DNA of 64,000 nt, taken from contig JAISUR010000037.1 in NCBI GenBank assembly GCA_031271975.1, positions 124,001-188,000 on the forward strand. Direction: 5' to 3'. The notes under the pieces were generated by a model. That model was not told the origin of the DNA. It saw only the letters and a program-made list of their open reading frames with translations, and ran no database searches. Positions 1 through 64,000 of the stretch are shown piece after piece. Each line of letters opens with the position of its first letter. Position 1 is the stretch's first letter. This DNA is from Propionibacteriaceae bacterium. GTDB lineage: Bacteria > Actinomycetota > Actinomycetes > Propionibacteriales > Propionibacteriaceae. Made by a program: the position numbers and the translations under genes.

Positions 1-225
1 CGTCCCAACCAGCAGACCAGGCAGAACACGCCGGGCGGGATCATCACCGCCGAGGCTCCCATCGACGCTTCGAATGTCCAGTTGCTGGTCAAGGTCGGCC
101 GTGAAGAGGTCGTCACCCGCGTCGGCTACAAGCGCCAAGAGGTGGAGAAGACCAGGGCAGATGGCACGAAGTACACCGGGTACCGCAGCGTGCGGATCGC
201 GCGCAAGACGGGGAAGGAGATCTGA
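1..225 (+). CDS. rplX: 50S ribosomal protein L24, 3' part only
   Basis: C-terminal part of ribosomal protein L24, which helps start assembly of the 50S subunit. The frame is open from base 1 and gives about 74 residues, including [14 protein letters not shown]-type L24 C-terminal sequence and a basic tail ending ARKTGKEI. The 5' end lies outside the window. Its TGA overlaps the ATG of rplE (TGATG). Position before rplE is the standard spc order. Confidence 0.9.
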
Positions 226-869
226 TGGCTGACACGAAAGAGGCCGTCAAGCAAGAAGTGCCGCCGCCGCGGCTGAAGCTGCGCTACCGCAGCGAGATCG
301 CCCCGGCCTTGCACAAGGAATTCGGCTACGGCAACGTGATGCAGATTCCCGGCCTGGTGAAGATCATCGTGAATATGGGCGTCGGCGAGGCCGCTCGCGA
401 CGCCAAGGTGATCGACGCCGCGGTCCGCGACCTGACGCAGATCACCGGCCAGAAGCCGACGATCACCAAGGCTCGCAGGTCGATCGCGCAGTTCAAGTTG
501 CGCGAAGGCATGCCGATCGGGGCGCACGTGACGTTGCGCGGCGACCGCATGTGGGAGTTTGCCGACCGGCTGCTGACTTTGGCCCTGCCCCGTATCCGCG
601 ACTTCCGCGGCTTGTCGGCCCGGCAGTTTGACGGCCGCGGCAACTACACGTTCGGCCTGACCGAGCAAGTCATGTTCCACGAAATCGACCAGGACAAGAT
701 CGACAAGACGCGCGGTATGGACATCACGTTCGTGACCACCGCGAAGACGGACGACGAGGGCCGCGCCCTGCTGCGCGCGCTCGGCTTCCCGTTCAAGGCT
801 CCCGAGAACGAGGCGGAGAAGGCCGAAAAGCGCCGTCGTCCCGCGTTCACCGGAAAGAAGAGAAGGTAA
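225..869 (+). CDS. rplE: 50S ribosomal protein L5
   Basis: L5 (214 residues) binds 5S rRNA in the large-subunit central protuberance. Diagnostic stretches include [20 protein letters not shown] near residue 27, [20 protein letters not shown] near residue 81, and FPEI-equivalent [10 protein letters not shown] near residue 151. It is longer than the usual ~180 residues because of a charged C-terminal tail (EKAEKRRRP to the end), as in several actinobacterial L5 proteins. ATG overlaps the rplX stop, suggesting translational coupling. Confidence 0.97.
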
Positions 870-873
870 GTAG

Positions 874-1059
874 ATGGCTAAGACCGCGCTGAAGGTTAAG
901 CAGTCCCGCAAGCCCAAGTTCGCCGTTCGCGCTTACACCCGGTGCAACCGGTGTGGCCGGCCGAAGTCGGTGTATCGCAAGTTCGGCCTGTGCCGGATCT
1001 GTGTCCGCGAGTTGGCGCACAAGGGCGAGTTGCCCGGTGTGACGAAGTCGAGCTGGTAG
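874..1059 (+). CDS. rpsZ: 30S ribosomal protein S14, zinc type
   Basis: Short (61-residue) S14 of the zinc-binding type. Two CxxC pairs, CNRC and CRIC, form the zinc knuckle in [21 protein letters not shown], and the C-terminus ends LPGVTKSSW as is usual for this form. It belongs to the 30S head. Only four bases separate it from rplE, so the two are co-transcribed. The zinc-independent paralogue found elsewhere in many actinobacteria is not in this window. Confidence 0.96.
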
Positions 1060-1117
1060 TCAAACAAGCCCAGGTAAGGTCCCCTGGCTGGATACCTCTG
1101 GGAGAAGGAAGAATGTC

Positions 1118-1525
1118 ATGACCATGACAGACCCGATCGCAGACATGCTGACGCGTCTGCGCAACGCCAACCAGGCGTTTCATGATTCGGCGACCATGCC
1201 GCATTCGAAGATCAAGGTGGGCATCGCCGAGATCCTGAAGGCGCAGGGCTATATCGCCGACTTCGAGGTCGCCGAACCCAAGGCCGGCGAAGTGGGCAAG
1301 TCGCTCACCATCAAGTTAAAGTACGGCGCCAACCGTGAGCGTTCCATCGCCGGACTGCGCCGCATCTCGAAGCCCGGCCTTCGCGTGTATGCCAAAGCCA
1401 CAGCACTGCCGAAGGTCCTCGGTGGCCTCGGCATCGCGATCATTTCCACTTCGCAGGGTCTGCTGACCGACAAAGAGGCGAAGTCCAAGTCCGTCGGCGG
1501 CGAAGTGCTCGCCTACGTGTGGTGA
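1118..1525 (+). CDS. rpsH: 30S ribosomal protein S8
   Basis: S8 (135 residues) is a primary 16S rRNA binder in the 30S platform. It starts [18 protein letters not shown], the standard S8 N-terminus, and carries [11 protein letters not shown] near residue 86 and the C-terminal [13 protein letters not shown] loop. GGGAGAAGGA upstream supplies a ribosome-binding site. The 58-base gap after rpsZ is the largest inside this ribosomal run but shows no terminator. Confidence 0.97.
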
Positions 1526-1539
1526 AAGGAGCTAGTTAG

Positions 1540-2082
1540 ATGTCACGCATTGGCAGGCTCCCGATCGCCATCCCGGCGGGAGTGGATGTGAAGCTGGATG
1601 GCCAGTTTGTGGAGGTGAAGGGCCCCAAAGGAACGCTGAGCCACACCGTCGCCGAACCTATCCGGGTCGGCAAGAACGACTCTGGCGAGTTGGAGGTCAC
1701 GCGTCCCGACGACGAGCGCCAATCCCGCTCGCTCCACGGTCTGACGCGCACGCTGGTGGCCAACATGGTGACCGGGGTCACCCAGGGCTATGAGAAACGG
1801 CTTGAGATCGTCGGCGTGGGCTACCGCGTGATCCAGAAGTCGCCGGTGCAGTTGGAGTTCGCGCTGGGCTTCTCGCATCCGGTGGTAGTGGACGCGCCGG
1901 AAGGCATCACCTTCACCGTCGAGTCGAATACCCGTTTCGTGGTGAGCGGCATCGACAAGCAGCAGGTTGGCGAAGTCGCGGCGAACATCCGCAAGATCCG
2001 CAAGCCGGAGCCCTATAAGGGCAAGGGCGTGCGCTATTCCGGCGAGCGAGTTCGCCGCAAGGCTGGAAAGGCAGGTAAGTGA
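1540..2082 (+). CDS. rplF: 50S ribosomal protein L6
   Basis: L6 (180 residues) binds 23S rRNA near the factor-binding site. It begins [17 protein letters not shown], has the duplicated L6 fold with [14 protein letters not shown] in the middle, and ends with the signature [11 protein letters not shown] followed by basic residues. AAAGGAG 8-14 bases upstream is a good ribosome-binding site. The stop overlaps the rplR start region (GTGATG). Confidence 0.97.
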
Positions 2083-2465
2083 TGGCTATCACACTGCGCG
2101 TCGGCAAGAAGCTGGCAGGCCGCACCCAAGCGAAGGTGCGGCGGCAGAATCGCGCCCGCAAGACGATCAGCGGCACGCCGGAGCGTCCGCGTTTGGTCGT
2201 CACCCGTTCCGCGCGCCACATCGTGGCGCAGGTCATCGACGACACCCAGGGCCGCACACTAGCTTCTGCTTCCTCCATGGAGGCGGCGGTGCGCGCGTTC
2301 AGTGGGGACAAGTCGGCCAAGGCCAAGGAAGTCGGGAAGCTGGTGGCGGATCGCGCCAAGGCCGCCGGTGTGGCGAATGTCGTATTCGACCGGGCTGGCA
2401 ATCAGTACCATGGCCGGATCGCCGCTCTGGCTGACAGCGCCCGCGAGGCCGGGCTGGGATTCTGA
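2082..2465 (+). CDS. rplR: 50S ribosomal protein L18
   Basis: L18 (127 residues) works with L5 in binding 5S rRNA. Signature segments are [20 protein letters not shown] near residue 35 and [17 protein letters not shown] at the C-terminus. I chose ATG 2082, giving [10 protein letters not shown], over the GTG three bases upstream because the N-terminus matches the family better. It overlaps the rplF stop codon, so coupling is likely. Confidence 0.96.
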
Positions 2466-2477
2466 GGAGTATTTGAG

Positions 2478-3107
2478 ATGAATGGAACTCAGCGCCAAAG
2501 CCGAAGCGGCGGCGAGGGCCGGAGCGAAGGCCGCGGCCGGGGCCGTGACGATCGCCGGAACCGCGATCAGGCTGTCGAGAAGGAGAAGAGCCAGTATCTG
2601 GAGCGCGTCGTGGCGATCAACCGCGTCGCGAAGGTGGTCAAGGGCGGCCGCCGCTTCAGCTTCACCGCGTTGGTAGTCGTCGGCGACGGCGAGGGCCTGG
2701 TGGGTGTTGGCTACGGCAAGGCCAAGGAGGTGCCCACCGCGATCGCCAAGGGCGTCGAAGAGGCGAAGAAACACTTCTTCAAGGTCCCGCGCATCCAGGG
2801 CACGATCCCGCACCCGGTGCAGGGCGAGCGGGCGGCAGGTGTCGTCATGCTGCGCCCGGCTTCTCCGGGTACCGGCGTCATCGCGGGTGGCTCGGCGCGC
2901 GCGGTCCTCGAATGCGCCGGTGTGCGCGATGTGCTGGCCAAGTCGCTCGGCTCCGACAACGCGATCAACGTGGTGCACGCCACGGTGGCGGCGTTGCGGA
3001 ATCTGGAAGAGCCCGAGTCCGTGGCCAAGCGCCGCGGTCTGCCGGTGGCCGAGGTTACGCCCGCGGCGTTGCTGCGGGCCCGTGAGGAGGCGAAGGCGAG
3101 TGCCTGA
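2478..3107 (+). CDS. rpsE: 30S ribosomal protein S5
   Basis: S5 (209 residues) contributes to decoding accuracy in the 30S subunit. The S5 N-domain ([20 protein letters not shown] near residue 40) and C-domain ([13 protein letters not shown] near residue 130) are clear. The first ~38 residues form a low-complexity Gly/Arg/Glu/Asp extension, common in actinobacterial S5. The last 8 bases overlap rpmD. Confidence 0.97.
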
Positions 3108-3288
3108 GAAGAAGATCTTGGTCAAGCAGGTCAAGTCCGGTATCGCCGGCACCCCGGCGCAGCGCGCGACTCTGCGCGCGCTCGGGCTCAAGCGCATCGG
3201 CCACGTTGTGGAGAAAGCCGACCGCCCGGAGATCCGGGGCATGGTCAAGGCGATTCCGCACCTGGTCGCCATCATCGAGGGAGAGTGA
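3100..3288 (+). CDS. rpmD: 50S ribosomal protein L30
   Basis: L30 (62 residues) is a small 23S-binding protein. I start it at GTG 3100 because this gives [17 protein letters not shown] and leaves the L30 core ([14 protein letters not shown], then [14 protein letters not shown]) intact. GAGGCGAAGG inside the end of rpsE acts as ribosome-binding site. It overlaps rpsE by 8 bases and is one base from rplO. Confidence 0.95.
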
Positions 3289-3289
3289 C

Positions 3290-3730
3290 ATGGCTCTGAA
3301 AGTTCATCACTTGCGTCCCGCACCTGGTGCGCACACGCCGAAGACGCGTGTGGGCCGCGGTGAGGCGTCGAAGGGCAAGACTGCCGGCCGCGGCACCAAG
3401 GGCAGCGGCGCGCGCAAGAATGTCCCGCAGAACTTCGAGGGCGGCCAGATGCCGCTGCACATGCGGCTCCCCAAGCTGCGTGGCTTCAAGAACCCGTTCC
3501 GCGTGGAGTACCAGGTGGTCAACGTGGCTCGCATCCAGGAGTTGTTCCCCGACGGCGGCGACGTGACCGTGGACGACTTGGTGGCCAAGGGCGCCGTCCG
3601 CGCCGGCAACCTGGTCAAGGTGCTCGGCACTGGCGAGTTGACGGTTGCCGTGAAGGTGACCGCGAACGCGTTCTCCGCGTCCGCGAAGGACAAGATCGAG
3701 AAGGCTGGCGGCGCGGTCACCGAGCTGTAG
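3290..3730 (+). CDS. rplO: 50S ribosomal protein L15
   Basis: L15 (146 residues) is a late assembly protein of the 50S subunit. It begins [20 protein letters not shown], followed by the Gly-rich [21 protein letters not shown] segment, and has [20 protein letters not shown]. The start has GAGGGAG just upstream. In most bacteria secY follows, but here a hairpin and yraN follow instead, so this is the last ribosomal gene of the cluster. Confidence 0.97.
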
Positions 3731-3736
3731 GGCAAA

Positions 3737-3755
3737 GCCACCTTGGTGAGGTGGC
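3737..3755 (+). terminator. Hairpin after rplO
   Basis: A perfect 7-base-pair stem (GCCACCT / AGGTGGC) with a 5-base loop begins seven bases after the rplO stop. There is no U-run, so it may be a Rho-aided or weak terminator or an mRNA 3'-end stabiliser. It coincides with the premature end of the spc gene order. Confidence 0.45.
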
Positions 3756-3763
3756 CGCCCACG

Positions 3764-3792
3764 CCTGTGGATATCGCGAGCGCGTCCACAGG
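3764..3792. repeat. Inverted repeat with DnaA-box-like arms
   Basis: Perfect 8-base inverted repeat CCTGTGGA / TCCACAGG around a 13-base centre that can itself fold (CGC-GAGC-GCG). The left arm reads TGTGGATAT, one base from the DnaA box TGTGGATAA. It lies between rplO and yraN. A similar paired arrangement is found upstream of recA. Function unknown. Confidence 0.5.
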
Positions 3793-3854
3793 GGCGCAAA
3801 GTCGGCGCGCACACCTGGGCTGTTCTTCCCATATTCCTCTGCGGAGGTATCGAA

Positions 3855-4214
3855 GTGGGAAAGAAAGAGACTGGGCAGTTGGGCGAGGATCTCGCCACCG
3901 CGTACCTTGAGCGGGCGGGTTGGAGGATCCTGGACCGCAATTGGCGGTGCGACTCTGGCGAGTTGGACATTGTCGCCCGCGATCCGGGCGGGGTCGTGGT
4001 CTTCTGCGAGGTGAAAACCCGGCGCAGCAAGGCGTTCGGGCCGCCCTTGGAGGCCATAACGCGAGCGAAGATGCAGAAGCTGCGCGACTTGGCCGTCTGC
4101 TGGCTGCGCTCCCAACGCTCGTTCGCGCGGAAAATCCGTTTCGACGGCATCGGCATTCTCATAGAGCCGGGCCGCGATCCTCAGATCACGCACAAGCCGG
4201 GGATCGGATCGTGA
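3855..4214 (+). CDS. YraN/UPF0102 family nuclease-fold protein
   Basis: 119 residues with the UPF0102 signature: GxxGEDLA (GQLGEDLATAYLERAGW), RNWRCDSGELDIVARD and FCEVKTRRS. The E/D...ExK arrangement is a PD-(D/E)xK-like nuclease core, but the biochemical role of the family is unsettled. GTG 3855 is chosen because GGAGG lies 7 bases upstream. It is the first gene of a yraN-comM-dprA string and overlaps comM by 4 bases. rnhB, often upstream of this trio, is absent. Confidence 0.9.
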   Translation: MGKKETGQLGEDLATAYLERAGWRILDRNWRCDSGELDIVARDPGGVVVFCEVKTRRSKAFGPPLEAITRAKMQKLRDLAVCWLRSQRSFARKIRFDGIGILIEPGRDPQITHKPGIGS

Positions 4215-5725
4215 AACCGGCCCGGGCTTGGTCGGTGGCGCTGATCGGCCTGGAAGGCGCCATGGTCGAGGTAGAGGCCCACGTCGGGAGCGGGTTGCCG
4301 CGCATCACGCTCGTCGGACTGCCGGACGCCTCGCTGTCGGAGGCCAAAGACCGCTGTAAGGCGGCGATGTCCTCGACCGGGTTTGGCTGGCCGTCGGATC
4401 CCGTGACGATCAATCTGTCGCCTGCCATGTTGCCGAAAGCCGGCTCGCATTACGACCTGAGCATCGCGGCCGCCATGGGGGCGGCCCAACAGCTGTGCCA
4501 TGCCGAGGCGCTGGCGCAGCGCGTGTTGCTGGGCGAACTCAGCCTGGACGGACGGGTGCGTCCTGTCCGCGGGCTGCTTCCGGCCCTGCTGAGCGCCAGC
4601 AAGCATGGATTCACCGATGTCATCGTCCCGACGGCCCAGATGCGCGAAGCGGGCCTGGTCGAAGGTCTGTCTATCACCGGAGTGGGATCCTTGCGGGAGT
4701 TGTTCGGCGTGTTGCGCGGCGAACCTGGCGCCGAAGTGCCTCCGGCCACAGCCGCGGAGCCCACTTCCAAGGTGGCGCTGGACCTATCTGATGTCGCCGG
4801 GCAACTGGAGGCCAAATGGGCCCTCGAAGTCGCCGCGGCCGGCCGCCACCACATCTACTTCCACGGGCCTCCGGGCGTGGGGAAGACACTCCTGGCGGCG
4901 CGGCTGCCGACCCTGCTGCCGGAACTCGACACCGCGGAGGCACTCGAAGTGTCCGCCATCCACTCGTTGGCTGGGCAGCCCATGGACAACTTGATCACGC
5001 GTCCACCCTTCGCCAGCCCGCATCACAACGCCAGCATTCCGGCCCTGGTCGGCGGCGGTTCGCGGATAGCCGCTCCCGGAGCTGTTTCGCTGGCGCACCG
5101 TGGAGTGCTGTTTCTGGACGAGGCGCCCGAATTCGCACCCAAGGCGTTGGAGGCCCTGCGCGTGCCCTTGGAATCGGGCAAGATTGTATTGGCTCGGGCT
5201 GCTGCCACAGCGGTCTATCCGGCCAGTTTCCAACTCGTGCTCGCGGCCAACCCCTGTCCGTGCGGTTTCGCGTCCAGCCCAGGGTCGCAGTGCCACTGCC
5301 CGCCGCGTGTCATCCGCCGCTACGCGGAAAGGGTGTCCGGGCCGATTCTGGACCGGATCGACATCAACCAGCACCTGCGCCCGCTCAAGTCGGCGTTCCT
5401 GAAAGCGGCGCTGGCGGCTGGGGAGCGCAGCCCGGTGGTGGCGGAGCGTGTGCGGGCGGCGCGGCTGCGGCAGGCACGGCGCTTGGAGCCTTTCGGCGTG
5501 CGGTGCAACGCGGAGGTGCCAGGAGTGGTCCTGCGCCGCCACCTGCCGTTGCCTGAAGGGGTCGACATGGTCGAAGAGGCGGTCAACCGGGGCAGATTGT
5601 CGGCCCGCGGTGTGGACAAGGTGCTGCGGCTGTCCTGGACGATCGCCGACATCGCCGGAGCGGGCAAACCCAACAAAGACCACCTGAACACGGCGCTCGC
5701 GATGCGCAGAGGGGAGATGAAGTGA
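4211..5725 (+). CDS. comM: YifB/ComM family Mg-chelatase-like AAA+ ATPase
   Basis: 504-residue AAA+ protein. ComM homologues are hexameric helicases that promote branch migration during natural transformation. Visible parts: N-terminal ChlI domain (GLPRITLVGLPDASLSEAKDR), Walker A GPPGVGKTLLAARLP near residue 222, Walker B LFLDEAPEF near residue 301, and the C-terminal domain with NPCPCG and the SARGVDKVLRLSWTIADIAG segment. GTG 4211 overlaps the yraN stop (GTGA). Linkage with dprA supports a role in handling incoming single-stranded DNA. Confidence 0.95.
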   Translation: MKPARAWSVALIGLEGAMVEVEAHVGSGLPRITLVGLPDASLSEAKDRCKAAMSSTGFGWPSDPVTINLSPAMLPKAGSHYDLSIAAAMGAAQQLCHAEALAQRVLLGELSLDGRVRPVRGLLPALLSASKHGFTDVIVPTAQMREAGLVEGLSITGVGSLRELFGVLRGEPGAEVPPATAAEPTSKVALDLSDVAGQLEAKWALEVAAAGRHHIYFHGPPGVGKTLLAARLPTLLPELDTAEALEVSAIHSLAGQPMDNLITRPPFASPHHNASIPALVGGGSRIAAPGAVSLAHRGVLFLDEAPEFAPKALEALRVPLESGKIVLARAAATAVYPASFQLVLAANPCPCGFASSPGSQCHCPPRVIRRYAERVSGPILDRIDINQHLRPLKSAFLKAALAAGERSPVVAERVRAARLRQARRLEPFGVRCNAEVPGVVLRRHLPLPEGVDMVEEAVNRGRLSARGVDKVLRLSWTIADIAGAGKPNKDHLNTALAMRRGEMK

Positions 5726-6849
5726 TGGACGAGCGGACGACGCGGATGGCGCTGAGCTGCGTGCTGGAACCCGCCACCTGGAACCAACTGCGGGCGGTGA
5801 CAGACTACGGCGCCGAAATCGCCTGGGATGCGGTGCTCGCCTCGGGCGGCCCATTGGCAAAGAAGGCCGCCCAAGTGGACTTGCCCCGCCTGGGGGCGTT
5901 GGCGGCCGCCCAAGACATTCGGTTTGTCATCCCGGGAGATCCGCAGTGGCCGGATTCTTTGGAGGCGTTGGCCCGCAACGACCCGCTGCATTCGCTGGGG
6001 GGCGTGCCTGTCGGGTTGTGGGTCCGCGGCGGGGGAGACTTGGCCCGCTTGTGCGCACAATCGGTCGCTATCGTCGGGTCCCGCGCCGCGACCGCCTACG
6101 GCGAACATGTGGCTTCCGACCTGGCTTATGACTTGGGTGAGACCGGGGTCGCCACGGTGTCCGGCGGTGCGTTCGGAATCGATGCCGCGGCCCACCGGGG
6201 AGCCCTGGCCTCGAAGACTCCCACCGTGTGTGTGCTGGCCGGAGGCGTCGATGTGGCCTATCCGCCGGGCAACGCCAAGCTGTTCGAACACATCATGGAA
6301 CACGGCGTGGTAGTCAGCGAACTGCCTCCCGAAGAGCATCCCACCAGGAGCCGGTTTCTGGGCCGCAACCGGTTGATCGCCGCACTCTCGCAGGGCACGG
6401 TCATGGTGGAAGCAGGCGTGCGTTCGGGGGCGCGCAATACGCTGACGTGGGCGAATTGCCTGGGCCGGCCCACCATGGCGGTGCCGGGGCCGGTCACCAG
6501 CGCCCTGTCCTATGGGCCGCATCAAGTGGTCCGCAACGCCGAGGCGGTCTTGGTGTGCGGTGCGGACGAGGTGCGGGAGTTGTTGGGGCCGCTCGGCTGC
6601 GGCTCCCGAGCCCCCAAGCCAGAGCGTCGGCCCACTGACGGCCTTTCCGGCGCGGAGTTGGCGGTCTATGAGCAATTGCCGGCCCGGGCCGCGCGGTCGG
6701 CTGACGAGTTGGCGCTCGCCGCTGGGATCGGGCTTGGTCCCTGTCTGGCGGCGTTGAACTCCTTGGCCGACCAGGGTCTGGTGTGGCAGAACCCGCGCCG
6801 TGAGTGGCAACTGACCACGCGGAAACAACGCACTGCCGCCGTCGCCTGA
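5725..6849 (+). CDS. dprA: DNA processing protein DprA (Smf)
   Basis: 374 residues. DprA binds incoming single-stranded DNA and loads RecA in transformation. The Rossmann-like core shows VAIVGSRAATAYGEHVA near residue 113, SGGAFGIDAAAHRGAL near residue 146, AGGVDVAYPPGN, then FLGRNRLIAALS and EAGVRSGARNT. The C-terminal ~70 residues look like the winged-helix DprA_WH domain. ATG overlaps the comM TGA. With comM and recA it suggests uptake competence or a remnant of it. Confidence 0.95.
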   Translation: MDERTTRMALSCVLEPATWNQLRAVTDYGAEIAWDAVLASGGPLAKKAAQVDLPRLGALAAAQDIRFVIPGDPQWPDSLEALARNDPLHSLGGVPVGLWVRGGGDLARLCAQSVAIVGSRAATAYGEHVASDLAYDLGETGVATVSGGAFGIDAAAHRGALASKTPTVCVLAGGVDVAYPPGNAKLFEHIMEHGVVVSELPPEEHPTRSRFLGRNRLIAALSQGTVMVEAGVRSGARNTLTWANCLGRPTMAVPGPVTSALSYGPHQVVRNAEAVLVCGADEVRELLGPLGCGSRAPKPERRPTDGLSGAELAVYEQLPARAARSADELALAAGIGLGPCLAALNSLADQGLVWQNPRREWQLTTRKQRTAAVA

Positions 6850-6997
6850 CGCACAGCGAGGTCGAATCACCGGGCAAGGTGTACCTATTTGCTGGGTCGA
6901 TGTGTCACGGTACAGCGCAGATAAACCCTCATTGGCTAGGGCTAACGGCCTACACTGCCTCCATCCCCCGGGGTTCAGCGAAACGAGAGGACCCGAA
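6850..6997. other. Intergenic region before the small ORF
   Basis: 148 bases of noncoding DNA, less GC-rich in its middle part. TACACT at about 6953 could serve as a -10 element, but I see no good -35 partner. No RNA gene or terminator is recognisable. Confidence 0.3.
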
Positions 6998-7189
6998 ATG
7001 AGTGTCGCTGAAGAAAACGGCCCGGAGCGGACAAGCTCCCGGCCAGACGCGGGTAAAGAGACAGAGGCAGCCGAAGTGAGAGAAGAAGAGCGCGAGCTGG
7101 AATCGCCGAGTCAGCACCGGGGCAACTGCGACCTGGGCGGCATCGTGGAAGACGTCGCGGACGATGTCGTGCCCGACCTGGCGGGGTGA
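6998..7189 (+). CDS. Small acidic protein of unknown function
   Basis: Possible 63-residue protein, start ATG 6998 with GAGAGG eight bases upstream. It is strongly acidic, with Glu-rich stretches (REEERELE) and a C-terminal part with one Cys (RGNCDLGGIVEDVADDVVPD) ending DLAG. No signal peptide or membrane segment. It resembles no family I can name; the size and acidity recall Pup, but the GG-Glu/Gln terminus of Pup is absent. It fills part of an otherwise 437-base gene-free gap between dprA and the M20 peptidase. Confidence 0.4.
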   Translation: MSVAEENGPERTSSRPDAGKETEAAEVREEERELESPSQHRGNCDLGGIVEDVADDVVPDLAG

Positions 7190-7235
7190 AGAACACCCCC
7201 GGATGGCCCTGGCGCCCAAGGCCCGGCGACTCGGT

Positions 7236-7257
7236 GGCGGCCAGCCGGCCGGCCGCC
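7236..7257. terminator. GC-rich hairpin upstream of the M20 peptidase gene
   Basis: Perfect 7-base stem GGCGGCC / GGCCGCC with an 8-base loop, between the small ORF and the peptidase gene. No T-run follows. It could end transcription from dprA or the small ORF. Confidence 0.35.
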
Positions 7258-7271
7258 CGGTGGCGGAGTGA

Positions 7272-7277
7272 TAGCGT
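7272..7277 (+). promoter_or_regulatory. Possible -10 element of a leaderless M20 peptidase mRNA
   Basis: TAGCGT lies 9 bases before the ATG at 7287 and there is no Shine-Dalgarno sequence, so transcription may start at or next to the start codon. The same TANNNT-to-start spacing recurs before mshC, argC, the clgR-like gene and the metallo-hydrolase gene. Confidence 0.35.
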
Positions 7278-7286
7278 GGGGCCATC

Positions 7287-8600
7287 ATGAATGACCGGAA
7301 TCCCGCGGCTGAGGTCGTCAGTTTCTGTAGCGAACTCATCCGCTTTGACACTTCGAACTATGGGCCGGATGGCTCCAAAGGAGAGCGGGAGGCGGCCGAG
7401 TATGTGGCGTCCAAGTTGGACGCGGTCGGCATCGAGCCCTTCCTCTACGAATCCGAACAGCGCCGCACTTCTGTGGTGGCGAACTGGGAACCCGACGGCT
7501 GCGACAAGTCGCTCCCACCGCTGCTGATCCACGGTCACACCGACGTGGTGCCCGCGATCGCTTCAGACTGGCAACGTGACCCCTTTGGCGGCGAAGTCGT
7601 GGACGGCTACGTGTGGGGGCGCGGCGCGGTCGACATGAAGGACTTTGACGCCATGGTGCTCTCCGTCGTCCGCGACCGGGTGCGCAGCGGGCGCCCCAGC
7701 CGCAGGCCGATCCGCCTGGTGTTCACCGCGGACGAGGAGGCGGGCAGCAAGTTGGGCGCCACCTGGCTCGCGCAACACCACCCAGACCTGGTCTCGGACT
7801 GTTCGGAGGCGATCGGCGAAGTCGGCGGGTTCTCGCTCACCGTGCGCGATGACCTGCGGCTCTACCTGGTGCAGACGGCTGAGAAAGGCATCGCCTGGTT
7901 GAAGCTCATCGCAGACGGGCGTGCTGGCCACGGCTCCATGCGCAACGACGACAACGCTGTTTCCGCGCTCGCGGCGGCGGTCGCGCGAATCGGGGAGTAT
8001 CGCTGGCCGGATCGGATACATCCGGCCCAGCAGGCGTTCCTCGACGAATTGGAGGACGCGCTGGGCGTGCGGCTCAACCATGACACCGTCGAAGAAACCC
8101 TCGCGTCACTGGGGTCCATTTCGCGCATGATCGGCGCGACCATGTCGAACACGGCAAATCCGACCATGCTGACCGCCGGCTACAAGGCCAACGTCATCCC
8201 TTCGCGCGCCGTGGGAGCCGTGGACGGCCGCTACATTCCGGGGTGCAAAGCAGAGTTTTACGAGACCATTCAGGGTCTGCTCGGCGACAAGGTGCGCTTT
8301 GAAGCGCTGCACGACGACATCGCGGTGGAGACGGAGTTTTCCGGGGCCCTCGTGGAAGCGATGCGGGCGAGCATCGCGGCCGAAGACGCGCAGGGCCGTG
8401 CCGTGCCGTATCTGCTGTCGGCGGGGACGGACGCGAAGGCCTGGTCGACGCTGGGCATCCGTTGCTTCGGCTTCACGCCGCTGCGCCTGCCCCCGGACTT
8501 GGATTTCACGGCACTCTTCCACGGTGTCGACGAGCGGGTGCCGACCGAGTCGTTGGAGTTCGGCGCGCGCGTCTTGGACCGCTTCCTGGACGAGGCTTAA
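7287..8600 (+). CDS. M20 family zinc peptidase (DapE/ArgE-like)
   Basis: 437-residue cytosolic metallopeptidase. Metal-binding motifs: HGHTDVVPA near residue 80 (His plus catalytic Asp), GRGAVDMKDF near residue 112 (bridging Asp), ADEEAGS near residue 150 (catalytic Glu pair), and HGVDERVP near the C-terminus (last His). A dimerisation domain sits in the middle (GRAGHGSM). It is commonly annotated as DapE-like, but in actinobacteria this clade is not the succinyl-diaminopimelate desuccinylase proper, so the substrate is uncertain. The M20-uppP-mshC-his neighbourhood is seen in other actinobacteria. Confidence 0.9.
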   Translation: MNDRNPAAEVVSFCSELIRFDTSNYGPDGSKGEREAAEYVASKLDAVGIEPFLYESEQRRTSVVANWEPDGCDKSLPPLLIHGHTDVVPAIASDWQRDPFGGEVVDGYVWGRGAVDMKDFDAMVLSVVRDRVRSGRPSRRPIRLVFTADEEAGSKLGATWLAQHHPDLVSDCSEAIGEVGGFSLTVRDDLRLYLVQTAEKGIAWLKLIADGRAGHGSMRNDDNAVSALAAAVARIGEYRWPDRIHPAQQAFLDELEDALGVRLNHDTVEETLASLGSISRMIGATMSNTANPTMLTAGYKANVIPSRAVGAVDGRYIPGCKAEFYETIQGLLGDKVRFEALHDDIAVETEFSGALVEAMRASIAAEDAQGRAVPYLLSAGTDAKAWSTLGIRCFGFTPLRLPPDLDFTALFHGVDERVPTESLEFGARVLDRFLDEA

Positions 8601-8621
8601 GCAACCCTCGGGGCGGGCGCG

Positions 8622-9587
8622 TCACACCCGCAGTTCGTTGGGCCCGCCCGAGACGTCATCCAAGGCTTGTGCGATTTCAGCGGGCAATTCCAGATCTTCG
8701 GTGGCCAGCAGCTCTTTGAGTTGCGCGGCGTCGCGCGGGCCGATGAGCGGGGCGGTCACGCCGGGGGCGTCGCGTACCCACAACAAGGCGACCTGGGCGG
8801 GCGTGAGCTCCATGCCGCGCGCGGCGACCACAACCGCGTCAACCACGGCGGCGGGGCCGGGCTCCAAGTACGGTTCCACGAACCAGCCAAACCGCTCGCT
8901 GGCGGCCCTTGACCCGGCGGGTCTGGCCTGCCCGCGGTACTTGCCAGTCAGCACGCCGCGGCCCAGCGGCGACCACGGGAAAACGCCCATTTGGAGCGAC
9001 ATCGCGGCGGGGATGACCTCGAACTCGGCGCGCCGGGCCAGCAGCGAATACTCCACCTGGACGCTGGCCAGCGGCGCGCGGCCCGCGACTGCGCGCTGCC
9101 AAGTGGCCGCCTGGGCGGTTTGCCACCCCACGAAATTGGAGACCCCCGCGAAGCGCGCGTAGCCCGCCTGGACTGCCTCGTCGACGGCTGCCAGCGATTC
9201 TTCCAGCGGGGCCCGTCCCCAGGCGTGCAGTTGCCACAGGTCGACATGGTCGGTGTGCAGGCGGCGCAGCGATTCGTGCAACTCGTCCAGCAAGGTCTGC
9301 TTGGATGTGTCCACCACCTGCTTTCCATCTCGCAACACGAAGCCGGCTTTGGTGGCGATGACCATGTCGGCGCGGCCCAGGTCGTCGTGGATGATCTTGC
9401 CGATGATGCGCTCAGCGTCGCCGGCCCCGTATGCGGCCGCCGTGTCGATCAGGTTGCCTCCGGCGTCGGCGAAGGCGAGCGTCATCCGGCGCGCGGTGGC
9501 GTAGTCCACGTCCCGGCCCCAGGACAAAGTGCCCAGACCCAGCCGCGAGACGGCGAGGTCCGTTTCGCCCACCCGGCGCCGCATCAT
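8622..9587 (-). CDS. Aldo/keto reductase
   Basis: 321-residue NAD(P)H-dependent oxidoreductase with a TIM barrel. The catalytic tetrad positions are recognisable: LIDTAAAYG near residue 45 (Asp and Tyr), ATKAGF (Lys) and WQLHAW (His). The cofactor-binding C-terminal part includes PLIGPRDAAQLKELL. ATG 9587 overlaps the uppP stop codon (ATGA), so the two form an operon read right to left. The substrate cannot be told; family members reduce aldehydes or ketones. Confidence 0.93.
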   Translation of the reverse strand: MMRRRVGETDLAVSRLGLGTLSWGRDVDYATARRMTLAFADAGGNLIDTAAAYGAGDAERIIGKIIHDDLGRADMVIATKAGFVLRDGKQVVDTSKQTLLDELHESLRRLHTDHVDLWQLHAWGRAPLEESLAAVDEAVQAGYARFAGVSNFVGWQTAQAATWQRAVAGRAPLASVQVEYSLLARRAEFEVIPAAMSLQMGVFPWSPLGRGVLTGKYRGQARPAGSRAASERFGWFVEPYLEPGPAAVVDAVVVAARGMELTPAQVALLWVRDAPGVTAPLIGPRDAAQLKELLATEDLELPAEIAQALDDVSGGPNELRV

Positions 9588-10402
9588 GGCGCGATGACTC
9601 CGCCCAGCAGCAGCCCGGCGATCACGGCGGCGAGTCCCAGCCGATACCAGACGAAGAGTTTGAAGGAGTGTGTGGAGACGTATTTCAGCAGCCAATGGAT
9701 GACGCCGAGTCCGATTCCGAACGCGATGGCGGTCGCAAGGGCGATGGGGCCCCAGGCCGGATTCGGGTCGGTCTCGGCGAGGTCTTTGAGTTCGTAGAGC
9801 CCGGATCCGAACACCGCCGGGATGGCGAGCAAGAAAGCGTAACGTGTGGCGGCCGGGCGCTGGTAGCCCAGAAATAGCCCGGCGGAGATAGTGGCGCCGG
9901 AGCGGGAGACCCCCGGGATGAGCGCGCAGGCCTGGGCCAAGCCGAGCAGGATTCCGTGCGGCCAGGTGAGTTGGTCGAGAGCGCGTTCGTGTTTGGCCAG
10001 GCTGTCGGCGGCCAACAGCACCAGGCCCACCACGGCGAGCATGGCGACGGTGATCCACAGATTGCGCAGGTTGTCGGTGATCTGGTCTTTGAAGATCAGG
10101 CCCAACGCGACGATCGGCAAGGTTCCCACGATGACCAGCCAGCCCATCCGGGCGTCCGGGTCGGCGTGCGGCACCTTGCCGAACAGCGAGCCGAACCAGC
10201 GCGCGATAATGCGGCCGATGTCGCGGGCGAAGTAGCAGATGACGGCGGTCTCGGTGCCAAGCTGCGTGATGGCGGTGAACGCGGCGCCGGGGTCGTGGCC
10301 GAAGATGCGCCCGGCAATCGAGATGTGCGCGCTGGACGAGATGGGAAGGAACTCCGTCAAACCTTGTACGACACCCAAAACGATCGCCTCAAACCAATCC
10401 AT
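9584..10402 (-). CDS. uppP: Undecaprenyl-diphosphatase UppP (BacA)
   Basis: 272-residue polytopic membrane enzyme that recycles undecaprenyl diphosphate for cell-wall synthesis and gives bacitracin resistance. It begins MDWFEAIVLGVVQGLTEFLPISSSAH with the catalytic (E/Q)-rich motif 1; the second motif is PGVSRSGATISAGLFLG near residue 160. About eight hydrophobic segments are visible. I start at ATG 10402; the frame stays open far upstream but that extension has no family resemblance. Divergent from mshC. Confidence 0.96.
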   Translation of the reverse strand: MDWFEAIVLGVVQGLTEFLPISSSAHISIAGRIFGHDPGAAFTAITQLGTETAVICYFARDIGRIIARWFGSLFGKVPHADPDARMGWLVIVGTLPIVALGLIFKDQITDNLRNLWITVAMLAVVGLVLLAADSLAKHERALDQLTWPHGILLGLAQACALIPGVSRSGATISAGLFLGYQRPAATRYAFLLAIPAVFGSGLYELKDLAETDPNPAWGPIALATAIAFGIGLGVIHWLLKYVSTHSFKLFVWYRLGLAAVIAGLLLGGVIAP

Positions 10403-10452
10403 GGCGGACAGCCTACCCATCGGGCAGGTACTCAGCCCGCTGCCACGCGCGG

Positions 10453-10458
10453 TAGGGT
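10453..10458 (+). promoter_or_regulatory. Possible -10 element, leaderless mshC transcript
   Basis: TAGGGT ends 7 bases before the mshC ATG and no Shine-Dalgarno sequence precedes the ATG, which fits a leaderless mRNA. A convincing -35 box is not seen. Confidence 0.4.
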
Positions 10459-10465
10459 GTCGGTC

Positions 10466-11644
10466 ATGCAGGCATGGAATACCGTCGGCGTGCCCCGGTT
10501 GCCGGGCAACGGCGAACGCCCGGCGATACACGACACCGTGAGCGGGTCCCAAGTCGTGGTGGGACCCGAATCCGGAACGGCGCGCAGCTACGCCTGCGGC
10601 ATCACCCCCTACGACGCCACCCACTTGGGCCATGCGTTCACCTACGTATGCGTCGACCTGTTGCACCGCGTCTGGCTGGACGCCGGGTTGGATGTCCACT
10701 ACGCGCAGAACATCACCGATGTCGACGATCCGCTGTTGCAGCGGGCGGCGGAAACGGGGGCCGATTGGCGTGAACTGGCCGCTTCCCAGGTGGACCTGTT
10801 CGTTTCCGACATGTCCGCGTTGCGCGTGCTGCCTCCAAGCGACTACTTGGGAGTGGTGGAGTCCCTGGAAGACGTTGTGGCGGCGATCGCCGGGCTCCGC
10901 GAGCGGGGCGCGGTATACCAGCTTCCCGGCGGAGATTGGTATTTCGCAGTGGAGTCTGACGCGGGATTCCTGGCTGGGCGGGATTTGGCTGCCGACTTGG
11001 CCGTGTTCGCCGAGCGCGGGGGAGATCCGGATCGCGGCGGGAAACGCCATCGGCTGGATCCGTTGGTGTGGCGGGCCGAGCGCCCCGGTGAGCCGAGTTG
11101 GCCTTCGGAGTTGGGGCCGGGCCGGCCCGGTTGGCACGTGGAGTGCACGGCCATTGCCATCAAGGCGCTGGGGAACCATTTCGACGTCCAGGCGGGCGGC
11201 TCGGATTTGGCTTTTCCGCACCACCCGATGTGCGCGTCCCAAGCCCTCGTGCTGACTGGCGAGCCCTTCGCGACAGCGTACTTCCACGTCGGAATGGTCG
11301 GCTTGGACGGCGAGAAAATGAGCAAGTCCCGCGGCAACCTGGTCTTCGTGCACCGGTTGCTGGCCGGCGGCGCTGATCCGATGGCTGTCCGGCTGGCACT
11401 GCTGGCCCACCACTACCGCCAAGACTGGGAGTACACGCCGAAGTGCCTTGCCGAGGCCGCGACGCGCCTGGACAGGTGGCGGTCGGCCACCGGGACATCG
11501 GTTTCCCGCTTGGCCGAGCTACGCCAGGCGTTGGCCGACGATCTCAACACCCCCGCCGCCTTGGCCATCGTGGATGAGTGGGCTGCCGCAGGCGGCGGCA
11601 CGGAGATGCTCTCGGCCGTAGATGCCCTGCTGGGCGTGCGCTGA
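10466..11644 (+). CDS. mshC: Cysteine:glucosaminyl-inositol ligase (mycothiol biosynthesis)
   Basis: 392-residue class I ligase homologous to cysteinyl-tRNA synthetase. MshC uses ATP to couple cysteine to GlcN-inositol in mycothiol synthesis. Motifs: [18 protein letters not shown] near residue 42 (Zn-ligand Cys and HIGH-like), [15 protein letters not shown] near residue 215 (Zn ligands), and the KMSKS loop EKMSKSRGN near residue 283. It lacks the full tRNA-binding domain of CysS, and T-x-Y-D replaces the CysS signature, which supports MshC. Marker of an actinobacterium. Confidence 0.93.
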
Positions 11645-11688
11645 AGCCCGCTGCGCGCTTTGTGGGGTTGCTAGTAGACTTGCCGCCC

Positions 11689-11955
11689 ATGAGCAAGTCA
11701 TTCGAGGATCTTTTCGCCCAGTTGAAGCACCGGGCGGCCACGCGGCCGGAGGGTTCCGGCACCGTGCGCGCGCTGGACGCCGGAGTGCACGCTATCGGCA
11801 AGAAGATCGTCGAGGAGGCCGCTGAGGTTTGGATGGCCGCCGAGTACGAGTCCAAAGATGCCGCGGCGGAGGAGATCAGCCAATTGCTGTACCACGCGCA
11901 GGTGATGATGGTCGCGCTCGGCTTGGAGTTGGAGGACATCTATGAGTACCTCTGA
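11689..11955 (+). CDS. hisE: Phosphoribosyl-ATP pyrophosphatase HisE
   Basis: 88-residue all-alpha NTP pyrophosphatase, second step of histidine synthesis. The MazG-like metal motif is [14 protein letters not shown] near residue 38 (EExxE) with a downstream [14 protein letters not shown] (ExxD-type). It overlaps hisG by 14 bases, so the two are coupled. TAGACT eight bases before the ATG may be a -10 element of a nearly leaderless mRNA. Confidence 0.95.
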
Positions 11956-12799
11956 ACTGCTGCGGATCGCGGTGCCGAACAAGGGCTCGTTGGCCGAAGC
12001 CGCCGCGCAAATGCTCCGCGAAGCTGGATACCGCCAGCGCAACGACCCGAAGGAACTCGTCCTGACCGATGAGGAGAACGGCGTCGAGTTCTATTACCTG
12101 CGCCCGCGCGACATCGCCGTGTACGTGGGGGAGGGGACACTGGACATCGGCATCACCGGCCGGGACATGTTGCTCGATTCCGGCGCGGAAGCCCACGAGG
12201 TGATGGAATTGGGCTTTGGCGGCACCCGCTTCCGCTTCGCCGCTCCCAACGGATTGGGTTTGACGACCGCCGACCTGGCCGGCAAGCGCATCGCGACTTC
12301 CTATCCCGGACTGGTGAAACGGTACTTGGACCGCATCGGCGTTCAGGCGCGGCTGATCCAATTGGACGGAGCTGTCGAGTCGTCGGTGCGGTTGGGGGTC
12401 GCCGACGTGATCGCAGACGTGGTGGAGACCGGCACGACGCTGCGGCAAGCCGGTTTGGAGCTGTTCGGCGAGCCGATCCTGGAATCGCAGGCAGTGCTGA
12501 TCTCGCGGTCGGAGACGCCGTCCGATTGCGCGGACTTGCTGCTGCGCCGGCTCAAGGGCGTGATCACCGCCCGGACGTATCACATGATCGATTACAACGT
12601 TCCCAAAGCCAAGCTGGAACAGGCCTTCGCGATCACTCCCGGCCTGGATTCGCCCACGGTTTCCCCGTTGGCACAGGAAGGCTGGGTGGCGGTGCGCGCC
12701 ATGATCCCGCGCGCCGAGTCGCAGCGCATCATGGACGCCTTGTGGGATGTCGGCGCGGAAGCCATCCTGGTCACGACGATCCACGCCTGCCGGCTGTGA
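11942..12799 (+). CDS. hisG: ATP phosphoribosyltransferase HisG, long form
   Basis: 285-residue committing enzyme of histidine biosynthesis, joining ATP and PRPP. N-terminus [29 protein letters not shown] near residue 75 and the PRPP loop [14 protein letters not shown] near residue 158 identify it. The C-terminal ~75 residues form the ACT-like histidine-binding domain of the long HisG, so feedback inhibition is expected. The stop overlaps the GTG of the amidase gene. Confidence 0.96.
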
Positions 12800-13638
12800 A
12801 ACGCGTCGTCTGGCTGGTGTTGCTCGCCGTGTTGGCGGCGTGCACATCGGTTGAGCCAAGGGTGACCACCACACCCGGTGGAGATCCGCTTGCCACCAAC
12901 GTCACCGCCACACCCGCTCCCACGCCTACGCCCTCGGCGACACCCACGCCCACGGCCGAACCCACTCCAACTCCAGCCCCGCTGCCCCTGGCCGGCCGGG
13001 TAATTGTCGTGGATCCCGGCCACAACAAGATCTACAACAAGAAGAACCGTGTGAAAGTGCCCGCGGGCAACGGCAAGAAGAAGGCGTGCAACTCCTCCGG
13101 CACCGCGACCAACGACGGCTGGCCGGAGCACACCTACAACTGGCTGCAAGCCAACGCCCTGGCTGACGAGTTGCGCGAACTCGGCGCGAAAGTGGTGCTC
13201 ACCAGGGAAAACGACTCCGGCCAAGGCCCGTGCGTGAACCTGCGGGCACAGGTGGCCAACGACAACGACGCCGACTTGATCATTTCCATACACGCAGATG
13301 GCAGCTACGCGAAGTCCGCCCGCGGTTTCCATGTCATCATCTCGACGACGATGGTGGGCGGCGACAAGGCGGAAAAGGTGTCCAAGTCGCTTGCCGAGGC
13401 GGCCCGGGACCAGATGGAGAAGCTCACCGACATGCCCCGCTCCACCTACATCGGCAAAGGAACCGCACTCAGCCCCCGCACCGACATCGCCACCTTGAAC
13501 CTGTCCGAGCATCCCGGGATCATGATGGAAATGGGCAACATGCGCAACACCAAAGACGCCAAGCTGCTCAAGAGTGAGGCCTTCCGCAAGGCGGCTGCTG
13601 CGGCGCTGGCCAACGCGGCGGTGCAAACGCTGTCTTGA
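12796..13638 (+). CDS. Lipoprotein N-acetylmuramoyl-L-alanine amidase (Amidase_3)
   Basis: 280 residues. The N-terminus is a lipoprotein signal (VVWLVLLAVLAAC) with Cys at about residue 16, followed by a Thr/Pro-rich linker (residues ~24-60). The amidase domain carries zinc ligands in DPGHNK, the Glu of WPEHTYN and the His of SIHADGS, plus the catalytic Glu in MMEMGNMRN. It should cleave the peptide stem from glycan in peptidoglycan outside the membrane. GTG 12796 overlaps hisG (GTGA), an unusual partner. Confidence 0.92.
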   Translation: MKRVVWLVLLAVLAACTSVEPRVTTTPGGDPLATNVTATPAPTPTPSATPTPTAEPTPTPAPLPLAGRVIVVDPGHNKIYNKKNRVKVPAGNGKKKACNSSGTATNDGWPEHTYNWLQANALADELRELGAKVVLTRENDSGQGPCVNLRAQVANDNDADLIISIHADGSYAKSARGFHVIISTTMVGGDKAEKVSKSLAEAARDQMEKLTDMPRSTYIGKGTALSPRTDIATLNLSEHPGIMMEMGNMRNTKDAKLLKSEAFRKAAAAALANAAVQTLS

Positions 13639-13683
13639 CCAGCGGGCCGAGCCTACAATAAAGCTGATTCGGAGGGAGCGCCG

Positions 13684-14439
13684 ATGCTCACTGCCCCTGA
13701 GATGGCCCGCTACGCCCGCCACCTGCCGCTGGCCCAAATAGGGCCGGCGGGCCAGGAGCGGCTGCGCGCCGCGCGGGTATTGGTCGTCGGCGCCGGCGGG
13801 TTGGGATCCCCGGTCTTGCTGTACTTGGCCGCCGCCGGCGTTGGGGTGATCGGCGTGGTCGATTTCGACACCGTCGCCGAATCCAACCTGCAGCGCCAGG
13901 TCATCTACACCGCGTCCGACCTGGGACAGCCCAAGGCGGCTTGCGCGGCTCAAAAGCTGCAGGCAATGAATCCTGGTGTCACGGCCCGGGCACATCAGGT
14001 GGCGCTGACAGCGTCGAACGCGTCGGCGATCATCTCCGGCTATGACGTGGTGGTCGATTGCGTGGACAACTATCCGGCCCGGTATCTGGTCAACGACACG
14101 TGCGCGGCGCTGGGACTGCCTGACGTGCATGGTTCCATTTCCCAGTGCGCCGGCCAAGTGTCCGTGTTTCAGGCCGGCCATGGTCCGTGTTACCGGTGCC
14201 TGTATCCGCAGACGCCGCCGGCCGGCATGTGGCCGAACTGCGCCGACGCAGGTGTGTTGGGGGTGTTGCCGGGCGTAATTGGCGCGATCCAGGCAACCGA
14301 AGCGCTCAAACTCATCGTGGGCGGCGGCGATCCGCTCATCGGCCGGGTGCTGCTTTACGACGCGTGGTCGATGCGGTTCCGCGAACTCGAATTGGCCAAA
14401 GATCCCCACTGCCTGGGCTGCGCGGACCCTCCAATGTGA
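13684..14439 (+). CDS. MoeB/ThiF-like E1 activating enzyme
   Basis: 251-residue ATP-dependent adenylyltransferase that activates the C-terminus of a ubiquitin-like sulfur carrier (MoaD, ThiS or relatives). It has the nucleotide motif VLVVGAGGLGSPVLLYLAAAG near residue 31, DFDTVAESNLQRQ, VDCVDNYPARY, two CxxC zinc pairs (CYRC and CLGC) and the likely catalytic Cys in PNCADAGVLG. No carrier protein gene is adjacent, and it lacks the C-terminal rhodanese domain of the MoeZ type. TACAAT about 30 bases upstream could be a -10 box. Confidence 0.88.
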   Translation: MLTAPEMARYARHLPLAQIGPAGQERLRAARVLVVGAGGLGSPVLLYLAAAGVGVIGVVDFDTVAESNLQRQVIYTASDLGQPKAACAAQKLQAMNPGVTARAHQVALTASNASAIISGYDVVVDCVDNYPARYLVNDTCAALGLPDVHGSISQCAGQVSVFQAGHGPCYRCLYPQTPPAGMWPNCADAGVLGVLPGVIGAIQATEALKLIVGGGDPLIGRVLLYDAWSMRFRELELAKDPHCLGCADPPM

Positions 14440-14464
14440 CTGCGGGTTGCCCTTGGGCTATGCT
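14435..14464 (+). promoter_or_regulatory. Possible infC operon promoter
   Basis: TGTGAC (14435-14440) and TATGCT (14459-14464) are separated by 18 bases. They would start a leader of about 165 bases before infC. Match is moderate. Confidence 0.4.
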
Positions 14465-14499
14465 TGACAGGTTCGGCCACGCAAGTGGTCCTCTCAAGC

Positions 14500-14598
14500 G
14501 GAGCCTGAGCTCCCACCTGTGAGCCAAGCGGGCATTACGGGTACGAAGCGCGAGTGTTTCGCGCGTGTTCAGGCTTCCGCGTCTGCGGAGGCCTTTTT
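14500..14598 (+). promoter_or_regulatory. Structured infC leader with terminator-like hairpin
   Basis: Three hairpins: GGAGC-CTGA-GCTCC (14500-14513), GCGCGA/TCGCGC (14548-14564) and a 10-base stem AGGCTTCCGC/GCGGAGGCCT with a 4-base loop (14571-14594) followed by TTTT. The last has the form of an intrinsic terminator inside the leader, 40 bases before infC, as expected for attenuation of an IF3-L35-L20 operon. No known riboswitch core was recognised. Confidence 0.55.
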
Positions 14599-14637
14599 CG
14601 TCGCCGGGCGGCACTGCAATCGAGCGATGGAGGCAAC

Positions 14638-15333
14638 ATCAGCACCGAACCGCGTATCAACGAGCGCATCCATGTCCCTGAGGTGCGCTTGGTCGGACCT
14701 GCCGGCGAGCAAGTCGGCATTGTCCGCATCGAAGACGCCCTGCGTCTGGCCCGTGAGGCAGATCTCGACCTCGTCGAGGTTGCCGCCCAGGCCCGCCCCC
14801 CGGTGGCCAAGTTGATGGACTATGGCAAGTACAAGTACGAGGCTGCCCAGAAGGCGCGCGAATCGCGCCGCAACCAAACCAATACCGTCATCAAAGAGAT
14901 GAAACTGCGCCCCAAGATCGACTCGCATGACTACGAGACGAAGAAGGGACACGTCGTCCGCTTCCTCAAAGGCGGCGACAAAGTGAAGATCACCATTATG
15001 TTCCGGGGCCGTGAGCAGAGCCGGCCGGAACTTGGCCTGAACCTGCTGAACAAGCTCGCCGAGGATGTCGCAGCAGACGGCGTGGTCGAATCCGCGCCGA
15101 AGCAGGATGGCCGCAACATGCTGATGGTGCTCGCCCCGACACGTAAGAAGAACCAGGCCATGGTGGAGGCCCAGGCGGAGAAGGCCGCCAAAGCCGCGCA
15201 ACGCACCGCCGACGCCGAAGCCGAGCGGGCGGAACAGGCCGAATCCCGTGCGGCGGCCGCGGCCGCAGCCCAATTGCAGGGCAAGAAGAAGCGCGGACCA
15301 GCAGACAACATGGATCCGGACGTGGATCTGTGA
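14638..15333 (+). CDS. infC: Translation initiation factor IF-3, apparent ATC start
   Basis: 231 residues. IF-3 keeps ribosomal subunits apart and checks start-codon pairing. The N-domain starts [19 protein letters not shown], and the C-domain contains [20 protein letters not shown] near residue 110. No ATG, GTG or TTG stands at the homologous start; ATC at 14638, with GGAGG ending 4 bases upstream, gives the expected N-terminus. Rare starts in infC (AUU in E. coli) underlie IF-3 autoregulation, so this is plausible. A GTG at 14554 would add 28 unrelated residues across the terminator-like hairpin. The C-terminus has an Ala/Glu-rich extension. Confidence 0.93.
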
Positions 15334-15366
15334 CGTGAGCGAAGTGCTACGAAAAGGAGAAGCAGA

Positions 15367-15573
15367 ATGCCGAAAATGAAGACCCATTCCGGGGCGAAAA
15401 AGAGATTCCGGGTTACCGGGGCAGGGAAGTTGGTGCACCGCCAGGCAGGCAAGATGCACCTCAACGAGCACAAGCCCACCAAGCAGACCCGCCGTTTGGA
15501 TGGCGATGTCGATGTGGCCAAGGGCGACGCCAAGAAGGCGCGCCGCCTGCTGGGCAGCTACAAGGCGCGATAG
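15367..15573 (+). CDS. rpmI: 50S ribosomal protein L35
   Basis: 68 residues, beginning MPKMKTHSGAKKRFRVTGAGK, the family signature, with basic C-terminal half (KQTRRLDG). AAAAGGAG lies 9 bases upstream. Standard infC-rpmI-rplT order. Confidence 0.96.
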   Translation: MPKMKTHSGAKKRFRVTGAGKLVHRQAGKMHLNEHKPTKQTRRLDGDVDVAKGDAKKARRLLGSYKAR

Positions 15574-15582
15574 GAGCAAATC

Positions 15583-15951
15583 ATGGCAAGAGTGAAGCGG
15601 GCCATCAACGGCCTGAAGAAGCGTCGCGAGGTCTTGGAGCAGGCCTCTGGCTACCGCGGGCAGCGTTCTCGGCTGTACCGCAAGGCCAAGGAGCAGCTGT
15701 TGCACTCCTACACCTATGCCTACCGGGATCGCCGGGCCCGCAAGGGTGACTTCCGATCGCTTTGGATCCAGCGCATCAACGCCGCATGCCGCGCCGAGGG
15801 CCTGACGTACAACCGATTTATCGCGGGGCTCAAGACGGCCGGTGTCGAGGTGGATCGCAAGATGCTGGCTGATTTGGCCGTCAACGACGCCCCAACCTTC
15901 GCCACCTTGGTGGCCCTGGCCAAGGAGAACCAGCGGACATTGGCGGCGTGA
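15583..15951 (+). CDS. rplT: 50S ribosomal protein L20
   Basis: 122 residues. L20 is essential for early 50S assembly and in many bacteria represses its own operon through the infC leader. Signature [21 protein letters not shown], then [16 protein letters not shown] and [21 protein letters not shown]. Its stop overlaps the following methyltransferase gene. Confidence 0.97.
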
Positions 15952-16775
15952 TGAGCGACGCGCCCATCGAGCTTCCCAAGCCGAGCAAGGCCGCGCTGCT
16001 GGAAGCGCGTTCGCTGCAGCGCCGCAAGGTGCGCGAGGAGTTGGGGAAATTCCTCGTCGAGGGCCGCAAGGCTGTCGGCGAGGCGCTCAAACTGCGCGGC
16101 GCCGTTGAGGCCGTGTACGTGCGCTGGGACGCCGCCATCCCGAACCAGGATCTGCTGGAGGCCGCGGCGGCTTCCAAGGTGCCCGTGTTCGCGGTGAGCG
16201 AGCAAAATCTGGCCACCTTGACCGACACGGTGACGCCGCAGGGAGTCGTCGCCGTGGCGCGCACTTTGTCGGTTTCGTTGGATTCGGTGCTGTCCGAGTC
16301 GGATGTGTCGTTGGTCGTGATCTGCGCCCAGGTGCGTGATCCGGGCAACGCCGGCACTGTCATCCGGTGCGCGGACGCTTTCGGGGCCGACGCTGTGATC
16401 TTGAGTTCCGATTCGGTCGAGGTGTACAACCCGAAAGTGGTGCGCTCCTCGGTCGGGTCGATCTTCCATCTGCCGATCGTCACCGGCGTCAGCCTGGCTC
16501 AGGCCATCGACGCTTGCCGGGCCGCGGGCTTGCAGATTTTCGCCACGGACGGCGAGGCCGGGACGGATCTGACCGACCTGGATGGAGCGCTTGCCAAGCC
16601 GACGGCGTGGGTGATGGGCAATGAATCCTGGGGCCTGCCCCTGGAACACCTGCAACTGGCAGACCAGACCGTGGCCGTGCCGATCTACGGCCATGCGGAG
16701 TCGCTGAACTTGGCCACCGCCGCCGCCGTCTGCCTGTACGCCAGCGCGAGCGCCCAGCGGGAGGCGCTCGGCTGA
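15951..16775 (+). CDS. SpoU/TrmH-family rRNA 2'-O-methyltransferase
   Basis: 274 residues. N-terminal L30e-like substrate-binding domain (residues ~1-110), then the SPOUT knot with motif 1 [20 protein letters not shown] near residue 130, motif 2 [10 protein letters not shown] near residue 220 and motif 3 [15 protein letters not shown] near residue 247. It should methylate a ribose in 23S rRNA with S-adenosylmethionine. I use ATG 15951; a GTG three bases upstream is possible. Position between rplT and pheS is common in actinobacteria. Confidence 0.92.
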
Positions 16776-16794
16776 GGCATCCCGAGAGAGAGAA

Positions 16795-17901
16795 ATGGAT
16801 ACGCCTGATCTGACCGAAGCATCGGTTGCCGCCTTGGTGGCGGCGGGAGTGGCCGCGTTCGAGGCGGCCGCCACAACAGCGGAATTGAAAGCGGCACGCA
16901 TCGCCCACCTGGGCGACAAGGCCCCGCTGATTCTGGCAAACCGGGCCATCGGCTCACTGCCGGGTCCGGAACGCAAAGACGCCGGACAACGCGTGGGAGC
17001 GGCCCGTGCGGAGTTGAACAAGGTGTGCGAGGAACGCCACCAGTTGCTCGCGGACGCCGAGCTGCACGAGCGGTTGCTGGCCGAACGCGTCGATGTGACT
17101 GAGCCGGACTCGTATTTCCCAACGGTGGGCGAGCCGCATCCCATCACCGCGCTCATGGACGAACTGGCCGATGTGTTCGTCGCCATGGGCTGGGAGATCG
17201 CGGAGGGCCCGGAGTTGGAGGCCGAGTGGATGAACTTCGATGCCCTCAACATGGGCCCGAACCATCCGGCGCGCGCAACTTCCGACACGCTTTTCATCGA
17301 CCCGATCGAGAACCACCTGGTGCTGCGCACCCACACTTCTCCCGTGCAGATCCGCGCCATGTTGAGCTGCGACTACACGGGCCGGCGCCGCGAACTGCCC
17401 ATCTACGTGGTCTGCCCCGGGACGACTTTCCGCGCTGACGAGTTCGACGCGACGCACGTGCCCGCGTTCCACCAATTGGAAGGCCTCGTCGTGGACAAGG
17501 GCATCACGCTGGGCCACCTGAAGGGCACGCTGGACCATCTCGCGGCCGTGATGTTCGGCGAGGGGGTCCGCACTCGCATCAGGCCCTCGTATTTCCCCTT
17601 CACCGAGCCCTCGGCGGAGTTGGACTTGGAGTGTTTCGTCTGCCACGGAGCGTCCGTCGGCAATCCCGACGCGCCTTGCCGCACCTGCAATTCCGAGGGC
17701 TGGATCGAGTGGGGCGGCTGCGGCGTCGTGAATCCGCGCGTGCTGGCCGCCGGGGGAGTCGACACCGAGATCTATTCCGGCTTCGCGTTCGGCATGGGGG
17801 TGGAGCGGACGCTGATGTTCCGCAACGGCGCGGCGGACATGCGTGACATGGTGGAGGGCGACATCCGCTTCTCCCAAGCACTGGTTGGAGGCGCGCGATG
17901 A
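16795..17901 (+). CDS. pheS: Phenylalanyl-tRNA synthetase alpha subunit
   Basis: 368-residue catalytic subunit of the alpha2-beta2 enzyme. The N-terminal ~95 residues are the coiled-coil tRNA-binding arm. Class II motif 2 is seen in [22 protein letters not shown] near residue 210, and motif 3 in [16 protein letters not shown] near residue 325. A Cys-rich insertion with two CxxC pairs (CFVC, CRTC) just before EWGGCG is typical of actinobacterial PheS. Overlaps pheT by 4 bases. Confidence 0.97.
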
Positions 17902-20399
17902 GAGCTCCTATCACCTGGATTCGGGAATACGCCCATTTGGACGCGGATGTTGATTCCAGCAAGCTCTACGAAGCGCTTATCCGCGCCGGCCTGGAGGTGG
18001 AAACGGTCGAGAAATTCGGCCCGGAAATCTCCGGCCCCGTCGTCGTGGGGCGCGTGCTGTCCGTCGTCCCGGAGCCGCAAAAGAACGGTAAGACGATCTA
18101 CTGGTGCCGGGTGGACTGCGGCGAGGAAGCAAACGCCGCCGCGTCCGAGCCCGCTGGCCCTGGTGAGCCCGGGTCGCGAGGCATCGTTTGCGGCGCGCCG
18201 AACGTGGCGCCGGGCGCGAACGTGGTGGTTTCGCTGCCGGGAGCAGTGCTGGCCGGCGGTTTCCAGATCGCCTCGCGCAAGACTTATGGGCACGTTTCCG
18301 ACGGCATGATCTGCGCCGAGGACGAACTGGGCATCGGCGACGACCACACCGGCATCATCGTGTTGCCTGACGCGGATGACAGCGGCCGGCCGTTGGTGCC
18401 GGGCGAGCCCGCACTGCCCTATTTGGGCACATCCGACGAGGTGCTCGACATCGCCGTGACGCCCGACATCGGCTATTGCCTGTCGATCCGCGGTCTGGCC
18501 CGCGAGTCGGCCCAGGCTTTTGGCGCGCCTTTCACCGACCCGGTGTCAGTGCCGGTTCCCGACGCGTCAGCTGGTGGTTTCCCGGTGCGGCTGGATACGC
18601 CGGCTTGCCCGCTGTTCGTCGCGGTAACCGTCTCGGACATCGACCCGGCCCGGCCCAGCCCGCGGTGGCTGCGGGATCGGCTGAAGATGTGCGGCGTGCG
18701 TTCGCTGGGGTTGGCCATCGACGTCACCAACTCTGTGATGCTGGAGTTCGGCCAACCGATCCACGGCTATGACGGCGACCTGCTGACCGATGGAATCATC
18801 GTGCGCCAGGCGCATCCGGGCGAGAAGCTGACAACTTTGGACGACGTGGAGCGGGTCCTCGACGAGACGGACATCGTTATCGCGGACGGCACCGGGCCAA
18901 TCGGTTTGGCCGGCGTGATGGGCGGGCAGACCACCGAGTTGTCCCCGACGACGACCAAAGTGGTCATCGAAGCCGCCTATTTCGACCCGGTGCACATCGC
19001 CCGCACGGCGAAACGGCACAAGCTGCCGTCCGAGGCGTCCAAGCGTTTCGAGCGCGGCGTTGACCCGGGCGCGGCCTACGCCGCGGCCCATCGCGTCGCC
19101 GACCTGCTGGTTGAACTCGGCGGGGGAGTCAAACAAGCTGGTGAGACTGTGGCGGGAACAGTGCCGCCCATGCCGGCCCAGCACATCGACGCGCAGCTTC
19201 CGGCGCGGATCTTGGGACATCCAGTGCCCGACGAGCAGGTGGTGTCGATCCTGCGCGCCTCGGGCGTGCGGGTGGAGCAATCTGGCGGCGAGTTGGCGCT
19301 GCTGCCGCCGACGTGGCGCCCGGACCTTGTCGACCCGTACGACTATGTGGAGGAAGTGGGCTGCAAGATCGGCTTCGACGTCATCGCGCCCGTCGTTCCG
19401 AAAGCGCCCGCCGGACGCGGGCGGACGATCTCGCAACAGGCCCGCAAAGCCCTGAACTGGGTGCTGCCCACGGCCGGTTTCACCGAAGTGATCTCCTTCC
19501 CGTTCTGCTCGCGCGAGGAGATCGAGAACTTGGGTGTTCCGTCCGGCGACGAGCGGCTGGATTTGGTCCGGTTGGCGAATCCGCTGGCCGACACCAGCCC
19601 GGAGTTGCGCACCACGCTCTTGCCGGGGCTGTTTGGCGCGGTGGCCCGCAACCTGTCCCGCTCCCAGGATGTGCTGGCGATCTACGAGCAAGGTTTGGTC
19701 TTCTTCGGCCCGGTGGGTGAAGCTCCCATCGTCTCGGTGGAGCATGCTCCCGCCGCCAGTGAGCTTGCGGCGATCTCGGCGGCCTTGCCGCGCCAGCCGC
19801 GGCACTTGGCGTGCGTGGCCACCGAAAACAGCTCGTTGGGCCCGAGTTGGTCGCGGGCGGTTCGTTTCGCCGACTTGGCCGCGCACACCGTGGGCTTGGA
19901 GTTCGCCAAGCGCAACGTGGAGCATGCCCCATGGCATCCGGGCCGCTGCGCCGAGTTGAGCGTTGCCGGAAGGGTCATCGGGTATGCCGGGGAGTTGCAT
20001 CCGCGAGTCTTGGAGGTTTTCCGGCTTCCGGCCCACATGGCGGCCGCCGAGATCGATCTTGACGCGCTGATCGCCGCCGCTCCGGGACCGGGCCAGTTGC
20101 CGACGCTGTCCACCTATCCGGTGGCCAAGGAGGACGTGTCGCTGATCGTGGACGCGGACGTGCCGCAAGCCGAAGTCGCGGCGGCCTTGCGTGAGGGCGC
20201 GGGAGAGTTGCTGGAGTCATTGGCGCTGTTCGACGTGTTCACCGGCTGCAACATCCCCGAGGGCAAGAAGTCGCTTGGTTTCGCCCTGCGCTTCAGAGCG
20301 CACGGGCGCACTTTGACGGACGCGGAGGCGGCTGCGGCCCGCGACGCGGCGGTCGCGGTGGCCGTGGAGCGTTTCGGGGCCATTCACCGGGTGGCGTAG
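17898..20399 (+). CDS. pheT: Phenylalanyl-tRNA synthetase beta subunit
   Basis: 833 residues. Domains in order: N-terminal B1, an EMAP/tRNA-binding fold (~40-160), B3/4 editing domain (~215-385, with [11 protein letters not shown]), B5 (~400-480), catalytic-like core, and C-terminal ferredoxin-fold anticodon-binding domain (~740-833, starting [16 protein letters not shown]). Editing of Tyr-tRNA(Phe) is expected from B3/4. ATG overlaps the pheS stop. Converges on the MFS gene. Confidence 0.97.
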
Positions 20400-20401
20400 C
20401 G

Positions 20402-21601
20402 CTACCGGGCAGCCGCCTTTCGGATCACCGAGAGCGACAGCAGTGCCACGGCGACCGCAAGGCCCCCCGCGACGATGGACACGCCGAAACCGGCGCGGAA
20501 ATCCACGTTGTCGATGAGCCAGCCCGCCAGGGCGGAACCCACGGAAACGCCGATTCCCAGCGAGGTGCCGATCCAGGCGAGGCCTTCGGTCAAGCGCGCG
20601 GCCGGGGCAATGCGCTGCATCAGCGCGTTGATGTTGATGAGCGTCGGCGCGATGGCGAAACCGGCGATGAAGCCCGCTACCGCAAGCGACAACGGGGACC
20701 AGGTAAAGATCATGGTCGACCCGGAGACGGCCATGGCGGGCACGCCGATGGCGAAACGGGTCACCAGGGGGGTCTTCCAGCGCCGTGTCCCATAGCCGAA
20801 GCCGGCCAGCGCCGAGCCCAACGCGATGGCTCCCAGCACCGCCCCAGACAGTTCCTTGGCGCCCCAAGCTTCGGCCGCGGCGACCACGGTGATGTCCGAT
20901 GCCCCGAACAGCGTGCCGATGAACACCGACGCGGCCACGATCGGCCAGATGCCGGGCAGCAGCAACAGTAGCTTCCCTTGGCCAGACCCGTCTGCGCCGG
21001 AGATCGGAAGCACCGGCGGCTCAGTGGCGCGCATGCCATAGAAGATGAAGGCGCCGGTCGTCCCCACGACGATCACGGCCACCAGCGCGGCTTCCGGCGC
21101 GACCATAGTGGCCAAGGCGGCGGCGAGCACCGGGCCAATCACCCAAGTGCATTCGTCCAGGGTGGATTCGAGGGCCAGCGCGGTGTGCAGTAAATGGGGG
21201 TCGCGCACGGCGTGATTCCAGCGGGCCCGGACCATCGCGCCCGGCGATCCGCCGGTGAAACCCGCCACGGCGCAAGGTATGAACAGCCAGCCTGGCCAGA
21301 CATGGAACGCCGACAGCACGATCAGGATGGCCATGGCCACCGCGAAGACGATGGCGGCCGGCAGCATCACTTTGCGCTGCCCGCGGCGGTCCACCCAGTT
21401 GGACAAGAAGGCCGTGCCGACAGCCCAGGTGAGCGCTTCGGTGGCGGACAGCACGCCGGCCAGTTCGTAGGAGTTGTACAGGGCCCGGATCATCAACACG
21501 ATGCCGATGCCCATCATCGCACCTCCCGAGCGGGCGAGCAGGCCGGCCAGGCAGAACGCCAGGGTGCCGGGCAGGCTCAGAATCTCGCGGTACGTGCGCA
21601 C
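20402..21601 (-). CDS. Major facilitator superfamily transporter
   Basis: 399 residues with about 12 hydrophobic segments and a basic cytoplasmic loop after the second or third helix (NWVDRRGQRKV), the MFS motif A position. The substrate is unknown; the general look is that of a drug or metabolite efflux carrier. GTG 21601 is chosen because AAAGGAGCG lies just upstream and the N-terminus (VRTYREILSLPG) leads directly into the first helix. It ends 2 bases from the pheT stop, convergent. Confidence 0.85.
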   Translation of the reverse strand: MRTYREILSLPGTLAFCLAGLLARSGGAMMGIGIVLMIRALYNSYELAGVLSATEALTWAVGTAFLSNWVDRRGQRKVMLPAAIVFAVAMAILIVLSAFHVWPGWLFIPCAVAGFTGGSPGAMVRARWNHAVRDPHLLHTALALESTLDECTWVIGPVLAAALATMVAPEAALVAVIVVGTTGAFIFYGMRATEPPVLPISGADGSGQGKLLLLLPGIWPIVAASVFIGTLFGASDITVVAAAEAWGAKELSGAVLGAIALGSALAGFGYGTRRWKTPLVTRFAIGVPAMAVSGSTMIFTWSPLSLAVAGFIAGFAIAPTLININALMQRIAPAARLTEGLAWIGTSLGIGVSVGSALAGWLIDNVDFRAGFGVSIVAGGLAVAVALLSLSVIRKAAAR

Positions 21602-21648
21602 GGACGCTCCTTTGGAACAACGCTGGGTGGCAAGCCCACAAGCATACA

Positions 21649-21681
21649 GCACCCGGCGGGCCCTCAGGACCCGCCGGGTGC
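21649..21681 (-). terminator. Strong hairpin terminator between lipoprotein and MFS genes
   Basis: Perfect 12-base stem GCACCCGGCGGG / CCCGCCGGGTGC with a 9-base loop, located after the lipoprotein gene stop (21705) and before the MFS start on the minus strand. No T-run follows in either direction. Confidence 0.6.
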
Positions 21682-21704
21682 GGTCAGATCAGTTCTGCCT
21701 CAGA

Positions 21705-23135
21705 TCAGTATTCGTACGGCGCCCCGGTCGACGACAGGTTGCCGCCGCCGTTCATGTTGATGTCGAGCAGATACGTGTAGATCCGGTTGCCCACTCGGGA
21801 GGCGCCCACTTCGTAGGTGAGCTTGCGATAGGTGCCCTCTGGTCCGAAGGTGTACTTGTTGCCGTACCAGGTCGACTTGTTGCCGTTCGGCCCGAAGCCC
21901 AGGATGAAGGTGTAGGTGCCCTTGGGAAGCCGGAAGGTGAGCGATTTCTTGGCGCGGATCATGACCTTCATGACGACTTTGTCGCCCTTCTTGATGGTGA
22001 TGACAGTGTGCGGATCGCCCTTGGACGTGACCTTCATCTTCGTGCCGGAGCTCTTACCGGTGAGCACCTTGGTGGTGGGCAGCTTGACCGCCTTGACCAC
22101 TTTGTTCTTGTTGAGGTCGTCCAGCAGCGGCTTGATGATTTCGGACTTGGCCGAATCCGGCACCGTCGCATCGACGTCAAGGCTCTGGACTGTGACCTGG
22201 ACCATGAGCGACAGCTCGGTCGCTATGCCGTCGGTGGGCATATCGCCGTACGGCAGTTCTTCGGGCGCGGGCGTTGTCACTGTCAACTCAGCGGTGGCGT
22301 GCTGGTCAGCGGCGATGTCGACGTTCTGGGTGCCCATCTTGGTCTCGAAGGCGGCCTCGGTCAGCGTCCCGAAGATAGGCTCCGAGCCCGCGTTGTAGGA
22401 GTCGTAGGCGGCTTTTGCGAGCGCTTCGAACAGCTCCTGCGCATCCGGGTAACTGACCTCTGCTGTGAATTTGTTGGGGACTCCCTCCACAGGCGTGATC
22501 GAATCCACCGACACGAAGCTGTTGAACGAACTGGTCGCGGAAGGGAATAGGTCGCTCTTCCACCGGCTGATTGACAACTCGGCGCCGATTTGGTTCCACT
22601 GCCACGTGAGCGGGAGGGCCGCCGAAACCAGCGCGCCGTCGAAGTCTGCGCTGATCGGAGCGCCGTTCACTTCGGCCACCCAGCCGGTGTCGGTGTCGGA
22701 CAGCCGCAGTGGCACGGTCACATCGGTCATCGGAATGTTGTCGGCCTCGCGGACCAGCGCGCTGAGCTGCGCCCGGACGGCGTTCCGCAACTGGCCGTAG
22801 GTGCTGTCCGTGATGGTGGAGACGTCCGTGTCCACCTCGATGCTGTCGCCGATTGGCAGCAAATCCCGGGTGATGGCGCTGGGATCGGAAACGCTGACCC
22901 GCAGGTCGATGGTGAATGGCGCCTCGTCGGGGAATTCCTTGAGTTGCTCATCCCAATCGGGAACTTCGAGCTTGTAGATCTGCGGGTTGGCGCCCTGCCA
23001 AACTGACAGGGCTTCTTCGATTGCGACGGCCCGCTCATCGGTGCCGCACCCAGAGAGAGTGAGCATCCCGGCGACCAAGCCAGCGGTGCATAACAGTGAC
23101 GTGAGACGTGTGCGCGCAGAAACTGGGCTCATCAT
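21705..23135 (-). CDS. Secreted lipoprotein of unknown function
   Basis: 476 residues. An N-terminal signal ends in a lipobox LTLSGC with Cys near residue 29, so it should be anchored outside the membrane. The middle (residues ~35-360) is a mixed alpha/beta region with an acidic, Asp/Thr-rich composition and no family I recognise. The last ~95 residues form a separate beta-rich basic domain (KKGDKVVMKVMIRAKKS, then Gly/Tyr/Asn-rich GFGPNGNKSTWYG) that looks like a cell-surface binding module. ATG ATG at 23135 is preceded by GGGAG. Monocistronic, with a strong hairpin after it. Confidence 0.8.
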   Translation of the reverse strand: MMSPVSARTRLTSLLCTAGLVAGMLTLSGCGTDERAVAIEEALSVWQGANPQIYKLEVPDWDEQLKEFPDEAPFTIDLRVSVSDPSAITRDLLPIGDSIEVDTDVSTITDSTYGQLRNAVRAQLSALVREADNIPMTDVTVPLRLSDTDTGWVAEVNGAPISADFDGALVSAALPLTWQWNQIGAELSISRWKSDLFPSATSSFNSFVSVDSITPVEGVPNKFTAEVSYPDAQELFEALAKAAYDSYNAGSEPIFGTLTEAAFETKMGTQNVDIAADQHATAELTVTTPAPEELPYGDMPTDGIATELSLMVQVTVQSLDVDATVPDSAKSEIIKPLLDDLNKNKVVKAVKLPTTKVLTGKSSGTKMKVTSKGDPHTVITIKKGDKVVMKVMIRAKKSLTFRLPKGTYTFILGFGPNGNKSTWYGNKYTFGPEGTYRKLTYEVGASRVGNRIYTYLLDINMNGGGNLSSTGAPYEY

Positions 23136-23312
23136 CGGCTCCCTTGTTTTCGATCCGTTGCGATTAACCAAGTCTGCCCTGGTGGGGGTCTTGCTGTCCA
23201 TGATTGGTTTCCTTTCGAACTGCCAACGGTTCTATTCCAGCGGCACTTGGCCCACGATGGGTCTGCTCGTCGCAGACAAATAGCCAGAAGGTGTGGCAGG
23301 CGTGTCGAGTTG

Positions 23313-23324
23313 GAATAAATATTC
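23313..23324 (+). promoter_or_regulatory. ArgR operator (ARG box) upstream of argC
   Basis: GAATAAATATTC is a near-perfect palindrome within the AT-rich stretch TGGAATAAATATTCTGTA (23311-23328) and matches the ARG box form NTGAATWWWWATTCANW. It overlaps a candidate -35 (TTGGAA, 23310-23315) and the spacer of a promoter whose -10 is CATAGT (23334-23339), ideal for repression by the ArgR encoded 4.3 kb downstream. Confidence 0.75.
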
Positions 23325-23333
23325 TGTATGTGG

Positions 23334-23339
23334 CATAGT
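23334..23339 (+). promoter_or_regulatory. -10 element of a likely leaderless argC transcript
   Basis: CATAGT follows TTGGAA by 18 bases and ends 7 bases before the argC ATG. No Shine-Dalgarno sequence precedes the ATG. This predicts transcription starting at or within a base or two of the start codon. Confidence 0.5.
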
Positions 23340-23346
23340 TATCCGC

Positions 23347-24390
23347 ATGTCTTATCGGGTTGCGGTAGCCGGGGCCACCGGTTACGCCGGCGGGGAAGTC
23401 TTGCGGCTGCTGTCGGCGCATCCAGAGTTCGAGATTGGCGCGCTCACGGCCAAGGCCAGCGCGGGCACGCCGCTGGGGGAGCACCACCCGCACCTGCGGC
23501 CGCTCGCCGATCGGGTAGTCGCTGAGACCACGGCCGAGGCGCTCGCCGGGCACGACGTGATCTGCCTGGCATTGCCGCATGGCGCTTCGGGTGACATCGC
23601 CGCTGAGCTGGAGGTGCTGGCCCCTGATGCGGTCTTGGTGGACTTGGGCGCGGATCACCGCCTGGAATCAGCGGCCGCCTGGGAGCAGTACTACGGCTCG
23701 GCACACCCCGGCACATGGACTTACGGAATGCCGGAGTTGCTCAACGGCCAAGGCAAGCAGCGCGGCGAACTGATCGGCGCCAAACGAATCGCCGTGCCCG
23801 GCTGCAATGTGACGGCGGTCACATTTGCCCTGCAACCCGGTATCGCCGCCGGCCTCATCGAACCGGCCGATTTGGTGGCCGTGTTGGCCAACGGCGTCAG
23901 CGGCGCGGGGAAATCCCTCAAGCCGCATCTGCTGGCTGCCGAGATTCTGGGCTCGGCGAGCCCGTACGCGGTCGGCGGCGTGCACCGGCACATTCCAGAG
24001 ATAGAGCAGAATCTCGGCAAGGCGGGCGCCGGCGAAGTGCGCATCAGCTTCACGCCGACGCTGGTGCCGATGTCCCGGGGCATCTTGGCCACCTGCACGG
24101 CCCGCCTGAGCGGAGCCGCGCGAGATGTGCGCGGTGCTTGGGAAGAGGTTTACGCCGACGAGCCATTCGTGGAGGTGCTGCCGCCGGGGCAGTGGCCCGC
24201 GACCGCGGCCGTGCTGGGCGCCAACACGGCCCTGGTGCAGGTGGCAGTCGACGAGCGGGCGGGCCGCGTTGTCGCGATCACGGCCTTGGATAATTTGGTC
24301 AAAGGCACCGCTGGGGCGGCAGTGCAGTCAATCAACTTGGCCTTGGGTATTCCCGAGGCCACCGGGCTCACGACGATGGGAGTCAAATGA
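23347..24390 (+). CDS. argC: N-acetyl-gamma-glutamyl-phosphate reductase
   Basis: 347 residues; third step of arginine synthesis, NADPH-dependent reduction of N-acetylglutamyl phosphate. NADP motif [18 protein letters not shown] at the N-terminus; the catalytic Cys sits in [14 protein letters not shown] near residue 155. ATG 23347 has no ribosome-binding site and lies just after a -10-like box, so it is probably translated from a leaderless mRNA. Overlaps argJ by 4 bases. Confidence 0.97.
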
Positions 24391-25562
24391 GTGTCACCTA
24401 TGCCACCGGCTTCACCGCCGCCGGCTTGGCGGCCGGCCTGAAAGCGAACGGCGGAAAGGACGTGGCGGTGGTCTGCAACACCGGGCCGGAATTCGCCGCC
24501 GGGGCGGTGTTTACGCCGAACCGCTTCTGCGCCGCGCCCGTGCAATGGTCGCGCGCGGCTATGGCGCGAAACGCCCAATTGGGCACGGCCGCGCGGGCAG
24601 TCGTGCTCAACTCGGCCGGGGCGAACGCTTGCACTGGAGCCGCAGGTTTCGCCGACACCGAGGCGACGGCCCAGGTGGTGGCCGAGGCTCTGCATCTCCC
24701 ACTCGAACAGGTGCTGGTTTGCTCCACCGGCCTGATCGGCGAACGCCTGAAGTTGGACCTGCTGCTACCGGGCGCGAAACAGGCCTGCGCTGAATTGTCG
24801 GCCACGGCCGGCCAAGACGCGGCTGAGGCGATCATGACCACGGACACGCATCCGAAGCTGGCCGTCGCGCAGGGCCCGGGCTACCGCGTGGGCGGCATGG
24901 CCAAGGGTGCCGGAATGCTGGCGCCGTGGCTGGCCACGATGCTGGTTGTCATCACGACGGACGCGAGGCTCACTTCCGAGCAGGCCCAAGCCGCGCTCTC
25001 GGAGGCCTGCCGGACGACGTTCAACCGGATCGACTCCGACGGCTGCCAATCCACCAACGACACCGTCATCTTGCTGGCCTCGGGCGCGAGCGGGGTTGCC
25101 CCGCAGATGCCGGAATTCACGCAGACTCTGCGCTCGGTGGCCGCCGACTTGGCGCGGCAACTCATAGGCGACGCGGAGGGCGCCAGCCACGACATCCGCA
25201 TCGACGTGGTCAACGCGGCCGACGAGGATGGCGCCGTCGCCGTGGCCCGGTCCATAGCGCGCTACAACCTGCTCAAGGCCGCCATCTTCGGCAACGACCC
25301 GAACTGGGGCCGGGTGCTCGCGGCATTCGGGGCCTTGCCCGCCGAAACCGTGCCGTACGACCCCGCCAAAGTCGACGTCGCCATCAATGGCGTCACCGTT
25401 TGCCGCGGCGGGGGTGTCGGGGAGGATCGGACCCGCGTCGATCTCTCCGCTCGCGAGGTGTCAATCCAGGTCGACCTGAATGCCGGGGACCAGCGGGCGA
25501 CGCTTTGGACAAACGACCTGACCCACGATTACGTTCACGAGAACAGCGCTTACTCATCATGA
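24387..25562 (+). CDS. argJ: Bifunctional ornithine acetyltransferase/N-acetylglutamate synthase
   Basis: 391 residues. ArgJ recycles the acetyl group between acetylornithine and glutamate. It is made as a precursor that cuts itself before a Thr; the cleavage motif is [14 protein letters not shown] near residue 172, with the nucleophile Thr in ATML. Also present: [18 protein letters not shown] and the C-terminal ENSAYSS. Its ATG and stop both overlap neighbours by 4 bases. Confidence 0.97.
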
Positions 25563-26485
25563 CCACTATCTTGTCTGTCCCCATGGACAGTTTTTCGAGC
25601 GAGGTTTCGAAAGCCGACGTCAAACTGGCCAAACGCAAGGCGATGGCCCTCATCGAGGCCCTGCCCTGGCTCCAGCAGTACGCCGGGAAAGTCGTCGTCG
25701 TCAAGTACGGCGGGAACGCGATGGTCGACCAAGAGTTGAAGGCCGCCTTCGCCCAGGACATCGTCTTCCTGCGCCTCGCCGGGGTGAAACCCGTCGTGGT
25801 GCACGGCGGTGGGCCGCAGATCTCCGACATGCTGGGCCGGCTCGGGATCCAGTCCGAATTCCGCGGGGGCCTGCGGGTGACGACCCCGGAAGCCATGGAC
25901 GTGGTGCGCATGGTGCTGATGGGGCAAGTGAATCGGGAATTGGTGGGCCTGCTGAACGCCCACGGGCCCTACGCGGTGGGACTGTCGGGAGAGGACGCGG
26001 GCCTGCTGACGGCCGAGCGCAAAGGCTTGGAGGTGGACGGCGAGCAAATCGACCTGGGCTTGGTCGGCGAGGTCTCCCAGGTGCGTCCGGAGACGGTGCT
26101 CGACCTGATCAACGCGGGCCGCATCCCCGTCATCGCCACCGTCGCCCCCGACGACGAGGGTTTGGTGCACAACGTGAACGCCGACACCGCCGCCGCCGCG
26201 CTGGCCGTGGCCCTGAATGCCGAGCGGCTGGTCGTGCTGACGGACGTGCCCGGGTTGTACGCCAACTGGCCCGACACGTCCACGCTGATCCGCGAAATCA
26301 CGGCGGACGACTTGTCCGAGATGCTCCCTTCCCTTGCCAGCGGCATGGTGCCTAAGATGGAGGCCTGCCTGGAGGCAGTGCAGGGTGGCGTGCCGCGGGC
26401 AACCGTCATTGACGGCCGTGTTGCCCATTCCCTGCTTTTGGAGATCTTTACCGATCAAGGCGTTGGAACGATGGTGGTCAAATGA
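25559..26485 (+). CDS. argB: Acetylglutamate kinase
   Basis: 308 residues, amino acid kinase fold. It phosphorylates N-acetylglutamate, the usual control point of the pathway. Motifs: [10 protein letters not shown] near residue 47 and [17 protein letters not shown] near residue 77. The N-terminal ~25-residue helix seen here occurs in arginine-sensitive hexameric NAGKs, so feedback inhibition is plausible. ATG 25559 overlaps the argJ TGA. Confidence 0.96.
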
Positions 26486-27683
26486 GCGGCAAGTCTGCGA
26501 TCAGCACTGAGAATGTGGCGCAGCGCTACGGCGATGTGATGATGAACACTTTCGGCGCGCCCCAACTGGTGTTGGTGCGTGGCGAAGGCAGCTTTGTGTG
26601 GGACGACACGGGCAAGCAATACCTCGACCTGTTGGGCGGCATCGCGGTGAATGTGCTGGGCCATGCCCACCCGAAGGTCAACAAAGCCATCGCGGCGCAA
26701 GCCGGCCAGCTCGGCCATGTGTCCAACTTCTTCGCCACGCCGCCCCAGGTGGCGCTGGCTGAAAAGCTGGCCAAGATGGCCACTCCCAACGATCCGGGCC
26801 GCCCGGCGAAAGTCTTCTTGGCCAACTCCGGAACGGAGGCCAACGAAGCGGCTTTCAAGCTGGCGCGGATGACCGGCCGCAAGCGGATCATCGCCATGGA
26901 AGGGTCTTTCCACGGCCGGACGATGGGCGCGCTCGCCGCCACTTTCAACCCGCCGTACCGCGAGCCGTTCGAGCCGCTGCCGGGCGTGGTGGAGTTTGTG
27001 CCCTTTGGCAACGTGGCCAGGCTGAACCGGCTGGTGGACGACACCGTCGCCGCCGTGGTGCTGGAACCGATCCAGGGCGAAAACGGTGTCATCGAGGCGC
27101 CCGCCGGATATCTGGCCGAAGCCCGCAAGATCACCGCGAAGGCCGGAGCGCTGCTGTGGCTCGACGAGATCCAGTCGGGTATGGGCCGCACCGGAACCTG
27201 GTTGGCCAGTGAGCCTTCGGGTGTGACGGCTGACATCGTGACGTTCGCCAAAGGCCTGGGCAACGGTTTTCCCATTGGGGCCTGTGTGGCCACCGGCCCG
27301 GCGGCCGATTTGTTCACGCCGGGGACGCACGGATCGACCTTTGGCGGCAACCCGTTGGCGGCCGCGGCGGCACTGGCCACGCTGGGCGTGATCGAGGCTG
27401 AGGGGTTGCTGGCCCACGCCGCCGAGATGGGGGCCTACATCTCTCGCCGCATCGAAGACCTGCACATGTTCGAGGTGGCCCGCACGCGCGGGCGCGGCCT
27501 GATGCTGGGCATCGAGTTGCGCACGCCGGTGGCCAAGGCCCTCGCCCAGGCGTGCCTGGAGGCCGGCGTGATCGTCAACGCACCGCGTCCCGACGTGGTC
27601 CGCATCTTGCCGGCACTGAACATCACCACCGAGGAGTTGGACGGGTTCATCGACTTGCTGCCGAAGCTGTTCAAGGCGATCCG

Positions 27684-27687
<4 letters not shown>
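26482..27687 (+). CDS. argD: Acetylornithine aminotransferase
   Basis: 401-residue class III PLP aminotransferase. The PLP lysine lies in [14 protein letters not shown] near residue 255, with [15 protein letters not shown] before it and [15 protein letters not shown] after. It converts N-acetylglutamate semialdehyde to acetylornithine and may also serve lysine synthesis as a DapC. ATG overlaps argB; its stop overlaps argR directly, where argF would usually stand. Confidence 0.96.
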
Positions 27688-29545
<1,858 letters not shown>

Positions 29546-29568
29546 CGGCAAGTTCGCCGGAAGGGAAC

Positions 29569-29578
29569 AATTGTTGCC
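29569..29578. promoter_or_regulatory. Palindrome upstream of the clgR-like gene
   Basis: AACAATTGTT, a perfect 10-base palindrome, lies 56 bases before the start of the clgR-like gene. It could be an operator, possibly for autoregulation. The ClgR consensus itself is not clearly present. Confidence 0.25.
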
Positions 29579-29621
29579 TGCCCGGCGTTATTCAACATGA
29601 CAACAAGCATTGAATGACAGA

Positions 29622-29627
29622 TAGGCT
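29622..29627 (+). promoter_or_regulatory. Possible -10 box, leaderless clgR-like mRNA
   Basis: TAGGCT ends 6 bases before the ATG at 29634, and ATGACA at 29597 is a -35 candidate with a long (19-base) spacer. No Shine-Dalgarno sequence is present. Confidence 0.4.
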
Positions 29628-29633
29628 GTAACC

Positions 29634-29915
29634 ATGATCTATGAACTGCGCGAACGTCCCGAGCTGTTTCGGGAGGCCGTCGGGCAGGTGCTGCGCGAGT
29701 CCCGCTTGCGGCGCAAATTGACGCTGCGGGAAGTCTCCTCGAAGGCTCTGGTGAGCCTGGGGTATCTTTCGGAGGTGGAGCGGGGCCGCAAAGAGGCGTC
29801 TTCCGAAATGCTCGCCTCTATCTGCGAAGCCAATCAGATCAGCTTGTCGCAGATGCTGCACTCGGCGGCGGACCGGTTGGATACCGATTGCGACTACACG
29901 GCACAGGCCGCCTGA
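29634..29915 (+). CDS. XRE-family regulator, ClgR/PopR-like
   Basis: 93 residues with one helix-turn-helix (residues ~15-70): LRESRLRRKLTLREVSSKALVSLGYLSEVERGRKEASSEML spans it in pieces. In actinobacteria a ClgR protein encoded just upstream of DUF3046-recA activates Clp protease and chaperone genes; size, motif and synteny all fit. The stop overlaps the next gene (TGATG). Probably translated from a leaderless transcript. Confidence 0.85.
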   Translation: MIYELRERPELFREAVGQVLRESRLRRKLTLREVSSKALVSLGYLSEVERGRKEASSEMLASICEANQISLSQMLHSAADRLDTDCDYTAQAA

Positions 29916-30109
29916 TGCCTGAAGCCGAGCTGTGGATTCGCCTGAATCGGCATCTCGGCGCTGACTACGCGCCGTTGTGGGCGCAGACATTCGTCATCGC
30001 GGACTTGGGCCAGCTCACGGTGCGCGAAGCGTTGGATGCTGGGCTGAAATGCAAAGTCATCTGGCGGGCGGTTTGGGCCGCCTTGGAGCTTCCTCCCAGC
30101 GAGCTTTGA
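29915..30109 (+). CDS. DUF3046 family protein
   Basis: 64-residue conserved actinobacterial protein of unknown function. It contains LWIRLNRHLGADYAPLWAQTFVIADLG and the typical V-W-R-AVWAALELP ending. It sits between the clgR-like gene and recA, the family's constant location. No membrane segment or known catalytic motif. ATG 29915 overlaps the upstream stop. Confidence 0.88.
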   Translation: MPEAELWIRLNRHLGADYAPLWAQTFVIADLGQLTVREALDAGLKCKVIWRAVWAALELPPSEL

Positions 30110-30143
30110 CCAATGCCGCCGCGCGCGGCGTGTCGGCCACCAA

Positions 30144-30159
30144 TCGAACGCATGTTCTT
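30144..30159 (+). promoter_or_regulatory. LexA (SOS) box upstream of recA
   Basis: TCGAACGCATGTTCTT contains GAAC-N4-GTTC, the core of the actinobacterial and Bacillus-type SOS box. It lies 121 bases before the recA start. LexA repression with RecA-triggered release is expected. Confidence 0.75.
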
Positions 30160-30162
30160 CTA

Positions 30163-30205
30163 GGCTGTGGACAACGCCGTTGGGCATTTGGAGATATCCA
30201 CAGCC
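30163..30205. repeat. Inverted DnaA-box pair upstream of recA
   Basis: Perfect 9-base inverted repeat GGCTGTGGA (30163-30171) / TCCACAGCC (30197-30205), centres 34 bases apart. The left arm contains TGTGGACAA, the exact complement of the actinobacterial DnaA box TTGTCCACA; the right arm reads ATATCCACA, one base from TTATCCACA. Could bind DnaA, or simply extrude as a cruciform. Confidence 0.5.
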
Positions 30206-30224
30206 GGGCCAGTGATCGAAAAAA

Positions 30225-30247
30225 CTGTCCGTGCCAGTGCCTAAGGT
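30225..30247 (+). promoter_or_regulatory. RecA-NDp type damage promoter of recA
   Basis: CTGTCCGTG-N8-TAAGGT fits the mycobacterial RecA-NDp motif TTGTCRGTG-N8-TANNNT at all but two positions. This LexA-independent promoter type is switched on by PafBC after DNA damage in mycobacteria. It ends 32 bases before the recA ATG. Together with the LexA box it suggests dual control. Confidence 0.55.
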
Positions 30248-30279
30248 GAGACACGTCTCATAAGCGAAAGGACGATGAC

Positions 30280-31320
30280 ATGGCGAGTGCAGATCGCGAG
30301 AAGGCCCTTCAGGCGGCGTTGGCACAGATCGAAAAGGCCCACGGGCGTGGTTCCGTGATGCGGCTCGGAGATCAGACGAGGCAGCCGATGGAGGTGATTC
30401 CCACCGGCTCGATCGCCCTGGATGTCGCCCTTGGCATAGGGGGTTTGCCGCGCGGACGCGTGATCGAGATCTACGGCCCAGAATCCTCTGGCAAGACGAC
30501 GGTCGCGCTGCATGCCATCGCAAATGCGCAAGCCGCTGGTGGTATCTGCGCGTTCATCGACGCGGAACACGCGCTGGATCCCGAATACGCCGCCAAGCTC
30601 GGCGTCGACACCGACGCGCTGTTGGTCAGCCAGCCGGACAACGGCGAGCAAGCCCTGGAGATCGCCGACACGCTGGTGCGTTCCGGGGCGCTGGCGTTGA
30701 TCGTCATCGACTCGGTGGCGGCGCTCACGCCGCGGGCTGAGATCGAGGGCGAAATGGGCGACAGCCACATGGGGTTGCAGGCCCGGCTGATGAGCCAGGC
30801 GTTGCGCAAGATGACGGGCGCGCTGAATTCCGCGAACACGACGGCGATCTTCATCAACCAGCTGCGGGAGAAGATCGGCGTGATGTTTGGCTCCCCGGAG
30901 ACGACGACGGGCGGGCGCGCGCTGAAGTTCTATGCGACCGTCCGGCTGGACGTGCGCCGCATCGAGACCTTGAAAGACGGGTCGGAAATGGTGGGCAACC
31001 GCACCCGGGTCAAAGTCGTGAAGAACAAGGTGGCGCCGCCGTTCAAGCAAGCCGAGTTCGACATCCTCTATGGTCAGGGCATCTCCCGCGAAGGGTCGCT
31101 GATCGACCTTGGCGTGGACGCCGGCATCGTGCGCAAGGCGGGCGCCTGGTTCACCTATGATTCGGAGCAACTGGGCCAGGGCAAGGAGAACGCCCGGGCG
31201 TACCTCAAGGCTAATCCGGACGTCGCCGCCACCATCGAGAAGCAGATCTTGGCCACGCTCGGTATCGGCGTGGATGTGCCGGAAAATGTGGATCCGGAAA
31301 CCGGCGAGGTGAAGTTCTGA
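30280..31320 (+). CDS. recA: Recombinase RecA
   Basis: 346 residues. RecA coats single-stranded DNA, drives strand exchange and triggers LexA self-cleavage. Walker [17 protein letters not shown] near residue 67, Walker [11 protein letters not shown] near residue 144, L1 loop [22 protein letters not shown] (in pieces) and L2 [14 protein letters not shown]. No intein is present, unlike in M. tuberculosis. AAAGGACG lies just upstream of ATG 30280. Confidence 0.98.
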
Positions 31321-31337
31321 GCACCAAGTCCAGCCAG

Positions 31338-31862
31338 GTGGCTGAATCCACACCCGAAGCTGCCGAGCCAGATCGGGCCATGCAGCTTTCGGCCGCGCGA
31401 GAAATCGCCTTACGCTTGCTGACGGTTCGGGCGCGCAGCCGAGAGGAGCTTCGCAAAGCGATGGACAAACGCCGCGTTCCGCCGGATGTCGCCGCAGAAG
31501 TGTTGGCGCGTTTCGGCGAGGTTGGGTTGATCGACGACGCCAGCTTTGCTCAAGCGTGGGTGGAGTCTGGCCAGCGCCGGGGCCGCAGCCGATTGGCGAT
31601 AGCCCAAGAGTTGCGGACGAAGGGCGTCGCGGACGCGGAGATCTCCCAGGCACTGGAAACCATGGATGAGGATGCGGACTACGCGGCTGCGAAAGCCCTG
31701 GCCGAAAAGAAGCTGCGTTCGCTGGGAGCGCTGGATCGGCAAGTGGCCTACCGGCGGATAGGCGGAGCGCTCATGCGCCGTGGATTCTCTTGCGGCCTGG
31801 CCGCGCGGGTTCTCAAAGAAGTGCTGCCGACATCGGTTTCGCCACTTGGCGACCAGGAGTAG
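31338..31862 (+). CDS. recX: RecA regulator RecX
   Basis: 174 residues of tandem three-helix repeats. RecX binds RecA filaments and limits their activity. Typical segments: ALRLLTVRARSREELRKAM near residue 24, and LIDDASFAQAWVESG then RGRSRLAIAQELRTKGV. Starts at GTG 31338, 17 bases after recA, without a strong ribosome-binding site, so expression may depend on read-through from recA. Confidence 0.9.
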   Translation: MAESTPEAAEPDRAMQLSAAREIALRLLTVRARSREELRKAMDKRRVPPDVAAEVLARFGEVGLIDDASFAQAWVESGQRRGRSRLAIAQELRTKGVADAEISQALETMDEDADYAAAKALAEKKLRSLGALDRQVAYRRIGGALMRRGFSCGLAARVLKEVLPTSVSPLGDQE

Positions 31863-32004
31863 TCTTTTCTCAAAGGTGTGCCTGAGCGCACCGGTGGACA
31901 TGACATTTGATTGAGGCCTGAACCTCGCGATATCGGCGTTGCGCGCGCGGCGCGCAACGATGCTTGGCGTTCACTTGGCGCACCTTTGGCAAGGAGGCGC
32001 GCCC

Positions 32005-33387
32005 ATGGATTTCTCCACTTGGGATCTGGTGACATGGCTGACGATCATGACCGTGGTCGTGGTCGTGGTGCTGGCCGCGGTCATCGTCATGCTGTTGTCG
32101 CGCCTGCGTCGCGCGGACTACGGCCCGATGCGCGAATTGAACCGGCGCGAAGAACAACTTGACCGGCTTGAGAAGCAGCTTGCCCGGCAGGCCAAAGCGC
32201 TGCACGACAAGCAGCAGGAGTTGGACGAGGCGGAAGCTGAGCGGCTGAACGAGTTGGGGCGCATTGGCGAGTTGACACCCGAGGACGCGCGGGCGGAATT
32301 GATCGCCCGGATCGAACACGATGCCCGGCTGCGCGGCGCACAACTGGCTCGCGAGATCGAGTTGAACGCCCGCCGGGACGCCGAAGACAAGGCGCGCGAA
32401 ATCGTGGTCGGCGCGATCCAGCGCCTGGCGTCGCAAGCGACGGTGGAATCGTCAGTCGCCGTGGTCGCCTTACCCGGCGAAGAGATGAAAGGCCGCATCA
32501 TCGGCCGGGAGGGCCGCAACATCCGCGCGTTCGAGCAGGTCACCGGCGTCAACGTCATGATCGACGACACCCCGGGATCGGTGCTCTTGTCGAGTTTCGA
32601 CCCGGTGCGCCGGGAGACGGCGCGGGCGACGTTGGAGGACTTGGTGGCCGATGGCCGGATCCACCCGGCGCGTATCGAAGAGGCGTATGTGAGGGCGAAG
32701 CGGAAGACGGATGAGGCGGCCCTGCGCGCCGCCGAAGACGCGCTGCTCGCCGTGGGCATCACAGACCTGCCACAAGGGCTGTTGCCCGTCGTGGGGGCGC
32801 TGCACTATCGCACGTCCTACGGGCAGAACGTGTTGGCCCACTCGGTCGAATCCGCGGAACTGGCCGGATTGATGGCGACCGAGCTGGGGCTGAACGCCGA
32901 GACTTGCCGCCGGGCGGCGTTCCTGCACGACATTGGCAAGGCGATGACACATGAGGCCGAAGGCAGCCACGCCCGGGTCGGCGCCGAATTGGCGCGGCGC
33001 TATGGGGAGCATCCCGACGTCGTGCATGCCATCGAGGCACATCACGACGAGGTGGAGCCGCGCACTGTGGAGGCGCTGCTGACACAGGCCGCGGACGCCA
33101 TCTCCGGTTCGCGTCCAGGAGCCCGGCGGGAATCGCTGGAGGCCTATGTGAAGCGCTTGGAGCGTCTGGAACAGCTGGCATCAGCCTTGCCAGGCGTGGA
33201 CAAGGTGTTCGCCATGCAGGCGGGCCGGGAAGTGCGGGTGATGGTGCAGCCCGATGTGGTATCAGATGCCGAGGCCGCCGCCATCGCCAACGACATAGCG
33301 CACCGCATCCAAACTGAACTCACCTATCCGGGTTCGATCAAGGTGGTCGTGGTGCGGGAATCCCGGGCGACGGCGCTGGCGCGGTAA
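32005..33387 (+). CDS. rny: Ribonuclease Y
   Basis: 460 residues. RNase Y is a membrane-anchored endoribonuclease that starts mRNA decay. It has one N-terminal membrane segment (residues ~8-32), a coiled coil (~40-150), a KH domain with [19 protein letters not shown] near residue 165, and an HD domain with [14 protein letters not shown] near residue 308. ATG 32005 is chosen because AAGGAGG lies 7 bases upstream. Many actinobacteria have RNase E/J; rny next to recA-recX and miaB occurs in several orders. Confidence 0.95.
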
Positions 33388-33401
33388 CGTATCTGTTCGC
33401 T

Positions 33402-34826
33402 ATGACTCGACGCAGCTACCAGGTGATCACCTACGGGTGCCAGATGAACGTGCACGACTCGGAACGCATCGCGGGCGTGCTGGAGTCGGCCGGGTACCGG
33501 CGGGCGGAGCCCTCCGAGCAGGCCGACGTGGTGGTGTTCAACACCTGCGCGGTTCGGGAGAACGCCGACAACCGGCTCTACGGAAACCTCGGCCACCTGG
33601 CTCCGGTCAAGGCGGGGCATCCGGGCATGCAAATCGCCGTCGGCGGCTGCATGGCGCAAAAGGACAAGGATGTTGTCGTAGCACGGGCGCCCTGGGTTGA
33701 CGTAGTCTTCGGGACGCACAACCTGGGCTCGTTGCCGGTGCTGTTGGAGCGGGCACGTGTGGAGCAGGCCGCCCAAGTGGAGATTCTGGAGGCCCTGGAG
33801 CGTTTCCCATCCACACTTCCGACTCGGCGCGATTCGGCGTACGCGGCCTGGGTGGCGATTTCGGTGGGCTGCAACAACACTTGCACCTTCTGCATCGTGC
33901 CGTCGTTGCGGGGTAAGGAGACCGACCGCCGTCCCGGCGACATCTTGGCCGAGGTCGAGGCCCTGGTGGCCGAAGGCGTGCAGGAAATCACGCTGCTGGG
34001 CCAGAACGTGAACACCTACGGGGTGGAATTTGGCGACCGCGCCGCGTTCGCCAAGCTGCTGCGGGCGTGTGGCACCGTCTCCGGCCTGGAGCGGGTGCGT
34101 TTCGCCAGCCCTCATCCCAAAGACTTCACCGACGAAGTGATCGCCGCCATGGCTGAGACGCCCAACGTCATGCCGAGCCTGCACATGCCGCTGCAATCGG
34201 GCTCGGACAGGGTGCTGCGCGAGATGCACCGGCCGTATCGGCGCGAGCGCTTCCTGTCGATCATCGAGAAGGTGCGCGCGGCGATCCCGGACGCGGCGAT
34301 CACGACCGACATCATCGTCGGTTTCCCCGGCGAATCCGACGCCGACTTCGCAGACACCCTCGACATCGTGCGGCAGGCCCGTTTCGCGGCGGCCTTCACC
34401 TTCCAGTATTCAAAACGCCCAGGCACGCCGGCGGCCGAGCGCGAGGACCAGATCCCCAAGCAAATCGTCCAGGAACGCTACGAGCGCTTGGTCGCTGAGA
34501 TCGAGGACATCGCTTGGGAGCAGAACAAAGCGCTGGTGGGTGAAACGGTGGAGGTGCTCTTCGCCGAGGGGGAGGGCCGCAAGGACGCCGCGACCGCCCG
34601 CATGTCGGGCCGCGCCCGCGACAACCGGCTGGTGCATGTGGCCGTCCCCGATGACTCGGCGTCGCGCCCGCGCCCCGGCGACATCGCCGACGCGGTGATC
34701 ACGTACGCCGCCCCGCACCACCTCAACGCCGACGCGGGTATCGCCAACCTGCGCCGCACGAAAGGCGGCGACGCCTGGCAAGGTGCCCAACTGCCCGCCC
34801 GGACGTTGACTTTGACCGTGAAGTAG
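33402..34826 (+). CDS. miaB: tRNA-2-methylthio-N6-dimethylallyladenosine synthase MiaB
   Basis: 474-residue radical SAM enzyme that thiomethylates i6A37 of tRNA. N-terminal [4Fe-4S] Cys in TYGCQMN, NTCAVRE and GGCMAQK; radical SAM cluster CNNTCTFC near residue 160 (CxxxCxxC); C-terminal TRAM domain (~380-450). It works on the product of MiaA encoded nearby. 14 bases after rny. Confidence 0.96.
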
Positions 34827-34857
34827 CCTGCGCGGCACCACCGGCCGCAATTGCGAA

Positions 34858-34887
34858 CCGGGGCTGACCCGTTTGGGCCAACCCCGG
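34858..34887 (+). terminator. Hairpin terminator between miaB and the antitoxin-like gene
   Basis: Long stem CCGGGGCTGACCC / GGGCCAACCCCGG with a GTTT loop and one or two mismatches, followed by CTTTCG. It separates the convergent miaB and the minus-strand gene and could serve both. Confidence 0.6.
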
Positions 34888-34910
34888 CTTTCGTCGCCAA
34901 AGGCGAGTGG

Positions 34911-35084
34911 CTACTTCTCGTCAGTGTCGAGTTTGTCTTTAAGGAAGTCCTGGACTTGGTCAACCTTGTCGGCGATCTTGCCGCCGGTCACTTTGTCCAC
35001 AAGGTCACCTACAGCGTCGATGCCCTTGTTGATGTCGTCTTCGTGGGCTTCCACCACTCCCTTTACTTGGCCGACGATATCCAT
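34911..35084 (-). CDS. Rv0909-family antitoxin-like small protein
   Basis: 57-residue protein read on the minus strand: MDIVGQVKGVVEAHEDD start, then INKGIDAVGDLVDKVTGGK and a charged ending. The pattern of GIDKAGDLVDxKTGGKYxDKVD is that of the actinobacterial MT0933/Rv0909 putative antitoxin family, often encoded beside miaB-miaA. AAAGGGGG precedes the ATG. No toxin gene is adjacent, so its role as an antitoxin is doubtful. An exact DnaA box (TTGTCCACA, 34993-35001) lies inside it. Confidence 0.8.
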   Translation of the reverse strand: MDIVGQVKGVVEAHEDDINKGIDAVGDLVDKVTGGKIADKVDQVQDFLKDKLDTDEK

Positions 35085-35120
35085 GCGACCCCCTTTCTCC
35101 CTGACGGTAGTTCAACTAGG

Positions 35121-35141
35121 ACAACAGGTCAGTACTGTTGT
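35121..35141. promoter_or_regulatory. Inverted repeat between the antitoxin-like gene and miaA
   Basis: ACAACAG / CTGTTGT arms of 7 bases around a 7-base centre, in the divergent region shared by the antitoxin-like gene and miaA. Spacing of arms is about one helical turn (14 bases), as for a dimeric repressor. Confidence 0.35.
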
Positions 35142-35203
35142 TCTGGCAATTACTGTGCCACGCCTGGCTGGGTATTGGCTGTGGAATCGGAAAGAATGTC
35201 GCT

Positions 35204-36109
35204 GTGAGTTTGCCGGTGATCGCCATCAACGGGCCCACCGCCGCAGGGAAGACGGCTGTGGCCCTGAACTTGGCGCGCGCCCTGGGCGGCGAGGTGGTCA
35301 ACGCCGACTCGATGCTGGTCTATCGGGGCATGGATATCGGCACGGCCAAACCAACCCCCGCCGAGCGTGTCGTGCCGCACCATTTGATCGACATCATGGA
35401 TGTGACCGATGAGGCTTCGGTCGCCGAGTTCCAGGCCCTGGCCCGCGACGCGATCGCGGACTGCCGGGCCCGCGGTGTCTTGCCGCTGCTGGTGGGCGGG
35501 TCCGCCTTGTATATGCGGGCAATTCTCGACGTCTTCGAATTTCCCGGCACGGATCCCGAAGTGCGCGCCAAGTGGGAGAAGCGGTTGGCGCAAATCGGCC
35601 CGGAGGCGCTGCACGCCGAACTGGCGGCGCGCCACCGGGAAGCGGCCAAGGGTATCCTGCCCGGCAACGGGAGGCGGATAGTGCGCGCCTTGGAAGTGAT
35701 CGAGTTGACCGGCGATTTCCGTTCTGTGATTCCCGAGCCGCGTTACGCCGTCGAGAACGTGGTGCAAATCGGCCTGGAGATCGACAGGCCGACTCTGGAC
35801 GCCCGCATCGCGGCACGGGTGGAGCAGATGTGGGCCGACGGATTCGTGGACGAGGTGCGCGGACTTCTCGCCCGCGGCCTGCGGGAAGGCAAGACGGCCT
35901 CCCGGGCGATCGGCTATCGGCAGATCATCAGCTTCCTGGACGGGGAGATCACCGAGGCTGAAGCGAAAGAGCAGACGATCACCCGCACCAGGCAATTCGC
36001 CCGCAAACAACTCGGCTGGTTCCGGCGTGACGCGCGGATCAAGTGGTTCGGGTTGGATAGGCTTGGCGAGATACGGCAATACGTGGACGGCGGGATGCGC
36101 GATGCGTGA
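35204..36109 (+). CDS. miaA: tRNA dimethylallyltransferase MiaA
   Basis: 301 residues. MiaA prenylates A37 of tRNAs reading UNN codons. P-loop GPTAAGKTAVALNLA near residue 9, then DSMLVYRGMDIGTAKPT and the RxxQFARKQLGWFRR ending. GTG 35204 gives VSLPVIAINGPTAAGKT, the usual compact N-terminus; the frame continues 22 codons upstream without resemblance to the family. Overlaps dapF by 8 bases. Confidence 0.95.
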   Translation: MSLPVIAINGPTAAGKTAVALNLARALGGEVVNADSMLVYRGMDIGTAKPTPAERVVPHHLIDIMDVTDEASVAEFQALARDAIADCRARGVLPLLVGGSALYMRAILDVFEFPGTDPEVRAKWEKRLAQIGPEALHAELAARHREAAKGILPGNGRRIVRALEVIELTGDFRSVIPEPRYAVENVVQIGLEIDRPTLDARIAARVEQMWADGFVDEVRGLLARGLREGKTASRAIGYRQIISFLDGEITEAEAKEQTITRTRQFARKQLGWFRRDARIKWFGLDRLGEIRQYVDGGMRDA

Positions 36110-36905
36110 ATTGAGCTTTGCCAAGGGGCACGGCACCAGGAACGACTTCGTGCTGTTCACCGACCTTGACGACGAGATCCAGTTGAGCGACGCCGAAGTT
36201 GCTTTTGTGTGTGACCGCCGGGCGGGCGTCGGAGCCGATGGGACGCTGCGGGTGGTGCGCGGCAAGCATATTCCGGGGTGGGACGGCGATCCGGAAATCC
36301 TCTTCATGGACTACCGCAACGCCGACGGTTCGCTGGCTGAAATGTGTGGCAACGGGTTGCGCGTATTCCTGCGCTATCTGGCCCAGGAAGATCTTGCGGC
36401 CACCGCCGTGGGAACGCGCGCCGGTTTGCGCAGCGGGGTGTTCTGTGCAGATGGCCTGATAGAAGTGGACATGGGCCCGGTTGTGCTGGGCCGCACGCTT
36501 TCGCAGACTTGCTGCGGCTACACCTTCACCGGCAGGTCGGTCGACGTCGGGAATCCCCATCTGGTCAGCTTCGTGGACGGTGCGGTCCTCGATTCGCTGG
36601 ACCTGTCCAAGCAACCCACCTGGGATCCGCCCGGCGCTTTCCCGAACGGCGTCAACAACGAGTTCGTGGAAGTGCTCGGCCAAGGCCAGCTGCGCATGCG
36701 GGTCTACGAGCGCGGTTCGGGAGAAACCATGTCCTGCGGCACTGGGATTGTCGCGGCCGCCGCGGCGGCGCAGGCCGCCTACTGGCCCAACGACCAGGTG
36801 TCGGTATCGGTTCCCGGCGGCACGCTGCAGGTGCGGCTCGGTACGACAGCCATGTTGACGGGCCCGGCCGAAATCGTCGCGCGTGGCAAGGTTTGGATCC
36901 CGTGA
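36102..36905 (+). CDS. dapF: Diaminopimelate epimerase
   Basis: 267 residues. DapF converts LL- to meso-diaminopimelate for lysine and peptidoglycan. The two catalytic Cys lie in AEMCGNGLR near residue 83 and MSCGTGIVAA near residue 211, in the duplicated fold. GTRNDFVL is at the N-terminus. Suggests a meso-DAP cell wall or at least lysine synthesis. Overlaps both neighbours. Confidence 0.95.
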   Translation: MRELSFAKGHGTRNDFVLFTDLDDEIQLSDAEVAFVCDRRAGVGADGTLRVVRGKHIPGWDGDPEILFMDYRNADGSLAEMCGNGLRVFLRYLAQEDLAATAVGTRAGLRSGVFCADGLIEVDMGPVVLGRTLSQTCCGYTFTGRSVDVGNPHLVSFVDGAVLDSLDLSKQPTWDPPGAFPNGVNNEFVEVLGQGQLRMRVYERGSGETMSCGTGIVAAAAAAQAAYWPNDQVSVSVPGGTLQVRLGTTAMLTGPAEIVARGKVWIP

Positions 36906-38281
36906 GCCAACAAGCCGAAGAACCTTCCACCGGCGAACTCGACCTGGAAGAACGTGTTTCCCTGCGCCGCGTGCAGGGTATGTCGACGCAGCTCGAAGAT
37001 ATCTCGGAGGTCGAATACCGCGAGTTGCAGCTCGAACGCGTCGTGTTGGTCTCGGTGTGGACTTCAGGCACGCAAACCGACGCCGACAACGCCATGGCGG
37101 AGTTGGCGGCACTGGCCGAGACGGCCGGCTCCCAGGTGCTCGAAGCGCTGGTGCAGCGCCGCTCAACCCCCGATCCAGCGACGTTCATCGGGCGTGGGAA
37201 GGTGGCAGAACTCAAGGATGTAGTACGTTCGTCCGGAGCCGACACTGTGATCTGCGACGGTGAGTTGGAACCTGCGCAGTTGCGCAACTTGGAGGACGCC
37301 GTCGGCGTCAAGGTCATCGACCGGACAGCCCTAATTCTGGACATCTTCGCCCAGCACGCCCACTCCGCGGAAGGCAAGGCGCAAGTGGAGTTGGCCCAGT
37401 TGCAGTATCTGCGCCAACGCCTGCGCGGTTGGGGCGGCAACTTGTCGCGCCAGGTTGGCGGCCGGGCGGCCTCCGGCGTGGGTATCGGCGGACGCGGGCC
37501 GGGCGAGACCAAGATTGAGATCGACCGGCGCCGCATCAAGACGCGGATTTCGGTGCTGCGCCGCAAACTGCGCGAGTTGGACCAGACCCGGAAGACCACG
37601 CGGGCCGCGCGCCGCAAGAACCGCGTGCCGTCGGTGGCGATCGTCGGCTACACGAACGCGGGCAAATCGTCGTTGCTGAACGCGCTCACGGCAGCGGGCG
37701 TGTTGGTGGAGAACGCCCTGTTCGCCACGTTGGATCCGACCACCCGGCGCGACGAGACCGCCGACGGGCGCCAATACACGCTCACCGACACCGTCGGCTT
37801 CATCCGCCACCTCCCGCACGACTTGGTGGAAGCCTTCCGTTCGACGTTGGAGGAGTCCGTTTCGGCTGACCTGCTGCTGCACGTGGTAGATGGTTCCGAC
37901 CCGGATCCGTTCGGCCAGGTGGACGCCGTCAGGCAGGTGCTGTCTCAGATCGGCGCCGCCCAAGTCGCCGAGCAACTCGTGGTCAACAAGGTGGACCTGG
38001 CCGACCCGGACTCGCTGCTGGCCCTGCGCGGGCGTTTTCCGGACGCGGCGTTTTGCTCTGCGAAGACGGGCGAGGGGCTGGACGAGTTGCGGGCGGCGAT
38101 CGCCGACGGGCTGCCCCGGCCCGCGATCGAAGTCGCCGCGCTGGTACCGTACGCGCGTGGGGACCTGATCAACCGCATCCACCAGACCGGTGAACTGCTC
38201 GAATCGGAGCACACCGCCGAAGGCACCCGGATCCGGGCATTGGTCAACGCGGACCTGGCCGGCGAGTTAGCCAAGCTATGA
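36902..38281 (+). CDS. hflX: Ribosome-associated GTPase HflX
   Basis: 459 residues. HflX splits stalled or hibernating ribosomes. N-terminal subdomain with GRGKVAELKD (~100), a Gly-rich linker (GRAASGVGIGGRGPGETKIE), then the G domain: G1 GYTNAGKSSLLNAL near residue 247, G3 DTVGFIRHLPH, and G4 NKVD. GTG 36902 overlaps dapF (GTGA). Followed by the helicase gene with a 4-base overlap. Confidence 0.95.
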   Translation: MSQQAEEPSTGELDLEERVSLRRVQGMSTQLEDISEVEYRELQLERVVLVSVWTSGTQTDADNAMAELAALAETAGSQVLEALVQRRSTPDPATFIGRGKVAELKDVVRSSGADTVICDGELEPAQLRNLEDAVGVKVIDRTALILDIFAQHAHSAEGKAQVELAQLQYLRQRLRGWGGNLSRQVGGRAASGVGIGGRGPGETKIEIDRRRIKTRISVLRRKLRELDQTRKTTRAARRKNRVPSVAIVGYTNAGKSSLLNALTAAGVLVENALFATLDPTTRRDETADGRQYTLTDTVGFIRHLPHDLVEAFRSTLEESVSADLLLHVVDGSDPDPFGQVDAVRQVLSQIGAAQVAEQLVVNKVDLADPDSLLALRGRFPDAAFCSAKTGEGLDELRAAIADGLPRPAIEVAALVPYARGDLINRIHQTGELLESEHTAEGTRIRALVNADLAGELAKL

Positions 38282-40161
38282 GCATTCTCGACGCCGCCGT
38301 CGCCGCCATCGGCGGTGAACGGCGCGAAGGCCAAGAACAGATGGCGCGGGAAGTGGCCAAGACCTTCGACGGTTTTGGGCATCTGCTGGTGCAGGCCGGC
38401 ACCGGCACAGGAAAGTCGTTGGGCTACCTGGCCCCGGCACTGGCCCACCTGGCCGCCGCGCCCCAGTCGCGGGTGATAGTGGCCACCGCCACGCTCGCTC
38501 TGCAGCGCCAGCTCGCCACCAAGGACATCCCCACGGCCGTGGCGGCGGCGCAGGAGGTAACGGGAAAGACTATCCGGCACGCCGTGCTGAAGGGGCGCTC
38601 CAACTACGCCTGCCTGCACAAGGTCCGCTACGCCCCCGAAGCCCAGAACGCCCTGTTCGCCGCCGCGGACCTGCCCGCGTCCGAACTGGGTTCCGAAGTG
38701 GTGATGTTGCGCGAATGGGCCGAACTCGACGAAACCGGAGACCGCGACGACGCCCCGCCGCACACGCCGGCGGCATGGGCACAGGTGTCGGTGTCCGCCC
38801 GGGAGTGCCTCATGGCCGAGTGCCCGTACTTGGGCGAATGCCGCGTGGAATTGGCGCGCGACACCGCCCGGAACAGCCAACTCGTCGTCACCAACCACGC
38901 GTTGCTCGCCGTGAACGCCATGAACGACGGCAACGCCTTGCCCGAACATGACGTCCTCATCATCGACGAGGCCCACGAACTGGTGGCGCGCGTCACCTCG
39001 GCCGCCTCGGCCGAACTCAGCCCGCAACAGGTCGAACGCGTCGCCAAAGCGGCCCTGGACAAACTGAGCGACGAAACCGGGGCTGACCTGCTCGACGCCG
39101 CCGACCTGCTTCAGGAGGCGCTGGACGAAGCGGACCTCGCGCGGGTGGAGGATCCCGAAGCACAGTTGGTGTTCACGCTCGCCCGCATCCGCGACCTGGC
39201 CCGGACGGGCCTGAGCGAAATCGGCCCGGCACCCGAATCAAAACAGCTCGCGGCCGGAATGCAGGAGGTCTTTGAAACGGCCGAGTCGATGGCCGCGCTG
39301 AATCCGAACAGCGTCGTCTGGGTGTCCGAGCGGGAACGTTTCGGGCGCCAGGTGTGCCTCGCGCCGCTCGACGTCGCCGAGTTGATGCGCGCGCAAGTCT
39401 TCGACGAGACATCGGCTGTGCTCACCTCGGCGACCTTGAAAATCGGCGGCGACTTCACCGCGCTGGCCCAGTCGGTCGGCATGGACGACTACCGGGCCAT
39501 AGATGTCGGGTCGCCGTTCGACTACGGTAAACAGGGCATCTTGTACATCGCCAAGGACCTTCCGGCCCCGGGCCGCGATGGCATCACCGCCCCGGTGCTG
39601 GAACGCGTCAGCGAGTTGATCTGGGCCGCTGGGGGACGCACGCTGGGGTTATTCGCCTCACAGCGCAACGCTGAAGCCGCCGCCCGCTGGTGCCGCCAGG
39701 AACTCGACATGGACATCCTGTGCCAAGGCGACGCCCAGCTTCCCGAACTCACGCGGCGGTTCATCGCGGACGAATCAGCCTGCCTGTTCGGCACCCTGTC
39801 GCTTTGGCAAGGCGTCGACGTGCCCGGCGAGACGTGTCAGTTGGTCATCATCGACAAGATTCCTTTCCCGCGCCCCGACGATCCGCTCATGCAGGCGCGG
39901 CAGCAGGCGGTCAGCGATCGGGGCGGTAACGGCTTCATGGCCGTGGCCGCCACCCAGGCCGGCCTGCTGCTGGCGCAGGGGTCCGGACGGCTCATCCGCA
40001 CGGCAAGCGACAGGGGAGTGGTGGCCGTGCTCGACCCGCGCCTGATGACCGCGCGCTACGGCAGTTTCCTGCGCGCGTCGATGCCCGGCTTTTGGACCAC
40101 GGCAGACACCGAGACGGTCATCGCCGCCTTACAGCGGCTGGATCACTCGGCGCCCAAGTAG
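38278..40161 (+). CDS. DinG-family ATP-dependent helicase
   Basis: 627-residue superfamily 2 (XPD-like) helicase. Walker A AGTGTGKSLGYLAP near residue 42; four Cys that could hold a 4Fe-4S cluster (SNYACLHK near 114, then RECLMAECPYLGEC near 178); DEAH box LIIDEAHELV near residue 225; C-terminal motif LWQGVDVPGE and QGSGRLIRT. It should unwind 5'-overhang DNA or R-loops. Its 3' end overlaps the convergent livF by 19 bases. Confidence 0.92.
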   Translation: MSILDAAVAAIGGERREGQEQMAREVAKTFDGFGHLLVQAGTGTGKSLGYLAPALAHLAAAPQSRVIVATATLALQRQLATKDIPTAVAAAQEVTGKTIRHAVLKGRSNYACLHKVRYAPEAQNALFAAADLPASELGSEVVMLREWAELDETGDRDDAPPHTPAAWAQVSVSARECLMAECPYLGECRVELARDTARNSQLVVTNHALLAVNAMNDGNALPEHDVLIIDEAHELVARVTSAASAELSPQQVERVAKAALDKLSDETGADLLDAADLLQEALDEADLARVEDPEAQLVFTLARIRDLARTGLSEIGPAPESKQLAAGMQEVFETAESMAALNPNSVVWVSERERFGRQVCLAPLDVAELMRAQVFDETSAVLTSATLKIGGDFTALAQSVGMDDYRAIDVGSPFDYGKQGILYIAKDLPAPGRDGITAPVLERVSELIWAAGGRTLGLFASQRNAEAAARWCRQELDMDILCQGDAQLPELTRRFIADESACLFGTLSLWQGVDVPGETCQLVIIDKIPFPRPDDPLMQARQQAVSDRGGNGFMAVAATQAGLLLAQGSGRLIRTASDRGVVAVLDPRLMTARYGSFLRASMPGFWTTADTETVIAALQRLDHSAPK

Positions 40162-40850
40162 GCTTTGCGCACCCGGTCGTCGCCGAGCAGCGCTTTGCCG
40201 GTGTCCGACAGCGCGATCTGGCCCACTTCGAGCACGTAGCCCCGGTCCGCCAGGGATAGCGCGGCCTGCGCGTTCTGTTCGACCAGGAGGATGGTCACCC
40301 CTTCAGACTGCAGGTCCTTGATGGTCTTCATGATCAACTGCGTCATGATCGGAGACAGCCCCATGGACGGCTCGTCCAACATCAGCAGCTTCGGGTTGCT
40401 CATCATGGCCCGCCCGATGGCCAGCATCTGTTGTTCGCCTCCGGAGAAGAGCCCCGCAGGCTCGGCGCGGCGCTTGGCGAGCACGTCGAACATCCCGTAG
40501 ACGCGGTCAAGGTCGCGGCGGATTTCGGCGGTGTCCTTGCGGGAGAACGCCCCCAACATCAGGTTGTCCTCCACGGACATGTCCTTGAACAGCCGCCGAC
40601 CTTCGGGAGACTGCGCAATGCCGAGCCGCACGATCTTGTGCGCCGGCAGCCCCGCGATGGACTCGCCCTCGAATTCGATGGTGCCCGCCACTGGGGGGAT
40701 GAGCCCGGAGATGCAGCGCAGAGTCGTCGACTTGCCAGCGCCGTTGATGCCCAGCAGCGTTACGATCTGGCCCTTTCCGACGCTGAGATCGATGCCCTTG
40801 ACGGCTTTGACCCGGCCGTAAGCCACTTCCAAACCGCGAATCTCAAGCAT
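40143..40850 (-). CDS. livF: Branched-chain amino acid ABC transporter ATPase LivF
   Basis: 235 residues. One of two ATPases of the Liv importer. Walker A LGINGAGKSTTLR near residue 36, signature LFSGGEQQMLAIGRAMM near residue 135, Walker B LLMLDEPSMGLSP. ATG 40850 gives MLEIRGLEVAYG; a longer reading frame upstream has no similarity. Overlaps livG by 8 bases; last gene of the livJ-H-M-G-F operon. Confidence 0.94.
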   Translation of the reverse strand: MLEIRGLEVAYGRVKAVKGIDLSVGKGQIVTLLGINGAGKSTTLRCISGLIPPVAGTIEFEGESIAGLPAHKIVRLGIAQSPEGRRLFKDMSVEDNLMLGAFSRKDTAEIRRDLDRVYGMFDVLAKRRAEPAGLFSGGEQQMLAIGRAMMSNPKLLMLDEPSMGLSPIMTQLIMKTIKDLQSEGVTILLVEQNAQAALSLADRGYVLEVGQIALSDTGKALLGDDRVRKAYLGAE

Positions 40851-41664
40851 TGGGCACCTCCGCCGCTTCGGCCATGCCTGGTGGGCCATCCTCGGCGGGC
40901 GAACCCAGGTAGGCCTCGATCACCCGCGGGTCGTGCTGCACTTCGTCGCCGGTGCCATCGATGAGGACCGCGCCCTGCACCAAGCACAGCACCCGGTCGC
41001 ACAGGCTGAAGATGAAGCGCATGTCGTGCTCAATCACCAGGATCGCCAGGCCCAGGTCGCGGATCCGGAAGATCAAGTCTTCCGCCTGGCGGGTCTCGTT
41101 CGGGTTCATGCCCGCGGTCGGCTCGTCGAGCAGCAGCAGGCTGGGTTTGGTGGCGAGCGCCCGGGCGATTTCCAGGCGCCGCTGGTCGCCGTAGGGCAGG
41201 TTGCGGGCGAGCGTGTTGGCCTTGTCGGCCAGTCCCACGAAGTCGAGCCAGCCCTTGCACAACTCGGTAGAGACTTTCTCCTCCTGCCGGTGTCTGGGCA
41301 GCCGGAAGATCGCGTCGATGGCGTTGGTCTTGGTACGGCAGTAGGTGCCCACCATTACGTTCTCCAGCGCGGTCATGTCGTGGAACAGCCGGATGTTCTG
41401 GAACGTGCGCGCCACGCCGGCCTTCACCACCAGCCTGGGCTGCGGGGGTAGCGGCTCCCCGTTCAAGGTGACCGCGCCGCTGGTTGGTTTGTACAGCCCG
41501 GTCAGGCAATTGAAGAAGGTGGTCTTGCCGGCACCGTTCGGGCCGATCAACCCGACAATCTCGCCGTGGTGGATCTGCAAGGAGACGTCGTCCACGGCGG
41601 TCAGCCCGCCGAACCGCATGGTCACGTGCGCGGCATCCAGCAGTACGGAGCGGTCGGTGCTCAT
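40843..41664 (-). CDS. livG: Branched-chain amino acid ABC transporter ATPase LivG
   Basis: 273 residues. Walker A IGPNGAGKTTFFNCLTG near residue 40, signature LPYGDQRRLEIARAL near residue 155, Walker B LLLLDEPTAGMNP. The atypical signature (YGDQ in place of SGGQ) is normal in LivG. C-terminal VIEAYLG motif is also family-typical. Start overlaps the livM stop. Confidence 0.95.
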   Translation of the reverse strand: MSTDRSVLLDAAHVTMRFGGLTAVDDVSLQIHHGEIVGLIGPNGAGKTTFFNCLTGLYKPTSGAVTLNGEPLPPQPRLVVKAGVARTFQNIRLFHDMTALENVMVGTYCRTKTNAIDAIFRLPRHRQEEKVSTELCKGWLDFVGLADKANTLARNLPYGDQRRLEIARALATKPSLLLLDEPTAGMNPNETRQAEDLIFRIRDLGLAILVIEHDMRFIFSLCDRVLCLVQGAVLIDGTGDEVQHDPRVIEAYLGSPAEDGPPGMAEAAEVPNA

Positions 41665-43346
41665 GGCAACTCCTTGTCCGCGTTGAGGTGCGCGTGGTGC
41701 GTGGTCAGGTCCTCTTCGACTTCCTCGGCGAGTTCCTCGTCCGTGTCGTGGAATTCGAGTTGCCGCCGTTCGTCGGCGATGATGCCCTCAGGCCGGAAGC
41801 GCATCATGACGACCATCAGCGCGCCGAACAGCAGCAGCCGGTAGTCCTCGAAGTAGCGCAGTTTCTCCGGGAGCAGTTTCAACAGCGTCGCGCCGATCAG
41901 CACGCCCATGATGGTGCCCATGCCGCCCAGCACGACGGCGGCTAGCAGGAAGGCCGATTCCAGGAAGACGTACTGGTCGGGGGAGACCGAAGTGTCGGTG
42001 TATGCCTTGACCGACCCGGCCACTCCAGCCAGGAACGCGCCGCCCGCGAAGGCCAGCAGTTTCAATCCGAAGGTGTTCACGCCCATGGACTCGGCGGCCA
42101 TTTCGTCTTCGCGGATGGCCACCCAGCCACGCCCGATGCGGGAGTGGTTGAGGTTGGCGAACACCAAGATGATCAGCCCGATAACCAGCAGCAGCAGCCA
42201 ATAGTAATTGGAGAAGCGGCCAATTTGGATGCCGAAGATCTCATGGCTCTGCCCGAAGTCGAAGCCGAAGAAGTCCAAATTGGGGATAGACGGCACACCG
42301 TTGGATCCGTGGGTGATGTTGGGACCGTCGGTGCCGTCCAGGTTGATCATCGTGATACGGAAGATCTCGCCGAACGCCAACGTCACAATCGCCAGGTAGT
42401 CGCCTGAGACCCGCAGCGTCGGCGTACCGATCAGCAGCCCGAAAAGCGCCGCCACGGTGCCGGAGATCAACGCCACCACGGGGAAAGGCAGGTCCACGCT
42501 CAGCGTGGCGAACACCGACTTGCTCATGACCGCGGCCGTGAATGCCCCGGCGCCCAGGAAGGCGATGTAGCCCAAGTCCAGCAGGCCCACCAGGCCGACG
42601 ACGATGTTGAGCCCAATCGCCGTCGCCGCGAACGTGAGGACCTGCGCGGCGACGGACATGTTCGCGTCCGAGCCGTTTTGGGTGAAGGGGAAGGCGAATG
42701 CCACGGTGAAGGCGGAGATGACCAGCACCTTGCGGTTGTTGGCGGCCGCCAGCGAGAGCCAGCCGAAAAAGCCGGTGGCGTGGAACGTGAAGATGGCTGC
42801 TCCCAGGAACACCGCGAAGACCAGGAATCCGTCGGCCTCGCTCTGGTTGAGCGCGAACGCCGCGGCAAACAACAGCACGGCCATCACGGCGGCGATTGCG
42901 AGGATCTGGACCCATTTCGGACAGCGCAGCCGCTCGAATATGGGTGCCTTGGAGGCGGGCAGGAACCAGGAGACAGCGGCGAGCGCCCCGCCTCCCAAGG
43001 CCAGCCAGCCGCCCGGTTCGACGTTGATCAGTCCGCCGCCGCCGACGGCGATGGCGATGATCACCGCTATGGCATATCCCACCGCGCCGAGGGAAGCGGC
43101 TTTGGCCGCGTCGTTCCAGGCGATTACCCGCGCGAACCAGGACATGCGGTCCAGGAAGAAGTGCGCCACCAGGCACGCCAGGGCCACCACGGCCAGCAGC
43201 GCGTAGCAGACCTGTAGGAACGACGGGCCGAAGTAGTAGGTCATGTCGTCCAGGATGCGGGGGCCGTAGGCCCACGGCAGGAAGATGCTGGCGATGCCCA
43301 GGCCGGCTCCGGCGATGGCGACGGGGCGCAGCAGGTTTTCGTTCAT
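41661..43346 (-). CDS. livM: Branched-chain amino acid ABC transporter permease LivM, extended
   Basis: 561-residue membrane protein. The C-terminal ~330 residues are the LivM permease (GLNIVVGLVGLLDLGYIAFLGAGAF, then IREDEMAAESMGVN in the EAA-like coupling loop). The N-terminal ~220 residues add five or six extra hydrophobic segments of no clear function, seen in other actinobacterial LivM proteins. C-terminus ends in an acidic, His-containing tail. Overlaps livH and livG. Confidence 0.93.
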   Translation of the reverse strand: MNENLLRPVAIAGAGLGIASIFLPWAYGPRILDDMTYYFGPSFLQVCYALLAVVALACLVAHFFLDRMSWFARVIAWNDAAKAASLGAVGYAIAVIIAIAVGGGGLINVEPGGWLALGGGALAAVSWFLPASKAPIFERLRCPKWVQILAIAAVMAVLLFAAAFALNQSEADGFLVFAVFLGAAIFTFHATGFFGWLSLAAANNRKVLVISAFTVAFAFPFTQNGSDANMSVAAQVLTFAATAIGLNIVVGLVGLLDLGYIAFLGAGAFTAAVMSKSVFATLSVDLPFPVVALISGTVAALFGLLIGTPTLRVSGDYLAIVTLAFGEIFRITMINLDGTDGPNITHGSNGVPSIPNLDFFGFDFGQSHEIFGIQIGRFSNYYWLLLLVIGLIILVFANLNHSRIGRGWVAIREDEMAAESMGVNTFGLKLLAFAGGAFLAGVAGSVKAYTDTSVSPDQYVFLESAFLLAAVVLGGMGTIMGVLIGATLLKLLPEKLRYFEDYRLLLFGALMVVMMRFRPEGIIADERRQLEFHDTDEELAEEVEEDLTTHHAHLNADKELP

Positions 43347-44293
43347 GCCCGGTTCACCACCTTCGCCCCGACGAGGCCTTGGGGCCGGAAGACGAGGACC
43401 AGGATCAAGATGACGAACGCCCACACGTCCTTCCACGCTGTGGGGCCCAATTGCGCGGCGAAGGCCTCCACCATGCCGAGCACCAGTCCGCCTACCAGGG
43501 CGCCGTTGATGTTGCCGATCCCGCCCAGCACAGCGGCAGTGAAGGCTTTCAAGCCTGCCATGAAGCCCATTTTGAAGTCGATGTTGCCGATGTACATGCC
43601 GTGCGCGACCCCGGCGATCGCGGCCAGGGCGGCGCCCACGACGAACGCGCGCATGATGACCGCGTCGACGTCGATGCCCATAAGGCGGGCGATGTCGGGA
43701 TCTTGCGAAGTGGCCACCATGGCGCGGCCGGTCTTGGTCCGGTTGATGTAGTACCACAGCGCCGCGGTGCAGATGAGCAGCGCCGCGATGGTGAAGATTG
43801 ACGACATCTTTATGGAGACACTGCCGATGTCGATGTTGTTGCCAGTGATGCCCTCGATCCGCGGGAAGGCGATCCCGCGTTTGGAATCGGGAAAGCCGGG
43901 GATGCGCCCATAGAACAGCCGCATGAACTCCTGCAGAAACACGGACACGCCGATGGCCGAGATCAGGGGGGCAAGCCGCGGCGCCCCGCGCAGCGGGCGG
44001 TACGCGAACCGCTCCATTATCAGGGCCGTTCCAGCGGCCAGCACCATGCCGCCCAGGATCATCGCGGGCAGCAGCACGCAAAGGGCCATGGGGATGGACA
44101 GGTCCGTGGGGGAGCCGAGCACCAGGTAGACCGTGAGCGCCCCGAAGGCGCCCATCATGAAGATCTCCCCGTGGGCGAAGTTGATTAGTTGGATGATTCC
44201 GTACACAACGGTGTAGCCGACTGCGATCAGCGCGTAGAGCGATCCCAGTGACAGCCCGTTGACGACCTGCTCGAAGAAAAGCGTGGGGTCCAT
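43343..44293 (-). CDS. livH: Branched-chain amino acid ABC transporter permease LivH
   Basis: 316 residues with about eight membrane segments. LivH features: N-terminal LSLGSLYALIAVGYTVVYGI, LINFAHGEIFMMGAF, and the coupling loop TSQDPDIARLMGIDVD. It pairs with LivM to form the channel. ATG 44293 is 65 bases after livJ, across a strong hairpin. Confidence 0.95.
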   Translation of the reverse strand: MDPTLFFEQVVNGLSLGSLYALIAVGYTVVYGIIQLINFAHGEIFMMGAFGALTVYLVLGSPTDLSIPMALCVLLPAMILGGMVLAAGTALIMERFAYRPLRGAPRLAPLISAIGVSVFLQEFMRLFYGRIPGFPDSKRGIAFPRIEGITGNNIDIGSVSIKMSSIFTIAALLICTAALWYYINRTKTGRAMVATSQDPDIARLMGIDVDAVIMRAFVVGAALAAIAGVAHGMYIGNIDFKMGFMAGLKAFTAAVLGGIGNINGALVGGLVLGMVEAFAAQLGPTAWKDVWAFVILILVLVFRPQGLVGAKVVNRA

Positions 44294-44311
44294 TTATCTG
44301 TCCTTGTGGGA

Positions 44312-44345
44312 GGCCGTCCCGGAGTGTGCAGGCTCCGGGACGGCC
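44312..44345 (-). terminator. Hairpin between livJ and livH
   Basis: Perfect 13-base stem GGCCGTCCCGGAG / CTCCGGGACGGCC with an 8-base loop in the short gap after livJ. It probably causes partial termination or shields the livJ mRNA end so that the binding protein is made in excess of the permease. Confidence 0.7.
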
Positions 44346-44358
44346 CCTACTTGTGTGT

Positions 44359-45558
44359 TTACGCTTCGCCGCTTTCCACGGCCACCCACGCGGGGCCTTC
44401 GGCCTTGTAGACGGTCAGGACGAGATAGTTGTTGTCGCCGAGCGCGTCGAAGGAGACCGAACCGGTGGCGCCGGTGAAGTTCACCTTGCCAATCGCCTCG
44501 ATGATCGCCGGGCGGGCGTCCTTGGGCGTGGTGCCCTCGGTGAGCGCCTCCTTGGCGGCGGCGATGATGACGTTCGCCGAGTCGTAGGCGTAGGCGCCGT
44601 ATGCTGACCAACCGGAGTCGAAGCCGGCCGCTTCATAGGCGGCGCGGAATTCTTGCGCCGTCGTCAGCGTCTCGGTGGGCGCGCCCACCGAAGTGGCCAG
44701 GTCGCCTTCGGCGGCCGCGCCGGCCAGTTCCATGTAGTTGGTGTCATAGAGGCCGTCGCCGCCCATCAGCGGAACGGTCAGGCCGGCTGCTTTGGCCTGC
44801 GAGGACAGCGGGGCCGCCTGCGGGACTTCGCCACCATAGTAGATGGCCTCCGGGTTGGCCGCCTTCAGCTTCGTGATGACGGTGTTGTAGTCCTTGTCGT
44901 CCGGGTTGATGGTCTCAGCGGCGACCACGGTGCCGCCGAGCGCCTCGAAGGCGGCCGAGAACTGCTCGACCAAGCCCTGGCCGTACACCTTCTTGTCGTG
45001 GACGGTGGCCACCGTCTTGATGCCGAGGTTCTCGTAGAGGTACTTAGCGGCGAAGGGGCCCTGCTTGTCGTCAGAGGCGCACAACCGGAAGAAGTTCACG
45101 TTCGGGCGGGTGGGGTTCGTCAAGTCATCACCCTTGGTCAACGCCGGCGACGTGTTCGCGGGCGAGACCATGGGGATGTTCGCGGCTCCCAAGACCGGGA
45201 TCACGGGCTGGGCCACCGAAGAGTTCATGGTGCCGACAACGCCGATAACGGTGTCGTCGCCGGCCAGCAGGGTGGCGGCGTTCTTCCCGACGTCAGGGGT
45301 GGCCTGGTCGTCTTGCGGCGACAGCTGGAGGGTGTAACCGGCGATGCCGCCGGCCGCGTTGGCCTGGTCGACGGCGAGCTGGGCGCCGTACTGGATGCCC
45401 TTGCCGAACGGCGACAAGTCGCCGGTAAGCGGCGCGATGACGCCGATGGTCAGAATTTTTTCTTCCGCTGAACTGGCCTCGCCACGCGTGCCGCAGCCGG
45501 CCATGGTGGCCAACAGGGCGAGCGCGGCAGCGCCGACGATAAGGGACTTGCGTTTCAT
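44359..45558 (-). CDS. livJ: Branched-chain amino acid binding lipoprotein (LivJ/LivK type)
   Basis: 399 residues. Signal peptide with lipobox TMAGC (Cys near residue 22), so membrane-anchored outside. The periplasmic-binding-fold type 1 domain begins LTIGVIAPLTGDLSPFGKGI; AANIPMVSPANTSPALT is the ligand-loop region. Binds branched-chain or related amino acids for the Liv permease. First gene of its operon. Confidence 0.93.
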   Translation of the reverse strand: MKRKSLIVGAAALALLATMAGCGTRGEASSAEEKILTIGVIAPLTGDLSPFGKGIQYGAQLAVDQANAAGGIAGYTLQLSPQDDQATPDVGKNAATLLAGDDTVIGVVGTMNSSVAQPVIPVLGAANIPMVSPANTSPALTKGDDLTNPTRPNVNFFRLCASDDKQGPFAAKYLYENLGIKTVATVHDKKVYGQGLVEQFSAAFEALGGTVVAAETINPDDKDYNTVITKLKAANPEAIYYGGEVPQAAPLSSQAKAAGLTVPLMGGDGLYDTNYMELAGAAAEGDLATSVGAPTETLTTAQEFRAAYEAAGFDSGWSAYGAYAYDSANVIIAAAKEALTEGTTPKDARPAIIEAIGKVNFTGATGSVSFDALGDNNYLVLTVYKAEGPAWVAVESGEA

Positions 45559-45605
45559 GGTGCCTCCGTTTTGTTTGAGGGGATGACTAAACGTCCCACC
45601 GCTGT

Positions 45606-45646
45606 GTTACAACCGGATCACTGAATACGCACGCATTCGTTACAAC
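45606..45646. repeat. Direct repeat upstream of livJ
   Basis: GTTACAAC occurs at 45606-45613 and again at 45639-45646, 33 bases apart (about three helical turns), in the region expected to hold the livJ promoter. A loose dyad GAAT-N8-ATTC (45623-45638) lies between them. Possible regulator sites. Confidence 0.3.
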
Positions 45647-45732
45647 GAGGCAACAAACAGATAAACGCCCCAGCGTTTGACGCAGGCCGCGCGCAAGCCA
45701 CATTGGCACATCGCGGCGCGCCGGAAAGAGAG

Positions 45733-46977
45733 TCAGGCGGTGAATTCCGCCAGTGTGGCTTTGGCCTGGTCGAGCCAGGTTTGGTAGGTCGCGATGGACT
45801 CCCGGGCCTTGTCGGCTACGGCTTTGTCGCCGCGGGCTTCGGCCTTGACGATCTTCTGCGAGAGCTTGTCGATCTCGGCCGACAGCATCCCCACCGTCTC
45901 TTCGGCGCGGGCGCGGGCTTCCGGGTCGGTGCGCTTCCACTCGTCCTCTTCGGCGCCGCGGATGGCGGACTCGATGGCGCGCACCCGGGAATCCAGCGGG
46001 CGGATCTGCTCGCGCGGCACGCGGCCGACGGCGTTGTACGCCTCCAAGAACGTCCGGTACGCCGCACGGGCGGCCGTGACGTCCTTGACCGGCAGGATTT
46101 CGGCTTCAGCCTCGTCGAGCAGCTTCTGTTTGGCGGCCAGGTTGGCGCTCTGTTCGGCGTCCTGGCTGTCGAACAGAGCCTGCCGGGCGCCGAAGAACTG
46201 ATCCTGCAGAGCGCGGAATTCCGTCCAGAGTTGGTCGTCGACCTCGCGCTGCGCCGCCCCGGCGGCCTTCCAGCGGGCCATCAGGTCGCGGAACGCGCCC
46301 GCGGTGGGCCCCCAGTCGGTGGAGGTGGCCAATTCGCGGGCCTCGGCCAGGATCTTCTCCTTCTCCAGCCGGGAGGCGTCGCGCTTGGCGTTCTGCTCCG
46401 TGAAGTAGGCCTTGCGGCGGCGCGTGTACGTCGTGCGCGCGGAAGAAAAGCGGTGCCACAGGGCGTCGTCGGTGGCCCGGTCGATGCGGGGCAGGGCCTT
46501 CCACTCGTCGAGCAGCGTGCGCAGCCGGTTCACCCCGCCGCGCCAGTCCGTGCCCTGGGAGATCTTCTCCGCTTCGGCGACCATGCGCTCTTTGGCGGCG
46601 CGCGATTCTTCCTGTTGGCGCTGGCGCTCGGCTTTGCGGGCCTCGGCCTGCTCGGCGATGCGGGGCAGAATGGCTTCCAGGCGCGCTATCAGACTCGGCA
46701 GATCACCCACGGCGTTGGCGTCGGTGACATTCGCTATGGCGGCGTTCACCGATTTGCGCGCTTCTTCCGGGGACAGCGCCCCGGCTCCAATTCGCTGTTC
46801 CAAGAGCGCGACCTCCACTTCCAGCGCCTCATAGCGCCGCACGAAGAAGGCCAGAGCTTCGTCTGGAGTGGCATCGGGAACTTGACCGACGGCCCGTTCG
46901 GTGTCTCCAGTCAGCACAAATACCGTGCCATCGGGATCCACACGCCCATAACCCGCCGGACCTGCAGTCTGATTCAT
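45733..46977 (-). CDS. DUF349 domain protein
   Basis: 414 residues, almost wholly helical and highly charged. DUF349 repeats are seen as W-rich units: GTDWRGGVNRLRTLLDEWKALPR near residue 140, STDWGPTAGAFRDLMARWKAAG near residue 215, and VTAARAAYRTFLEAYNAVGR. The N-terminal ~60 residues contain a separate beta-like segment (GRVDPDGTVFVLTGDTERAVG) usual in actinobacterial members. Cytoplasmic; function not established. ATG 46977 selected over an upstream extension lacking family resemblance. Confidence 0.88.
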   Translation of the reverse strand: MNQTAGPAGYGRVDPDGTVFVLTGDTERAVGQVPDATPDEALAFFVRRYEALEVEVALLEQRIGAGALSPEEARKSVNAAIANVTDANAVGDLPSLIARLEAILPRIAEQAEARKAERQRQQEESRAAKERMVAEAEKISQGTDWRGGVNRLRTLLDEWKALPRIDRATDDALWHRFSSARTTYTRRRKAYFTEQNAKRDASRLEKEKILAEARELATSTDWGPTAGAFRDLMARWKAAGAAQREVDDQLWTEFRALQDQFFGARQALFDSQDAEQSANLAAKQKLLDEAEAEILPVKDVTAARAAYRTFLEAYNAVGRVPREQIRPLDSRVRAIESAIRGAEEDEWKRTDPEARARAEETVGMLSAEIDKLSQKIVKAEARGDKAVADKARESIATYQTWLDQAKATLAEFTA

Positions 46978-47164
46978 AGGGATAATCTTGCCTGAAAATC
47001 GCCGCGATGTCGCGTCGGAGCCTTGTCCAGATTCCGCCGCGAACGTAAGGTGGCGGTTGAGGGTTGACACGCCGTGTATCGCGCTGCGGAAGATTGTGCT
47101 AAGGTTTGTTTGCCCCCGGCTGGCGGTGGCCTAGGGCAATGCCCGCATTGAAAGGATGAGGCTC
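46978..47164. other. Divergent intergenic region
   Basis: 187 bases between the DUF349 gene and the surface-protein gene. Contains TTGACA at 47064-47069 and AAAGGATGAGG just before the surface-protein start. No terminator or RNA gene seen; promoters in both directions are expected. Confidence 0.4.
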
Positions 47165-47704
47165 ATGAGAAAAGCAGCCCGTACCGTTCTAAGTTCCCTA
47201 CTGGTTGCCCTCGTGGCTAGCGTTGGATTTGCCCCGATGGCCAGCGCCGAAGAGGATCTGTCCTACAACGGCGTCGCCACAGTGACGATTCCGACCAACG
47301 CGCAGGCGGGCAGCGCCATCACCGTTGGGCTCAGCGGCTTTGGGGCGAACGAGACTGTGAAGATCTGGTTACAATCCGATCCGGTCGTGCTGTCTGCCGG
47401 TGTGGCCACGGACGCCAGCGGCGCCGCTTCCACGACGGTCACCATCCCCGCCTCCACAACCCCCGGTTCCCACAGCATTCTGGCCATCGGCCAAAGCTCG
47501 CGCCGCGGCGACAAGGCCGCCATCACGATCCTTCCGGCTGATGCCGACATCGATGACGACGGCGACGGCGATGACGACGGCAACCCCGATTCCAATACCG
47601 GCCTACCGAACTCCGGCGGCAACGATCCGTGGCTGTGGATCGCGCTGGCCGGCGTGCTGGTCGTCTCCGGCGGCCTCGTCTATCGGCGCGTAGCCGTTCG
47701 GTGA
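47165..47704 (+). CDS. LPXTG-like cell-wall anchored protein
   Basis: 179 residues. Signal peptide (residues 1-28, ending MASA), then an Ig-like beta domain (~32-125) rich in Thr/Ala, an Asp-rich flexible linker (DIDDDGDGDDDGN), the sorting motif LPNSG (147-151), a hydrophobic helix and a basic end RRVAVR. The motif has Ser where LPXTG has Thr. ATG 47165 is preferred over ATG 47156 because AAAGGA lies 8 bases upstream of it. Adjacent to a sortase, its likely anchor enzyme. Confidence 0.85.
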   Translation: MRKAARTVLSSLLVALVASVGFAPMASAEEDLSYNGVATVTIPTNAQAGSAITVGLSGFGANETVKIWLQSDPVVLSAGVATDASGAASTTVTIPASTTPGSHSILAIGQSSRRGDKAAITILPADADIDDDGDGDDDGNPDSNTGLPNSGGNDPWLWIALAGVLVVSGGLVYRRVAVR

Positions 47705-47708
47705 GCTG

Positions 47709-48437
47709 ATGGCCGCCCGCCGGGCGAGAAACTGGGCCTGGCGTGGGCTGCTGATCGTTCTCGGGGCAGCCTTGGTGGGCTCGCTCGCCGTGATCTGCTG
47801 GCCTGGTTTGGCAAACCGCTCCGAGGCGCTGGCGATTCCGCCCATACCGACGGTGACGCCAACCTACGAGCTTCCCAGCCGCACCGATCCACTGCCAGCG
47901 GGCATTACCGCAGAGCCGCTGCACATCCGGATCCCGCGCATGGAAGTGGAAACCGACGTGGCCCCCTACACGGCTGATGACGCGCGGGCGGGAAAGGACT
48001 GGCTCGGAAATCCTTGCTACCGGGGTAACCGCATCCGCTGCATCGACCCACCCAGATTCGACATCGTCTACCACCAGATCGGCGGTGTGGAAGGCATCCG
48101 GTTCGGCGAGTATCCGGGCCTGGAAACCCTCGGCACGGTCTACATGTATGGGCACTCCGCGGTCAAGCAAAAGGCCGTGTTCAACAATCTCGGAAAACTC
48201 AAGTCGGGCGACGCGATTGAAATCGAGACGCAATACGGCATCCTGGAATACGTGGTTGACAAGGTCATAGACATTCCCAAAGAGCAGTACTCCACTTCCG
48301 AAGAGGTTTGGGAGCAAGTTCCGGGACGCCTGCTGCTGGTGTCGTGCGACCAGTCCGGCGGGTCGTACGGAAACGGGCATGCCAAGAACAACTTGATCGC
48401 CTTCGCGCACGTGACGGGGGCGCGGGCCCTGTCATGA
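47709..48437 (+). CDS. Sortase family transpeptidase with altered active site
   Basis: 242 residues. One N-terminal membrane anchor (~13-32), then a sortase beta barrel. Catalytic His is in YMYGHSAV (H149) and Cys in LLLVSCD (C213). The usual catalytic Arg a few residues later is not visible: the equivalent strand reads HAKNNLIAFA (Lys/Asn). A Cys pair (C103, C111) lies in an insertion. Four bases after the surface-protein gene and overlapping the LCP gene, so the three form a cassette. Confidence 0.85.
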   Translation: MAARRARNWAWRGLLIVLGAALVGSLAVICWPGLANRSEALAIPPIPTVTPTYELPSRTDPLPAGITAEPLHIRIPRMEVETDVAPYTADDARAGKDWLGNPCYRGNRIRCIDPPRFDIVYHQIGGVEGIRFGEYPGLETLGTVYMYGHSAVKQKAVFNNLGKLKSGDAIEIETQYGILEYVVDKVIDIPKEQYSTSEEVWEQVPGRLLLVSCDQSGGSYGNGHAKNNLIAFAHVTGARALS

Positions 48438-49717
48438 GCGGCCACCTGATCCTGCCTCCGCCGCAGCCGAAGCCGGAGACGTACCAACGCCCTGCACCGG
48501 CGTCGCGGCGCTCGGCGCCCGTAGCTGACGAGGCTACCGCGCTGCTGCCGGCCACGCCGCGTGAACCCCAAACCACCCAGGAGACTCTCCCGGCGGCGCG
48601 CGATGCCGCGCCTGAGCCCTTGGCCGAAACCGCCCAAGCGCCGCGGACGACCGACGAGCCGTCCCAGCCCGCGGCGGCTTCCCCCTCTGAACAGCCCGAA
48701 CCGGAGCGGAAACCCAAACCACGGGCATTGTTCGTGCTGCAAATCGTGGGCACGGTCGTGCTGGCGCTGGTGGCCTGCCTGGGCGTGGACGCGGCGATCC
48801 TCTCCGCACGCGTGGCGCGCGTCGATCTCACGCAGCGCGTCGGGGTCTCCACGGGCGACAGCACAACCTGGCTCATAGTCGGGGCGGACACCAAACCCGT
48901 CACAGTCAACGGCGAGTTGGTGATGGAGGAGGATCTCAGCCTCGACGGCAGCGGGGAGGCGGTTCCGGTGGGGTCCCGCGCAGACGTGATCATCATCGTC
49001 AACGTCCCGCACGACGGCGGGCCCGCGACCGTCATCTCCATCCCGCGCGACCTGACGGTGCGCTACGACGCCGAAGGGCACATGGAGCGGCTGACACTGC
49101 GCCTGAAGCCCGGGCTCGATTTCCTGGCGGGGTCGCTGTGCGAAGGGTTGGGCATCGCCGTGGACCACGCCGCGATGGTCACCATGGACGGCATGGTCGC
49201 CCTCGTGGACTCGTTGGGCGGCGTGGAGATGAATGTCCAATACGCGACCCGCGACGCTGACAAGGGCTTGGACATTCCGGAGGCGGGGACGCAGTTGCTC
49301 AATGGGCAGAACGCGCTGGGATTGGTCGTGGCCCGCCATGCGGAGCAGCTCATCGACGGCCAGTGGATCGCGCTCAGCGAAGCCGAAGGGAACGTCGCCC
49401 GAGCCCGCTATGCAGGCCAGATCGTCGACGCTTTCATGGCGCGGGTCAAGTCGCAGGCGGCCAACCCGGTGGCCCTGCAGCAGTTGGCCTGGGCGGCCAC
49501 GGAAGGCGTCACGCTGGATTCTTCGGCGACACTGTTCGACCTGCTGGGGTTGGCCTCCAAGATCCAGTACACCGCCGGCGACGAGACCGAGGACATGTTG
49601 CTGTTGCCCGCGGACATCCTGCCCATGGAAGAGGCCAACTGGACGGCCTACGCCAACGACGAGACTTGGGCCATGCTCAACAAGTACGGGTACTACGCGG
49701 GTGGATGCCAACGCTGA
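48434..49717 (+). CDS. LytR-CpsA-Psr (LCP) family protein
   Basis: 427 residues. A Pro/Glu-rich cytoplasmic N-terminal region (~1-95), one membrane helix (~98-118), then an extracellular LCP domain with RADVIIIVNV and VISIPRDLTVRYD, whose Asp/Arg residues bind the lipid diphosphate. LCP enzymes transfer polyprenyl-linked glycans to peptidoglycan. Divergent in its second half. ATG overlaps the sortase stop. Association with a sortase and its substrate suggests work on a glycosylated surface protein or on wall polymers. Confidence 0.75.
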   Translation: MSGHLILPPPQPKPETYQRPAPASRRSAPVADEATALLPATPREPQTTQETLPAARDAAPEPLAETAQAPRTTDEPSQPAAASPSEQPEPERKPKPRALFVLQIVGTVVLALVACLGVDAAILSARVARVDLTQRVGVSTGDSTTWLIVGADTKPVTVNGELVMEEDLSLDGSGEAVPVGSRADVIIIVNVPHDGGPATVISIPRDLTVRYDAEGHMERLTLRLKPGLDFLAGSLCEGLGIAVDHAAMVTMDGMVALVDSLGGVEMNVQYATRDADKGLDIPEAGTQLLNGQNALGLVVARHAEQLIDGQWIALSEAEGNVARARYAGQIVDAFMARVKSQAANPVALQQLAWAATEGVTLDSSATLFDLLGLASKIQYTAGDETEDMLLLPADILPMEEANWTAYANDETWAMLNKYGYYAGGCQR

Positions 49718-49732
49718 GTTCTGCTCAAGCGA

Positions 49733-49738
49733 TAGGCT
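49733..49738 (+). promoter_or_regulatory. Possible -10 box, leaderless metallo-hydrolase mRNA
   Basis: TAGGCT ends 7 bases before the GTG at 49746; no Shine-Dalgarno sequence. Same layout as before the clgR-like gene. Confidence 0.4.
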
Positions 49739-49745
49739 TGCCCTC

Positions 49746-50453
49746 GTGTTCTTGGCATCTTTCGTATCCGGCCCCTGGCAGGCCAACTGCTACCTGTTGG
49801 CCGCCGAAGGCTCAACCCAGGCAGTGATCGTCGATCCGGGCATGGAAGCCGCGCCCACGATTCGCAAGGCCGCCGCCGAATACGGCCTGCGGCCCGTCGC
49901 GGTGCTGGCCACGCACGGCCATCTGGACCACGTGGCCGACGCCCGCGAAGTGAGCGAGGAATACCACGTGCCGGTGTGGATCCACTCCGCCGACCGGGAC
50001 ATGCTCGCCGACCCGCTGAGCGGGCTGGGTGGCGATTCGGCCGAGCTGGTGGCTGCGATGTATCCCGGCGGTTTCAGCGAGCCCGCCGAGGTGCTGGAAT
50101 ACGACACGCTGTTGGCTGAAGGCGAGCCGCTGTCCGTCGCCGGTTTGGAGTTCTCCCTGATCCACGCGCCGGGCCACACCCGAGGCTGCGTGCTGCTCAT
50201 GGTCGAATACCCGGGCGGACGTCCGGTTTCGCACCTGGTGTTCTCCGGCGACGTGCTGTTCCAAGGCTCCATCGGACGCACCGACTTGCCCGGCGGCTCG
50301 ATGGACGCGATGCTGCGGACCCTGTCCGGGCCCGTGCTGGGCCTGCCCGACTCGGCTGCGATTCTGCCTGGACACGGCGGCCAGTCGCTGATGGCGGCTG
50401 AACGCGCCAACAACCCGTACCTGCAAGCATCGTTCTTGCGGCGGGAGGTCTGA
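49746..50453 (+). CDS. Metallo-beta-lactamase fold hydrolase (glyoxalase II-like)
   Basis: 235 residues. Motif THGHLDHV near residue 57 supplies the HxHxDH metal ligands, with further ligands in HAPGHTRG, FSGDVLF and LPGHGG. N-terminus WQANCYLLA matches the YciB/GloB-like group that actinobacteria encode before hisS. Substrate is probably a thioester, but the sequence does not show which. GTG 49746 chosen; overlaps hisS by one base. Confidence 0.88.
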   Translation: MFLASFVSGPWQANCYLLAAEGSTQAVIVDPGMEAAPTIRKAAAEYGLRPVAVLATHGHLDHVADAREVSEEYHVPVWIHSADRDMLADPLSGLGGDSAELVAAMYPGGFSEPAEVLEYDTLLAEGEPLSVAGLEFSLIHAPGHTRGCVLLMVEYPGGRPVSHLVFSGDVLFQGSIGRTDLPGGSMDAMLRTLSGPVLGLPDSAAILPGHGGQSLMAAERANNPYLQASFLRREV

Positions 50454-51784
50454 TGGCCCGCGCGAAGCTGTCCGGATTTCCGGAATTTCTGCCTGCGGGC
50501 CGCGTCGTCGAACAGCGGGTGCTGGCCGCGATAGCCGAGACCTTCGAGTTGCACGGTTTCGGATCGATCGAGACCCGGGCCCTGGAGACGATGGAGTCGT
50601 TGACCCGCAAGGGCGAGATCGACAAAGAGGTCTACGCCGTCAAGCGCATTCACGCGGCCGCCGACGAGCCCGCCGAATTCGGCCTGCACTTTGATCTGAC
50701 CGTGCCGTTCGCCCGCTACGTGCTGGAGAACGCGGGCCAGCTGCAATTCCCATTCAGGCGCTACCAGATCCAGAAGGCCTGGCGCGGCGAACGCCCGCAG
50801 GAAGGCCGCTACCGGGAGTTCCTGCAAGCCGACGTCGACGTGGTGGGGCAGGGCTCGCTGGCCGCCCACCACGACGTGGAATTGCCCCTCGTGACGCTCG
50901 CCGCGCTGGAAAAACTGCATGTAGATTTCTCGGTGCCCACGGTCACCATGTCGGTGAACAACCGCAAGCTCTCCGAGGGCTTCTATCGCGGGTTGGGCGT
51001 GGCCGAGCCGATGGCTGTGCTGCAACGCGTGGACAAGCTGGACAAGATCGGGCCGGAGAAAGTCGCAGAACTGCTGCGATCCGAGCTGGGCATGTCGGCC
51101 GCCGCCGCCGCGTCCTGCCTGAAGTTGGCCGAGATCCGCACGCCTGACACCTCCTTCGTGGACCGCGTGCGGGCTATCGGAGTCACCCACCCGCTGCTGG
51201 ACGCCGGCCTGGCCGAGTTGGCCGACGTCGTGGAAGCGGCGGCGAAACTGGTGCCGGGCCGCCTGGTGGCCGACCTGAAGATCGCGCGCGGGCTGGATTA
51301 CTACACCGGCACGGTATATGAGACGGTGATGGACTCGATGGAGTCGATGGGGTCGATATCGTCGGGTGGACGCTACGACTCACTGGCCTCCGATGGCAAG
51401 AACACCTATCCCGGTGTCGGCCTTTCGATCGGGGTCAGCCGGATCTTGGTGCCATTGATCGGGCGCGGCGCGTTGGATGCCTCCCGTCCGGTGCCGAGTT
51501 GCGTGTTGGTCGCCGTGGATTCGGAAGAGACCAGGCTTGCCGCCAACGAAACGGCCGCCAAGCTGCGGGCGCGGGGGATAGCGGCGGAAGTTTCCCCGGA
51601 CGCCGCCAAGTACGGCAAGCAGATCCGCTATGCCGACCGGCGCGGCATCCCGTACGTGTGGTTCTCCCCGGGCCAGGTCAAGGACATCCGCAGCGGGGAG
51701 CAAGTCCCGGCCGATCCGGAAAGCTGGATGCCCGCTGCCGCCGACCTGCGGCCGCGCGTGCTGTCAGCGGGTTCCGGCCGGTGA
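50453..51784 (+). CDS. hisS: Histidyl-tRNA synthetase
   Basis: 443-residue class II synthetase. Motif 1 region near residue 25, FDLTVPFARYV near residue 80, motif 2 RYQIQKAWRGERPQEGRYREF near residue 103, histidine motif IARGLDYYTGTVYE near residue 280 and a C-terminal anticodon domain. HisZ is excluded by the anticodon domain and intact motifs. Together with MBL and aspS forms the usual actinobacterial order. Confidence 0.96.
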   Translation: MARAKLSGFPEFLPAGRVVEQRVLAAIAETFELHGFGSIETRALETMESLTRKGEIDKEVYAVKRIHAAADEPAEFGLHFDLTVPFARYVLENAGQLQFPFRRYQIQKAWRGERPQEGRYREFLQADVDVVGQGSLAAHHDVELPLVTLAALEKLHVDFSVPTVTMSVNNRKLSEGFYRGLGVAEPMAVLQRVDKLDKIGPEKVAELLRSELGMSAAAAASCLKLAEIRTPDTSFVDRVRAIGVTHPLLDAGLAELADVVEAAAKLVPGRLVADLKIARGLDYYTGTVYETVMDSMESMGSISSGGRYDSLASDGKNTYPGVGLSIGVSRILVPLIGRGALDASRPVPSCVLVAVDSEETRLAANETAAKLRARGIAAEVSPDAAKYGKQIRYADRRGIPYVWFSPGQVKDIRSGEQVPADPESWMPAAADLRPRVLSAGSGR

Positions 51785-51820
51785 CACTACAATCTTCAGG
51801 TTGCCTAGGGAAGGAATGAA

Positions 51821-53584
51821 ATGCTGCGGACGCACCTGGCAGGCAAATTGGGAACCGGCGACGTCGGCGCCACCGTGACATTGGCGGGATGGGTGGCCAA
51901 GCGCCGCGACCTCGGCGGGCTCGCCTTCATCGATCTGCGGGATTCCTCCGGGATCGTGCAGGTGGTGATCCGCGACGAGATGCTGGAGGCCTCCGGCGCC
52001 CATTCGCTGCGCAACGAATACTGCATCCAGGTGACTGGGCAAGTCGAGCGGCGCTCGGCCGACACCGTGAACCCGGCGATTCCCACCGGCGAGATCGAGG
52101 TCGCCATCGCGTCGTTGACAGTGCTGAACCCGTCCGCCCCGCTGCCGTTCCAGATCGACGAGCGTACGGCCGTGGGCGAAGAGGCCCGCTTGAAGTACCG
52201 CTATCTCGATTTGCGGCGCCCGGCTCCGGGGGCCGCAATCCGGCTGCGTTCCCAGGTGAACCGCGCCGCCCGCGAAGTGTTGCACGAGCGTGGATTCGTG
52301 GAAATTGAGACTCCCACGATGACGCGGTCCACGCCGGAAGGGGCGCGCGATTTCGTGGTCCCTGCCCGGCTCGCCCCCGGTTGCTGGTACGCCTTGCCGC
52401 AGAGCCCGCAGCTGTTCAAGCAGTTGCTGATGGTGGCCGGCATGGAACGCTACTACCAGATCGCCCGCTGCTACCGCGATGAGGACTTCCGGGCGGACCG
52501 GCAGCCCGAGTTCACCCAGCTCGACATCGAGTTGAGCTTCGTGGACCAGGACGATGTGATCGAGGTCGGCGAAGCGGTGATCAAGGCGGTGTGGGCGCTT
52601 ATCGGCTACGACCTGCCGACGCCGCTGCCGCGCATCAGCTACGCCGAAGCGCTGGACCGCTACGGTTCCGACAAGCCAGATCTGCGGTTCGGGCTCGAAT
52701 TGAAGGAAGTCACCGGTTTCTTCGCCGACACCCCGTTCCGGGTTTTCCAGGCCCCTTACGTGGGCGCGATCGTGATGCCGGGCGGGGCTTCGCAGCCGCG
52801 GCGCACCTTCGACGCTTGGCAGGAGTGGGCCAAGCAGCGCGGGGCGAAAGGTTTGGCGTATGTCACCGTGGGCGAGGAGCTGGGCGGCCCGGTCGCCAAG
52901 AACATCTCCGATGCCGAACGCGCGGGTTTGGCGGCGGCGGTCGGCGCCGCAGCCGGCGACTGCATCTTCTTCGCCGCCGGCCCCAAGAAGAAGTCGCAAG
53001 AACTCCTGGGTGCGGCTCGCGTGGAGATCGCCCGCCGTTTGGGCCTGGTCGACGAGAACGCCTGGAGCTTCCTGTGGGTCGTTGACGCGCCGCTGTTCGA
53101 ACCTGCCGCCGACGCGGTGGCCGCCGGCGACGTGGCGGTCGGCGCCGGAGCTTGGACGGCGGTGCACCACGCCTTCACTTCGCCGAAACCCGAGCACTTG
53201 GAGACCTTCGACACCGACCCGGGCTCGGCGCTGGCGTATGCCTACGACATGGTGTGCAACGGCAACGAAATCGGCGGCGGCTCGATCCGTATCCACCGTC
53301 GCGACGTGCAGGAGCGCGTCTTCAAGGTGATGGGGCTGGGCGCCGACGAGGCCCAGGAGAAATTCGGCTTCCTGCTGGACGCGTTCCAGGTCGGCGCGCC
53401 GCCGCACGGTGGCATCGCTTTCGGCTGGGACCGCATTTGCGCGCTGCTGTCGCGCACTGAGTCGATCCGCGACGTGATCGCCTTCCCCAAGACCGGCGGC
53501 GGCTACGATCCGCTGACTGGGGCGCCGGCGCCGATCACGGACAGACAGCGCAAGGAAGCTGGTATCGACGCGAAACCAGAGTAG
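51821..53584 (+). CDS. aspS: Aspartyl-tRNA synthetase
   Basis: 587 residues. N-terminal OB-fold anticodon domain ([17 protein letters not shown]), motif 2 [21 protein letters not shown] near residue 208, bacterial GAD insertion (~300-420) and motif 3 [15 protein letters not shown] near residue 528. Probably non-discriminating for Asn if no AsnRS exists, which cannot be judged here. Last housekeeping gene before the lipid-type cluster; no terminator is evident after it. Confidence 0.96.
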
Positions 53585-53652
53585 TTATTGCTGGTCAAGT
53601 GAGGTTTCGGAACGCAGCTAAGTTACCGACAATTTGTTTCGCCCCGTAGGTC

Positions 53653-53680
53653 TTGCGCCTTTGAAATGAAAAGGTATGGT
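53653..53680 (+). promoter_or_regulatory. Candidate promoter of the seven-gene cluster
   Basis: TTGCGC (53653-53658) and TATGGT (53675-53680) with a 16-base spacer, in a stretch richer in A and T than its surroundings. The start site would fall near 53687, giving a leader of about 25 bases that includes the GGAGG ribosome-binding site. It is the only clear promoter-like site in the cluster. Confidence 0.45.
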
Positions 53681-53711
53681 AAGCCAAGTAACTCACCCCT
53701 ATGGAGGCTGC

Positions 53712-54611
53712 ATGTCCGCGAGATTGCGTGTCTATCTCGCTGAGATGTATCCAGTGATCCCTCGGTTTGCGTTGGGTTACATCCTATTTTTCGAAATGTA
53801 CTTCCTTGTGCTGCTCACTCACGGCCATGCCGGTTTCGAGTTGGGCGTGGGCGAGGCCGTGGCGGGGTTCACGATCTTCGCTTTCCTGCTGAGCCTGCGC
53901 GTCGCGGATGACCTGAAGGACTACGAAGCGGATCTGGTGCTCTTTCCGGAGCGCCCGCTGCCCGCCGGGAAAGTCTCCAAACGCGATCTGCTGGTGATGC
54001 TGGCCGTCGTCGATACACTGACGGCCGCGGCCAACCTGGTGTTCGTGCGCAACTATCTGTTCTTCGCCCTGTTGGTGGCCTATGGCTTCCTCATGTCGTT
54101 CTGGTTTTTCCAGAAGTACCGCATCCAGCGCAGCTTGCCGTTGGCGCTGGTCACGCACAATCCGGTGCAGTTGGTGATGAACGCGTACGTGATCTCGTTT
54201 GCCTGCGAGCGCTACGGCATCGAGCTGTTCACGGTCAACAACCTGCTGATCTTGTGCACGCTCTACTTCCCGGGCCTGATCTGGGAAATCGCCCGCAAAG
54301 TGCGCGCCCCCGAGGAGGAGACCGAATACACCACCTATTCCAAGTTGTTCGGGGTGCGCAAACCAGTCGTGTTCATCCTGGGAGTCATGGCGCTGGACTT
54401 CGTCACCAGCTCGATCCTCATATATCAGCTCTACCCGTGGGCGGTGGCCACTGTCATAGCGGCCTACGCGTGGCTGGTCTGGATGAGCGTCCGGTTCCTG
54501 CGCGATCCACACCGTTTCAAACTGGTCGACAAGGTGATCGTCTACGACTATCTCGCCGAGGGGTCGATGGTGGTGTTCATCGGCGCGCGGCTGCTCGGGT
54601 TGGGGGTGTGA
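53712..54611 (+). CDS. UbiA-family prenyltransferase-like membrane protein
   Basis: 299 residues with about eight hydrophobic segments. UbiA enzymes join an isoprenyl diphosphate to an aromatic or polar acceptor. The first Asp-rich motif is RVADDLKDYEAD (D67, D70, D74), followed by FPERPLPAGKVSKRDL as in UbiA and archaeal DGGGP synthases. The second motif is changed: WEIARKVRAPEEETEYTTYSK (E192, K196) stands where DxxxD is expected. ATG 53712 has GGAGG 5 bases upstream. First of seven overlapping genes; acceptor unknown. Confidence 0.82.
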   Translation: MSARLRVYLAEMYPVIPRFALGYILFFEMYFLVLLTHGHAGFELGVGEAVAGFTIFAFLLSLRVADDLKDYEADLVLFPERPLPAGKVSKRDLLVMLAVVDTLTAAANLVFVRNYLFFALLVAYGFLMSFWFFQKYRIQRSLPLALVTHNPVQLVMNAYVISFACERYGIELFTVNNLLILCTLYFPGLIWEIARKVRAPEEETEYTTYSKLFGVRKPVVFILGVMALDFVTSSILIYQLYPWAVATVIAAYAWLVWMSVRFLRDPHRFKLVDKVIVYDYLAEGSMVVFIGARLLGLGV

Positions 54612-55195
54612 TGGACTGGCTCGCGGAAATGTACATCACGCTGTTGCCGGGCATGGCGGCGGGTGTCCTGAACATGGTCTGGTGCAAGGCGCTGCGTTTC
54701 CCAGCTCCGATCGACGGCGGGCGGAACTGGTGCGACGGGCGCCGTGTCTTCGGGGACAACAAGACGTGGAAAGGCCTGATCGGAATGGTGGTGCTGGGCT
54801 GTGCGTGTTCGGCCGCTTGGGGGGCGGCCTGCGCCGCCAACGGCTACTTGGGCCAGCACAACTACTTCTACCAGGGCCCCTTCTCCAACACCTTCGCGTA
54901 CAACGCCGGCGTGGGTGCCGCCATCGGCCTGGCCTACGCCGTCTTCGAACTCCCCAACTCATTCTTGAAACGCCGCCTGGCGGTGGAGCCGGGCAAGCCG
55001 GCCCCGCGGGCCTGGCGAATTCTGTTCACCTGCCTGGACCAAGCCGACTCGGTAGTGGGCATGGTTTTCGTGGTGAGTGTGTTCCATCCGTTGTCATTGG
55101 GCTATTTTTGGGCCTACGTCGCGGTCGGCTCGGCCACGCACGCGGTCTTGAACGTCTTGTTGTTCCTCGCGGGTTTAAGGAGGCAGCCACTGTGA
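54611..55195 (+). CDS. CDP-archaeol synthase-like protein (CarS/DUF46)
   Basis: 194-residue membrane protein. CarS uses CTP to activate an unsaturated archaeal ether phospholipid. Matching motifs: PIDGG (33-37), DGRRVFGDNKTWKG (42-55), FELPNSFLKRR (112-122) and DQADSVVG (143-150), in place of CarS DQLDFVxG. About four or five hydrophobic segments. It is much shorter than CdsA and lacks the CdsA signature, so it is not the ordinary CDP-diacylglycerol synthase. ATG overlaps the UbiA stop (TGATG). Confidence 0.85.
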   Translation: MDWLAEMYITLLPGMAAGVLNMVWCKALRFPAPIDGGRNWCDGRRVFGDNKTWKGLIGMVVLGCACSAAWGAACAANGYLGQHNYFYQGPFSNTFAYNAGVGAAIGLAYAVFELPNSFLKRRLAVEPGKPAPRAWRILFTCLDQADSVVGMVFVVSVFHPLSLGYFWAYVAVGSATHAVLNVLLFLAGLRRQPL

Positions 55196-57441
55196 GTTTG
55201 GTCGAGTTGATCGCCGCCGGGCCGGCGGAGCATGTGGGCGCGAAGGCCGCCAACTTGGGCATCCTGGCGCGGGCCGGTTTTCCAGTCCCGCCGGGCTGGG
55301 TCGTACCCGTGGGGGCTCAAGCTACCCCCGAGTGGTTCGCGGATCTTCCCGAGGGGCGCTATGCCGTGCGGTCATCGGGCCAACACGAGGATCTGGCCGG
55401 GCTGTCCTTTGCCGGCCAGTACAAGACGCTGCTCAACGTGGGCAAAGACAAGCTGGCCGAGGCGGTTCGCGAATGCCAAGCTTCGGCCGACGCCGGCCCG
55501 GCGGCCGCCTATCTCGCCCAGCACGGCATGGAGCGCGGCTCCATGGCGGTCATCGTACAGCAGATGGTCGACGCCGAGTTTGCCGGGGTGGCTTTCACGC
55601 TCAATCCGCTCACCGGGGCGGACACCGAACTCGTGGTGGAATACACCGAGGGGTTGGGAGAGGCGCTGGTCTCGGGCCAAGTGGAGCCGCTGCGGGCCAG
55701 TTGTGATTGGGCGGAGCCGACGGCGCTGGCGATGCCAGGTGTGAGCGGCGAGATCGCCCAAGAACTGGCTGGTGAGTGCGCCCGCGCGCAGCGTTTGTTC
55801 GGCTTTCCCCTCGACATCGAGTTTGCCGTTGACGGCCACCTGTGGATACTGCAAGCCCGCCCGATCACACGCGTCACCTACACCGGACTGGACGACATCT
55901 GGACCACGGCCGACTTCAAAGACGGCGGCGTTTCGGCCCAAGCCTGCAAACAGTACATGTGGAGCCTGTACGAGTACATCTGGGAACACTCGCTGGCCGA
56001 CTTCTTGGTCTCGTCGCGGCTGATCGAACCGGAGCGGCTGCGCAAGCTGGGGCGCATGTTCTACGGCAGGCCGTATTGGAACCTGTCCGTCGTCAAGGAA
56101 GTGATGTCGCGCGTGCCCGGATACTGCGAGCGCGATTTCGACGAGGAGTTCGGCATCCAGGTGGCCTATGACGGCCCGGGCACCAAGACGCGGATCAGCC
56201 CGGCGTCGCTGCTGCGGTTGGTTCCGGCGGCGTTGGCACAGCGGAAATTCCTGGCGGAACGCGAGCGGGATGCGGGCAAACTTGCCGAGCGGATCAGGTC
56301 CCTGGTCGCGGCGCGACTGGAAGAGTTGCCCACGCTGGTCGACCGGGCGAGCCTGGAACGTGGTTTTCGCCTGGTCACCAAGGAGAATTACCTGCTGAGC
56401 GAGTCGACGTACTTTTGGCAGATCTTCCTGAACACCATCCACCAGTCGCTGTTCAAGGATTCGCTCGGCAAGGCGGTCGACCTCCAGACGTATCTGCGGC
56501 TCCTCGGCGGTCTGGACGACGTATCCCACTTGCGGCCGTTCCAAGATCTGTGGGAACTCAGCCGCAAACTGCGGGGCGAGGGGCGCGAACCTGTCTTGGA
56601 AGACGTCGCGGCGCACATCGAACGCTATGGATACCACTCTGACAAGGAGCTCGACGTCGGCTATCCGAACTATTGGGAGCAGCCGGACGTGGTGTTGGGT
56701 AAGTTGAAACAGCTTTGCGCGCTCGACTCCGCGCACGCCCCCGACGTCGGCCAAGCCGCGCAGCGGCAGGCGTACCGCGAAGCGCTGGCCAGCGTGGGGA
56801 AGCCGCGGCTCGTGCGCAAAGTCGAACGCGTGCGCAAGCTGCTGTGGTGGCGGGAAGAGTTCCGCGACCTGTCCACCATGATGTATGACGTGATCCGGCG
56901 CTATACCGTCGCGCTGGCCAACATTTACGCCGCGGAGGGGATTATCGCCCGCGACGACATCTGGCACCTTCCGGTGGCCGAGTTGTGGCGTTTCGGGGAG
57001 GATCGAGATGTGGACCGCCTGCGGGCGATAGGGGACCGCAACCGCCGCTACTACGAGGCGTATCGCAACTATGTTTCCGAGAACGAAATCGGCCCGCGGT
57101 TCCAGGCCCAGCGGGTCGCCGCCGCCGCAGACCTGTCCGGCATTGGCTGCTCCGTGGGCCAAGTGACGGGCACGGCGCGCGTCATCGATGGCTTGGAAGA
57201 CATGGGACGGTTGCGGGAAGGCGACATCTTGGTCACCCGCTTCACCGATACCGGGTGGACCGAGAAGTTCGCCATGGTGGCCGCGGTGGTGACCGAATAT
57301 GGTGGAATGCTGTGCCACGCGGCGATCGTGTCGCGCGAATACGGCGTGCCCTGCGTAGTGGCCGTGAAGGGGGCTACGGCCGCCATCGCCGATGGGCAAG
57401 TGATCACCGTAGACGGGGGAACGGGCCAGGTGATCCGATGA
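55192..57441 (+). CDS. PEP synthase / rifampin phosphotransferase-like dikinase
   Basis: 749 residues. N-terminal ATP-grasp (PPDK_N) domain: YAVRSSGQHEDLAGLSFAGQ near residue 46, VQQMVDAEFAGVAFTLNP near residue 123, DIEFAVDGHLWILQARPITR near residue 212. Long middle domain (~240-640) of unknown specificity. C-terminal swivelling domain with the phospho-accepting His in GGMLCHAAIVSREYG (H709). The order ATP-grasp, middle, His domain is that of rifampin phosphotransferase, which phosphorylates a hydroxyl; PEP synthase has a different C-terminal barrel. I infer phosphorylation of a lipid or polyprenol. GTG 55192 overlaps the CarS stop. Confidence 0.85.
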   Translation: MSLVELIAAGPAEHVGAKAANLGILARAGFPVPPGWVVPVGAQATPEWFADLPEGRYAVRSSGQHEDLAGLSFAGQYKTLLNVGKDKLAEAVRECQASADAGPAAAYLAQHGMERGSMAVIVQQMVDAEFAGVAFTLNPLTGADTELVVEYTEGLGEALVSGQVEPLRASCDWAEPTALAMPGVSGEIAQELAGECARAQRLFGFPLDIEFAVDGHLWILQARPITRVTYTGLDDIWTTADFKDGGVSAQACKQYMWSLYEYIWEHSLADFLVSSRLIEPERLRKLGRMFYGRPYWNLSVVKEVMSRVPGYCERDFDEEFGIQVAYDGPGTKTRISPASLLRLVPAALAQRKFLAERERDAGKLAERIRSLVAARLEELPTLVDRASLERGFRLVTKENYLLSESTYFWQIFLNTIHQSLFKDSLGKAVDLQTYLRLLGGLDDVSHLRPFQDLWELSRKLRGEGREPVLEDVAAHIERYGYHSDKELDVGYPNYWEQPDVVLGKLKQLCALDSAHAPDVGQAAQRQAYREALASVGKPRLVRKVERVRKLLWWREEFRDLSTMMYDVIRRYTVALANIYAAEGIIARDDIWHLPVAELWRFGEDRDVDRLRAIGDRNRRYYEAYRNYVSENEIGPRFQAQRVAAAADLSGIGCSVGQVTGTARVIDGLEDMGRLREGDILVTRFTDTGWTEKFAMVAAVVTEYGGMLCHAAIVSREYGVPCVVAVKGATAAIADGQVITVDGGTGQVIR

Positions 57442-58019
57442 TTCCGGTTTTCCACCGCTCCAACGCGGTCACCTATTTGGGCGTTGTCGTCGCCGCCGTC
57501 GGCGTGGTTTTCTCTTCCGTGGCGGTGCTGTGCCTGATGGCCGCGGGCATGTGTGACTTGCTCGACGGCTGGTTCGCCCGCCGTTTTGAACGCACCGAGG
57601 AGATGCAGGCACTGGGCATCCAGTTGGATTCACTGTCCGACACGGTGGGTTTTGTGCTGCTTCCGGTGGCCATCTTCATGACCTCGGCTCCGCAACCGGT
57701 GTTGGCCGTCGCGGTAATCGCCGGATACACCTTGGCGGCCGTGAGCCGACTGGCCCTGTTCAACGTGCGGGCCGAGGGCTGTGCCCAGGGGTATCGCGGC
57801 TTGCCGACGACGTACGCGGCGCTGATCCTGCCTCTGGCTTGGTTGGCCGCGAGGGTCGTCGGCTGGCCGACGGACTGGGTGTTCGGATCGGCTATGGCGC
57901 TGCTCGCGATTGGTTTCATCGTGGATATCCACATGCCGAAGCCGCCGGCCAAGGCGATCCCAGCTTTCGGCATTCTGGCCTTGGCGCTGGCTGTTGCTGT
58001 TATCTGGGTGGGCCCATGA
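57438..58019 (+). CDS. CDP-alcohol phosphatidyltransferase, PssA-like
   Basis: 193-residue membrane protein. The family motif is D40-x2-D43-G-x2-A-R48-x11-G60-x3-D64-x3-D68, three residues longer between AR and G than the common x8 form; RTEEMQALGIQLDSLSD resembles the phosphatidylserine synthase subgroup of some Firmicutes. It should displace CMP from a CDP-lipid with a small alcohol; a downstream decarboxylase points to serine. ATG overlaps the dikinase stop by 4 bases. Confidence 0.85.
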   Translation: MIPVFHRSNAVTYLGVVVAAVGVVFSSVAVLCLMAAGMCDLLDGWFARRFERTEEMQALGIQLDSLSDTVGFVLLPVAIFMTSAPQPVLAVAVIAGYTLAAVSRLALFNVRAEGCAQGYRGLPTTYAALILPLAWLAARVVGWPTDWVFGSAMALLAIGFIVDIHMPKPPAKAIPAFGILALALAVAVIWVGP

Positions 58020-58786
58020 CCGAATACGGTTCCGCCGGTCTGAAGTGGCTCTATGGCCCGCTGCTGCCCGCCACCAACGCGCTGTTCGCCCGTGCTTGGT
58101 TCTCGCGTCTGCTGGCCTGGCCGTCCACCTGGAAGCGGTCCGCGGCGTCGATCGCGCCCTTCGCCGCGAAGTGGGGCATCGACCTGGAGGAATACGAGCC
58201 CGGCTGGACGACTTTTGACGAGTTCTTCACCCGGAGTTTCCGCTCCGGCGCCCGGCCGGTCGATCCAGATCCGGACACGCTGGTCGCGCCCGCGGACTCT
58301 CGAATGTCGGTCTATGACCTGGGGGTGGGGACCTTCACTGCGAAGGGCTTCGAATACACGGCGTCATCCATCGTTGGACGTGACTGCGCGGCGCCTGCGG
58401 CGGCGGTCTTCCGGCTGCGCGTGGACGATTGCCACCGCTACTGTTTTCCGGCTGACGGTGAAGTCCTGGAGACGTATGAAATCCCCGGTCGGCTGCACAC
58501 CGTGGGCCCATATTCGGCCGGGATAGTGCCGGTGCTGGCCGAGAACTACCGTATGGTGACCGTTTTCGAGACCGCGCGCTTTGGAACCTTGCACATCGTG
58601 GAGGTGGGCGCGATGCTCGTGGGTCGGATCACGAACCATCCGGTGCGCTGGGCCCGGCGCGGGCAGGAGAAGGGCTTCTTCGGATATGGCGGCTCCACGA
58701 TCGTCATCCTGGGCGACTTCACGGCTAAACCCGCGGCCACTGAGCAGCGCGTGCTGCTGGGCACGGCGTTCGGGAGGGCCAGGTGA
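58016..58786 (+). CDS. Phosphatidylserine decarboxylase-type proenzyme
   Basis: 256 residues. Pyruvoyl-dependent decarboxylase made as a proenzyme. Catalytic residues are recognisable: Asp in APADSRM (D94), His in DDCHRYCFPADG (H140) and the self-cleavage Ser in YGGST (S227), where most PSDs have LGST. N-terminus has a hydrophobic patch (WLYGPLLPATNALFARAWF). It would turn a phosphatidylserine-like lipid into the ethanolamine form. ATG overlaps the previous stop (ATGA). Confidence 0.88.
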   Translation: MTEYGSAGLKWLYGPLLPATNALFARAWFSRLLAWPSTWKRSAASIAPFAAKWGIDLEEYEPGWTTFDEFFTRSFRSGARPVDPDPDTLVAPADSRMSVYDLGVGTFTAKGFEYTASSIVGRDCAAPAAAVFRLRVDDCHRYCFPADGEVLETYEIPGRLHTVGPYSAGIVPVLAENYRMVTVFETARFGTLHIVEVGAMLVGRITNHPVRWARRGQEKGFFGYGGSTIVILGDFTAKPAATEQRVLLGTAFGRAR

Positions 58787-60192
58787 GGCTCGACAACTCC
58801 AACATTGGTGAAAACTACCCCGGAGTGTGCTCTCCGTTGACATGCTCGTTCGCGCAGGAGGTGTACCGGCTGATTTTCGCCAGGCTGGCCGAGCGCCTCG
58901 GGGCCGACGCGGTGCCCGAAGTGGCCGCCGCCGTGGCGCACATGGCTGAAGCCCATGAGGGCCGCATGTACTACCGCGTGGACAACTGGTACCGCTTGTT
59001 GCAGTTGCTGCCAGGACGGCGGTGGCTGATCCCGATTTGGAAACGCTCGCTGGCTGTGCAGGTCCAGGAACTGCCGCCGCCGCTGGCCGTGCCGTTCGCG
59101 GCGCGGCTGCGGGTGGTGTGGCGGCTGTTGCGCGCGTGGTTTGCCACGCCCGGTTTGATGTCGGCGTTGGAAGCGGATTTTGCGGCGGCCAAGCGGGATT
59201 TCGACGCCAGCTTCCCGGCCGATTCCGAAGGTTTGCGGGAGCTGTACTTCCGAATCCGGGCCGGCGTCTTGCGCAATTGGGACATCACGCTCGTCAACGA
59301 TCTGCGCGCGTTCGTGGCCACGGACATCGCTCGGCGCCTGGGCCGCCCGATCGGCGGAGTCGAGCTGGCCGCGATGGCACCGGTGCGGGCCTTGGCCGAC
59401 CTGGCGCGGACGTTGGCTCCCTGCGAGCGGGCGGCGTTGGCCGCAGGCGTGTTGCCCGAGCGCGCAAACGTCTTCATAGCCGAGTTCGGCGACCGCGGCC
59501 CCGCGGAATTGAAGCTGGAGTCGGCTACCTTCCGCACCCACCCCGACACGCTGATTCCGGCCCTGCTGGGTGCGGCGCCAGTCCCAGCACCGCCGAGTTC
59601 GCGGCCCGGCCGGGCGCGCCAGGCGGTGGCGTTCCGCGAGGCCTCCCGGTTGAACCGTGCCCGGCTGTTCGGCATGGTGCGATCCATCGTGCGCCTGCTC
59701 GGTGAGCAGTTGGCGGCCACCGGCCAGCTCGCCCAAGCCGAAGACGTGTTCTATCTGACGCTGCCGGAGTTGGGTTTGGCCGACGGGCCGGCCGGCGGGG
59801 CGCTGGCACCCACCGTCGCCCAGCGCAAAGCTGAGTGGGCGCGCTACACGGCCGAGCCGGCGTCCCCGCCCATGGATGACGAGTTGGCCGGGACGGCGTG
59901 CTCCGCGGGTGTGGTGGAGGCCGAGGTCGTGGTCGTCCTGGATCCGGCCGCGGCACCCGACGTGGCTGGAAAGATCGTGGTGGCGCAAGCCACCGACCCG
60001 GGCTGGGTTTTCCTGCTGTCGCGTGCGGCCGGTGTCATCGCTGAGCGGGGATCGCTGTTGTCGCACGTGGCGATCATCGCCCGCGAGTTGGGTTTGCCCG
60101 CCGTGGTCGGAGTGCCGAACGCCACCCGGCTGCTGCGCGGCGGGGACCGGGTGCGTATTGATGGTGCGGCGGGGACGGTGGAACGTGTCTGA
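58783..60192 (+). CDS. PEP-utiliser-like protein without ATP-grasp domain
   Basis: 469 residues. Begins with DNSNIGENYPGVCSPLTCSF, a motif found at the start of the middle domain of rifampin-phosphotransferase-like proteins; later FIAEFGDRGPAELKLES near residue 230 and DVFYLTLPELG near residue 322 match that domain. It ends with the swivelling domain, phospho-His in GSLLSHVAIIARELG (H428). The ATP-grasp half is missing, so it may depend on the dikinase two genes upstream. GTG 58783 overlaps the decarboxylase stop. Confidence 0.8.
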   Translation: MRLDNSNIGENYPGVCSPLTCSFAQEVYRLIFARLAERLGADAVPEVAAAVAHMAEAHEGRMYYRVDNWYRLLQLLPGRRWLIPIWKRSLAVQVQELPPPLAVPFAARLRVVWRLLRAWFATPGLMSALEADFAAAKRDFDASFPADSEGLRELYFRIRAGVLRNWDITLVNDLRAFVATDIARRLGRPIGGVELAAMAPVRALADLARTLAPCERAALAAGVLPERANVFIAEFGDRGPAELKLESATFRTHPDTLIPALLGAAPVPAPPSSRPGRARQAVAFREASRLNRARLFGMVRSIVRLLGEQLAATGQLAQAEDVFYLTLPELGLADGPAGGALAPTVAQRKAEWARYTAEPASPPMDDELAGTACSAGVVEAEVVVVLDPAAAPDVAGKIVVAQATDPGWVFLLSRAAGVIAERGSLLSHVAIIARELGLPAVVGVPNATRLLRGGDRVRIDGAAGTVERV

Positions 60193-61117
60193 GTTGGACG
60201 ATTTCACCTCCCGGAGGCATCCGCTGAGCCGATACTGCCGGGTTATCGCCCACGGCCGGCCCGGAGCGCGTTGCGGGTTGACCATTGCCGGGTCCACGGC
60301 GTATCTCGGGTTCTTCGAGTGCCCCGACGACCAGGCGGTCGCCGACGAGTTGTTCGGCTGGGCCCGGGAGACCGCCGGGCGCGCGGGCTGCCGCGAGATT
60401 CTGGGCCCGGTAGATGCCAGCTTCTGGAACCGCTACCGCATGAAGACCGACGCGTTCGACCAATCCGCGTATTTTGGGGAACCCCGCAATCCGGACTACT
60501 ACCCGCGATTGTGGGAGCGCGCCGGGTTCAGTGTTGTCCAGCGTTACTCGTCCACGATCTTCCCGGTGGTTCCGCGCGGCTACCGCAATCCGCGCCTGAC
60601 GTCCCGACTGGAATGGGCGCGCGACAACGGGTTCCGGGTCGAGTCTTTGCGCATGCGCGAGTGGGACGACGTGTTTCCCCGCGTGCACGCCTTGATCATG
60701 GAGCTTTACGCGGACATGCCCGTGTTCCAACCACTGGACTTGGATGGTTTCGCCGCGGTGTTCGGCAAGCTGCGGCTGGCGGCCGACCCTGAGTTGATAA
60801 CCCTAGCCTGGCAAGGGTCGGAGTTGGCGGCGTTCTCCATAGTGTTGCCCGACTTCGCGGACCTCGCCAACCCACTGCGCTTGCTGTGGCGCAAACACCA
60901 TTACCGGCGCGTGGTGGCGGCATATATGGGCGCGGCGGTGCCCGGTCTGGGATCGGCGCTGGCCGCCCGCCTGCTGGCTCAGGCGGCGGAAAGAGGCCTG
61001 GGGTTTGTCGGTTCGCTGATGGCCGACGGCAAGCCCACGGCGCAGTACGCCAACGATCTGGTCGCCGCCCGCCAGCACTACGCGCTCTACGGTTCATCCT
61101 GGAACTACACCGTGTAG
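60185..61117 (+). CDS. GNAT-fold acyltransferase-like protein
   Basis: 310 residues. GTG 60185 overlaps the preceding stop by 8 bases. The first half has GPVDASFWNRYRM and EPRNPDYYPRLWERAGFSVV, a pattern shared by a group of long GNAT-like proteins (GP...; N-x-x-YY..L.E..GF). The second half carries VPGLGSALAARLLAQAAERGL, a candidate acyl-CoA pyrophosphate loop. Substrate not known; N- or O-acylation of the lipid product is possible. Last gene of the cluster. Confidence 0.7.
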   Translation: MSELDDFTSRRHPLSRYCRVIAHGRPGARCGLTIAGSTAYLGFFECPDDQAVADELFGWARETAGRAGCREILGPVDASFWNRYRMKTDAFDQSAYFGEPRNPDYYPRLWERAGFSVVQRYSSTIFPVVPRGYRNPRLTSRLEWARDNGFRVESLRMREWDDVFPRVHALIMELYADMPVFQPLDLDGFAAVFGKLRLAADPELITLAWQGSELAAFSIVLPDFADLANPLRLLWRKHHYRRVVAAYMGAAVPGLGSALAARLLAQAAERGLGFVGSLMADGKPTAQYANDLVAARQHYALYGSSWNYTV

Positions 61118-61126
61118 TACACCTGG

Positions 61127-61154
61127 GGACTATCCGGGTCTATGACCGTAGTCC
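61127..61154 (+). terminator. Hairpin ending the seven-gene cluster
   Basis: GGACTA / TAGTCC form a perfect outer stem of 6 bases with a partly paired interior (CGGGTC-TAT-GACCG), beginning 9 bases after the acyltransferase stop and followed by AATGTTGTTG. Likely separates the cluster from the sigma gene. Confidence 0.45.
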
Positions 61155-61194
61155 AATGTTGTTGTCCGGGGGTGTGTTCAGGGTCGAAATGGGG

Positions 61195-61206
61195 TGTCAA
61201 CTGACA
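61195..61206. promoter_or_regulatory. Palindrome in the sigma-factor promoter region
   Basis: TGTCA-AC-TGACA, perfect 5-base arms, 52 bases upstream of the sigma gene start, with a further TGACA at 61237. Could be an operator. No clear -35/-10 pair could be assigned. Confidence 0.3.
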
Positions 61207-61257
61207 CATTTCACGGTCAAAACACGTTGTACTAGTGACAAGTGAAAGGAGCGGGAC

Positions 61258-62220
61258 ATGAACGCCACCACCCATCGCAGCCGGATCAACGACGGTATCG
61301 ACGGCAAGGACTCCGTCGGCCTGTACCTGGAGGAGATCGCCAAGACCCCCTTGCTGAGCGCCTCGGAAGAGGTCCAGTTGGCTAAGCGAATCGAGGCTGG
61401 GCTGTTTGCCCAAGAGATCCTGGACTCCGGCTTGGCCGAGGACGACTTCCCGATCGCCGCCTCCCGCGAAGAACTCGAGATCATCGCCCGCGAAGGCGAC
61501 GCGGCTATGAAGCGCTTCGTGGCCGCCAACCTGCGGCTCGTCGTTTCAGTCGCCCGCAAGTATGGCCGGTCCCAGCTTCCGCTGCTCGACTTGGTGCAGG
61601 AAGGCAACACCGGCCTGATCCGCGCCGTCGAGAAGTTCGACTACACCAAAGGCTTCAAGTTCTCCACCTATGCCACCTGGTGGGTGCGGCAGTCCATCTC
61701 GCGCGGCATCGCGCAGCAGGGCCGCATCGTCCGCCTGCCCGTGCACGTCGCCGAGCAGGTCAACCAGGTCTCCGCGGTCCGCCGCACGCTGGAGCGCAAG
61801 CTCGGCCGCGAGCCGGAACTGTTCGAAGTCGCCGACGAGCTCGGCATGCCGGTCGACCAGATCGTCGACCTGCTCCGCCTCGCCCGCGACCACGTGTCGC
61901 TGGACGCCCCTATTGAGGAGAACGGCGACACCGCGCTGGGAGATCTGCTCGCCATGCAATCCGCGCCCTCGCCGGATGACGTGGTGATGGACGCGGAGGA
62001 CCGGGCCCGCCTCGACGACATGCTCGCCGGCTTGGACGCACGTTCCGCCGACGTCATCCGCCGCCGCTATGGCCTGCTGGACGGCCGCCAGGCCAAACTG
62101 GCCGACATCGCCGAAGTGTGGGGGATCACCGCCGAGCGGGTCCGCCAGATCGAGCGTCAGGCCATCGCGAAGCTTCGCTCCGGAAAGTTGTCGCCCGCCA
62201 AGGTGGGCGCCGCAGCCTGA
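61258..62220 (+). CDS. RNA polymerase sigma factor, group 2 (SigB/HrdB-type)
   Basis: 320 residues. Region 1.2 DSVGLYLEEIAKTPLLSASE near residue 20, region 2 NLRLVVSVARKYGRS and YATWWVRQSISRGIAQQGR near residue 138, region 3, and region 4.2 TAERVRQIERQAIAKLRSG near residue 290. Its short N-terminus lacks the long acidic region 1.1 of the main actinobacterial sigma, so it is more likely the SigB-like group 2 factor. AAAGGAG lies 7 bases before the ATG. Confidence 0.92.
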   Translation: MNATTHRSRINDGIDGKDSVGLYLEEIAKTPLLSASEEVQLAKRIEAGLFAQEILDSGLAEDDFPIAASREELEIIAREGDAAMKRFVAANLRLVVSVARKYGRSQLPLLDLVQEGNTGLIRAVEKFDYTKGFKFSTYATWWVRQSISRGIAQQGRIVRLPVHVAEQVNQVSAVRRTLERKLGREPELFEVADELGMPVDQIVDLLRLARDHVSLDAPIEENGDTALGDLLAMQSAPSPDDVVMDAEDRARLDDMLAGLDARSADVIRRRYGLLDGRQAKLADIAEVWGITAERVRQIERQAIAKLRSGKLSPAKVGAAA

Positions 62221-62247
62221 GCCGCCGCCAACCAACAACCCACCAGG

Positions 62248-62270
62248 CCCTCCGGTTTTCCGGAGGGTTT
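62248..62270 (+). terminator. Intrinsic terminator after the sigma gene
   Basis: Perfect 8-base stem CCCTCCGG / CCGGAGGG with a TTTT loop, followed by TTTCG, 28 bases after the sigma stop. Convergent with the peptidase gene. Confidence 0.75.
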
Positions 62271-62332
62271 CGTGGTTTCGGCACGCCGGGCCACGTCCAA
62301 AGATCCCGAAACGGTTGGCAGCGGGCCGCCGG

Positions 62333-64000
62333 TCACACGGTTGTGTGGGCGATCAGCCAGGCCAATTCGAAAGCGGCGTCGCGCCAAGCCGCGTAGCGGC
62401 CCGACACGCCGGAGTGCCCGGCGCCCTCCACCTTGAAGTGGATTTGCGTCTCGGGTGCGGCGTGCCGCAGCGCGGCCACCCACTTGGCCGGCTCAGTGAT
62501 CTCAACGCGGGTGTCGTTGATCCCCGCGGTGACCAGCAGCGGGGGATAGTGCTGCGGGCGGACGTTTTCATAGGGCGTGTAGGACTTCATCAGCCGGTAG
62601 ATCTGCGGATCGTGCAGCGGATCGCCCCATTCCTCCCACTCGGTCACGGTGAGCGGCAGGGACGGATCCAAGATGGTGTTCAACGCGTCGACGAAGGGGA
62701 CGGCAGCGTGCGCCGCGCCGAAAGCCGCCGGAGTTTGGTTCAACACGGCCCCGATCAACAGCCCGCCCGCGCTGCCGCCGGCGATGGCCAGGCGGTCGGC
62801 GGTGGTGTAACCGGCGGCGACCAGGTGCCGCGCGCAGGCGGTGAAATCGGCGAAGGTGTTGGGTTTGGCGGCCATCCGCCCGCCTTCGTACCAAGCGCGG
62901 CCCAGTTCTCCGCCGCCGCGCACGTGCGCGATGGCGTAGCTGTAGCCCCGGTCCAGCAGGCTGAGCCGCAGGATGGAGAACGACGGCGAGATCGAAATCT
63001 CGTAGGCGCCATACCCGTAGAGCAGGCAGCCGCCTGGCTTGGTATCGGCCCGGCGCACCAGCGAAATGGGGACCTGCGTGCCGTCTGGAGACGTCGCCCA
63101 CAGGCGTTCTTGGACGTAATCGCCTCGCCGGTAGACGCCGTTGTAGTCGAGCACCGGCCGTTGTTTGAGCAGCACCTTCTCGCCGGTCTCGAGCATGTAG
63201 TCGAAGACCTGCTCGGGCGTCACCAGCGACTGGTATGTGAGCCGTATCCGGTCGGTGCCGGGGTCTTCGGCGCCGTCGGCTTCGAGGGTGAACAGCGGCT
63301 CGTCCCATTCGATTTCGGTGAAGCCGTCCTTGCCGACCGCGACCCGGGTGAGCCCTTCGCGCCGGTAGGAGACGACCAGCGCCGAGTCGTAGGCGGACAC
63401 GCCCAGCAGGCGCGTGCCAGGCACGTGCCCGATGAGGGTGTGGTAGGAAGTTGGGTCGGCGACGCTGGCCCGGGCCAAGGCGAAATCCGGCCCGTCCAAG
63501 TTGTGCAGGATGTAGGCGTCGTCGCCCAAGACTTCAAGTTCGTACTCCACCGACTCGCGGCGGCCCCAAAACGACCGCATGGCCGCACCGTCGAAGAGCC
63601 AGCATTCGCTGGTGTTCTTTGACCCGGCCGTGATGATGACGCGGCGGCGGTCCCGCGACTCATCGACGCTCAGCCAGAAACGCTCGTCGGTCTCGTGGTG
63701 CAGCAGCGTGTCGGCGCCGTCGCGGCTGTGGAAGAACACCCGGTCGGTGCGCCAGGCCGCGTCGGTGCGCAGGTAGCAATAGCCGGTGTTGCCCAGCCAC
63801 GCTCCGCCCGCCGCGACATCGGTTATGGGCTCGCTGGGCCGGCCCCCGAGGGTCAGGAAATACAGGTCGTAGTGCTCGTCGCCGCTGTAGTCGACCGAGT
63901 AGGCCAACTGGTTTCCGTCCGGGGAAATGTCGAGGGTCCCCAGCGCGAAGAAGCCATGTCCGTCGGCTTCCGCGTTGGCGTCCAGCAGCAGTTCTTCGCC
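62333..64000 (-). CDS. ptrB: Oligopeptidase B-type S9 peptidase, 5' end missing
   Basis: The frame is open to the window edge; 556 C-terminal residues are present. The beta-propeller domain precedes an alpha/beta-hydrolase domain with the Ser nucleophile in AGGSAGGLL, Asp in TAGINDTRVE and His in EGAGHSGVSG. At the edge it reads DANAEADGHGFFALG and DISPDGNQLAYS, characteristic of oligopeptidase B (prolyl oligopeptidase family S9A). It should cut short peptides after Arg or Lys in the cytosol. The start codon lies outside the window. Confidence 0.9.
   Translation of the reverse strand, partial: GEELLLDANAEADGHGFFALGTLDISPDGNQLAYSVDYSGDEHYDLYFLTLGGRPSEPITDVAAGGAWLGNTGYCYLRTDAAWRTDRVFFHSRDGADTLLHHETDERFWLSVDESRDRRRVIITAGSKNTSECWLFDGAAMRSFWGRRESVEYELEVLGDDAYILHNLDGPDFALARASVADPTSYHTLIGHVPGTRLLGVSAYDSALVVSYRREGLTRVAVGKDGFTEIEWDEPLFTLEADGAEDPGTDRIRLTYQSLVTPEQVFDYMLETGEKVLLKQRPVLDYNGVYRRGDYVQERLWATSPDGTQVPISLVRRADTKPGGCLLYGYGAYEISISPSFSILRLSLLDRGYSYAIAHVRGGGELGRAWYEGGRMAAKPNTFADFTACARHLVAAGYTTADRLAIAGGSAGGLLIGAVLNQTPAAFGAAHAAVPFVDALNTILDPSLPLTVTEWEEWGDPLHDPQIYRLMKSYTPYENVRPQHYPPLLVTAGINDTRVEITEPAKWVAALRHAAPETQIHFKVEGAGHSGVSGRYAAWRDAAFELAWLIAHTTV

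Follow-up and report, generated by a model that had tools for sequence, protein, structure and literature searches.

Seven adjacent genes of a Propionibacteriaceae bacterium form a recurring cassette which, in our estimation, stands an even chance of encoding a dedicated route, parallel to CDP-diacylglycerol metabolism, to an aminophospholipid built on a non-diacylglycerol backbone. From sequence we infer both the substrates and the product, and the latter is best read as a prenylated/acylated lipid alcohol that bears phosphoethanolamine. The genes occupy 53712-61117 on the forward strand of the window, that is the whole stretch of 64,000 nucleotides analysed here; their coordinates, confirmed to the base, bear out the row of same-strand genes with 1-8 base overlaps described in the first-pass annotation, the overlaps being 1, 4, 4, 4, 4 and 8 bases in 5' to 3' order (Table 1). 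As to the bounding genes, aspS is not shared as a cassette neighbour by the other loci compared, and the downstream sigma-70-type gene is found in 28 of 30 genomes of the genus (E <= 1e-100), with no cassette genes next to it in the six other genomes of the genus read at that place.

Table 1. Genes of the cassette and its two boundaries in the window, with the basis of each name.
Feature	Positions	Strand	Length	Basis
aspS, upstream boundary, outside cassette	51821..53584	+		name from reading translation
UbiA-like membrane prenyltransferase-like protein	53712..54611	+	299 aa	NF010118, type 2 profile comparison, AlphaFold
CarS-like CTP:lipid-phosphate cytidylyltransferase	54611..55195	+	194 aa	PF01864, 5GUF profile match
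DIK, RPH-type dikinase	55192..57441	+	749 aa	ATP-grasp, substrate-binding linker, C-terminal swivel His709
PssA-like CDP-alcohol phosphatidyltransferase	57438..58019	+	193 aa	PF01066
PSD-type pyruvoyl decarboxylase	58016..58786	+	256 aa	PF02666, GGST cleavage motif
HIS2, RPH-type dikinase without ATP-grasp	58783..60192	+	469 aa	PEP-utilizers, swivel His428
divergent GNAT-like acyltransferase	60185..61117	+	310 aa	type 2 profile comparison, AlphaFold
sigma-70-type factor gene, downstream boundary, outside cassette	61258..62220	+		name from reading translation

The same gene string was found in other genomes. Indeed, UbiA, CarS, DIK, PssA, PSD and HIS2 occur together in all 14 type 1 loci read and the GNAT gene in 12 of them, and this joint recurrence places the cassette beyond chance and rules out a coincidental adjacency of genes otherwise scattered in relatives. 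Four gene orders occur among these loci, the pairwise distances of the six core proteins correlate in 15/15 pairs (r 0.54-0.88, 0/2000 permutations each), and DIK is present only with CarS among the 17 loci read. The hosts are scattered Actinobacteria and Bacillota (Firmicutes), some of them from termite guts, and the distribution is patchy, with one strong case among 396 Actinomycetota genomes, 3 of 198 in the family and 7 of 391 in the class of G612; since the cassette genomes are mostly MAGs or assemblies of several contigs, gene absences are provisional. This patchiness, together with the compactness of the cassette and its unrelated flanks, resembles secondary-metabolite clusters and would suit a product that is no membrane lipid but a prenylated natural compound, secreted or soluble, bearing a phosphoethanolamine group. 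We consider such a product distinctly improbable, as membrane lipids are the known context of the CarS and PssA families, and a comparison of 12 of the 14 type 1 loci and two type 2 loci (described below) showed no transporter, regulator or carrier protein conserved next to the cassette. The sole repeated neighbour in that comparison is an AMP-binding ligase, present in three of the type 1 loci and in both of type 2, and three further neighbour pairs, each shared by two loci, appear unrelated.

A second kind of cluster (type 2), read at three loci of Bacillota, sheds light on how the cassette may be organized. It retains UbiA, one HIS2-type dikinase, GNAT and the ligase, while a DUF3419 (BtaA-family) protein, matched at 225 bits in L068, and a membrane protein of about 445 aa replace CarS, DIK, PssA and PSD. 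The membrane protein has no database hit; it presumably resembles phytol or dolichol kinases. The single pathway proposed in the first-pass annotation is partly supported and, in view of these clusters, better taken as two blocks, and the comparison suggests a backbone block joined to exchangeable head-group blocks. BtaA is reported to link homoserine with diacylglycerol, and DUF3419 is the annotation given to an algal synthase of betaine lipids (PMC10685587, seen in part). Type 2 clusters share DUF3419 with betaine lipid synthesis, in place of the phospho head-group block of type 1, and differ from it in having UbiA, a dikinase and GNAT as backbone genes; reading the ORF lists of all three type 2 loci by eye revealed no BtaB-type methyltransferase gene.

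DIK and HIS2 are, by sequence, dikinases of the rifampin-phosphotransferase (RPH) type, and RPH-type dikinases phosphorylate hydroxyls. DIK carries the Pfam domains PPDK_N and PEP-utilizers, Pfam lists no PEP/pyruvate barrel domain for it, and its best PDB profile matches are 5HV2/5FBS/5HV1 (E about 1e-109). It shares with RPH the ATP-grasp, the substrate-binding linker, the C-terminal swivel His and the catalytic residues: R554-E555 of DIK, like R285-E286 of HIS2, align to R666-E667 of RPH, and this Arg-Glu pair and the His are invariant in 14/14 DIK and 17/17 HIS2 sequences aligned. RPH reportedly depends on the pair to move phosphate onto the hydroxyl of rifampin (PMC4844700, partly seen). 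The earlier proposal that the dikinase phosphorylates an alcohol has consequently gained residue-level support; a lipid nature of the substrate, and a polyprenol as the acceptor, are putative. DIK differs from RPH in sitting in a lipid gene cluster, and the stretch that separates its ATP-grasp (profile 11-254) from its C-terminal part (478-805) gave no alignment, so that its substrate probably differs.

The second His-domain protein of the first-pass annotation does possess that domain (PEP-utilizers, 84.6 bits) and is more precisely a dikinase devoid of its own ATP-grasp, as the window HIS2 has no PPDK_N match in Pfam and begins 3 residues ahead of the DNSN motif. The ATP-grasp is lost from HIS2 in 5 of the 14 loci, probably in two separate events, and kept in the other 9 (Pfam-checked in L020 and L023); one genome has a single frame of 1315 aa that joins PSD to a full-length HIS2. 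Four of the five genomes with a truncated HIS2 contain just two PPDK_N frames, DIK and one of 921-1029 aa (PPDK size), and a stand-alone PPDK_N frame over the cut-off is found in none of the five. The ATP-grasp of DIK may therefore serve the truncated HIS2 in trans, by analogy with the two-component dikinases HpeHI, CreHI and PpsAB, which provide a precedent for trans phosphorylation (PMC12167813, partly seen). The window HIS2 resembles HpeH of that source in having His and substrate domains without ATP-grasp; those systems differ in their separate ATP-grasp protein, for which no candidate over the cut-off was found here, the sole ATP-grasp of the cassette residing within DIK. The window genome has an additional PPDK_N frame of 852 aa and a 228 aa partial match under the cut-off, hence another phosphoryl donor for HIS2 is possible.

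The presence of two hydroxyl-type dikinases next to UbiA brings to mind isoprenoid salvage, in which DIK and HIS2 would act in series as isoprenol kinase and isoprenyl-phosphate kinase to deliver a prenyl diphosphate to UbiA, CarS, PssA and PSD then completing a lipid that has obtained its phosphate from another source, such as a phosphorylated acceptor. The kinase-like membrane protein of the type 2 clusters, which lack DIK, would fit this scheme, inasmuch as our label for it is right. We nevertheless hold salvage to be unlikely: one or two polyprenyl synthase matches exist in every one of eight cassette genomes, so such a supply is not required, and DIK accompanies CarS, PssA and PSD in 14/14 type 1 loci and is missing together with them in the three type 2 loci.

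The first-pass annotation was also right about the CarS homologue, which exceeds the cut-off of PF01864 (CarS-like, DUF46; 52.6 bits against 22) and has CDP-archaeol synthase 5GUF as its sole clear solved relative (profile E 3e-11). These two relationships rule out that this DUF46 protein is an ordinary cdsA variant, and Pfam gives it no match to the CdsA family PF01148. The motifs G-x2-K-T-x-K-G, ELPNSF-x-KRR and DQ-x-DS are present in 14/14 loci. With 74.3 bits against the archaeal equivalog NF003114 (cut-off 148), the window protein is, judged on its sequence, CarS-like and not the archaeal orthologue. The PssA-like protein reaches 41 bits with PF01066 (CDP-OH_P_transf, cut-off 22), 60 bits with TIGR00473 pssA (cut-off 107) and 55-56 bits with two NCBIfam archaetidylserine synthase models, again under both cut-offs, and the aspartates of CDP-alcohol transferases (D-x2-D-G...G-x3-D-x3-D) are found in 14/14 loci; serine is its presumed substrate because PSD adjoins. 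PSD itself matches PF02666 (PS_Dcarbxylase) at 138 bits and has the self-cleavage motif G-[GA]-S-[ST] in 14/14 loci, GGST in the window. Both PssA and PSD fall under the NCBIfam cut-offs of bacterial as well as archaeal equivalogs.

As for ordinary counterparts elsewhere, a separate CdsA-family gene exists in 8/8 cassette genomes tested, and the cassette PSD is the single PF02666 match in each of these 8 genomes, for which reason it could be the cell's phosphatidylethanolamine supply. PssA and PSD, whose families are those of phosphatidylethanolamine synthesis, might then simply use CDP-diacylglycerol made by CdsA, the remaining genes being passengers or modifiers of phosphatidylethanolamine. 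Low substrate walls are conceivable, as CdsA is reportedly able to replace CarS (PMC7852524, in the portion seen) and two CDP-lipid enzymes need not equal two insulated pools. On the other hand, this explanation leaves CarS, two dikinases, UbiA and GNAT unaccounted for despite their co-occurrence with PssA and PSD, the six core proteins co-diverge, and the genomes already have CdsA; we rate it as quite unlikely.

The two remaining proteins are more divergent. The window UbiA scores 337 bits with the NCBIfam prenyltransferase NF010118, under the cut-off of 443, and has no Pfam match at E <= 1, PF01040 included. However, its type 2 homologue in L068 reaches PF01040 (36.4 bits, cut-off 34.2), the window-type and type 2 proteins are related at 99.5% in hhalign, and the AlphaFold model (pLDDT 80.3) is all-helical with a helix order that fits UbiA. 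Two motifs were recognised, R-x-A-D-D-x-K-D-x3-D, conserved in 14/14 type 1 loci, and E-I-x-R-K-x-R-A-P, which follows the pattern E-[IV]-x-R-K-x-R in 12 of the 14; the usual second motif of UbiA prenyltransferases is Asp-rich, whereas this one is not. Because of this atypical motif and the lack of any profile match to solved structures at E <= 1, the chemistry may differ from usual prenyl transfer. Similarly, the window GNAT-like protein has no Pfam match, and among six type 1 orthologues scanned three reach 18.8, 14.2 and 20.2 bits with PF00583 (cut-off 20.7) and the other three have no GNAT match. The type 2 GNATs score 39.7 and 47 bits with Pfam GNAT, type 1 proteins are related to them at 99.5% in hhalign, and the AlphaFold model (pLDDT 79.6) has a helix and strand order that fits GNAT, probably as two GNAT-like halves. 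No GNAT was found at the type 1 locus L021, so acylation would not be universal.

UbiA, CarS, PssA and PSD are of the families that carry out the last four archaeal steps, those of DGGGP synthase (UbiA-family), CarS, archaetidylserine synthase and archaetidylserine decarboxylase, and the matches of PssA to archaetidylserine synthase models point the same way. A true archaeal-type sn-glycerol-1-phosphate isoprenoid ether lipid is nonetheless close to refuted, in keeping with the caution of the first-pass annotation. GGGP synthase (PF01884) is over the cut-off in 0/8 cassette genomes, two of which show short matches (some 50 residues) below it, as against 5/14 control genomes, and this makes a standard archaeal lipid unlikely. 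Of the Fe-ADH_2 matches, which include four weaker ones in the window genome, the best in each of six genomes (all but G586 and G609) was classified, giving glycerol dehydrogenase (GldA, 2), Fe-ADH (1) and AroB (3), and none of the six reaches the G1P dehydrogenase cut-off. Furthermore, UbiA has merely 15-17 bits with two geranylgeranylglycerol-phosphate geranylgeranyltransferase models, and we know of no dikinase step in the archaeal pathway.

Returning to the two-block route that we prefer, block A (UbiA, HIS2, GNAT and, in some Bacillota, an acyl-CoA-ligase-like protein) would make the lipid alcohol: a small polar acceptor would receive a prenyl chain from UbiA; a hydroxyl of this acceptor or of an intermediate would be phosphorylated by HIS2, which in the window probably draws its phosphoryl group from the DIK ATP-grasp like a two-component dikinase; and GNAT would contribute an acyl group. 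The head group would then come from block B (DIK, CarS, PssA, PSD), in which DIK would pass the beta-phosphate of ATP via His709 to the lipid alcohol, CarS would turn the resulting lipid phosphate into a CDP-lipid, the PssA-like enzyme would put serine in the place of CMP, and PSD would decarboxylate the serine head group to ethanolamine; the order of the steps is likewise a proposal.

The archaeal head-group pathway uses the same four enzyme families and the same logic of CDP activation, serine addition and decarboxylation (PMC9385802, as far as seen). The cassette differs from it by two added RPH-type dikinases and a GNAT, by the absence of GGGP synthase over the cut-off and of G1P dehydrogenase among the classified matches, and by CarS, PssA, PSD and UbiA lying under the NCBIfam cut-offs of the models matched. 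Candidates for archaeal lipids in the FCB group are likewise bacterial genomes with archaeal-type lipid genes; according to the part of PMC7852524 seen, FCB MAGs have GGGP and DGGGP synthases with no CarS detected, whereas the cassette has CarS and no GGGP synthase over the cut-off. The ebo cluster, with EboC/UbiA-297, is another conserved bacterial cluster with a UbiA-type gene, but UbiA matches the EboC model weakly (18 bits) and the other six cassette genes match none of the eboA, eboB, eboD and eboE families as given in the accessible part of PMC9235831.

No description of the cassette was found in the open-access literature searched. It is tentatively possible that the clusters make bacterial membrane lipids of a new class, in which a lipid alcohol, prenylated and acylated by the UbiA-dikinase-GNAT block, bears interchangeable head groups (either a homoserine-type ether, made by a BtaA-family enzyme, or phosphoethanolamine, for which a dikinase and a bacterial CarS would be used), and that two RPH-type dikinases share one ATP-grasp in trans, which, if true, would be a novel enzyme arrangement. 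The cassette looks built for a second, non-standard membrane phospholipid, a putative product that would be made alongside the ordinary one with an archaeal-type activating enzyme.

The type 1 cassette of the window (UbiA-like, CarS, DIK, PssA-like, PSD, HIS2 and GNAT-like genes) is conserved as a unit in Actinobacteria and Bacillota. The first-pass annotation had proposed that these seven genes form an atypical phospholipid pathway, and the same string was indeed recovered in other genomes: among the 14 type 1 loci read (the window, L017–L023 and L062–L067; 5 from Actinobacteria and 9 from Bacillota, L015 and L016 being second copies of L017 and L018 outside this count), the six core genes UbiA, CarS, DIK, PssA, PSD and HIS2 occur together in all 14, and GNAT in 12. 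The latter was not found in L021, its expected position in L066 would lie beyond the contig end, and the L017 copy is truncated where its contig stops. All four other actinobacterial loci keep the gene order of the window, 7 of the 9 Bacillota loci display the order CarS-DIK-PssA-PSD-UbiA-HIS2(-GNAT), with small genes interspersed in some, and L021 and L063 show two further orders. Furthermore, the six core proteins have correlated distance matrices in 15/15 pairs (r 0.54–0.88; 0/2000 permutations), and the split between Actinobacteria and Bacillota is recovered in all six trees (ultrafast bootstrap support: UbiA 95, CarS 100, PssA 99, PSD 84, DIK 100, HIS2 100), several branchings within each group being weakly supported. 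An all-against-all comparison of the flanks of 14 loci (12 type 1, without L017 and L064, and two of the type 2 clusters described below) revealed an AMP-binding ligase as the gene outside the clusters common to L022, L063, L067 and the type 2 loci; beyond it, no common outside gene was detected except in three two-locus pairs, apparently unrelated. L019 also has a partial second copy of GNAT (127 aligned residues, 38% identical to the window GNAT), situated roughly 1 kb downstream from the intact gene.

Coordinates of the cassette, the type 2 clusters and associated features
Locus	Coordinates	Strand	Feature
Window (G000:C9:124001-188000)	53712-61117	+	Seven-gene type 1 cassette; overlaps of 1, 4, 4, 4, 4 and 8 bases
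Window	53712-54611		UbiA gene
Window	61258-63907		Sigma-factor gene and gene read as peptidase
Window genome (G000:C17)	11461-12150		Entry of the 852 aa PPDK_N frame
L019	19213-19563		Partial GNAT copy
L020	14756-18700		PSD-HIS2 fusion
L068	8405-16363		Type 2: UbiA, RPH-type dikinase, GNAT, AMP-binding ligase, DUF3419, ~445 aa membrane protein
L069	6519-15169		Type 2; gene content as L068
L069	9086-10079		UbiA in two overlapping short frames
L070	6032-14569		Type 2; gene content as L068; nearly identical to L069

Pfam and NCBIfam profiles support the CarS-like protein, a dikinase resembling rifampin phosphotransferase (RPH) and PEP synthase, the CDP-alcohol phosphatidyltransferase, the PS decarboxylase and the PEP-utilizers His domain. 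An ordinary CdsA variant was rejected as the identity of CarS on the basis of the Pfam profile search. The UbiA-like protein matches an NCBIfam prenyltransferase family below its cut-off and finds no profile match among solved structures at E ≤ 1; neither it nor the GNAT protein has a Pfam match, both being too divergent, and their putative identities rest on homologues and AlphaFold models (mean pLDDT 80.3 for UbiA and 79.6 for GNAT). The UbiA gene has a GC content of 0.592, versus 0.638–0.696 in the other cassette genes and the neighbours measured, with a normal third-position GC despite this lower overall value. A role in anti-phage defence was discarded, PADLOC giving no match to any of the seven genes. 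No Rfam match was found in positions 44000–64000, and the region 53400–61500 contains no predicted promoter (1.1 in shuffled sequence) and 8 terminator-like sites (5.8 in shuffles).

Profiles of DIK (14 sequences) and HIS2 (17) have as best matches 5FBS, 5HV1 and 5HV2, deposited under the name PEP synthase; 5FBS is reported to be the rifampin phosphotransferase of Listeria (PMC4844700). PEP synthase or PPDK was rejected as the identity of DIK, given that no PEP/pyruvate barrel is listed and that the best PDB match is RPH. By alignment, K22, R117, T136 and H825 of RPH correspond to K18, R60, T79 and H709 of DIK; K18, R60 and H709 are invariant in 14/14 sequences, and the T79 position is occupied by T or S. 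The R666-E667 pair, described as required for phosphate transfer to the rifampin hydroxyl (PMC4844700), corresponds to R554-E555 of DIK (invariant in 14/14) and R285-E286 of HIS2 (invariant in 17/17). Because of the RPH match and this invariant pair, both DIK and HIS2 are expected from their sequences to phosphorylate hydroxyls.

In a tree built from 449 columns, DIK and HIS2 form separate groups (support 1.000), with the type 2 dikinases next to HIS2 (0.989). The ATP-grasp domain is present in HIS2 of 9/14 type 1 and 3/3 type 2 loci. Its nucleotide-binding residues are conserved in these 12, except for the aligned Lys, which L020 lacks. HIS2 starts 3–12 residues before the DNSN motif in the window, L017, L018, L019 and L021. 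L020, which kept the domain, branches outside the four Actinobacteria with truncated HIS2 (0.999), and L021 is not part of the actinobacterial clade (0.991); two losses of the domain are hence the simplest account. The grouping of L021 with Bacillota HIS2 has a support of 0.372 in the 449-column tree and of 100 in the HIS2 tree. Four of the five genomes with a truncated HIS2 contain only two PPDK_N frames, namely DIK and one of 921–1029 aa that is presumably PPDK judging from its length. Since these genomes thus mostly hold only DIK and a PPDK-size frame, and since two-component dikinases with the ATP-grasp on a separate chain have been reported (PMC12167813), the simplest reading is that the ATP-grasp domain of DIK also loads the truncated HIS2. 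The cassette offers a natural case in which a swivel-domain enzyme is split. Beyond DIK, the window genome has PPDK_N frames of 899 and 852 aa and a sub-cut-off partial match of 228 aa, no third frame being found in the other four genomes.

Lipid enzymes were sought in eight genomes that carry the cassette: G000, G586, G598 and the genomes of L019–L023. Most are MAGs or multi-contig assemblies, so that absences are provisional. GGGP synthase, already missing from the window, is over cut-off in 0/8 genomes including that of the window (G000 and G586 have short matches below it), against 5/14 control genomes, and an archaeal lipid was consequently set aside as an unlikely product. Fe-ADH_2, the family of G1P dehydrogenase, is over cut-off in 6/8 genomes and also in 13/14 controls; the best match in each of six of the 8 genomes classifies as GldA (2), Fe-ADH (1) or AroB (3), and none of these six reaches the G1P dehydrogenase cut-off. 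The CdsA family (PF01148) is over cut-off in 8/8 genomes (the L020 genome frame holds one stop), hence CarS coexists with a CdsA-family enzyme, and the sole PSD match per genome is that of the cassette (8/8), which thus has no competitor. CDP-alcohol transferases number 2–5 per genome, the cassette's own included, and polyprenyl synthases one or two.

The type 2 clusters L068, L069 and L070 come from Bacillota of the same class as G612, the genome of L023. Their dikinase is full-length, of HIS2 type and nearer HIS2 than DIK; the DUF3419 protein of L068 scores 225 bits (cut-off 28) and finds nothing in the PDB at E ≤ 1; CarS, PssA and PSD matches are absent from the three loci. The membrane protein of about 445 aa has no Pfam or NCBIfam match and was rejected as a CarS homologue (hhalign 0.1%). 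Since type 2 keeps UbiA, the HIS2-type dikinase, GNAT and the ligase together with a DUF3419 protein, in the absence of CarS, PssA and PSD, UbiA-HIS2-GNAT(-ligase) appears to form a backbone block, with DIK-CarS-PssA-PSD as an apparently exchangeable head-group block. The two blocks are physically tied in L020, where PSD and a full HIS2 (ATP-grasp and swivel-His dikinase) are fused in one frame of 1315 aa. An algal betaine lipid synthase is reported to carry the DUF3419 annotation, and the BtaA product to be diacylglycerol-O-homoserine (PMC10685587); type 2 is possibly a betaine-like lipid cluster of its own, unrecognised so far. The UbiA of L070 is a single frame of 305 aa, and its split in L069 is probably a frameshift or an assembly error.

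The distribution is sparse. CarS was found in 1/41 genomes of the genus and order, that of the window (2.70 Mb, 49 contigs), and the window UbiA in 3/198 genomes of the family (G000, G586 and G598, the last two from another genus). At E ≤ 0.001, the UbiA family NF010118 is matched in 10/396 Actinomycetota genomes, always below its cut-off; the window genome alone scores high (336 bits; next best 43). A scan of GTDB contigs with a UbiA alignment and two peptide patterns, which gives a lower bound, yielded at least 7 loci, in Propionibacteriaceae (2), Micrococcales, Bifidobacteriaceae, Peptococcaceae, Clostridiales Family XIII and Bacillota. In the class of G612, presumably Clostridia, 13/391 genomes have UbiA matches at E ≤ 0.001: 7 strong (385–491 bits, G612 included), 3 weaker (56–83 bits) and 3 weakest (G811, G966 and G682; 19–27 bits). 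One genome of this set, G890, consists of a single contig and may come from an isolate. Plasmid records gave no UbiA or CarS match, and weak GNAT matches in 13 records, none covering 80%. L018, L019 and L021 (codes Nt197, Th196) are reported to originate from higher-termite guts (PMC7024585). The sigma-factor neighbourhood of 6 other genomes of the genus (L087–L092) contains no cassette gene, and a clean insertion site was discarded, since their gene order differs from the window and no empty site could be drawn. In these six, a gene read as peptidase (a name from reading alone) lies upstream of the sigma-factor gene on the same strand, whereas the two are convergent in the window, which places the cassette at a rearranged junction.

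In the proposed pathway, block A (UbiA, HIS2, GNAT and, where present, the ligase) would yield a prenylated, often acylated lipid alcohol, which DIK would phosphorylate; CarS would convert the lipid phosphate to a CDP-lipid, PssA would add serine, and PSD would turn the serine head group into ethanolamine. Profiles and residues support, for CarS, PssA and PSD, the chemistry of their families and, for DIK, a kinase of hydroxyl type; which acceptor, chains and head group are involved, and in what sequence the steps occur, is inferred. The main rival explanation is that both dikinases would serve prenyl-diphosphate salvage. Every cassette enzyme comes from a known family, and the cassette would represent a variant of CDP-lipid head-group pathways. 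Among the open-access matches listed (titles and beginnings of abstracts), no description of either cluster type appeared, and one may exist elsewhere. CarS and CdsA are reported to discriminate archaeal from bacterial substrates, upholding the lipid divide (PMC9385802), and CdsA to be able to replace CarS (PMC7852524). Because the cassette combines CarS with a kinase and head-group enzymes of its own, in cells that also have a CdsA-family gene, some bacteria would, if this pathway is true, operate two routes to phospholipids within a single membrane. This would have a direct bearing on the question of the lipid divide, and the large, mostly unassigned family of RPH-type dikinases would gain a role in lipid synthesis.
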